Assembly: GCA_025358315.1 (NCBI GenBank)
Contig: JANYKA010000006.1
Span: 1-33,655 of the forward strand
Length of the DNA: 33,655 nucleotides
Origin: Gemmatimonadota bacterium
GTDB taxonomy: Bacteria > Gemmatimonadota > Gemmatimonadetes > Gemmatimonadales > Gemmatimonadaceae
Reading direction: 5' to 3'
Shown here: one piece after another, positions 1 through 33,655 of the stretch
How positions within the stretch are numbered: the first letter of the stretch is position 1
How the letters are laid out: the number at the start of each line of letters is the position of its first letter
Translations under genes and position numbers: made by a program
Notes under the pieces: generated by a model
What the model was told of the DNA's origin: nothing
Databases searched by the model: none
The model's input: only the letters and a program-made list of their open reading frames with translations

Positions 1-70
1 CGTGGAATTCGACGTGGTGCAGGGCCAGAAGGGTCCGGCTGCAGAGAACGTCACCAAGCTCGGCCATTAA
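1..70 (+). CDS. Cold-shock protein, C-terminal end only
   Basis: The window opens inside a reading frame (phase starts at base 2) whose last 22 residues include VEFDVVQGQKGPAAENV, closing with a TAA at 68-70. This matches the last beta strand of CspA-type cold-shock domains, where a segment of the form V-F-V--G-KGP-A-NV follows the RNA-binding strands. Such proteins are about 65-70 residues long and act as single-stranded RNA or DNA chaperones in the cytoplasm. The RNP motifs lie outside the window, so the assignment rests on the C-terminal strand alone. The gene is followed after 45 bp by a small gene of unknown function. Confidence 0.82.
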   Translation, partial: VEFDVVQGQKGPAAENVTKLGH

Positions 71-115
71 TTACGGCGCATCGGCCGCGCCCCCGCGACA
101 TTTACGAGAGAGTCC

Positions 116-421
116 ATGATTCAGGGCTTCACGTTTGAGAACAACGGCAGGACATACGTTTGCACCGTCGAAGAACGTACGGCGGTGCCAGCAGGGATGT
201 TCTGGTGGTTTGCGGTGACCAACGATCAGCAGCGTTATTCGGCGTTCGAAGCGATTTCGAGCGACACGCAGAAATCAGTAAAGGCCCGGATTGTGGCCTT
301 TTATGAGAACCTGCTCCGGGTTCGTGCTGAACCGGTGGTCCCGCGTAACCATTTCTCGCGCGGCCGTCCACCTGCCGCAGCAAAAGCAGCTGCTGCGGCG
401 GTCGAGAACGACGAGGACTAA
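116..421 (+). CDS. Small conserved-looking protein of unknown function, 101 aa
   Basis: I do not recognise a named family. The start ATG at 116 has a purine-rich GAGAG (106-110) at usable ribosome-binding distance. The first 70 residues look like a compact alpha/beta domain with aromatic-rich strands (FTFENNGRTYVC, then FWWFAVT) and a helix ending ARIVAFYENLL. The tail from about residue 75 is basic and alanine-rich (RGRPPAAAKAAAAA) and ends in ENDED, so it is probably disordered. The same-strand position 45 bp behind a cold-shock gene and the terminator directly behind it suggest the two share a transcript. A nucleic-acid-associated role would fit the basic tail but is only inference. Confidence 0.72.
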   Translation: MIQGFTFENNGRTYVCTVEERTAVPAGMFWWFAVTNDQQRYSAFEAISSDTQKSVKARIVAFYENLLRVRAEPVVPRNHFSRGRPPAAAKAAAAAVENDED

Positions 422-442
422 ACTCCTCGCTCGATGGAACAT

Positions 443-478
443 CAACGCTCTGCCTTCACCGGCGGGGCGTTGTTGTTT
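443..478 (+). terminator. Intrinsic terminator after the cold-shock/small-protein pair
   Basis: A 12-bp stem forms between 443-454 and 461-472 (two G-U pairs, no mismatch) with a 6-nt loop at 455-460, and a T-rich TTGTTT follows at 473-478. It lies 21 bp behind the stop of the 101-aa gene and before the next start at 494, so it ends the upstream transcript. Confidence 0.85.
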
Positions 479-493
479 AACGCATATTGAGTC

Positions 494-1462
494 ATGCCTC
501 TTCCATTAAACGCTGCCCGCCGCCCGCTCCGTACGGATTCAAAGAACGCTGCCCGCCGCCCGCTCCGTACGATCGCGCTGATCGTGTGTATGAGCTCGCT
601 CTTTCCCGCGCTTTCATTCGCCCAGTCCCCCCGCACAAAAATCGTAATGCTGGGCACCGGCACGCCGATCCCCGATCCCGATCGCACTGGCCCCGCCACC
701 GCGATCGTCGTCGACAGCGTCGCCTATTTATTTGACGCCGGCACCGGAATCGTCCGTCGCGCCGAGGCTGCATTCCGCACCGGAATCCCCGCGCTAAAAA
801 CCATGAAGCTCGGCAGGGTGTTTCTCACGCATCTGCATTCCGACCATACGCTCGGCCTCGCGGATCTGATCTTCACGCCGTGGATCGCCGGGCGCGTTGC
901 CCCAATGGACATATTCGGACCGCCCGGCACGAAGCGATTGGTCAACGGAATTCTCGATGGCAACGTCGAAGATATTCAGGAGCGACTGCAGAGTTCCGGC
1001 GGGCCGGCGGCGAATGGCTGGAACGCGAATGTACACGAGATCGTCGAAGGAATTGTATACAAAGACGAGCGCATCACGGTGCGGGCGTTTGCCGTGCCGC
1101 ACAGCCAATGGAAATTCGCCTTCGGTTATCGTATTGACACACCGGACCGGAGCATCGTGCTGAGCGGCGACGATCGCGCGAACGACGCTATTGCCCGAGA
1201 GTGCAACGGATGCGACGTGCTGATTCACGAGGTGTATTCAGACGCCGGTTTTGCCACGATTCCCGTCATTCGCCAGGCGTATCATGCCCAAGCGCATACC
1301 TCGGCAACGCAACTCGGCGGAATGGCGACCGCCGCGCATCCGGGGCTCCTGATTTTGTATCACCAAATATTCTTTGGCGCGACAGACGAGCAACTACTGT
1401 CCGAGGTCCGTTCCAAATTCAATGGGCGGGTAGTATCCGCTAAAGATTTAATGGTATTCTAG
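494..1462 (+). CDS. Secreted metallo-beta-lactamase-fold hydrolase (RNase Z/arylsulfatase-like subgroup)
   Basis: This 322-aa protein has the MBL zinc motif HLHSDH at residues 113-118, preceded by the strand and glycine turn LGTGTPIPDPDR and the FDAGTG segment typical of RNase Z-like and AtsA-like enzymes. Later metal-site segments are visible as SGDDR and LILYHQIFFG. The family hydrolyses esters or phosphodiesters with a di-zinc centre. The substrate cannot be read from sequence. The N-terminus is a signal peptide with a positively charged n-region, a hydrophobic core (IALIVCMSSLFPALSFA) and likely cleavage near AQS, so the enzyme is probably periplasmic or outer-membrane-facing and not the cytoplasmic tRNA-processing RNase Z. 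The n-region holds a duplicated 12-residue block containing RRPLRT twice. The ribosome-binding site before ATG 494 is weak. Confidence 0.85.
   Translation: MPLPLNAARRPLRTDSKNAARRPLRTIALIVCMSSLFPALSFAQSPRTKIVMLGTGTPIPDPDRTGPATAIVVDSVAYLFDAGTGIVRRAEAAFRTGIPALKTMKLGRVFLTHLHSDHTLGLADLIFTPWIAGRVAPMDIFGPPGTKRLVNGILDGNVEDIQERLQSSGGPAANGWNANVHEIVEGIVYKDERITVRAFAVPHSQWKFAFGYRIDTPDRSIVLSGDDRANDAIARECNGCDVLIHEVYSDAGFATIPVIRQAYHAQAHTSATQLGGMATAAHPGLLILYHQIFFGATDEQLLSEVRSKFNGRVVSAKDLMVF
509..571 (+). repeat. Tandem 36-bp in-frame duplication in the signal-peptide coding region
   Basis: Two identical 27-bp copies (509-535 and 545-571) are spaced 36 bp apart, exactly 12 codons. They encode NAARRPLRT twice, separated by DSK. 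The duplication lies in the charged n-region of the MBL-fold hydrolase signal peptide and keeps the frame open. Confidence 0.9.
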
Positions 1463-1543
1463 ACGATTGTGATTTGATGCGCCCGGGCCGACCGGCAGTG
1501 GGCGCTCTGTCCGAACTCATCATATACTTAGAACGGGGCACTT

Positions 1544-2335
1544 GTGAATTCTCCCGAATCCGTCATGCCAATGCCAACCATCCTGATGTTCGGAATTGCG
1601 ATTGTCGTCATACTCCTCTCCCGCTCCCTGCGGGTCGTCAAGGAATACGATCGCGGCGTCATTTTCTTTCTGGGCAAGTTCACAGGTGTGCGCGGCCCCG
1701 GGCTGATTATCCTCATCCCGATCCTTGAACAGATGACGCGGGTGACGTTGCGAACGATCACGATGAATATCCCGGCGCAGAAGATCATCACCAAAGACAA
1801 CGTCTCTATCGACATCGCGGCGGTGGCGTACTACCACATCGTCGACCCTGAGAAGTCGGTCATCGCCATCGAAAATGTGGATTCGGCGATTAACCAAATC
1901 AGCCAGACGACGGTGCGCAATGTCGTGGGGCAGTTCAGCCTCGATCAACTCCTGTCACAGACGCTGGATATCAACGCAAAAATCAAGGATGTGATTGACG
2001 GGCATACAGAATCGTGGGGCGCCCAGGTCACGGCTGTCGAAATCAAGGACATCACGCTGCCGGAGAATATGCAGCGTGCGATGGCTAAAGAAGCGGAAGC
2101 CGAGCGCGAACGGCGTGCGAAGATTGTCGCGGCCGAAGGCGAGTTTCAGGCGGCGGTCAAACTTGGTGAAGCGGCGGATATCATTTCGCAGCATCCCGTG
2201 GCGCTGCAGTTACGCACACTGCAGACGATGGCCGAGATCAGCGTGGAGAAGAATTCTACGATCATCTTCCCGGCGCAGTTCATGACCACCGTTCAGGAAG
2301 CGATGAAGATGATCCGCGGCGACGGGCCGGCCTGA
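1544..2335 (+). CDS. Slipin family protein (SPFH/band 7)
   Basis: A 263-aa protein with one N-terminal membrane segment (about residues 10-27, LMFGIAIVVILLS) followed by an SPFH domain: EYDRGVIFFLGKF, the RGPGLIILIPILE turn, then TKDNVSIDIAAVAYYHI. Residues about 180-215 (AKEAEAERERRAKIVAAEGE) form the charged helix that drives oligomerisation in stomatin relatives. Length and order match bacterial slipins, which are usually 250-270 aa and form membrane-anchored multimers, often paired with an NfeD-type protein. No NfeD is present next door. The frame can start at GTG 1544 or ATG 1565. The ATG would place the membrane segment almost at the N-terminus, and neither start has a strong ribosome-binding site. 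The AT-rich TATACT at 1523-1528 could be a -10 element, but I see no convincing -35. Confidence 0.9.
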   Translation: MNSPESVMPMPTILMFGIAIVVILLSRSLRVVKEYDRGVIFFLGKFTGVRGPGLIILIPILEQMTRVTLRTITMNIPAQKIITKDNVSIDIAAVAYYHIVDPEKSVIAIENVDSAINQISQTTVRNVVGQFSLDQLLSQTLDINAKIKDVIDGHTESWGAQVTAVEIKDITLPENMQRAMAKEAEAERERRAKIVAAEGEFQAAVKLGEAADIISQHPVALQLRTLQTMAEISVEKNSTIIFPAQFMTTVQEAMKMIRGDGPA

Positions 2336-2345
2336 TCGCCGGCCC
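2324..2345 (+). terminator. GC-rich hairpin overlapping the slipin stop codon
   Basis: A perfect 8-bp stem (2324-2331 with 2338-2345) and a 6-nt loop span the TGA at 2333-2335. There is no T tract behind it, so it is either a weak terminator or a 3'-end-protecting hairpin that isolates the slipin message from the riboswitch leader. Confidence 0.45.
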
Positions 2346-2381
2346 ACTACCCAATCCGACCATTACCAACTAACTATTCAT

Positions 2382-2482
2382 CGACAGCCGCCAGGGGTAC
2401 TCCGTTGCGATATGCGCCGGGGTTGAGAAAGTCTCTTGGAACCTGATCCGGTTTACACCGGCGTAGGGAGTGCGGCGTGTCG
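2382..2482 (+). promoter_or_regulatory. TPP (thiamine pyrophosphate) riboswitch aptamer
   Basis: The THI-box consensus is readable in order: AGGGGTAC (2393-2400), TTGAGAAA (2423-2430, canonical CTGAGA), ACCTGATCCGG (2441-2451) and CCGGCGTAGGGA (2458-2469). The closing helix P1 pairs 2387-2391 with 2472-2476. It can be extended by five more pairs (2382-2386 with 2478-2482, G2477 bulged). P2 can pair 2393-2397 with the CTCTT before GGAACC, using wobbles. The aptamer binds TPP, and in bacteria it normally turns off genes for thiamine synthesis or uptake when TPP is plentiful. Here it precedes a TonB-dependent receptor by about 115 nt. Confidence 0.95.
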
Positions 2483-2510
2483 CGTGAGCCGCATGTCTTT
2501 CACGCGCCAC
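2477..2510 (+). promoter_or_regulatory. Predicted antiterminator of the TPP riboswitch
   Basis: Bases 2481-2487 pair perfectly with 2500-2506. Three more pairs (2477-2479 with 2508-2510) follow one mismatch. This helix uses the 5' half of the terminator stem and overlaps the extended P1 strand (2478-2482), so it is mutually exclusive with both. This is the arrangement expected when ligand-stabilised P1 releases the terminator. Confidence 0.6.
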
Positions 2511-2535
2511 CCGCTCGTCTGGGTGGCGCGTTTTT
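2502..2535 (+). terminator. Intrinsic terminator forming the riboswitch expression platform
   Basis: A perfect 11-bp stem (2502-2512 with 2521-2531) with an 8-nt loop runs directly into TTTTT at 2531-2535. It lies between the TPP aptamer and the receptor start, so it acts as a conditional transcription attenuator and not as the end of a gene. Confidence 0.9.
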
Positions 2536-2597
2536 ATTGCGCTACTCTCTCGAGCGCACTCCGGATCGTCATTACTCCCATTCGGAGCGACCCGGCA

Positions 2598-4667
2598 ATG
2601 CAACACAACATCACCGCAGTCCGCAGGGCAGTCCTCATACTCGTCATCGGTCCGGTGCTCCTCGCCGCGCAAGCCAAAGTGCCGGGTGATTCTGTGCGTC
2701 AAAAACGTGACTCACTCGAAACGGTCATCGTCCGCGCCGTGCGCGGCACACTCGCTGCGCCCGCCGCGCAGACCACCGTCACACGCGCCGATATCGCCAA
2801 GAGTTTCGCCGGCCAGGACGCGCCACTCTTTCTCAACTCAACGCCGTCCGTCACCACATACTCCGAGGCCGGTGGTTTTTCGGGGTATAGTTATCTGCGC
2901 CTCCGCGGCGTCGATCAAACACATCTCAATATCACGGTGGACGGTGTGCCGCTTAACGATCCCGAAGATCAGGTACTCTACTTCTCGAACGTCCCTGACT
3001 TTCTCAATAGCATTCAGTCGGTGCAGATCCAGCGTGGAGTCGGGTCCAGCACTTTCGGCACCACCTCGTATGCCGGCTCACTCAACTTCCAGTCGATTCC
3101 GCTCGCGACGACGCCCCGCGGCGGCAGGCTTGATCTCACCGGCGGCTCATTCAACACCGCTCGGGCCAGTGCGCAATACTCCACTGGCGTCCTCGACGGC
3201 GGGTGGGCTGGGTACGCGCGCATCAGCAAGCAACACACGGACGGCTACCGCCACCACTCGGGCAACGATGCGCAGTCGGCATTTGTGAGTGGCGGATGGT
3301 TTGGCGCGGCCGATGCACTCAAGTTCACCGGTATGGCGGGCGTTTCCGGTACGCGCGAAGCGTACGAGGGCTCGTCTGAAGCCGAACTCGCTGCGGACCG
3401 GCGCACCAACGAACTCAGCGACCACGAGGGCGATCGCTTCCATCAGGAAATGGCCAGCCTGCAGTACACGCACGCGTCCAGCGACAACGTGCATGTCAGC
3501 ACCACCGCATACCGCAACTCCGCCGCTGGCGCATACGACGTGGACTTCGGCGACGGCACGATTGGCAACTATTTCCTCGCCCACGTCTGGTACGGACTGC
3601 TCTCCACCGTGGATATCCGCGTCGGTGATCTGAGCGCGGCGTTCGGCGCTCACGTGAGCGATTACCATCGCGAACACGCGTTGGCGATGCGGCCCAATCT
3701 CACCGACCGCGAATACACCAACGTCGGATTTAAACAGGAACAGAGTGCGTTCGGAAAGCTGGCGCTCGATCGCGGCGCTTTCCGTTTCTCTGCGGATCTC
3801 CAGTTTCGCCGTGCCGCGTTTCGCTATCAGCCCTCCTTCAGCGCCGGCATCACCGGCTTCGAGACTAGCTGGACATTTATCAATCCGAAAATCGGCATGA
3901 CTTGGCACGGCGCGGGGCAGGCCGCGCCGCTGACGATCTTCGCGTCCGTTGGCAGCACCAACCGCGAGCCGGCCCGCAACGATCTCTTCGCCGGTGCCGA
4001 TGACATCGATAAATCCACTGTCGCTTCGGTACTTCCGCTGAGTCAGGTAAAGCCCGAGCAACTCCTCGACGCCGAAGTCGGCGCCGCATGGACAATGGGG
4101 TCATTCTCGGTCGCTGCCAATCTTTTTGATATGGAGTTCCACAATGAGATCGCGGCGATCGGAGCGCTCAGTCTGACCGGCAGTCCGTTGCGAAAAAATG
4201 TGGATCGCAGTTATCGACGCGGCCTGGAACTGGAAGGGGAGTGGCACCCATCCCCGCGGTGGAAAGCATCGGCCAACCTCACCATCATGAGGGCAACTAT
4301 CAGCACGTATCACGATGATCGCGCGAACGCCACCTACCATAACGTCGAGCCGCTACTGACGCCTCCGGTCATTTCGAGCCAATTGGTCGAGTATACGATT
4401 TCCAGTGAATGGTCGCTCAGGGCCAACGGAAAATTTGTCGACCGCACACACCTCGCGAATGACGGCAACCCGTCACTGACCACTCCGAGCTACTATATGG
4501 CGGATGCCGGGCTCACTTGGCGTCGCGGAGCGACCGAGCTCCGGGTCCAAGTCTATAACGTGTTGAATTCCAATGCATACTCTAGTGGTTACGCGTCGGG
4601 CGGCGTGCGTTACTTTTATCCCATCGCCACCCGTAATTTCTTGATCTCCACTCGCGTCGCCTTCTAA
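2598..4667 (+). CDS. TonB-dependent outer-membrane receptor under TPP-riboswitch control
   Basis: A 689-aa outer-membrane gated barrel. A signal peptide (residues 1-25, core AVLILVIGPVLLAAQA) is followed by a short TonB-box-like stretch ETVIVRA (41-47). The plug domain spans about 57-170, with LRLRGVDQTHLNITVDGVPLN and the VQIQRGVGSSTFGTTSYAGS region. The beta barrel runs to a C-terminal aromatic strand ending in F. There is no N-terminal carboxypeptidase-like domain. The frame stays open upstream into the riboswitch, but ATG 2598 is the right start: it begins a signal peptide, has GGAG at 2584-2587, and sits behind the terminator. The TPP riboswitch implies uptake of thiamine or a precursor, as proposed for riboswitch-linked receptors in other diderms. 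The substrate is inferred from regulation, not from barrel sequence. The M28 peptidase gene begins 14 nt downstream. Confidence 0.93.
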   Translation: MQHNITAVRRAVLILVIGPVLLAAQAKVPGDSVRQKRDSLETVIVRAVRGTLAAPAAQTTVTRADIAKSFAGQDAPLFLNSTPSVTTYSEAGGFSGYSYLRLRGVDQTHLNITVDGVPLNDPEDQVLYFSNVPDFLNSIQSVQIQRGVGSSTFGTTSYAGSLNFQSIPLATTPRGGRLDLTGGSFNTARASAQYSTGVLDGGWAGYARISKQHTDGYRHHSGNDAQSAFVSGGWFGAADALKFTGMAGVSGTREAYEGSSEAELAADRRTNELSDHEGDRFHQEMASLQYTHASSDNVHVSTTAYRNSAAGAYDVDFGDGTIGNYFLAHVWYGLLSTVDIRVGDLSAAFGAHVSDYHREHALAMRPNLTDREYTNVGFKQEQSAFGKLALDRGAFRFSADLQFRRAAFRYQPSFSAGITGFETSWTFINPKIGMTWHGAGQAAPLTIFASVGSTNREPARNDLFAGADDIDKSTVASVLPLSQVKPEQLLDAEVGAAWTMGSFSVAANLFDMEFHNEIAAIGALSLTGSPLRKNVDRSYRRGLELEGEWHPSPRWKASANLTIMRATISTYHDDRANATYHNVEPLLTPPVISSQLVEYTISSEWSLRANGKFVDRTHLANDGNPSLTTPSYYMADAGLTWRRGATELRVQVYNVLNSNAYSSGYASGGVRYFYPIATRNFLISTRVAF

Positions 4668-4681
4668 CCACCCCTCCGTCG

Positions 4682-6058
4682 ATGAATACGCGCACTTGCC
4701 TTCGCGTTGCCCTCGTTCTTACCTTCGCACCGACCGTGGTCAGCGCCCAATCGGATGGTCCGGTCGCCCGTCAGTACAAGACGGTGGCCGATCGCATCAT
4801 TGACGGCGCGGTCGCCGACAGCGGCGTCGCGTGGAACACCCTCGCGCGTTTCACCGACTATTCCGGCAGCCGGATCAGCGGATCGGCCGCACTGGAACGC
4901 GGCATCGATTGGTTGCTCGCCGAGATGAAGAAAGACGGCTTGGATAATGTGCACAGCGAGCCGGCGATGGTTCCGCATTGGGTGCGCGGCGCAGAGTCGG
5001 CAACGTTGATCACGCCGCGCCTGTCCAAGCTCCCGATGCTCGGACTCGGTGGTAGTGTCGGTACGCCCAGGGGCGGGATCCTCGCCGAGGTGCTGGTGGT
5101 GAATAGTTTCGACGACCTGAAAGCGCATGCGGCCGCGGCGAAGGGCAAGATCGTACTGTTCGATGTTCCGTTCACCACCTACGGCGCCACCGTGCGCTAT
5201 CGCGGCACGGGTGCGGTCGAAGCCGCGAAAGTCGGCGCCGTGGCGATGCTAATGCGTTCGGTCACACCGTACTCGATGCGCACGCCACACACGGGAGCCA
5301 TGAACTACGACTCGACGGTGAAGAAGATCCCGAATGCGGCGATCACCGTTGAAGACGCGATGATGCTCCACCGGATGCAGGGACGCGGCGAGAAAATTGT
5401 CGTGAAACTGGAAATGAGTGCGGAGACGCTTCCGGACGCGCCGAGCCGCAATGTGGTCGGCGAGCTGCGCGGCAGTGAGAAGCCGGACGAAGTCGTCGTG
5501 TTCGGCGGCCACATCGACTCGTGGGATGTTGGTCAGGGTGCGATGGACGACGGGGGTGGTGTGGTCGTCGCGTGGGAAGCGATTCGCCTGATGAAAAAGC
5601 TGGGGCTTACGCCGAAGCGCACGATCCGCGTGGTGGGCTGGGTGGACGAGGAACACGGCAGCCGCGGCGCCGACGCCTATCGCGATGCGCATAGGGCCGA
5701 GGCAGATAACCATGCGCTGGTGATTGAATCTGATGGCGGAGTATTCAATCCGGAGAGCTATGGGTTCTCGGGTTCAGACTCCGCCCGGGCCATTATCACA
5801 CAAATCGCCGCGCTAGCCGCGCGCACGGGAATCAAGAGCGTCGCCGCCTCCGGAGGGGGAGCTGATATCGGCCCGATGATGGCACTGGGTGTGCCGGGCG
5901 TGGGCTTTGAGGTCGAGCGATCGCGCTATTTTTGGTTTCATCACACCGACGCCGATACCGTGGACAAGCTCGATCCGGTGGAAATGCAGCGCTGCGTAGC
6001 GGCGATGGCCCTCCTAGCGTATATCGTGGCCGATCTGCCGAATAAGTTGCCGCGGTAA
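4682..6058 (+). CDS. Secreted M28-family metallopeptidase (carboxypeptidase Q-like)
   Basis: A 458-aa protein with a signal peptide ending VVSAQS and a protease-associated-type domain before the catalytic domain. Di-zinc ligands of the M28 family are visible: H277 and D279 (GGHIDSWD), D289/D290 (GAMDDGGG), catalytic E323/E324 (WVDEEHG), D351 (ESDGG) and H420/H421 (FHHTDADT). The layout resembles plasma glutamate carboxypeptidase/carboxypeptidase Q, which removes residues from small peptides. The location is probably periplasmic or extracellular. It starts only 14 nt behind the TonB receptor on the same strand with no terminator between, so it is probably co-transcribed and therefore also subject to the TPP riboswitch. 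A thiamine-related job is possible but not shown by its sequence. The substrate is unknown. Confidence 0.9.
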   Translation: MNTRTCLRVALVLTFAPTVVSAQSDGPVARQYKTVADRIIDGAVADSGVAWNTLARFTDYSGSRISGSAALERGIDWLLAEMKKDGLDNVHSEPAMVPHWVRGAESATLITPRLSKLPMLGLGGSVGTPRGGILAEVLVVNSFDDLKAHAAAAKGKIVLFDVPFTTYGATVRYRGTGAVEAAKVGAVAMLMRSVTPYSMRTPHTGAMNYDSTVKKIPNAAITVEDAMMLHRMQGRGEKIVVKLEMSAETLPDAPSRNVVGELRGSEKPDEVVVFGGHIDSWDVGQGAMDDGGGVVVAWEAIRLMKKLGLTPKRTIRVVGWVDEEHGSRGADAYRDAHRAEADNHALVIESDGGVFNPESYGFSGSDSARAIITQIAALAARTGIKSVAASGGGADIGPMMALGVPGVGFEVERSRYFWFHHTDADTVDKLDPVEMQRCVAAMALLAYIVADLPNKLPR

Positions 6059-6076
6059 TAGTTGTCGTTGCAACTA
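6059..6076 (+). promoter_or_regulatory. Operator-like palindrome upstream of the MarR gene
   Basis: TAGTTG (6059-6064) and CAACTA (6071-6076) form a perfect 6-bp inverted repeat with a 6-nt spacer, and GTTGCAAC (6067-6074) is itself palindromic. It sits 20 bp before the MarR start codon. TAGTTG/CAACTA half-sites are typical of MarR-family operators, so autoregulation is likely. This is inference from pattern and position. Confidence 0.5.
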
Positions 6077-6096
6077 TCTCGGGGTTAGCATTGTAC

Positions 6097-6633
6097 ATGG
6101 TAACTAACTCCAAACTCGCCGAAGAAATTCGGCAAACCCGGCCATTTCGAAACGCCGCTGTAGAAGCAACACTGGGCATCTTACGTACGGCCACGCAGAT
6201 CAGGCGGGCATTCGCGCAGGTGGTTGCGCCGTCTGGTATTACTCCAGCCCAGTACAACGTGTTGCGGATTCTCCGCGGTGCCGGCGTGACAGGGATTCCA
6301 ACCCTCGTCGTGCGCGACCGATTGCTCGAGGAGGCGCCCGGCATCACGCGGTTGCTCGACAAGCTGGAGGTGGCCGGCCTCGTGCGCCGCGAGCGCGCCA
6401 CTCCAGACCGCCGGCAGGTGATGTGCTTTATCACCCCGAAAGGGTTGGCCCTCTTGAAAAAACTTGATCCGGTGATCGGGACGGTCGAAGAGCGTTGTGG
6501 ACTGGCCCTCTCAGTATCAGAGCTGCGCGTCATGATTGATCTGCTCGATCGGGTTCGCGAAGGAATCCAGAGGTCGGGAAAGACGGAAAAACGGGGAAAA
6601 GGACCGCTCGTCCGGAAGAGCGCCGGCGCGTGA
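6097..6633 (+). CDS. MarR-family transcriptional regulator
   Basis: A 178-aa protein with a winged helix-turn-helix of the MarR type: ITPAQYNVLRILRGAG, the recognition-helix region APGITRLLDKLEVAGLVRRE, and the wing RATPDRRQVMCFITPKG. The C-terminal helix ends in a basic tail (KTEKRGKGPLVRKSAGA). A TTG at 6091 could be used, but ATG 6097 is preferred because it is a stronger codon. MarR proteins are dimeric repressors released by small ligands or oxidation. I see only one cysteine near the C-terminal dimer region (EERCGLAL) and no OhrR-type pair. The gene overlaps the next by GTGA (6630-6633), so the downstream protein is translationally coupled and may be under the same control. The palindrome at 6059-6076 is the likely operator. 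Confidence 0.9.
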   Translation: MVTNSKLAEEIRQTRPFRNAAVEATLGILRTATQIRRAFAQVVAPSGITPAQYNVLRILRGAGVTGIPTLVVRDRLLEEAPGITRLLDKLEVAGLVRRERATPDRRQVMCFITPKGLALLKKLDPVIGTVEERCGLALSVSELRVMIDLLDRVREGIQRSGKTEKRGKGPLVRKSAGA

Positions 6634-7814
6634 CGACTCCTGGCGGCCCGCAAAAGGTTCTCCAAAGCCGGCCGCGGCGTGTCTACATTGTGCTTCGCGA
6701 TGGTGAGGTCGTTGAGGGCGGTCTGTATCTGAACGAAGGACAGGCACTCGCCCCATATTTGGGTAGCCGCAAAGGCGGTTGGGTGAACGTGATCAACGCC
6801 GTATGGCTCGCCGCCGGTGAGTCGTCGAACCACGCGGTGATGCAAGTCGATCACATACTGTTTGCCTCGTCCATCGATGGTGACATCCCGGTATTCGGTG
6901 TCACCGCGCTGCCCACGGTGCGCGAAGTCGACGTCGCTCTCGAAGACGGCACCCGCATCCGCGGCGCCGTGCATCTCGCCGAAAAGCAGCGGCTCAGCGA
7001 TTTTCTCACTTCGTGCGGAAAGTTTTTGCCAGTGCTCGGGGCGCGGCGATTCCCCGCAGACGATTTGCTTGGCGATGTGGTGATCAACTCCGCGGCGGTG
7101 CGCACCGTTCGTGACGCCACGGTCGCGACCGAACAGGCTATGCATGTCGATCCCGGGGTGTCGCCGTCACAGCGCCCATCGCGAACGATGCCGGTGCATC
7201 GCGAAGTCGTGCGTCGCGAAATCATTCCGACTGGCGTGGTCACCGAAGCCCGCGTCCCGGAACGGCGCATCGGCATTCCATATGTTGCACCGCCATCACT
7301 CTTGCCACAAGGCACGCCCGTGCTGGCAATGAAAGATCCGGTCGCCGGTGATCTCACGCCGGATGAACGCGAGTTGGCACAATGGCTGTCGCGTCACTGG
7401 CTCGTGCAGCTCGGTGCGGGCGCGCAATTGGCACCGCCCGATCCGCGCGCGCCATCGCCCCAACCGACGCTCGAAGCGGTCTGGCACGGACTGGCGGAAC
7501 GCAACGCAATTTCCGACAGCGAGCTGGCCGTACACGTAGCGTCAGCGTTCAAACTCGCCGTCGCCAATCTCGACGGCGTGACCGCAGAAGCGCTGGCCAT
7601 CATTCCGGAGAAACTCGCCCGAAAACTCGGCGTGTTACCGCAGCGTGTGGACGGCAAGACGTTGGTAATTGCGGTGAGCGATCCGAGCTCGATGGAAATT
7701 GAACAGCAGATCGGATTCATTACCCGCCAGCGCCTTGTGATGGAGATTGCGCCACCGGCGGATATCCGCGGCGGACTTGATTGGCACTACGGTCCTTCTG
7801 GTGGGGCGAAGTAA
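6630..7814 (+). CDS. Protein with two repeated N-terminal domains and a GspE-N-like domain, no ATPase
   Basis: A 394-aa soluble protein. Residues about 17-82 (VYIVLRDGEVVEGGLYL onward) and 99-163 (VDVALEDGTRIRGAVHL onward) align with each other and look like a tandem duplication of one small beta-rich domain. A Pro/Arg-rich linker follows (165-280). Residues about 283-380 resemble the N-terminal domain of type II secretion/type IV pilus ATPases (GspE/PilB/MshE): SDSELAVHVASAFKLAVANLD, then IIPEKLARKLGVLPQRVDGKTLVIAVSDP. The Walker motifs and the rest of GspE are absent, so it cannot power secretion itself. The domain is often a partner- or cyclic-di-GMP-binding module in ATPases. The GTG start overlaps the MarR stop. 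The 3' end overlaps the convergent membrane-protein gene by 28 bp. Function is unknown. Confidence 0.8.
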   Translation: MTTPGGPQKVLQSRPRRVYIVLRDGEVVEGGLYLNEGQALAPYLGSRKGGWVNVINAVWLAAGESSNHAVMQVDHILFASSIDGDIPVFGVTALPTVREVDVALEDGTRIRGAVHLAEKQRLSDFLTSCGKFLPVLGARRFPADDLLGDVVINSAAVRTVRDATVATEQAMHVDPGVSPSQRPSRTMPVHREVVRREIIPTGVVTEARVPERRIGIPYVAPPSLLPQGTPVLAMKDPVAGDLTPDERELAQWLSRHWLVQLGAGAQLAPPDPRAPSPQPTLEAVWHGLAERNAISDSELAVHVASAFKLAVANLDGVTAEALAIIPEKLARKLGVLPQRVDGKTLVIAVSDPSSMEIEQQIGFITRQRLVMEIAPPADIRGGLDWHYGPSGGAK

Positions 7815-8149
7815 GGAACTGACGCCGCCTGCCTCGCCAGCAGCGAGGCGGTAAGAGCCAGCAGGCCGGGGAAGGCGAGCGTCAACACATAAACCGCGAT
7901 CGGTTTCGCATTGAGCACTCCACCGAGTGTCTGGGCGAGCACTCCAATCGGACCGCGCACGGCATCGAAGAGCAACAGTTCGCTCCACGCGAGCACACCG
8001 GCAATGCCAGCGACGATCGCCGAGCTCCGTTGCTGGCGGCTGATGACGCCATAAACCGCCGCGGCGAGCGGCACGCCCCACCAGCCGATCGCCACCGTTG
8101 CGACGGCAAAGGCCACCGAGAGAAGAATCAAGCGAAGAAGAGTTGGCAT
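7787..8149 (-). CDS. Small membrane protein of unknown function, 120 aa
   Basis: The preferred start is the ATG at 8149, which begins MPTLLRLILLSVAF and lies two bases behind the stop of the acylase gene, so the two are translationally linked. The longer frame back to 8263 would run inside the acylase coding region and add a charged, non-hydrophobic leader, so it was not used. The protein has about four hydrophobic segments (residues 4-22, 23-38, 44-62, 84-110) and ends in a proline-rich tail, VPYFAPPEGP. It resembles no family I can name. Its 3' end overlaps the 3' end of the plus-strand GspE-N-like gene by 28 bp. Confidence 0.75.
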   Translation of the reverse strand: MPTLLRLILLSVAFAVATVAIGWWGVPLAAAVYGVISRQQRSSAIVAGIAGVLAWSELLLFDAVRGPIGVLAQTLGGVLNAKPIAVYVLTLAFPGLLALTASLLARQAASVPYFAPPEGP

Positions 8150-8151
8150 GG

Positions 8152-10719
8152 TCAGCGGCCCGTTTTTTCTGGCGTCAGAGTGAGATGCGATGTGAGCGTC
8201 GGGCCGGCGAGATCCGAGGGGCGTCGCGGAAAGCGCAGCGTGTCGAGTACGCCGGCAGACCAATGCGCGATGCGATCATCGTAGCGCTTGCTCGAAGGAT
8301 TCCCCGACTGTCCACCCGGATACGTGCCCCACGCGCGCACCTCCGGGCCAAGCTCGACGACCATTCGCCAGCTGGCCCCGTGTGTGCCGGCGGCGAGCGC
8401 CGGCGCAAGAGTGGTACTGCCGCCCTGCACAGGAATGTTCAGTCGCGAGAGCGCGGGCAAGCGGAGCAAGTGATAAATGTTGGCGTGCCGAATCTGATCC
8501 CAGCGCCAGTTCAATCCTTCCTCACCGTGCTCGACGACCACCCGCCGGTACGCGGCGGCGATAGCCGTGCGAATGATCGCATCACGGTCTTCCCTGACGT
8601 TCGGCGTAGAGCGGTCGTCCCACCAAATATTTTTCGGATCCTGCATCAGCTCAAGGAGGATCATCGAGTTGGGTGTCGCTGCCATGTAATAGCCGCCGGG
8701 CGCACTCTTGTCGGGGATGCGCAGCTCATCCCACGTGCGGCGCGAGATTTCGTCGACGATGTACTCATACAGAATCGCCCGTTCATTCTCCTTTGTGAAC
8801 TTGCCGTCCCAGTCATCGAGCAATTTGGACGCCCGCACGATCACGCTGGAGTCGCTTCCTGCCGGAACGGCCGCCGCGGCCGCATGGATGAATGGCAGAA
8901 AGTACTGCGGCTGCGCGCTGGTCGGATCGGTTTGGAATCGGCGCATGGCATCGGGCGTGACCAACGAATCCGCACGGAGCAGGGTATTGATGCGAATCGC
9001 CCGCCACGCCGTCGCCCAATCATGGCCAAAGTATCGTGGATCAACTTTTGGATCTTTAGGCTGCTGATTATTGCTGGCGAGATAGCCTTGCGCTGGATCG
9101 ACCGACTGCGGATAGTCGGCGACTGGCCACCATCCCTTCCAGTCGTTCGCCGATAAACTGCCGTCAATCAGTGCATCGCCGCTCACGTTCGCCGGCCGCA
9201 CGGGAAAGTGTCCAGTGCTGCGAATGGCAATGTGCCCGTCGCGGTCTGCCGTGATGAAGTTTTGGGCGGGCACGGCGTACGGTTCAATCGCGCGCATCAG
9301 CTCGGCAGAAGTCGCCGCCTTATTCAGATCGCGAAATGGGCGCAGCGCGTCAGACGGATCGAGCACCGTCCAGCGACGCGAGACCCACTGCTTGCCCACC
9401 CTCAACATTGGGCCGCGATGCGAATGGAAGATGGTGTCGGTGACGAGTGTCTTCCCCGTTTTATCGTGGAACGTCTCGATCCGCAGCTCGAGCGGCTTCC
9501 ATTCGCCGTCGAGCTTGTACTTGCTCGGATGGGCGTCGTCGTCAACGGTTTCGGCGTAGTAGTCAGCGACGTCAGCGCCCGTATTGGTTTCCGACCACGC
9601 AACGTTGCGATTGAATCCGATGGCGACGAACGGCGCACCGGGTAGCGTGACGCCATAAACGTCGAGTGAATCGGCAACCACAATGTGGGCCTCATACCAG
9701 ATCGATGGCATGGAAAGCGCGAGGTGCGGATCGCCGGATAGCAGGGCGTGACCCGCAGCCGTGCGTTTGGGGGAGACCGCCCAGTTATTGCTGCCGACGG
9801 CGAACTCGCCTGTCGCAACATCCCGCTGAGCGCCGGGTGACATCGGGAGTGTCGCTGTTTCGACAGTGGCCAATGTGCGTGCCATTGCTTGGCTCAGAGC
9901 GAGTTTTTGTGCATTCGGCGCGGCTGGAGACGGGATCTTGATCCAATCAGCGCGAACGCTCTTCTGTCCGTTCGGCTGAATGGGCTCTTGTAGCGGCTCG
10001 TTCATCGGGAAGAGCACATCGGTCGCTGCTTTCCCCACGAGCCCGTCGGCTTGGGCGCGCTTCAATTCCCAATTACTCACTTCCAAGGTGAGCGTCAGTC
10101 CCATCCGTGCCAACAAATAAGCCGAGTACGCCGGTTTCCATCGTTGCGGGTGCGCGCCAAGCAGGTGGTACTCAAATGGCATATCAGCCGCACTCATATT
10201 ATCGATGAACGTGTTCACGCCATCGCTGTACGCATGGGCTTCACGTCCACTCTCCGAGTTCGAGTCGATGATCGCCGTGTTTCGCTCGGCGCTCCACGCG
10301 AGCCCTTGCAGACGCGATTCGCGATCGAGCTGTAGCGTGCGGGGCCCGGCGAGTTCGGCGAGCGTACCGGCCACGGCGCGCGTCTGGATTTCCATTTGGA
10401 ACAGCCGGTCACGCGCGTGAACCCAGCCGAGTGCGCGCATGGCATCAAGCGTGTTCTTGGCGAAGATGTGCGGAACGCCCCGGTCGTCGAAACGCACGTC
10501 GACGGGCGCCGAGAGTCCATGGATGGCCTGCGTTTCTGCCGGCGCAAGGTTGGCGCGCGTTGCCACCGACCAGACGCCATGCACGGGATCGAGAAACGCG
10601 CCAAGTGCCGGAGCCGCCCCGAGCGGCGTGAATCCCACATAGAGCGCGCCGGCCAGCAGCACGAATGCGAGCACGATCGTGACAGGAGAACTGCGCACAA
10701 CGGGTCGTTCGCCGGGCAT
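8152..10719 (-). CDS. Penicillin acylase family (Ntn) amidohydrolase
   Basis: An 855-aa protein, normal length for the penicillin G/acyl-homoserine-lactone acylase superfamily. An N-terminal hydrophobic segment (about 14-30, VTIVLAFVLLAGALYVGF) targets it to the membrane or periplasm. The alpha-chain hallmark VRFDDRGVPHIFAKN is at about 75-89. The processing site is G309-S310 in VGSNNWAVS, where autocatalytic cleavage exposes S310 as the N-terminal nucleophile of the beta chain. Conserved beta-chain features follow: SGDPHL, the ASNNQQPKDP segment (N550/N551) and the WRAIRI arginines (573, 576). The enzyme cleaves amide bonds of N-acylated substrates; natural substrates cannot be told apart from sequence. 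GGAG precedes the ATG by 8 bp. It lies 39 bp behind the NagB/PIG-L fusion gene and 2 bp ahead of a small membrane protein. Confidence 0.92.
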   Translation of the reverse strand: MPGERPVVRSSPVTIVLAFVLLAGALYVGFTPLGAAPALGAFLDPVHGVWSVATRANLAPAETQAIHGLSAPVDVRFDDRGVPHIFAKNTLDAMRALGWVHARDRLFQMEIQTRAVAGTLAELAGPRTLQLDRESRLQGLAWSAERNTAIIDSNSESGREAHAYSDGVNTFIDNMSAADMPFEYHLLGAHPQRWKPAYSAYLLARMGLTLTLEVSNWELKRAQADGLVGKAATDVLFPMNEPLQEPIQPNGQKSVRADWIKIPSPAAPNAQKLALSQAMARTLATVETATLPMSPGAQRDVATGEFAVGSNNWAVSPKRTAAGHALLSGDPHLALSMPSIWYEAHIVVADSLDVYGVTLPGAPFVAIGFNRNVAWSETNTGADVADYYAETVDDDAHPSKYKLDGEWKPLELRIETFHDKTGKTLVTDTIFHSHRGPMLRVGKQWVSRRWTVLDPSDALRPFRDLNKAATSAELMRAIEPYAVPAQNFITADRDGHIAIRSTGHFPVRPANVSGDALIDGSLSANDWKGWWPVADYPQSVDPAQGYLASNNQQPKDPKVDPRYFGHDWATAWRAIRINTLLRADSLVTPDAMRRFQTDPTSAQPQYFLPFIHAAAAAVPAGSDSSVIVRASKLLDDWDGKFTKENERAILYEYIVDEISRRTWDELRIPDKSAPGGYYMAATPNSMILLELMQDPKNIWWDDRSTPNVREDRDAIIRTAIAAAYRRVVVEHGEEGLNWRWDQIRHANIYHLLRLPALSRLNIPVQGGSTTLAPALAAGTHGASWRMVVELGPEVRAWGTYPGGQSGNPSSKRYDDRIAHWSAGVLDTLRFPRRPSDLAGPTLTSHLTLTPEKTGR

Positions 10720-10758
10720 TTTCTAACTCCACGTGAATTAATGGTTCGACCACAAGCC

Positions 10759-12603
10759 TCAACTGACTACGTACGCTTCCATCGCGTAGTACTCTGCCAG
10801 CCCCAGGCGATTGAGCATCTCGGCAGTTTCTTTGTTCCGTGCTTCGACCCGTTGCCAAAACTCACGCTCGTCGTGCGCGCCTGGGAACGGCGCCGAATCT
10901 TTCTGGCTCTGGTGCTTGAAGATCGCCTGGATTTTAAGCTTCAGTTCTTCCTGAGACATTGGCACCAACCACGTCGCGTCAGCGACCGGCCACTCCTGCC
11001 ACGCGCCACGGTACAGCCAGATCTCCGGCAGCGGGCCCTTCATCTCGGCGAGCGCCCGGTCAATGGCTTCCTTGCACATTCTGTGCGTGCCATGCGGGTC
11101 ACTCAAATCGCCCGCAACGAAAATGATCTGCGGCCGGAACTCCTCAAGCAGCGCTCGGACAATAGCGACATCCGTCGAACCTATCGGATCTTTTCGTACT
11201 TTGCCGGTCTGATAAAATGGAAGGTTCAGGAAGCGGGCATGGTCACGGCCGAGGCCGATGGTCTCCAGCGCACTCACGGCCTCGCCTTCCCGAATGATGC
11301 GCTTCAAGTCTTGAATGGCAGCGCTGTCTACGGTTCCGGGCTCTTTGCTGTGAAGGAATTTGCGAACCATCGCGGTGAATGCCGGCACATCCGCTTTACC
11401 GATATTGCGCTCCCGCGCCAGCCGTTCTAAAAAATCCACATAGCGTCGCACGTCGTGGTCGAAAACGGCGATGTTGCCGCTCGTCATGTATGCCACGGTG
11501 ATCGCGTTCTTGTTTTCCGCCAGCTTGTGGAGGATCCCGCCCATCGAAATTACATCGTCATCGGGATGCGGAGAGAAGACGAGGATTCGCTGACCTTCCG
11601 GCAACTTGGACTTTCCGCGAATGCGACTGCCGAGCGCGTTAAACACGAGGCCATTCACGGCGCCCGGAGATCCGTGGCGCGCCACGAGCGACGACAGTTG
11701 GTGCTCGGCGTAGTCGCCTTGTGTGAGCTTGAGAATTGCCTTGCCCGTGTTCAGCGAAAGCCATACCACGGCACGCACGGTGAGCTCGGGTGTCCAACTG
11801 ACTTCGTCTACCAACCAGGGTGTGGCAATGCGGGTAAGATCGGCGGCGGCACTGTCGAGGTAGAATGTCGTGTTCGGATGGCGCTGCAAAAAAGTGGCAG
11901 CTACTTCGAGTTCGACCTCGCCCTCCACCGCGCGGCGGACGATCGCCGACTTGTGTTCTCCTGTGGCCAGGATCGCGATCTCCCTCGCTTCGAGGATGGT
12001 CGCGACTCCCATCGTCACGGCCTCGGTCGGCACATGTTCTTCGCCGAAGAAATCTGCGGCGGCATCGCGGCGGGTGATGACGTCGAGCTGGACCAACCGT
12101 GTCCGGCTTTCCGAGCCGGAGCCGGGCTCGTTGAAGCCGATGTGGCCGGTTTTTCCGATGCCCAATAATTGAAAATCAATCCCGCCCGCTGCGCGAATCG
12201 CGGTCTCATAGTCAGCGGTCATCGTATCGACTTGCTCACGGGGAACGCGGCCGTCAGGAACGTGCGTGTCGGCTGGATTGATGTCGATATGATCGAACAA
12301 ATTCTCTTGCATGAATCGCCGATACGAGTGAATACTCTCCGGCGACATCGGGTAGTACTCGTCAAGATTAAAGGTGATGACCCCGCGAAAACTGAGTCCG
12401 TCTTCGTGGTGCATCCGAATCAATTCCCGGTAGACGCCAATCGGCGTGGAGCCGGTAGCGAGGCCGAGCACGGGATGGGCGCCGGCGGCGCGTCGCTCGG
12501 CGATTACGTCGGCAATACGGCGGGCGATCGTACGGGAAAGTGCCTCGTTGCTGTCGAGCACCACAGTCGGAATCTTCTCGAGGCGGGTCGAAGAGTTAAG
12601 CAT
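10759..12603 (-). CDS. nagB: Glucosamine-6-phosphate deaminase fused to a PIG-L (LmbE-like) N-deacetylase
   Basis: A 614-aa two-domain protein. Residues 12-265 are a NagB-type sugar-phosphate isomerase/deaminase: LGLATGSTPIGVYREL (47-62), TFNLDEYYPM with D81/E82, and GKTGHIGFNEPGS with H154 and E159. Residues about 335-600 are a PIG-L family zinc deacetylase with FSPHPDDD (343-350) and the second metal motif SDPHGTHR (501-508). Coupled, the enzymes could remove an N-acyl group and then deaminate and isomerise glucosamine-6-phosphate to fructose-6-phosphate. The residue equal to E. coli NagB D141, part of the catalytic relay, is T152 here, so full deaminase activity is not certain. No signal peptide is seen, so it is cytoplasmic. 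It is first in a minus-strand operon with an acylase and a small membrane protein. Confidence 0.92.
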   Translation of the reverse strand: MLNSSTRLEKIPTVVLDSNEALSRTIARRIADVIAERRAAGAHPVLGLATGSTPIGVYRELIRMHHEDGLSFRGVITFNLDEYYPMSPESIHSYRRFMQENLFDHIDINPADTHVPDGRVPREQVDTMTADYETAIRAAGGIDFQLLGIGKTGHIGFNEPGSGSESRTRLVQLDVITRRDAAADFFGEEHVPTEAVTMGVATILEAREIAILATGEHKSAIVRRAVEGEVELEVAATFLQRHPNTTFYLDSAAADLTRIATPWLVDEVSWTPELTVRAVVWLSLNTGKAILKLTQGDYAEHQLSSLVARHGSPGAVNGLVFNALGSRIRGKSKLPEGQRILVFSPHPDDDVISMGGILHKLAENKNAITVAYMTSGNIAVFDHDVRRYVDFLERLARERNIGKADVPAFTAMVRKFLHSKEPGTVDSAAIQDLKRIIREGEAVSALETIGLGRDHARFLNLPFYQTGKVRKDPIGSTDVAIVRALLEEFRPQIIFVAGDLSDPHGTHRMCKEAIDRALAEMKGPLPEIWLYRGAWQEWPVADATWLVPMSQEELKLKIQAIFKHQSQKDSAPFPGAHDEREFWQRVEARNKETAEMLNRLGLAEYYAMEAYVVS

Positions 12604-12743
12604 ACTGTAAATCTACCGTTAATTGGCGATGACGGAGTGCCTTCTCACAATTCATTGTCACTGAAAAGCGGAGGTACATAGCGGTACCTGGGCAGCTGTT
12701 ATTATTTCATAAGGGGCGTCACAACTGGGTTACGGAGGCCGAG
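12604..12743. promoter_or_regulatory. Divergent intergenic region with two short inverted repeats
   Basis: This gap separates the minus-strand NagB/PIG-L operon from the plus-strand methyltransferase and must hold both promoters. Two inverted repeats are visible: ACAAT-TC-ATTGT at 12647-12658 and AGGTAC-6 nt-GTACCT at 12672-12689. Either could bind a dimeric regulator. An AT-rich stretch (TTATTATTTCATAA, about 12699-12712) could hold a -10 element for the methyltransferase. I could not assign complete sigma-70 promoters. Confidence 0.35.
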
Positions 12744-13364
12744 GTGGATCCGAGATCACATTGGGAGCAAGTCTATCGCACAAAGGGTCCAGACCAGGTC
12801 AGCTGGTTCCAACCCGAGGCGAAACTGTCGCTTGAGCTGATTCGGCTCGTGGCGCCGGCGCGCGACACCTCCATCATTGACGTGGGTGCTGGTGCATCCA
12901 CATTGGTGGATGGTCTCGTGGCCGCCGGGTATAGTCGCATCACCCTGCTGGATCTGTCACCGGCTGCATTGATACAGGCGCAGCAGCGCCTCTCGAACGA
13001 TGCGGATGCGGTGGTATGGCAAGAGGCCGATGTGCTGACGGCCGATCTGGATGCCGGTGCGTTTGATGTGTGGCATGACCGCGCCGTATTTCATTTTCTC
13101 ACCGGCGCGGCGGAGCGCACCCGTTACCTCAAACAGGTCCGTCAGGCGGTCCGGCCCGGCGGGTTTGTCCTCGTGGCCACCTTTGCCGAGAACGGTCCAA
13201 CACGATGCAGCGGTCTCGATGTCGCGCGCTATACGCCCGAAGGCCTTCACGCGGAATTCGGTACTGACTTCCGGCTCGTGGAGAGTCGCCGCGAAGAGCA
13301 TCGCACTCCCGGAGGTGCGCCACAGGCATTTACATATTGCGTCTGCCGCTACGAGCCGCTGTAG
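12744..13364 (+). CDS. Class I SAM-dependent methyltransferase
   Basis: A 206-aa Rossmann-fold methyltransferase. Motif I is IIDVGAGAS (44-52), the acidic end of strand 2 is LLDLS (D70), motif II/III includes the QEADVLTAD segment (about 93-101), and WHDRAVFHFL (110-119) plus RPGGFVLVATF form the catalytic-core strands. It resembles small stand-alone methyltransferases often labelled thiopurine- or trans-aconitate-methyltransferase-like, with an N-terminal HWEQVYRTKGPDQVSWFQP element common in that group. Its acceptor substrate is unknown. The start is GTG 12744 with GGAGG upstream (12734-12738). It is cytoplasmic. The 3' end overlaps the convergent dehydrogenase gene by 16 bp, and no terminator hairpin lies there. 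Confidence 0.88.
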   Translation: MDPRSHWEQVYRTKGPDQVSWFQPEAKLSLELIRLVAPARDTSIIDVGAGASTLVDGLVAAGYSRITLLDLSPAALIQAQQRLSNDADAVVWQEADVLTADLDAGAFDVWHDRAVFHFLTGAAERTRYLKQVRQAVRPGGFVLVATFAENGPTRCSGLDVARYTPEGLHAEFGTDFRLVESRREEHRTPGGAPQAFTYCVCRYEPL

Positions 13365-14527
13365 ATCGACGTCACCGCTTCTTCGAACGTTTCGCGATAC
13401 CCGTTGCTCCGGATCCGGAGAGCCGCGTCATAGCCCGCAAGGTCGAGTCGCGCGGCGGCATCCAGCAGCGTCTGCAGATTGAACGGCACGCCTTCCAGCC
13501 GGGAGAGGTATTCCTCGACCGCGGCGAGATATCCCATCATACCGCCCAACTCCGTGGGCACATAAATTTTATGGGCGTCGCGCAACTCGAGGGCGAGTGA
13601 GGGATCGGGCATTGCCAGATTCTCACTCCCAGCGATGACTTGCAGGCGGGTGTTGGCGCAGCACGCATCGACGGCAGCCCGATCAAGCGACTCCCCGGCG
13701 GCATTGACCACAAGCGCGTCCATCGGCAGGCGCAGAAAATCCATTTTTTGTTCCGCCGGCCAAGTGCGGATGCCAGCCGCCTCGAGCTCGGCCCGACGAT
13801 CAGCTCGCGCTTCGAGCACCAGAATTGTCGTACCACGCTCGCGCAATCGTTTCACAATGTGCATGCCGATGTTGCCGCAACCGACAAGACCGATGGTCGC
13901 ATCGCCAAGTGCAATCCCGCAGGCACGAAGTGTCCCGTTCAGGATCTGGTAATTTCCCTCACCCGTCGGCACCGAGGTATCGGCGACGACGCTCCCTTTA
14001 TAACGCGCATTGATATAGTCGAGCGACTGAGTGATGCCGTCGTGCATCAAGCCATGGCCGAGGTCTTGGCCGGTGGTGAGATGAAATCCCGCGTTGGCTT
14101 CGATATGCCGGAAGCAGGCGATTGCGAAATCCAGCAGGGCAACATCGTTTGGCTGACCGATGCGCGCGTCCGGTGATGGAGCGAGAACGCACTTGCCACC
14201 GACAATGCGATTAATGTCGCGCATGGCCAGCGGGCCGCCCACTCCGATCACACGCGACCAGTGGATCTTTTCCTCCATCCCCATCGCGAGTGCGACTGCT
14301 TCATGATCGGTAGTAAATCCCGGTGCCGCCGTGCGCTCTGGCGGGGCAATCCGGAAGCCGCCGAGCGACAGCTGACCGGAGCCCGGTGCAGCGTGCGTGG
14401 CGATGCTCAGCGTCCACCCGTGGCTCGTGTCGAGGAAGCGGTATATCCAAACATTCGAGTTGCGAGTGGCCGCCAATTCGGGGGCAATCGCGCGGGCCGC
14501 GTCGGGCGTGAGGATGGTCGGGTGCAC
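13349..14527 (-). CDS. Glu/Leu/Phe/Val dehydrogenase family protein (divergent)
   Basis: A 392-aa NAD(P)-dependent amino-acid dehydrogenase homologue. The substrate domain holds LGGFRI (55-60), K87 in GMEEKIHW (equivalent to the substrate-binding lysine of MTYKNA), K112 in VGGKCVLAP (equivalent to the catalytic lysine of GGGK) and D155 in GQDLGHG. The nucleotide domain has GLVGCGNIGMHIVKRL (213-228; G216, G218, G221) and an acidic E239 closing strand 2, which favours NAD. The spacing between the two lysines (25 residues) is longer than the roughly 12 of leucine dehydrogenase, and the usual GAANNQL motif is replaced by AGSENLAMPD. The family is therefore clear but the amino acid is not. The start is GTG 14527 without a good ribosome-binding site. 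It is transcribed away from the histidine-kinase operon. Confidence 0.82.
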   Translation of the reverse strand: MHPTILTPDAARAIAPELAATRNSNVWIYRFLDTSHGWTLSIATHAAPGSGQLSLGGFRIAPPERTAAPGFTTDHEAVALAMGMEEKIHWSRVIGVGGPLAMRDINRIVGGKCVLAPSPDARIGQPNDVALLDFAIACFRHIEANAGFHLTTGQDLGHGLMHDGITQSLDYINARYKGSVVADTSVPTGEGNYQILNGTLRACGIALGDATIGLVGCGNIGMHIVKRLRERGTTILVLEARADRRAELEAAGIRTWPAEQKMDFLRLPMDALVVNAAGESLDRAAVDACCANTRLQVIAGSENLAMPDPSLALELRDAHKIYVPTELGGMMGYLAAVEEYLSRLEGVPFNLQTLLDAAARLDLAGYDAALRIRSNGYRETFEEAVTSIYSGS

Positions 14528-14588
14528 CGGCGAAAACTAGCGGAATGTCACAGCGCAGGCCTCCCCACCGGACCGATACTTCGGTTGC

Positions 14589-14616
14589 TTGACAGTCGGA
14601 GCACCGGGCGTAGCTT
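14589..14616 (+). promoter_or_regulatory. Candidate sigma-70 promoter of the signalling operon
   Basis: A perfect TTGACA -35 (14589-14594) is followed after 16 nt by TAGCTT (14611-14616), which matches TATAAT at three of six positions. It lies about 105 nt before the GTG start of the first kinase and is the best promoter match in the gap 14528-14721. Confidence 0.45.
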
Positions 14617-14721
14617 CACCCGGTTCTGTCAGCGATCAAACACACGGCAGTTTCCGATTCGCCAGGGGACGATACGCCTAAGCGTCAGCACGATTCCTCA
14701 CTCGACCATACGCAGTCCAAC

Positions 14722-17619
14722 GTGCGCGATGACGCTCCGGCGCGACGCCAGTCGTCGCTCCTTCGGCTCAGCGCTGCCATTGCGTCGGCACAGACCGAAG
14801 AGGACGTCTGTCGCGCCGTCGTCGACGGCCTGCACGACGAGGCGCTGGGCTACGCGTTTCTCGGCGTGTTCCTCCTCGATCCCGCGACGGGCGACCGGTT
14901 ACTTCGCGCGGCCGTGGGTTGGGCCGATGTGCCGGCGGGGATGCGAGTCCCGGCCGGTACCGGCTTGAGCGCCCGCCCACTCGAAGATGGGCAAACACGC
15001 TACACACCGGACGTCAGCAAAGAACCGGCGTACATCCCCGGGCTGTTGACCGGATCCGAATTGGATGTGCCGCTCCGTGCGAGTGGCGATGTGTTCGGAG
15101 TGCTGGTGGTGGAGAGCCGTGAGCCCAATGCGTTCAGTCATCACGACATCGAAATCCTTACTGCGGCGGCACAGCAAGCGGGGATCGCGCTCGCCAGAAT
15201 TCGATTGCTCGACGAGATGCACCGTATGGTCGAGTCCGAACGCCGCCGAGCCGACGAGCGTGAGGCGCTGCTCGATACTATTTCGGATCTCTCCACGGAT
15301 CTTGAGTTGTCGCGCCTGCTCGAGGCCGTGCTGTCGCGCGCCGTCACCTTGCTCGGCGCCGCAGGCGGCGAACTGGCCACGTACGATGAAACGAAAGGCG
15401 ACCTTATTATCGCGGCAAATTACAACATGCGGGAAGATTCTCGCGGCACGCATCTGAAAGTTGGCGAAGGTGCGATGGGGTTGGTGGTGCGCACCGGGGA
15501 GCAGCTAATGATCCCCGACTATCAGAACTGGGCGGGGCGTGCGGCGCAGTACGCGCGCATCGACGCCCGCGCCGTGGTAGTCGCACCGCTGTTGATTGGT
15601 CGCCGCGCCGTCGGCGCGATAAATGTTTGGCACGAAGATCCGGCGCGGGCGTTCGGTGAAGCGGATCGCCGCCTATTGAATTTGTTCGGCCAGCAAGCGG
15701 CGATCGCATTGGAGAATGCCCGACTCTTTACGGCGGCCCGGCGTGAGCGACAGTACTTCGAAGTGCTCGTGGATAACAATCCGGTGGCGATTGTCGTTCT
15801 CGACACGGAGCATCGGATCATATCATGCAATCCGGCATTCGAATTGCTCTATGGGTACAAACAGGCAGAGGTGGTGGGACAGGATCTGGATCAACTGGTC
15901 ACCACCCCCGAAAGTCGGCACGAAGCGGTCTCATTCACGGTGCAGGCGTCAGAGAACCAGATGGTGCAGGGGTTCGGCAAGCGGCGCCGGAAGGACGGCT
16001 CCCTGGTCGACGTCGAGGTGCTCGCCGTGCCGGTGGTCGTCGACGGTGAACACGTCGGCATGATGGGTCTGTATCACGACGTGACTGAACTCTTAAGCGC
16101 GAGGAAAGTCGCCGAGGCGGCGAACTCGGCTAAAAGCCAGTTTCTCGCGAGCATGAGCCACGAATTGCGCACGCCATTGAACGCCATCATCGGATACTCC
16201 GAGATGTTGGAGGAGGAAGCCGCGGAGCGTGGGCTGTCCGACTCGGTCGCCGACCTGCAAAAAATCCGTTCGGCTGGCCGCCACCTGCTGTCCCTAATTA
16301 ATGATGTGCTCGATCTTTCAAAAATCGAAGCTGGCAAGATGGAGCTGCATTTAGAGACGTTCGATCTGCGGCCAGCGATCGAGGCGGTGGCTGCCACGGT
16401 GGCGCCATTAATCGAGAAGAACGGGAATCGCCTCGCGCTCGAATTGGCGGATGGGCTCGGTGCCATTCGGTCCGATGTGACCCGCGTGCGCCAGATTTTG
16501 CTCAATCTGCTTTCGAATGCCAGCAAGTTCACGGAAGGTGGAGTCATTACCGTGCGTGCCACACGCGACGGCGATTCGATTATCCTCGTTGTGCAGGATA
16601 CGGGCATTGGCATGACGCCCGAACAGCTCGGCCGGCTGTTCGTCGCATTCGCGCAGGCCGAGGCGTCGACGGCGAGCAAGTACGGTGGCACCGGCCTGGG
16701 GTTGGCGATTAGCCGGATGTTTTGCGAGATGTTAGGCGGCGCGATCACCGTGGCCAGCACGCCGGGGACGGGCACGGCGTTCACCGTCCGCCTCCCGGTC
16801 GAAGTCCGTGAAATCAGCGCCACGCCGACCATTGCAGCGGCGGCGACGACCAATGGTGCTGCGGGCACCGTGCTCGTGATCGATGATGATCCAAACTCCC
16901 GCCAGCTCGTGGCGCGAATGCTCATTAAGGATGGATTCCGTGTCATCGAGGCGGCGGGTGGGGAAGAAGGCCTTGCCCTTGCTCGTGCGGAGCGGCCCGA
17001 TGTGATTACGCTCGATGTGCTCATGCCGGTGCTCGATGGTTGGGGTGTGCTCACCGCACTCAAAGGCGACAAGGATCTCGCGTCAATTCCCGTGGTGATG
17101 TTGACCATCACCGACGAAAAAAATCTCGGGTTCTCGCTTGGCGCGTCGGAATACCTGACAAAACCGATTGACCGCGCCCAGCTGAGTGAAGTGCTCAAAC
17201 GCTATCGGCGCACGCCGGGCGGGAAAGTGCTGATCGTCGAAGACGATGCCCCGACGCGTGCCGTGCTCCGTCGCTCGCTGGAGAAAGCAGGGTGGAGTGT
17301 GAGTGAGGCCGAGAACGGACGGATAGGCTTGGAGAAACTCGACACGGAAGAGCCGTCGCTCGTACTGCTGGATCTGATGATGCCCGAAGTAGACGGATTT
17401 GCGTTTCTTGACGGCGTACGCTCGCGCACTTTTAAAGAGGCGCCGTCGGTGGTGGTCATTACGGCGAAGACACTGACGGAATCCGATCGGCAGCGACTGA
17501 GTGGCGGAGTCCGTGAGGTGATTCAAAAAGGCTCCCAAGACATCGATGGTCTGCTCGGCGATGTGCGACAGCGCGTGGCAGCCTACGCGCGACGGTCACG
17601 CACGGCCGATCATCAATGA
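14722..17619 (+). CDS. Soluble hybrid histidine kinase, GAF-GAF-PAS-DHp-CA-REC-REC
   Basis: A 965-aa sensor kinase without a transmembrane segment. Order: GAF about 15-165, GAF about 190-338, PAS about 345-455 (VDNNPVAIVVLDTEH, CNPAFELLYGYK), DHp with phospho-accepting H480 in SHELRTP, CA with N599, D626 (DTGIGM) and [10 protein letters not shown], receiver 1 with D765 (LDVLMP), receiver 2 with D884 (LDLMMP). All catalytic boxes are intact, so it should autophosphorylate in response to a cytoplasmic cue. The GAF ligands are unknown. Receiver 2 has QKG instead of the usual K-P turn after the last strand, as in many tandem-receiver hybrids. The GTG start is chosen because an in-frame TAG lies upstream at 14611 and because the two paralogues start at a similar distance from the LLRLS motif, but it lacks a clear ribosome-binding site. 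The stop overlaps the next start by ATGA. Confidence 0.93.
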   Translation: MRDDAPARRQSSLLRLSAAIASAQTEEDVCRAVVDGLHDEALGYAFLGVFLLDPATGDRLLRAAVGWADVPAGMRVPAGTGLSARPLEDGQTRYTPDVSKEPAYIPGLLTGSELDVPLRASGDVFGVLVVESREPNAFSHHDIEILTAAAQQAGIALARIRLLDEMHRMVESERRRADEREALLDTISDLSTDLELSRLLEAVLSRAVTLLGAAGGELATYDETKGDLIIAANYNMREDSRGTHLKVGEGAMGLVVRTGEQLMIPDYQNWAGRAAQYARIDARAVVVAPLLIGRRAVGAINVWHEDPARAFGEADRRLLNLFGQQAAIALENARLFTAARRERQYFEVLVDNNPVAIVVLDTEHRIISCNPAFELLYGYKQAEVVGQDLDQLVTTPESRHEAVSFTVQASENQMVQGFGKRRRKDGSLVDVEVLAVPVVVDGEHVGMMGLYHDVTELLSARKVAEAANSAKSQFLASMSHELRTPLNAIIGYSEMLEEEAAERGLSDSVADLQKIRSAGRHLLSLINDVLDLSKIEAGKMELHLETFDLRPAIEAVAATVAPLIEKNGNRLALELADGLGAIRSDVTRVRQILLNLLSNASKFTEGGVITVRATRDGDSIILVVQDTGIGMTPEQLGRLFVAFAQAEASTASKYGGTGLGLAISRMFCEMLGGAITVASTPGTGTAFTVRLPVEVREISATPTIAAAATTNGAAGTVLVIDDDPNSRQLVARMLIKDGFRVIEAAGGEEGLALARAERPDVITLDVLMPVLDGWGVLTALKGDKDLASIPVVMLTITDEKNLGFSLGASEYLTKPIDRAQLSEVLKRYRRTPGGKVLIVEDDAPTRAVLRRSLEKAGWSVSEAENGRIGLEKLDTEEPSLVLLDLMMPEVDGFAFLDGVRSRTFKEAPSVVVITAKTLTESDRQRLSGGVREVIQKGSQDIDGLLGDVRQRVAAYARRSRTADHQ

Positions 17620-20600
17620 CGCCGGAGAATCCCACGGTGGGTGCGCCCAAGCCGAGCCAAACTGCAGGTGGTCATCGGGAGGCCGCCCTTCTGCGCCTCA
17701 GTACCGGCATCGCCATCGCAGAATCAGAAGGCGATATCTGTCACGCGGTCAGCGAAGGCCTGCTCGACGCGTCGCTCGGTTTTGATTACATCGCGGTGCT
17801 ATTGGTCGATGCAGCGACGGGCGATCGTGTCGTGGTGTCGAGCCGGGGCTCAGGAGAATCCACGGCCGGTCTCCACGTACGGCCTGGGGAAGGGTTGAGC
17901 GAACTGCCGCTCCTTGATGGACGGCTACACTACACGCCGCAAGCAACGCAGGACACACGATACTTGCCGACTCGCAATTCAGGGTCGGAGGTCGACGTGC
18001 CACTGTTGATCAACAAGAAACTCGTCGGCGTGCTGGTGGTGGAGAGCAATCGTCCGCATGCCTTCGGCACCGCGGACTTCGAAGTCCTGCGTGCCGCCGC
18101 GAACCAGGCGGGCATCGCACTCGGCCGCGCGCGACTCCTCGCCGCCGAACGGCGACGTGCCGATGAGCAGGAGGCGTTGCGCGCCACGATTGCCGATCTC
18201 TCTGCCCGGCTTGAGTTGCCGGATCTATTGCAAGCAGTCTTGGAGCGTGCCGTGCAACTCCTGCATGTGAGTCATGGGGAGCTGGCGATTTTTGATGCGG
18301 AACGTGACGAACTGGAGATTGTCGCCAGCTATAATGTGGGCAAACAGAAAACCACCGGCACCCGGATGCGCGTTGGCGAGGGCGCGATGGGCCATGTCGC
18401 GCTGACGCGGGAGCCATTCATTATTCCGGACTATCAGGCGTGGGCGGCACGATCGGAACAATATGCGCGTGCTGAGTTCCACGGTGTGATGGTGGCGCCC
18501 CTCATGATGCAACGGCAGTTGGTGGGTGCCATCGCCTTCATGGATCGTGATCCGGCACGGACCTTTGGTGCGGAAGATCTCCGTCTCATCGATCTCTTCG
18601 CGCCTCATGCGTCCGTTGCGATCGAGAACGCCCGACTCTTCACCGAGGAGCGTCGCCGCGCCGATGAGCAACGCGCCCTGCTCGACACGATGAAAGATCT
18701 CGTTGGAGAGCTGGAGCTATCGAAGGTGCTTGAGCGGGTACTGGAGCGTGCCGTCGCGCTGTTGCACGTGACGGGGGGTGAACTTGCCACGTATGACGCT
18801 GTCGCCGGCGATCTCGTTATTGTGGCCAGCCAGAGTATGGGCACGAATGCGGTGGGCACGCGGATCGCGCTTGGTGAAGGTGCGGTCGGTCGCGTTGCCC
18901 AGACGCTGGAGTCGCTCATCATTCCCCGATACCAGGAGTGGGCGGGCCGGTCGGCGCAATACACGCAGAGCACGGTGCAGTCGGTGATGTGCACGCCGTT
19001 GATCATCGGGTCGCGATTGGTCGGGGCGCTCGCCAGCGTGCACTCCGATCCCAGTCGCGTATTCGGCGAGCGGGACCTGCGCCTGCTCGAACTCTTCGCA
19101 CCAGAAGCGGCAATCGCCATTGAGAACGCGCGTCTGTTCACACAGGCAGAACATCAAAAGCAATATTTTGGCGCGCTGGTGGCGAACAGCCCGGTCGCGA
19201 TCGTCACGCTCGATACCAAGCACATGGTCGTCTCCTGCAACCCGGCATTCCTGACGTTGTATGGATACACCGAGGCCGAAGTACTTGGGCAACATCTCGA
19301 TGACCTCATTACCACACCGGAAGCACGGTCGCAGGCGGCCCAATATACCGAGCAGGCGTTGGCGCACGAGACGGTGCGGGTGATCACCCAGCGAAGCCGG
19401 AAAGACGGTACGATCGTCGACGTCGAAGTGCTTGGCGTTCCCGTGGTCGTCAATGGCACGCTCGTCGGGATGATGGGGCTGTACCACGACATCACCGCCA
19501 TGCTGCAGGCGCGGCGTGAAGCCGAAACGGCCAACTCCGCGAAAAGCCAGTTTCTCGCGAGTATGAGCCACGAACTCCGCACGCCGCTCAACGCGATTAT
19601 CGGATACAGCGAAATGATCGAGGAAGAGGCGACGGAACAAGGGCACGACCGGTATGTCCCCGACCTCCAGAAAGTGCGGTCCGCGGGCCGCCATTTGCTG
19701 GCCTTGATCAACGACGTGCTCGATCTTTCGAAAATCGAAGCGGGCAAGATGGAGTTGCATCTTGAGACCTTTGACGTGCGGCAAGCTGTCGAGGCCGTCG
19801 CGTCAACCGTCACGCCGCTCACGGAGAAGAACGGCAACACGCTGCAACTTGAGTTCGGCGGCAATCTCGGTGCGATGCGAGCCGACCTCACTCGCGTGCG
19901 GCAGGTACTCCTGAACCTGTTGTCCAACGCGAGCAAGTTTACCGAGCGCGGGACGATTACGCTGCAAGCGAGTCGCGACGGCCATCACATCGTATTTACA
20001 GTGGCGGACAGCGGCATCGGCATGACACCCGAACAGATTGGCCGGCTGTTTCAAGCTTTCTCGCAAGCCGAGGCGTCGACGTCAAGTAAATACGGTGGCA
20101 CCGGCCTTGGGCTGGCGATCAGCAAATTGTTTTGCGAGATGATGGGCGGCGCAATCACGGTGGCGAGCACTCCGGGGCGCGGGACGGAATTCACCGTGCG
20201 AATTCCCGTCGAGGTCCGTGATCCTCTTGAGTCCGTCGCCACTGGCGAGCCGGTCGCTGCCAAGTCGGTTTCCGCTATCGTCGGCACCGTGCTGGTGATT
20301 GATGATGACCCCGCCGCGCGCGCGATCACGCGCCGGTTGTTGGAACGTGAGGGCTACGGCGTTATTGAGGCGGCCGACGGTGAAACCGGTCTCCGTCTCG
20401 CCAAGGAGCATCATCCCGATCTCATCACTCTCGACATTTTGATGCCGGGGATGGATGGCTGGGCAGTATTGAGCGCTCTCAAGGCCGATCCAAAGTTGGC
20501 AGGGACACCGGTGATTCTTCAAACCATTATGGAAGACCGCAACCTCGGCTTCTCGTTTGGCGCCGCGGAGTATCTCACAAAGCCGATTGATCGCAAACAG

Positions 20601-21011
20601 TTGGCTGCGCTGGTGAAGCATTATGTGCCGACCGCGTCCACCGGGCCGGTACTCGTCGTCGAGGACGATGCCCCGACGCGGGCGCTCCTTGGGCGCGCGC
20701 TCACGAAGGCCGGATGGACAGTTGCCGACGCGGAGAATGGACGCGTTGGGCTCGAATGGATCGCCGACACGCGACCCGCTCTCGTACTCCTCGACTTGAT
20801 GATGCCCGAAATGGACGGATTCGAATTCCTCGACGCACTGCGGCGCGACGAGTCACGGCGGGACATTCCGGTCGTCGTCATCACCGCCAAGACGCTGACC
20901 GATGCCGATCGGCGTCGCCTGAACGGCGGCGTGGAACGGGTGGTGCAAAAACGCACGCTCGATACCGACGCGCTACTCGCTGAAGTGCGGGCGCTGGTGC
21001 CGGCCCGATGA
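17616..21011 (+). CDS. Soluble hybrid histidine kinase, GAF-GAF-GAF-PAS-DHp-CA-REC-REC
   Basis: An 1131-aa paralogue of the flanking kinases with one more GAF domain: GAF1 about 20-170, GAF2 about 190-340, GAF3 about 357-507, PAS about 515-628, DHp with H652 (SHELRTP), CA with NASKFTE, DSGIGM and [10 protein letters not shown], receiver 1 with D940, receiver 2 with D1060. GAF2 and GAF3 resemble each other and repeat with a period of 167 residues. It has no membrane segment. Start ATG 17616 lies inside the preceding stop (ATGA), and its own stop overlaps the next gene in the same way, so the three kinases are translationally coupled. The second receiver ends in QKR in place of K-P. The sensed signal is unknown. 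The paralogy suggests parallel inputs into one downstream pathway. Confidence 0.93.
18150..19151 (+). repeat. Two 501-bp units encoding duplicated GAF domains in the second kinase
   Basis: The linker RRRADEQ and the GAF behind it occur at 18150-18650 and again at 18651-19151. Matching segments include [19 protein letters not shown] against [19 protein letters not shown], and [17 protein letters not shown] against [17 protein letters not shown]. The copies are diverged, so the duplication is old, but the period is exactly 167 codons. Confidence 0.75.
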
Positions 21012-23896
21012 CCCGCGACCCCAACGGCCACGACGCCCGGCGCCAGGTCGCACTGCTACGACTATCCGCCGAGATCGCCGCCGCGCCAGACGAAGAAGAA
21101 ATCTGCCGGGCCGTCGTCAATGGCCTTCGCGACCCCGCGCTCGGCTATGATTTCCTTGGCATCTTTTTGCTCGACGATGCCACGGGCGACCGCGTCCTTC
21201 ATGCGAGCGTGGGCTGGCCCGACGCTCCCAAGGGATGGCGGGTGCATCCGGGGCAGGGGCTGAGCGAGCGTCCCCTGCACAACGGCAAGTTGCATTACAC
21301 GCCTGACGTGACGCGCGAAGCCGGCTACTTGCCGAGCCTGAACAGCGGATCGGAAGTTGATGTGCCGTTGCAAACCGGCAGTCAGGTGTTTGGCGTCCTC
21401 GTGGTTGAGAGCACCAAGCCTGACGCCTTCGACGCGAACGACCTGGAAATTCTGACGGCCTCTGCGACCCAGGCGAGTATTGCGATTGGACGCGCCCGTT
21501 CGCTTGCCGCGGAGCGCCGCCGCGCCGACGAACAGCAGGCGTTGCTCGACACGCTCGCTGATCTGTCCGGCGAACTCGAATTGAGCAAGTTGCTCCAGGC
21601 CGTGCTGCGCCGTGCGACCACCCTACTCGGCGTGAGTGGCGGTGAACTCGCGATTTACGATGAGGTGCACAAAGAACTCGAAATTGTCGCGAGCTTGGAT
21701 ATTGGCGTGGACTCGACCGGGGCTCGTCTCGCGCTCGGTGAAGGGGCGATGGGGCACGTGGCAGTCACGCACGAGCCGATCTGCATTCCGGAATACCAGG
21801 AGTGGCTTGGCCGCTCCGGAAAGTATTCCGATGTGGAAGTGCATTCAGTGATGGCCGCACCGCTGCTGATCGGGAATCGGCTTGTGGGCGCATTCGCCTG
21901 CGTGCACGATGATCCGGCCCGCAAGTTCGGGCCTGATGATCTGCGCCTGCTGAATCTGTTCGCGCCGCAGGCTGCCGTAGCGATCGAGAATGCCCGCCTC
22001 TATACCGCAGCCCAACGGCAGAAACAGTATTTCGAAGACTTGGTGCTCAATAATCCGGTGGCGATCGTCACATTGGACAACGAGCACAATATTGTTTCGT
22101 GCAATCCGGCGTTCGAGCAACTCTATGGCTATACGCAGGTCGAAGTCATCGGCCGCAATCTCGACGAGTTAATTTCTACCGCCACATCGCACTCCGAAGC
22201 CGTCGCGATTACCCAGCACGTGCTTCGGGATGGTGCGGTACGGAGTATCGGCCAACGTCGCCGCAAGGACGGCACACTGGTGGACGTTGAGGTGCTCGGC
22301 GTCCCGGTGCTCGTCGAAGGAAAACTCGTCGGGCTGATGGGCTTGTATCACGACATCAGCGAGTTGTCGCAGGCCCGGCTTGCCGCAGAAGAAGCGAACA
22401 ACGCCAAGAGTCAGTTCCTGGCGAACATGAGCCACGAATTGCGCACGCCGCTCAACGCCATTATCGGCTACAGTGAAATGCTGGCCGAAGAAGTGGCCGA
22501 TATCGGTCACGACGAACTCGCTCCTGACCTCGGGAAAATCCGGTCGGCGGGGCGGCATTTGCTGGCGTTGATTAATGACATACTCGACCTCTCCAAGATT
22601 GAGGCAGGGAAGACCGACCTCTATGTCGAAGAGTTTGATGTTGCCGTGATGTTGGACGACGTGTCGACGACGATTCGACCGTTGGTGGAAAAGAATTCGA
22701 ACACGCTGGTCGTGCGATCTGTCGGGCAAGGCACCATGCGCGCCGATCTGACGAAAGTGCGGCAGATGCTGCTCAATCTTCTGTCCAACGCGTGCAAGTT
22801 CACCGAGCACGGCACCATCACATTGGAAGTGGAGCGGGTCGCGACACCGTCATCGGGCCCGGATGAACTGTACTTCCGCGTGATCGACTCAGGCATCGGA
22901 ATGACGTCCGAACAAATGGGTCGGCTGTTTGAGGCGTTTTCGCAGGCCGAAACGTCCACGAGTAAGAAGTACGGCGGTACGGGGTTAGGTCTTGCAATCA
23001 CACGCCGATTCGCTCAGATGATGGGCGGCGATGTGACGGTGACGAGCGTGCCCGGCCACGGATCAACGTTCATCGTGCGACTTCCGGCTGAGCCACCGGA
23101 AATTGAAGCGCGTCCGCCGAGCGAGGCGCCGGGTTCCGGCCGTGCAGGGACCGTGCTCGTGATCGACGACAACGCCCAAGCGCGCGAACTGGTGCGGCGA
23201 TTCCTCGCCGACGAAGGGTTTCGCGTGATCGAAGCCGCCGACGGAGTCGCGGGGCTCGCGTTGGCACAACGCGATCGTCCGGACGCAATCACGCTCGACG
23301 TGCTCATGCCGGGCATGGATGGATGGGCGGTACTCGCGGCGCTCAAGGCCGATCCGGCGCTCGCCGATGTTCCCGTGATCATGCTGACCATGCTCGACGA
23401 CCGGAGTTTGGGCTTTGCACTTGGCGCGACGGAATATCTGACGAAGCCGGTGGATCGCGATCGGTTGCGGGCACTGCTTGCGCGTTACAGCCGGAATGGT
23501 GGGCGCGACGTACTGGTGGTTGAGGACGACCCGTCCACACGGGCGCTGCTCCGGCGGCAGTTGGAGGCGGACGGATGGACGGTGGCAGAAGCCGAGAATG
23601 GGCGCGCCGGCTTGGACGCCGTGAGTCGACATAAGCCGTCAATTATTTTGTTGGACCTGATGATGCCGGTTATGGATGGTTGTCAGTTTGCGACGGAACT
23701 TCGTCGGCATGAGGCGTGGCGTGACATTCCGGTGGTGGTCATCACGGCGAAAGATCTTACGCCCGAGGAGCGACGTGCCCTCAATGGAGATGTGCAGGGC
23801 GTGTTGCAGAAAGGAGCTCTTACGGCGGACGAGCTGTTGCGCTCGATCCGCGATCTGGTCAAGGCCAATGGTGTCGAACCCGAAGGAGGGAAGTAG
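21008..23896 (+). CDS. Soluble hybrid histidine kinase, GAF-GAF-PAS-DHp-CA-REC-REC (third paralogue)
   Basis: A 962-aa protein with the architecture of the first kinase: GAF about 10-160, GAF about 180-330, PAS about 338-450, DHp with H476 (SHELRTP), CA with NACKFTE, DSGIGM and [10 protein letters not shown], receiver 1 with D764 (LDVLMP), receiver 2 with D883 (LDLMMP). It is soluble. All kinase boxes are present. The first GAF shares the SGSEVDVPL motif with its paralogues, which points to a common ancestral ligand pocket or fold element. The sequence between DHp and CA is the most diverged of the three. Its ATG overlaps the upstream TGA (ATGA). It ends three bases before the stand-alone receiver gene and supplies that gene's ribosome-binding site (GGAGGG) from its last codons. 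Confidence 0.93.
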
Positions 23897-23899
23897 GAC

Positions 23900-24277
23900 A
23901 TGCCGAAAATTCTACTGGTCGAAGACAACGAAATGAACCGCGACATGTTGTCGCGTCGACTCCAGCGAAAGGGATTCGAGATCGCATTGGCCGTTGATGG
24001 TCCGGAGGGAGTAGCGATGGCGCTGGCCGGCGGGTTTGACCTGATCCTGATGGACATGAGTCTCCCGGAAATCGACGGATGGGAAGCCACGCGACGCGTG
24101 CGCGAGGCGGAAACCGGTACGGGGAGACACGTGCCGATCATCGCGTTGACGGCGCACGCGATGTCGGGCGACCGCGAGAAAGCGATGGCCGCCGGATGCG
24201 ACGACTACGATACTAAACCGGTGGAGCTCGATCGTTTACTGGGCAAGATGGCCGCCCTGTTGGGCACGGTGGAATGA
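23900..24277 (+). CDS. Stand-alone response regulator receiver (DivK/CheY-like)
   Basis: A 125-aa single REC domain with nothing attached: acidic pocket E8/D9 (LLVEDNEMNR), phospho-accepting D52 (LMDMSLPEIDG), conserved threonine in IIALTAHAM, and lysine in DTKPVEL. The DNEMNRDML start and AAGCDDYDTKPV end are typical of DivK-like shuttles that receive phosphate from hybrid kinases. Without an output domain it must act through protein contact or as a phosphate carrier or sink. A strong GGAGGG lies 11-16 bases upstream, within the end of the third kinase. The stop overlaps the start of the Ser/Thr kinase fusion (ATGA at 24274-24277), so these two proteins are made together, and a direct interaction is the simplest hypothesis. 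Confidence 0.93.
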   Translation: MPKILLVEDNEMNRDMLSRRLQRKGFEIALAVDGPEGVAMALAGGFDLILMDMSLPEIDGWEATRRVREAETGTGRHVPIIALTAHAMSGDREKAMAAGCDDYDTKPVELDRLLGKMAALLGTVE

Positions 24278-26193
24278 CTGGACTGAATACCCCTGAGGCG
24301 GTGGCGGAGTTGCGCCACGAACTCCGCACGCCATTGAATCTGATCATCGGCTACTGCGAAATGCTGCTCGAAGACGCCACGGTTGACGTCCGACGGACGG
24401 CACTGCAGCAGACGTTGGTTGCTGGACGCGACATACTCGAACGCATCAACGCGGCGGTGCCATCGTCGCGCGGCGAAATCAGCGACGTAGAATTCGAAGC
24501 GTTGCGTGCGTCTTTGCGCGAGCCCCACGGACGGATTCTTGCCGCGACGTCGGCGCTGCTGACCGATTGCGGAGACATCGATTCGGAATTCGAGCGCGAT
24601 GTCCGACGAGTCCGCAGTTCCACTGAACGATTACTGACCGTGGAACTGTCCATGGGTCGGGGCGCAAACCACATTGCCATCACGGTGGGTCACCCTACCT
24701 TTGATTCGGGTACGGCGCGACCGGCGGTACGGTCAGCGCACATTCTCGTGGTCGACGATCAGGAAGACAATCGCACCGTGCTGGAGCGGCGGCTCACCCG
24801 TCAGGGGCACACCGTGGAATGCGTGAGCGGCGGACACGCGGCGTTGTCGCAACTGCAGCATGCGCGATTCGATCTTGTGTTACTTGATGTGCTCATGCCG
24901 GATCTCGACGGCCTCGCCGTGTTGGAGCGCATCAAGGCCGATCCGAAGACGCGCGACATTCCGGTGATTATGATTTCGGCGCTGGACGATGTGGCGAGTG
25001 TTGTGCGATGCATCGAACGCGGCGCCGAGGATCACCTCCCTAAGCCCTTCGATCCGGTGATTCTCCGGGCGCGGATCGGCGCGTGTCTGGAAAAGAAACG
25101 TCTTCGCGATGTCGAACTCGAGTATTTGCGTGAAGTGGGCCGGGTTATCGAAGCCGCCACCGCGGTGGAGGCGGGAACGTATGTTGGTGGCGGTCTCGTC
25201 GAAGTGGCCCGCCGTGGTGACGAACTGGGCCGCCTGGCGCGCGTGTTCGACACGATGGCTGACCATGTGCGGGCGCGCGAGACGCGACTCAAGGACCAGG
25301 TCGAAGCGCTGCGGCGCGAGATCGCCGGCGCGACGCTTTCCTCGCGGCCCGTTTTGCAAAGCGAGGCTCCAAGTCTGCCCACCGGCTCATTGCTTGCCGA
25401 CCGATATGATATTCAGGAGGAGATTGGCAGCGGCGGCATGGGCATGGTGTATCGCGCCATCGACCGCGAACTCAATGAACAGGTGGCGATCAAAACGTTA
25501 CGCGCGGAGATGTTGCGCGAACCCGGCTTGCTTGATCGATTCAAATCCGAGATCCGGCTGGCTCGACACATTTCGAATAAACATGTGGTGCGAACGCACG
25601 ATATTGGCGAACGCGACGGCGTCTATTATCTGACGATGGAATACGTGGAGGGAATCACGGTGCGCTCGCTGCTGGACACGCGCGGCCGTTTAGCGGTCGC
25701 TCCGACATTGGCGATCGCGAGTCAGCTCGCCCAATCACTGGTTGCTGCACACGAGCAAGGGGTAATTCATCGCGACATTAAACCGCAAAACCTGCTGCTC
25801 GATGCCAATGGGGTACTCAAGGTCATGGACTTCGGCGTGGCTCGTTTGCGTGGTGTCAGCACCGGAGTGACTGAAGTCGGTCAGCTCGTGGGGACACCAC
25901 AGTATATGGCGCCGGAACAGCTGTTGGGCGAGGATTTCGATGAGCGGGTGGATCTTTTTGCGATGGGCGTGGTGTTGTTCGAATGTTTAACCGGACGACT
26001 GCCGTTCGAGGGTACGAACGTCATGTCGATTATTGCGCGACTGATGCGCGACGAGGCGCCGTCGCCGTCCAGTCTCAATCCGGACGTCTCGGAAGATGTG
26101 TCGGCACTCGTGCTGCGATTGTTGTCGAAAGAGCCGAACGGGCGACCAGCGACTGCCAGTGACGTGGTGCGTCAGCTCTCGGACGTCAGTTAA
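24274..26193 (+). CDS. DHp-REC-HAMP-like-Ser/Thr protein kinase fusion lacking a histidine-kinase ATPase domain
   Basis: A 639-aa soluble protein. Residues 10-60 are a DHp helix pair with H15 in RHELRTPLN. Residues about 74-125 look like a second DHp-like pair (ASLREPHGRILAATSALL, then RRVRSSTERLL) in which the histidine position is A79. No CA domain (N, G1, G2 boxes) follows. A receiver spans 154-272 with D161/D162, D205 (LLDVLMPDLDG) and K257. A HAMP-like linker (about 291-350; GDELGRLARVFDTMADHV) leads into a complete Hanks-type kinase: GSGGMG (385-390), K407 (VAIK), HRDIKPQN (499-506), D519FG and APE (546-548), ending at 636. The protein can probably phosphorylate Ser/Thr targets, with receiver phosphorylation by the neighbouring kinases as a likely control. 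It is the last gene of the operon, followed by a hairpin. This domain order is unusual. Confidence 0.92.
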   Translation: MTGLNTPEAVAELRHELRTPLNLIIGYCEMLLEDATVDVRRTALQQTLVAGRDILERINAAVPSSRGEISDVEFEALRASLREPHGRILAATSALLTDCGDIDSEFERDVRRVRSSTERLLTVELSMGRGANHIAITVGHPTFDSGTARPAVRSAHILVVDDQEDNRTVLERRLTRQGHTVECVSGGHAALSQLQHARFDLVLLDVLMPDLDGLAVLERIKADPKTRDIPVIMISALDDVASVVRCIERGAEDHLPKPFDPVILRARIGACLEKKRLRDVELEYLREVGRVIEAATAVEAGTYVGGGLVEVARRGDELGRLARVFDTMADHVRARETRLKDQVEALRREIAGATLSSRPVLQSEAPSLPTGSLLADRYDIQEEIGSGGMGMVYRAIDRELNEQVAIKTLRAEMLREPGLLDRFKSEIRLARHISNKHVVRTHDIGERDGVYYLTMEYVEGITVRSLLDTRGRLAVAPTLAIASQLAQSLVAAHEQGVIHRDIKPQNLLLDANGVLKVMDFGVARLRGVSTGVTEVGQLVGTPQYMAPEQLLGEDFDERVDLFAMGVVLFECLTGRLPFEGTNVMSIIARLMRDEAPSPSSLNPDVSEDVSALVLRLLSKEPNGRPATASDVVRQLSDVS

Positions 26194-26205
26194 TCCTAGA
26201 AGCGG

Positions 26206-26241
26206 CGTGGCCGCCCTCTCGCGAAGACGAGGGCGGCCACG
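26206..26241. terminator. Strong hairpin between convergent genes
   Basis: A perfect 13-bp GC-rich stem (26206-26218 with 26229-26241) with a 10-nt loop lies 12 bp behind the Ser/Thr kinase stop and 19 bp from the end of the minus-strand CHRD gene. The T-rich tail is poor (TTCTCG on the plus strand), but the position suggests a shared bidirectional terminator. Confidence 0.7.
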
Positions 26242-26260
26242 TTCTCGCGTTGATTGTGGA

Positions 26261-26764
26261 CTATTGCTTCGAAATCTGACCGCGGATTTCGCCACCCGGA
26301 TTACTGGTGGTATGGACGTTCACGTAGGTCAGTCCGGCGAACAGAAGCTTTTTCAACGAGTCACCGCTGATCGTCGCCGTAATCGGATTTGCGGCACTTA
26401 GCGTCGCGACGCCGTGGCCCGTGCCGCTCGTCGCGCCAACGCTGAACGTGGCGCCAGCCAATGAGACGAAGTTGATCGTGGTACCCGAAGAGGCCGTCGC
26501 CGCCGCCGGTCCGTGAATATGTCCAGCGACGACGTTCGACGTGAGGCCGCTGAACGCGACGTCGTAAGTGAATACGTTCGTCGATGTGTCGAGCGTTGCG
26601 ATAAAGGTGCCCGAACCCGTCGTTGTATTGGCTGGCACTTCACCAGCACCATTCATCGTCGCCTTGAATGTCACGATCTTACTGACCGGATCGGTGGTGC
26701 TACTGCACGCGACCATGGTGGCTAACGCTGCTGCGATGGCGAGTGTGATTCCGCGATTCTGCAT
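26261..26764 (-). CDS. CHRD-domain lipoprotein
   Basis: A 167-aa protein. The start is set at ATG 26764 because it begins a lipoprotein signal peptide (MQNRGITLAIAAALATMVAC, lipobox cysteine C20) and has GAGG upstream on the minus strand. The frame back to 26845 would add a leader with no such function. Residues about 30-165 form a CHRD domain: FKATMNGAGEVPANTTTGSG, the GHIHGPA motif, and the closing YVNVHTTSNPGGEIRGQI, which is highly characteristic. CHRD domains occur in chordin and in many bacterial surface proteins; their biochemical role in bacteria is not settled. It is probably anchored to the outer or inner membrane. It is followed by the convergent hairpin at 26206-26241. Confidence 0.92.
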   Translation of the reverse strand: MQNRGITLAIAAALATMVACSSTTDPVSKIVTFKATMNGAGEVPANTTTGSGTFIATLDTSTNVFTYDVAFSGLTSNVVAGHIHGPAAATASSGTTINFVSLAGATFSVGATSGTGHGVATLSAANPITATISGDSLKKLLFAGLTYVNVHTTSNPGGEIRGQISKQ

Positions 26765-26884
26765 TGAGTGAATCCTCGAGCATGGGTTGGTGTTCAAGGG
26801 ATGTGCGTGGACAATGATTGCAACTGCACAGAGTCCATACACCATGAATCATCGGAAGTCGCTCCACGTTTCAACAGCCCCGCT

Positions 26885-28000
26885 TTATGGACGAGTGCGG
26901 CCATCGGGCTTCTTGATGGTATTGGGTGTCGGTATCACACGTTGCTTGTTCGGCGTCGGCAATCTGCCTCCTCCGGCCACACGCGGATTACGCTCAAATG
27001 TGACGGAGGTCACTCCGTGGTGCCCGTGATTGTCCGTCGCCGTCACGACCAGATCGTATTGTCCAAAGCGAAGCGACGCGAGATTCATCGTCCCGATCCA
27101 CGCCGGAGCCTGGTGCCCGGCCGGTCCGATTAGGGCATAAATCAATGCCAGTTGCTGGCCGCCGGCAGTCACGACGACGGTCGCGATCGGAAATGGTGAT
27201 CGCGCAGTGGCAACCACGGATAGCGTGTCCCCAAGAGGAATATTTCCCGTCGGTATCGCGATCGTCACAACAATATTTGAGTCGGTGGCCGTTGTGACCG
27301 TAAGGGCCAGCGCGCCTGTTTGCCCCTCGCTCGTCGCCGCGATAATCGCCGTGCCTTCGGCGAGCGCCGTCACCAATCCCGTTGATGACACTATCGCCAC
27401 GCTAGGTGCGTTCGTCGCCCATGCGGCGCCCCGACCTGTAACGGTGTCTCCGGCGGCGTCCGTGGCGGTCACGCTGAGTTGCACCGTCTGTCCGATGTCA
27501 ACGCTCGCCGAATTCGGGTGCACCGACACGGCCACAATCGGTGCGGGCCCCGGCGGGAGTGCGCTGACAATCACAATTGCTTGACCTTGGACATCGCCGA
27601 TTCTGCCAGTCACGGACGCCTGGCCCGGAGTCACCGCGGTAACAACTCCATTCGCGTTCACTCGGGCGATCGCCGGTTGGTCGGACGTCCACGCGGGAAC
27701 ACCGATGCTCATCCCGGCACCATTTTGGTCGAACCCCGCAGCGACCGCTTTCGCGGACTGGCCGGGCTGAATGCTCGACGCCGTGACGGTGATCGTCAGC
27801 GTCGTCAGCACCGTCGGCTGTGGAACCGGCTTCGTGGGCACGCCAGGGCCGGCCGCCCCGCCTCCGCTACAGCTGGCGAGTAACAACAAACTCGTCGCAA
27901 CACCAGTCAGCGAGCGACCCAGCGGATTCCATCGGGATTCCACGCTGGCGAAAAAAAGACATACTGGCATCATTCGGTCATCCGCCATAGCGTTCGCCAT
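26885..28000 (-). CDS. Lipoprotein with bacterial Ig-like (Big_2-type) repeats
   Basis: Up to 371 aa. The signal-peptide core TGVATSLLLLASC ends in a lipobox cysteine, residue 44 from ATG 28000. Other possible starts are the Met pair at residues 10-11 and GTG 27943, which would give a signal peptide of normal length and leave about 100 bp for the divergent promoters. I regard the exact start as open. After the cysteine comes a Gly/Pro-rich tether, then at least two Big_2-like domains, each with the typical pattern of a strand ending in -VVTAV(T)PG- or -LVTALAEG- (about 66-145 and 154-236), then a third beta domain (about 238-345; TDNHGHHGVTSVTF). The C-terminus is basic and Pro-rich (TPNKQRVIPTPN). 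It is probably a surface adhesion or structural protein; no enzymatic motif was seen. Confidence 0.85.
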   Translation of the reverse strand: MANAMADDRMMPVCLFFASVESRWNPLGRSLTGVATSLLLLASCSGGGAAGPGVPTKPVPQPTVLTTLTITVTASSIQPGQSAKAVAAGFDQNGAGMSIGVPAWTSDQPAIARVNANGVVTAVTPGQASVTGRIGDVQGQAIVIVSALPPGPAPIVAVSVHPNSASVDIGQTVQLSVTATDAAGDTVTGRGAAWATNAPSVAIVSSTGLVTALAEGTAIIAATSEGQTGALALTVTTATDSNIVVTIAIPTGNIPLGDTLSVVATARSPFPIATVVVTAGGQQLALIYALIGPAGHQAPAWIGTMNLASLRFGQYDLVVTATDNHGHHGVTSVTFERNPRVAGGGRLPTPNKQRVIPTPNTIKKPDGRTRP

Positions 28001-28047
28001 CCGAATTATCGTCTTCTGGTCATTAAGCTACTCCATTCTGAGCCCCG

Positions 28048-31000
28048 ATGAGCCCTCAATTGCCCACCGCGACGCGTCGCGCGCTTCACGCACTCCTTGC
28101 CAGCCTGACCATGGCCGCGGCCCCCGCTGCCGCTCAGAAGCCCCGCACTCCGCCGCCTAGTGCGACTTCCACCACAACCCCCCAGTACTCGGCATCCACA
28201 TACTCCGACCCAAAAGCGACATCCAGTAGTCTCAAGGCGCTCCGCTGGCGAAACGTTGGCCCAATGCGCGGCGGTCGTGCTGTCGCGGTGACCGGCGATC
28301 CCACGAAGCCAATGGTGTTCTACTTCGGCAGTGTAAACGGTGGAGTGTGGAAGACGGAAAATGGCGGCGCACGCTGGTCAAACATCACCGATGGAAAGTC
28401 GGACATCTCTTCCGTCGGCGCGATAGCGGTCGCCCCGTCGGATGCAAATGTGATCTATGTCGGCACCGGTGAATCGCAGCTGCGCGAAGACCTCACGTTC
28501 GGCACCGGGATGTACCGGTCGACTGACGGGGGTGCCACCTGGCAGCATCTGGGCTTAAGCGATGCGCAGCAGATCACGAACGTGGTGATCGATCCGCGCG
28601 ATCCGGATCGCGTCTTCGTCAGTGCCATCGGGCATGCATTCGGTCCGAATGCAGAACGCGGGGTTTTTCGTACGACGGATGGCGGGAAAAGCTGGAAGAA
28701 AGTGCTCTTCATCGACGAGTTCACGGGAGCGCAAGATTTGTCGATGGATCCGTCTAACCCGCGCGTCGTGTACGCGGCGATGTACAAATTTCAGCGCACG
28801 CCGTGGTCGATGAACGCCGGCGGCGGCCGCAGCGGACTATGGAAAACCAGCGACGGCGGCGACACGTGGAAGGAACTCTCCTTCAACGAAGGGATGCCAA
28901 AACTACCGTTAGGCAAAATTGGTGTCGCCGTGTCTCCCGCCAATCCGCGCCGAGTGTATGCCAGCATTGAAGCTCCCGACTCGGCAGGTGGAATCTTTCG
29001 CTCCGATGACGCCGGCGACAGTTGGCAGCGCGTCAACTCCGATCAGACGTTCCACGTCCGGCTCTGGTATTACTCGGTGATCACCGCCGACCCGCTCGAT
29101 GAGAATACCGTTTATGTAATGAACCTGACCGTCCATCGCTCGATCGACGGCGGCAAAACGTTTGCGCCGATCCGTGTTCCGCACGGTGATACACACGTGC
29201 TCTGGATCGACAAAAAAGATTCCAAGCGCATGATCAACGGCAACGATGGAGGCGCCACCATCAGCTACGATGCCGGCAAAACGTGGTCCAGCATATACAA
29301 CCAACCCACTGCGCAGTTCTACCACGTGACAACCGACAATCAATTTCCGTATCGGATTTACGGTGGCCAGCAGGATAACTCGGCAATCTCCGTGATGAGC
29401 CGTTCGGATGACGGTGGCATAGGTGAGCGAGACTACTACTCGACTGCCGGATGCGAAAACGCCACGGTCGCAGTGGATCCGCGCAATCCGTCAGTCACAT
29501 ACGGCGGTTGCTATCTGGGAGCGTTTTCGCGCTACGATCATTCGACGCGACAGGAACGCGACATCTCTGTGACGCTTCGCAATTACGATGGGTGGGCAGC
29601 GAAGGATGTTCCGGAACGATTTCAGTGGACGTTCCCGGTTCTTATCTCGCCGCACGATCCCGCCACATTATACGTGACATCGCAGCACGTGTGGCGCACT
29701 CGCAATGAAGGAGCAAGTTGGGAGAGAATTTCTCCCGATCTCACGACGCATGATGCGAGCACGTTGCAGAGCACGGGCGGCATTCACGGAGAAATGACGG
29801 GCGCGGAATGGTATGCCACGATCTACGCATTTGCCGAGTCACCGAAAGTGAAGGGCGTGCTGTGGGCGGGCTCGGATGACGGAATGGTGCACGTCTCGCG
29901 CGATGGCGGTGAGCATTGGGAAAACGTGACACCCAAAGACTTCGGTAAGCTCACGCGCACCGCGCATATCGATCCGTCGCCGCATGATCCCGCCGTGGCG
30001 TATGTCTCTGCCAATCGATACCAGCAGGATGATTTCAAGCCGTATCTCTGGAAGACGTCCGACTATGGCAAGACGTGGACGGCGATTGTGAATGGCATTC
30101 CGGCCAACGCATTCACGCGCACCCTGCGTGAAGATCCGGTGCGTCGCGGACTGCTCTACGCCGGCACCGAGTTGGGCGTCTATGTTTCATTCGACGACGG
30201 TGCGCGCTGGGAACCGCTGCAACTGAACCTTCCGCGCGTGAGTGTGCGCGACCTGCAAGTCCACGGGAACGACCTTGTGGCCGCTACTCACGGCCGTGCG
30301 TTTTGGGTGCTGGACGATATTTCCATGCTTCGCCAGTTCGCCGACAGCGTATCCCGCAAACGTGTGCATCTCTTTCAGCCATCGACGGCGATTCTTTGGG
30401 ACGGCGGTCGTGGTCGTTCCGACACGGGAGAAAATCCCGCGGCCGGTGTTTATGTCGATTACTACCTTAAAGATGTCGCAGTCGGGAAAGTATCGATCGA
30501 CTTCTTGGACAGAAGCGGCGTCGTGATGCGAACCTTCTCCAACGAAACGGACGCGAAGTCCGATTCTCTCGCAAAAAAAACCGGGCTCGATTCCCTCGCT
30601 GAGCGTACGCGAGCGGCGAGAAAGGACAGTATCGCCTATCAGCCCAGTGATTCTGTGGTGCAAGGGCGGGCGGGAACGAATCGATTTGTGTGGAACCTGC
30701 ATTATCCGGACGCCAAGCGGATCAAGAACACCGTGATTGACGAGGGGCATTTGGGCGGACCCTGGATTGTCCCGGGCACGTACACGGTGCGGCTGATCGC
30801 GGGAGCAGATACCATATCGCGCCCATTCACGGTGATTGCGGATCCGCGCGTAAAGACGACGACGGCCGAGTTGACACAGCAGTTCAATAGCGCCATGCGC
30901 ATCCGCGAACGGATCGCCGACATCGCCGAAAATGTCGCGCGGGTCGAGGATATCCAGTCGCAATTGGACGCGCGGGTTACACAGACGAAAGGGGAAGGGT

Positions 31001-31341
31001 ATGCCGGACGCGTGTCAGCCGCTGCAAAGGCGCTACGAGTCAAACTCGAGGAGATCCGGGGCGAACTGTACGAAGTGAGCTGCCATGTGGATCAGTGTAC
31101 GCTCGACCAGCAGGTGAAGTTGTATAACTGGTTCATCACGCTCAATGCTCAAGTGCAAACGGGGGCGTACGCGCCGACCAAACAACACGGTGAGATTTAT
31201 ACTGACTTGAAGGGGAAGCTGGACGTGCAGCTTCGGCGCCTGCAGTTGATCGAGGACACGGACCTCAAAGCATTCAACCGGCTAATGGATGAATTGAAGG
31301 TGCCGGGTATTTTTGTGACGCCCAAGAAGATCGTGTCCTAG
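28048..31341 (+). CDS. Large secreted BNR/Asp-box beta-propeller protein (sortilin/VPS10-like)
   Basis: A 1097-aa protein with a signal peptide ending AAAPAAAQ (about 29-30). The body up to about residue 780 contains at least nine Asp-box motifs of the form S/T-x-D-x-G-x-T/S-W: STDGGATW, TTDGGKSW, TSDGGDTW, SDDAGDSW, SIDGGKTF, SYDAGKTW, SRDGGEHW, TSDYGKTW and SFDDGARW. These define the sialidase/VPS10-type propeller fold. The C-terminal 300 residues are a separate region with a beta domain (NRFVWNLHYPDAKR, TYTVRLIAGADTISRPF) and helices (ELTQQFNSAMRIRERIADIAENVARVEDIQSQ). Proteins of this layout are abundant in Gemmatimonadota and related soil bacteria; binding or glycan-hydrolase roles are suspected but not established. 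ATG 28048 lies 47 bp from the divergent lipoprotein frame. The stop overlaps the DoxX-like start by one base. Confidence 0.88.
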   Translation: MSPQLPTATRRALHALLASLTMAAAPAAAQKPRTPPPSATSTTTPQYSASTYSDPKATSSSLKALRWRNVGPMRGGRAVAVTGDPTKPMVFYFGSVNGGVWKTENGGARWSNITDGKSDISSVGAIAVAPSDANVIYVGTGESQLREDLTFGTGMYRSTDGGATWQHLGLSDAQQITNVVIDPRDPDRVFVSAIGHAFGPNAERGVFRTTDGGKSWKKVLFIDEFTGAQDLSMDPSNPRVVYAAMYKFQRTPWSMNAGGGRSGLWKTSDGGDTWKELSFNEGMPKLPLGKIGVAVSPANPRRVYASIEAPDSAGGIFRSDDAGDSWQRVNSDQTFHVRLWYYSVITADPLDENTVYVMNLTVHRSIDGGKTFAPIRVPHGDTHVLWIDKKDSKRMINGNDGGATISYDAGKTWSSIYNQPTAQFYHVTTDNQFPYRIYGGQQDNSAISVMSRSDDGGIGERDYYSTAGCENATVAVDPRNPSVTYGGCYLGAFSRYDHSTRQERDISVTLRNYDGWAAKDVPERFQWTFPVLISPHDPATLYVTSQHVWRTRNEGASWERISPDLTTHDASTLQSTGGIHGEMTGAEWYATIYAFAESPKVKGVLWAGSDDGMVHVSRDGGEHWENVTPKDFGKLTRTAHIDPSPHDPAVAYVSANRYQQDDFKPYLWKTSDYGKTWTAIVNGIPANAFTRTLREDPVRRGLLYAGTELGVYVSFDDGARWEPLQLNLPRVSVRDLQVHGNDLVAATHGRAFWVLDDISMLRQFADSVSRKRVHLFQPSTAILWDGGRGRSDTGENPAAGVYVDYYLKDVAVGKVSIDFLDRSGVVMRTFSNETDAKSDSLAKKTGLDSLAERTRAARKDSIAYQPSDSVVQGRAGTNRFVWNLHYPDAKRIKNTVIDEGHLGGPWIVPGTYTVRLIAGADTISRPFTVIADPRVKTTTAELTQQFNSAMRIRERIADIAENVARVEDIQSQLDARVTQTKGEGYAGRVSAAAKALRVKLEEIRGELYEVSCHVDQCTLDQQVKLYNWFITLNAQVQTGAYAPTKQHGEIYTDLKGKLDVQLRRLQLIEDTDLKAFNRLMDELKVPGIFVTPKKIVS

Positions 31342-31730
31342 TGCCGAATTTTCGGATGACGTGGTCGATTGCACTGCTGGCGCTGTTGTTTGTCGGGGCC
31401 GGTGTGTTGCACTTTGTAATGCCGCGTCCGTATGAGCGGATCGTGCCGGTCTGGCTGCCGAATGCGGCGCTGCTCGTGAAACTGAGTGGCGTCGCGGAGA
31501 TTCTTGGTGGCCTTGGCTTGCTGATCCCTGTCACGCGTCGGGCGGCAGGCTGGGGGCTAATTCTTTTACTGATCAGCGTGTTTCCGGCCAATGTCGAAAT
31601 GCTTCGGCTGGCGCGAACGACGCATGCTACCCGACTGTGGCAGGCCGGGCTCTGGCTTCGGTTACCACTCCAGGCTGTGCTGATTTGGTGGGTGTGGCGC
31701 TCGGCGGCGCGAATCTCCGCTGGAGCATAG
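31341..31730 (+). CDS. DoxX-like integral membrane protein
   Basis: A 129-aa protein with four hydrophobic segments (about 8-26, 41-63, 69-85, 104-122). It has DoxX-family signatures: FVGAGVLHFVMP near the start, then LVKLSGVAEILGGLGLLIP and RRAAGWGLILLLISVFPANVEML. The family is small membrane proteins of poorly known function, some linked to thiosulfate or oxidative metabolism. The GTG start overlaps the last base of the upstream TAG, indicating co-translation with the BNR protein. An in-frame ATG at 31356 is an alternative that keeps every membrane segment. A strong terminator follows 16 bp after the stop. Confidence 0.85.
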   Translation: MPNFRMTWSIALLALLFVGAGVLHFVMPRPYERIVPVWLPNAALLVKLSGVAEILGGLGLLIPVTRRAAGWGLILLLISVFPANVEMLRLARTTHATRLWQAGLWLRLPLQAVLIWWVWRSAARISAGA

Positions 31731-31746
31731 CGCAGAATGTCAAGTC

Positions 31747-31800
31747 TGCCGGTCGTTCGCCTTTACGATGTGTTTCTCGGGCGGACGACCGGCATTTGAT
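31747..31800 (+). terminator. Intrinsic terminator after the DoxX-like gene
   Basis: A 15-bp stem (31747-31761 with 31780-31794, one G-U pair) with an 18-nt loop is followed by TTTGAT. It separates the BNR/DoxX transcript from the convergent DinB-like gene and may serve both strands. Confidence 0.75.
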
Positions 31801-31808
31801 TTGCGTTG

Positions 31809-32342
31809 TTACTTCTCCGGCTTCTTCGCCGTAGGCGGCAGCAGACCGTTCAGGCGCATATAAATGGCGATCTGGCTGTAATGGTCGGCCCAATCGCCGA
31901 CCGTCAATATTTCGACTGCGGCGCGCGACATCATTTTGCCACCGAACATCGGCAACTGCTCATCGAGCTTAGAGTCATCCAAGCCAGCGAGGGCTTTATC
32001 GCAGAACTGGAACGTTTCCTTCAGTCGGTCGACCAACGCATCCTTGCTGTCGGTTGCGATAACTTTGCCGCGCGCCGGCGCCTTCATCCCGCCAATCGTG
32101 CCGCAGAGAAAATCATTTCCCTGTGCAAGGTGCACCACGATGTCACCGAAACTCATTTGGGCTGGCGTTGGCTTGAACGAGTATTTGCTGACCGGCATGA
32201 TCTCGGCCGCCGCCATCAGGTTTTTGCCTTCGTCTGAGGCATAGTCGCGAAACGCTTTCGCCACGGGCGCGGACTGTTGTGCCAGAATGAACGACGGGCT
32301 GAGGCCGATGGCGAATGTCGCAATGCACGTGCGGATTTTCAT
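31809..32342 (-). CDS. Secreted DinB-like protein
   Basis: A 177-aa protein from ATG 32342, chosen because it begins a signal peptide (MKIRTCIATFAIGLSPSFILAQQ) with GGA just upstream. The frame further upstream adds an unrelated basic leader. The mature part is a four-helix DinB/YfiT-type bundle: FRDYASDEGKNLMAAAEIMP, MSFGDIVVHLAQGNDFLC with H71, and VGDWADHYSQIAIYMRLNGLLPP with H154. DinB-like proteins usually bind a metal through three histidines. The third, expected near residue 158, is I158 or Q157 here, so metal binding may be altered. Export to the periplasm is also unusual against the better-known cytoplasmic thiol-transferase members. Secreted DinB-like proteins are common in Gemmatimonadota and Acidobacteriota. 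Their role is unknown. Confidence 0.83.
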   Translation of the reverse strand: MKIRTCIATFAIGLSPSFILAQQSAPVAKAFRDYASDEGKNLMAAAEIMPVSKYSFKPTPAQMSFGDIVVHLAQGNDFLCGTIGGMKAPARGKVIATDSKDALVDRLKETFQFCDKALAGLDDSKLDEQLPMFGGKMMSRAAVEILTVGDWADHYSQIAIYMRLNGLLPPTAKKPEK

Positions 32343-32624
32343 AGTATTCCAAGGTGGAAGAGTAGCGTGGAGTTTGGCACGCAATGCGGCCGCTGTCCAG
32401 ACGTGGCGACCGGGCATCTCGAGCGCTCTTGTGAACAGAAAGGTCTCCGCTATTGCGGGGGTAACCCGGATCGCCCATTTTAGGCCGCGCGCGAACGGGT
32501 CCGCTGGATGCGCTGACTAGTGGAACCATTGGCTTCGTCCGCGTCATCATTGATCGCTACAGGCACGCCAATGACGGCGACCGGTATCGCCTTCGGTCCC
32601 CCCGCAGCGTGAGGAGACTCTCCT
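32343..32624. other. Intergenic region between divergent DinB-like gene and pseudogene
   Basis: These 282 bp hold no convincing gene. I saw no clear sigma-70 promoter, riboswitch or repeat array. At the right end AGGAG (32612-32616) and CTCCT (32620-32624) form a perfect 5-bp stem with a 3-nt loop directly before ATG 32625. The otherwise excellent Shine-Dalgarno sequence could therefore be masked in the transcript. Confidence 0.5.
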
Positions 32625-33304
32625 ATGAACATCAGGTTCCGATCGTTCGTCGTTGCCACCATCCTGCTCGCGCCTGGGCTATTGGCGGCACAACAGATGA
32701 CAAGTCCGAAGTGGATTACCATCGGACGCGAAGTGGTGAAGCCTGGGAAAGATGCAGCGCACGCAAAACATGAAGTCGCATGGTCTCGTGCGCTTGAAGC
32801 GGCGAAAATCCCTGCAGCTACGCTCGCAATGGTTGCGATGAGTGGCCCGAACGAAGCCTAGTGGATGACGGGATTTGAGTCGGCGGACGCGATTCAAAAA
32901 TATTACGACGGCATGGAGGCAACCCCGGCGCTTGCAGCCGTCTCTGCCAAGTATTATCCGCTGGAAGCGGATTATCTCGCGAACACGTTCAATATGATCG
33001 CTCGCTATCGCGACGACCTTAGCTACAACTCCGGTTCCCCTATGACGTCCCTGCGGTACATGGTGGTCTCACGGGTTGGCGTAAAGCTCGGGCACAACGC
33101 GGAGTTTGTTGAGGCCCGCACGGTGAGGCCTATACAGCGGCCCTCGGCGGGGCTGACGGTGAAAAGAAACTCAATGATATGCTGATGTCAGACGAGGGCA
33201 GTGCGGACTCAAACCTCTTTCGTTTGAGCCCGACTATGAGCATTCTCAACCAACAGTGGTATGATGCCGATGCATTCTGGAAACCAAAGGCGGCGAAGAA
33301 GTAG
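32625..33304 (+). pseudogene. Broken gene for a secreted protein of unknown function
   Basis: The intact 5' part encodes a signal peptide (MNIRFRSFVVATILLAPGLLAAQQ) and then PKWITIGREVVKPGKDAAHAKHE. The frame meets TAG at 32859-32861 directly before a Trp codon (…GPNEA, stop, WMTGFESADAIQKYYDG). A TGG-to-TAG change would explain it. The same frame continues to FVEAR near 33118 and is then lost, while from 33119 another frame gives HGEAYTAALGG and runs to SPTMSILNQQWYDADAFWKPK, ending in TAG at 33302. From memory of the family, about 45 residues that should lie between FVEAR and HGEAY are missing, so a deletion with a frameshift has occurred. Two independent lesions argue for a real pseudogene and not a sequencing error. 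The family is common in Gemmatimonadota; I know no function for it. Confidence 0.82.
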
Positions 33305-33321
33305 TCGTTCGTGGCGTCTTG

Positions 33322-33655
33322 TCACTTCTTGCCGCCGACTCGCTGTTTTAACTCTTCAGCCCAATTCACTACCATAATCATTTGACGGTCCTCGTACATT
33401 GGCCGGATCATGACGAAGCTCTTTCCGTCCGGCGCAACGTCGAAGTTGGGATGGTATGGGTCGCTGATGAATGGCACATCAAAGAGAATTCGTCGCGCCG
33501 AGATTGCCAACTCTGGCGTCACGGTGACGTTGGCCGACATCATTTTTGATCCGCTGCGATAAAACAGGCGCTTGCCATCGCGTGACCACACGGGCTCCCG
33601 TCCGCCACCGGTGGACACGGCAACCCGCCCTCCGACACCTGAAATGAGTCGTACG
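33322..33655 (-). CDS. C-terminal part of a PD40/TolB-like propeller protein, cut by the window edge
   Basis: The frame is open to the right edge of the window, so the 5' part is missing. The visible 110 residues contain the strand pattern VSTGGGREPVWSRDGKRLFYRSG, which is the WD40-like/PD40 repeat, followed by VTVTPELAISARRILFDVPF and FDVAPDGKSFVMIRP, ending in VVNWAEELKQRVGGKK. The same C-terminus is typical of long Gemmatimonadota/Acidobacteriota proteins in which a Ser/Thr kinase or other N-terminal domain is joined to a TolB-like propeller. The N-terminal domain cannot be judged here. The gene converges on the pseudogene, 17 bp away. Confidence 0.82.
   Translation of the reverse strand, partial: VRLISGVGGRVAVSTGGGREPVWSRDGKRLFYRSGSKMMSANVTVTPELAISARRILFDVPFISDPYHPNFDVAPDGKSFVMIRPMYEDRQMIMVVNWAEELKQRVGGKK

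Follow-up and report, generated by a model that had tools for sequence, protein, structure and literature searches.

A tandem DHp-receiver protein with a C-terminal Ser/Thr kinase domain: a candidate effector of a Spo0-like phosphorelay in Gemmatimonadota

In the window analyzed here, a stretch of 33,655 nucleotides from a Gemmatimonadota bacterium (positions 1 to 33,655 of contig JANYKA010000006.1, assembly GCA_025358315.1), a single open frame with an ATG start encodes a protein of 639 aa, in which a histidine-bearing DHp hairpin, a second hairpin with the histidine replaced, a receiver domain and a Hanks-type Ser/Thr kinase are strung together (Table 1). From where would a chain with an acceptor histidine and no ATPase domain of its own obtain a phosphoryl group, and how might this bear on the kinase at its C-terminus? 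The reading that we favor, and regard as reasonably probable, is that this protein would be the effector of a self-contained Spo0-like phosphorelay ending in a Ser/Thr kinase. It draws on the domains present, the homology of the two hairpins, the conserved residues, a predicted bundle within one chain and a conserved gene order.

Table 1. Features of the tandem DHp-receiver-kinase gene and of the genes preceding it (positions in the window).
Feature	Position	Strand	Basis
Hybrid histidine kinase 1 (GAF-GAF-PAS-HisKA-HATPase-REC-REC)	14722..17619	+	Pfam
Hybrid histidine kinase 2 (three GAF, PAS, HisKA, HATPase, REC-REC)	17616..21011	+	Pfam
Hybrid histidine kinase 3 (GAF-GAF-PAS-HisKA-HATPase-REC-REC)	21008..23896	+	Pfam
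Stand-alone receiver of 125 aa, candidate carrier of phosphate between histidine kinases and H15	23900..24277	+	Response_reg 88.3 bits, conserved position
Tandem DHp, receiver, HAMP-like linker and Hanks-type Ser/Thr kinase protein	24274..26193	+	ORF, Pfam
DHp hairpin 1, aa 7-61, proposed phospho-acceptor H15 (codon 24316-24318)	24292..24456	+	HisKA 38.5 bits
DHp-derived hairpin 2, aa 71-120, A79 replaces His (codon 24508-24510)	24484..24633	+	profile-profile match, predicted helices
Receiver domain, aa 157-268, proposed phospho-acceptor D205 (codon 24886-24888)	24742..25077	+	Response_reg 97.6 bits
HAMP-like linker, aa 290-333	25141..25272	+	HAMP 22.3 bits (cut-off 25)
Hanks-type Ser/Thr kinase domain, aa 378-629, catalytic residues complete	25405..26160	+	Pkinase 181 bits

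A preliminary description of this DNA had read from motifs a DHp helix pair with H15, a complete receiver with D205, a HAMP-like linker and a complete Hanks-type kinase, with no CA/ATPase domain, and Pfam searches recover the same arrangement. The HisKA match (aa 9-59) lies above its cut-off of 26.9 bits and places H15 within an RHELRTP motif, while D205 of the receiver stands within LLDVLMP. Neither a HATPase nor an Hpt family is among the Pfam matches to the 639-aa protein at E<=0.1, and HATPase is likewise not among the 11 families found at E<=0.01 in an alignment of the window protein with 29 of the 31 Gemmatimonadota-type loci described below (the cut loci L075 and L079 being left out). 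Searches of the whole protein against NCBIfam yielded matches to 116 families, and each of the 25 listed lies below its curated cut-off. In the same 30-row alignment the acceptor site expected of a response regulator is complete throughout (D161, D162, D205, S235 and K257, 30/30), as are the catalytic lysine, the alpha-C glutamate and the HRD and DFG motifs of the Hanks-type class (K407, E426, HRD 499-501, N506 and DFG 519-521, 30/30). The HAMP match falls short of the cut-off both in the whole protein and in the fragment (24.0 bits); the linker is nevertheless supported by its relatives, 20 of 30 family members matching HAMP at E<=0.01, and two long predicted helices (261-300 and 317-354) underlie it in the full-length model. 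Sensor histidine kinases combine a DHp hairpin and a HATPase catalytic domain; here the hairpin with its acceptor histidine is present and the catalytic domain absent, and by its domain content the 639-aa protein is not a histidine kinase.

To delineate the distribution of this architecture, residues 1-152 were searched in 200 genomes of the phylum. This recovered 21 matches, the protein itself included, that span both hairpins at E <1e-15, with the next match at 7e-11. All 20 relatives possess the receiver and the kinase, the kinase of one (L046) being cut by a contig end. Within the source genome itself (82% completeness) none of the 76 matches besides the protein itself spans the front end and the kinase together. 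A scan of titled prokaryote genomes gave at least 501 relatives, the best 80 of which were kept, and 31 of these 80 are of the Gemmatimonadota type (L059-L088 and L098). The 29 full-length relatives from these named records keep the kinase residues, 13 of them being the same records as in the phylum set. Two of the 31 are truncated, L079 ahead of the kinase and L075 inside it, and the record title of L065 says no more than 'bacterium'. The domain order inferred earlier from this one locus is accordingly a recurrent one, and its repetition in the 20 phylum and 29 named-record relatives rules out a hybrid histidine kinase that had lost its ATPase domain through an assembly error. The other 49 of the best 80 comprise three ordinary histidine kinases with an ATPase domain (L120, L123 and L137, excluded from the family counts), one protein without a receiver in its ORF (L090) and 45 DHp-receiver proteins. 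The latter include representatives from Chloroflexota, Acidobacteriota, Pseudomonadota, Myxococcota, Thermodesulfobacteriota, Verrucomicrobiota, Planctomycetota, Nitrospirota, Cyanobacteriota and Actinomycetota, and in two relatives (L109 and L132) only one hairpin is seen.

The nature of the second hairpin, previously described as a DHp-like pair with alanine in place of the histidine (A79 in ASLREP, the longer motif being RASLREP), required closer scrutiny. When hairpin 2 was searched alone, Pfam HisKA was listed for 0/21 members at E<=10, and the case for homology hence rests on profile comparison and on intermediate relatives. When the profiles of the two hairpins were compared with each other, they matched with a probability of 94% (E 9e-8, 55 columns), and the alignment paired H15 with A79. 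With trimmed alignments the two hairpins scored 38.3; none of 200 column shuffles exceeded 19.0, and the reversed profile reached 8.5. Among the best 80 of the 501 relatives, the second hairpin of proteins from other phyla often carries the HisKA motif including the histidine, and in four of them (L096, L101, L102 and L112) Pfam itself recovers two HisKA stretches. The profile match, the shuffles and the histidine-bearing relatives rule out a chance motif, and on these comparisons it is confirmed that hairpin 2 shares its origin with the HisKA hairpin 1, minus the histidine. A profile of the tandem region matched 21 distinct PDB sequences (E<=0.001), all bearing histidine-kinase or related names such as RetS, DivL and ethylene response sensor; these matches lie mostly on the first ~100 profile positions and therefore bear mainly on hairpin 1.

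The two histidine positions show sharply different patterns of conservation. In the phylum set (window and 20 relatives) H15 and D205 are present in 21/21, while position 79 is other than histidine in 20/21, the exception being L058 with H. A wider alignment of 70 rows joins the window to 69 loci from the best 80 of 501 relatives, leaving out cut or incomplete sequences (L075, L079, L089, L090, L106 and L124) and those with one hairpin (L109 and L132). All 30 Gemmatimonadota rows have histidine in the H15 column and a non-histidine residue in the second column, where seven residue types occur. The other 40 rows have both histidines in 20 cases, the first column only in 19 and the second only in one (L116), so that the H15 column is histidine in 69/70, with Q in L116, which has the second histidine. 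The 19 include L128, whose hairpin-2 histidine is placed in the H15 column by the alignment; read by chain order, L116, L128 and L032 are the sequences with the histidine solely on hairpin 2, which indicates that either hairpin can retain it. None of the 70 aligned tandem sequences is without histidine in both columns, as would be expected if the two hairpins act as a single bundle in which one acceptor or the other must be retained. Around H15 an acidic residue follows in 29/30 Gemmatimonadota rows and 40/40 others (19/21 in the phylum set), T19 is T in 30/30 Gemmatimonadota rows and T (36) or S (4) in the 40 others, P20 and N22 are invariant (70/70), and R18 is kept in 68/70. Hairpin 1 scores as HisKA in all 30 Gemmatimonadota-type rows.

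A structural model of residues 1-131, built from 70 sequences, contains four helices (7-34, 38-61, 71-97 and 104-120; mean pLDDT 89.9, pTM 0.83). The full-length model keeps these helices as well as the receiver and kinase elements, with an uncertain arrangement of the domains (pTM 0.54), and the linker between the hairpin bundle and the receiver is of low confidence in the models. Foldseek comparison of the 1-131 model with the PDB returned 599 matches at E<=10, none of them at E<=0.001, and the 50 listed, mostly helical-bundle proteins, include no histidine kinase by name. DHp bundles of known structure are for the most part assembled from more than one chain, a feature that would account for the empty fold search, and the fold comparison is given no weight as support. 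The suggestion that the N-terminal region is DHp-like is borne out by the four-helix model and by the Pfam match to hairpin 1, though Pfam HisKA does not extend to hairpin 2. The DHp origin assumed in the earlier proposal of a dimerization module likewise stands; as for dimerization itself, the model suggests that the two hairpins probably form a four-helix bundle inside one chain, and a single-chain pseudo-dimer, or phosphotransferase, is probably the better description.

The gene neighborhood provides a further set of clues. The preliminary description had overlooked the stand-alone receiver encoded immediately upstream and the cassette to which it belongs, along with the other outputs discussed below. 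The stop codon of this receiver gene is overlapped by the start codon of the 639-aa ORF by 4 nt; the gene of hybrid histidine kinase 2 also has a 4-nt overlap with each of its two neighbors. Across 81 sampled loci (14 loci common to both surveys counted once, the window not being among the 37 from Gemmatimonadota, and L107, with 2 nt upstream, and L090 not scored), a stand-alone receiver ORF lies on the same strand no more than 200 nt upstream in 71, that is in 36/37 Gemmatimonadota and 35/44 other loci, and the 4-nt overlap of receiver and effector recurs often. For comparison, such a receiver directly precedes 2/79 histidine kinase ORFs with at least 500 nt upstream in the same loci (Fisher p 1e-31), a control that is not independent since the loci are related and a histidine kinase in front of a receiver cannot also stand behind it. 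A histidine kinase lies within 1.5 kb in 54 of the 71 receiver-bearing loci (33/36 Gemmatimonadota, 21/35 others). Among the remaining 17, eight have less than 3 kb of upstream sequence, and those with at least 3 kb number 1/36 in Gemmatimonadota and 8/35 elsewhere. The adjacent receiver is absent in 10/81 loci, among which L060, L114 and L115 do have a histidine kinase nearby. The nearest histidine kinase is often devoid of a receiver of its own, and hence the cassette does not require a kinase of the hybrid form. The gene order histidine kinase, stand-alone receiver, tandem-DHp-receiver-output nonetheless recurs across phyla.

These observations point to a potential mechanism. At least one of the three hybrid kinases encoded upstream would autophosphorylate and load the stand-alone receiver, which might in turn pass the phosphoryl group to H15 of the tandem-DHp bundle. 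The two hairpins being consecutive in one chain, the N-terminus can be read as a single-chain phosphotransferase feeding D205, to which H15 would transfer the group within the same polypeptide, and the phosphorylated receiver could then act on the kinase domain via the HAMP-like helices. Control of Ser/Thr phosphorylation by transfer from H15 to D205, as had been proposed from the motifs, is accordingly plausible.

The chief competitor of this four-step scheme is a shorter path, in which H15 would be phosphorylated in trans by an upstream kinase through its ATPase domain, or D205 by the kinase directly, with the stand-alone receiver relegated to a side branch. In HisKA proteins the acidic residue after the histidine is needed for autokinase and not for phosphatase activity, as an excerpt of PMC3510030 has it, and its retention in 69/70 rows speaks against preferring the relay over such direct phosphorylation. 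The uniform HisKA score of hairpin 1 and the three loci with a nearby kinase and no adjacent receiver point the same way. Against the shorter path stand the adjacent receiver, retained in 71/81 loci, and the 17/71 receiver loci that have no histidine kinase within 1.5 kb (in 8/17 the upstream sequence is shorter than 3 kb). In our reading, the presence of a stand-alone receiver and the recurring gene order make the four-step relay the likelier course, and direct transfer appears to us unlikely.

Two further possibilities assign the bundle another role. It might mainly drain D205 or the stand-alone receiver, as a phosphate sink or phosphatase acting through its HExxT motif, for which the T or S at position 19 in every row could be adduced. 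However, according to the same excerpt of PMC3510030 the phosphatase residue of the HisKA motif, T19 here, is general to bifunctional kinases and so does not single out a phosphatase, and P20, N22 and R18 are kept equally well; this option we hold to be improbable. Alternatively, the tandem DHp might be an adaptor that pairs with the DHp domains of the kinases and carries no phosphate, an idea prompted by its kinship to those domains and its position beside genes encoding histidine kinases. A docking surface, however, needs no histidine, and the invariance of H15 in 30/30 rows, set against the seven residue types at the equivalent position of hairpin 2, makes pure docking a very remote prospect. 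We retain the relay through H15 as the working interpretation.

The tandem-hairpin-receiver design extends to outputs other than Ser/Thr kinases, similar front ends being joined to cyclases, SpoIIE phosphatases and sigma-54 activators. Outputs were scored in the 42 of the 45 DHp-receiver proteins, drawn from the best 80 of 501 relatives, that have enough sequence past the receiver and no kinase (L106, L109 and L132 included). Pfam identified Guanylate_cyc in 19, SpoIIE in 10 and a sigma-54 activator in three, with HD_5, alpha/beta hydrolase, CheR and HATPase in one each; the remaining six are short, four of them having HAMP (three over the cut-off) and two being without any match. Among the proteins with a cyclase, L091 is an example that has both histidines and is accompanied in its cassette by a receiver and a kinase. 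Beyond these, an Acidobacteriota protein (L117) has a kinase after the receiver, and two further tandem proteins from Gemmatimonadota (L032 and L035) have a putative cyclase, labeled by eye. Labels of ParA-like genes were also read by eye. In a midpoint-rooted tree of 73 tandem-receiver stretches, whose bootstrap stopped short of full convergence, the window and 30 Gemmatimonadota kinase-type loci form one group with support of 99/93, and L117 is placed outside it. The five output labels need 14 changes on this tree, compared with a mean of 35.5 for shuffled labels. The single kinase group and the clustering of output labels indicate a reusable front end, and the kinase fusion likely arose once in Gemmatimonadota.

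Comparison with known systems helps to place this protein. The steps of the Spo0F-Spo0B-Spo0A relay run from a kinase to a stand-alone receiver, a DHp protein and a receiver-output protein, and the gene order of the cassette matches this series. In the Spo0 relay and with ChpT and PhyT, a four-helix bundle of the DHp type that lacks working ATPase function stands between receivers, as is proposed for the tandem DHp here. Hpt domains have a single acceptor histidine. They are usually monomeric four-helix bundles, as is predicted for aa 1-131, while ChpT and Spo0B are two-chain bundles, and ChpT carries an atypical ATPase-like domain (excerpt of PMC3433190). PhyT, a degenerate histidine kinase, takes phosphate from SdrG, a single-domain receiver, and hands it on to PhyR (excerpt of PMC5898713). 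The present protein departs from Spo0B and ChpT in having both hairpins in one chain, no ATPase family and one histidine gone, as well as in the fusion of the acceptor receiver and the output onto the same chain; in short, it would work like Spo0B and ChpT and is not a member of their group. Unlike Hpt domains, its bundle derives in sequence from HisKA, and Pfam lists no Hpt. Response regulators in which a receiver precedes an enzyme domain are known, for example a CheY-cyclase (excerpt of PMC1183210), but here a DHp-derived bundle precedes the receiver and the output is a Hanks-type kinase. Ser/Thr and histidine kinase also share one chain in cyanobacterial HstK, to judge by the title under which PMC1262709 and PMC2176072 cite Phalip 2001; set against HstK as that title presents it, there is no ATPase domain here and a receiver is present. 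A tandem-DHp-receiver effector or its cassette was not found among the papers listed in searches of the open-licence literature, judged by titles and abstract openings. The parts are thus familiar, and it is apparently the effector with its cassette that is new.

From this a broader proposition may be framed, to which we give an even chance. The cassette of histidine kinase, stand-alone receiver and tandem-DHp-receiver-output protein, widespread and apparently undescribed, might represent a third build of histidine phosphotransferase, in which a duplicated DHp hairpin bundles within one chain. Once the hairpins were tied together one histidine would have become dispensable, some lineages losing that of hairpin 2 and others that of hairpin 1. 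Such a unit could serve as a plug-in front end whose outputs are swapped, and Gemmatimonadota would have added a HAMP-Ser/Thr kinase, probably once, creating a direct converter of His-Asp into Ser/Thr signaling. If the relay reading is true, a full His-Asp relay, with the switching of a Ser/Thr kinase inside one polypeptide as its final step, would be encoded in a compact gene cassette that could be rebuilt in vitro. Versions that keep both histidines, the first only or the second only would then amount to a natural experiment on the reason for two histidines in a DHp bundle, and for poorly cultured phyla the design would let one predict that uncharacterized kinases, cyclases and phosphatases are under relay control. 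Though built from known parts, the tandem-DHp-receiver effector is of interest as a widespread, modular and testable one.

A relative of the C-terminal half is encoded in the same genome. The closest kinase there (L002) is a dCache-HAMP-kinase protein with 47% identity over aa 283-632, which has the HAMP and a related kinase in common with the 639-aa protein and a dCache sensor in place of the tandem DHp and receiver. Hence, a HAMP-kinase unit with another input is already present in the source genome.

The tandem-DHp locus L032 from Gemmatimonadota (genome G178) encodes a mirror image of the window protein in histidine placement, and its output, i.e. the domain after the receiver, reads as a cyclase (see table). 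The remaining loci discussed here come from the best 80 of 501 relatives in titled prokaryote genomes. The L112 chain joins a messenger-making cyclase to an Apyc1-like hydrolase domain, which could possibly act as the corresponding breaker. HisKA and/or ATPase parts are seen C-terminal to the receiver in the relative at L107:2-1744, and likewise after the receiver of a 575-aa ORF upstream of L114:13866, as if a kinase occupied the place of the output in both.

Six short relatives (L099, L113, L126, L129, L133 and L136; 397-452 aa) have a tandem DHp-receiver architecture, with no catalytic output domain at their C-terminal end. The receiver is followed by a HAMP match in four of them, three of these being above Pfam's own cut-off. 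Reading by eye placed a MinD/ParA-like ATPase gene downstream of the tandem-DHp-receiver gene in five of the six (as the second gene downstream in L129), with none seen downstream in L126; this ATPase is possibly an output encoded by a separate gene. The planctomycete locus L113 additionally contains a separate Ser/Thr kinase gene (L113:3807-5693) two genes past the tandem-DHp-receiver gene, a placement that may be due to chance.

In the SpoIIE-type relatives L109 and L132 only one hairpin was found N-terminal to the receiver. These two proteins may form dimers of the ordinary kind; they would serve as a useful comparison.

Coordinates of two relatives, each in its own locus, and of other genes of the window
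Feature	Location	Coordinates	Strand	Description
L112 relative	Nitrospirota	9983-12766		one chain: tandem DHp, receiver, nucleotide cyclase, Apyc1-like hydrolase domain
L032 relative	Gemmatimonadota, G178, same class as window	1261-2826		His on hairpin 2 only, then receiver, apparent cyclase
Fused chain	window	10759-12603	-	glucosamine-6-phosphate isomerase and PIG-L deacetylase domains
Penicillin-amidase family protein	window	8152-10719	-	
Sortilin-Vps10/BNR-type repeat protein	window	28048-31341	+	large
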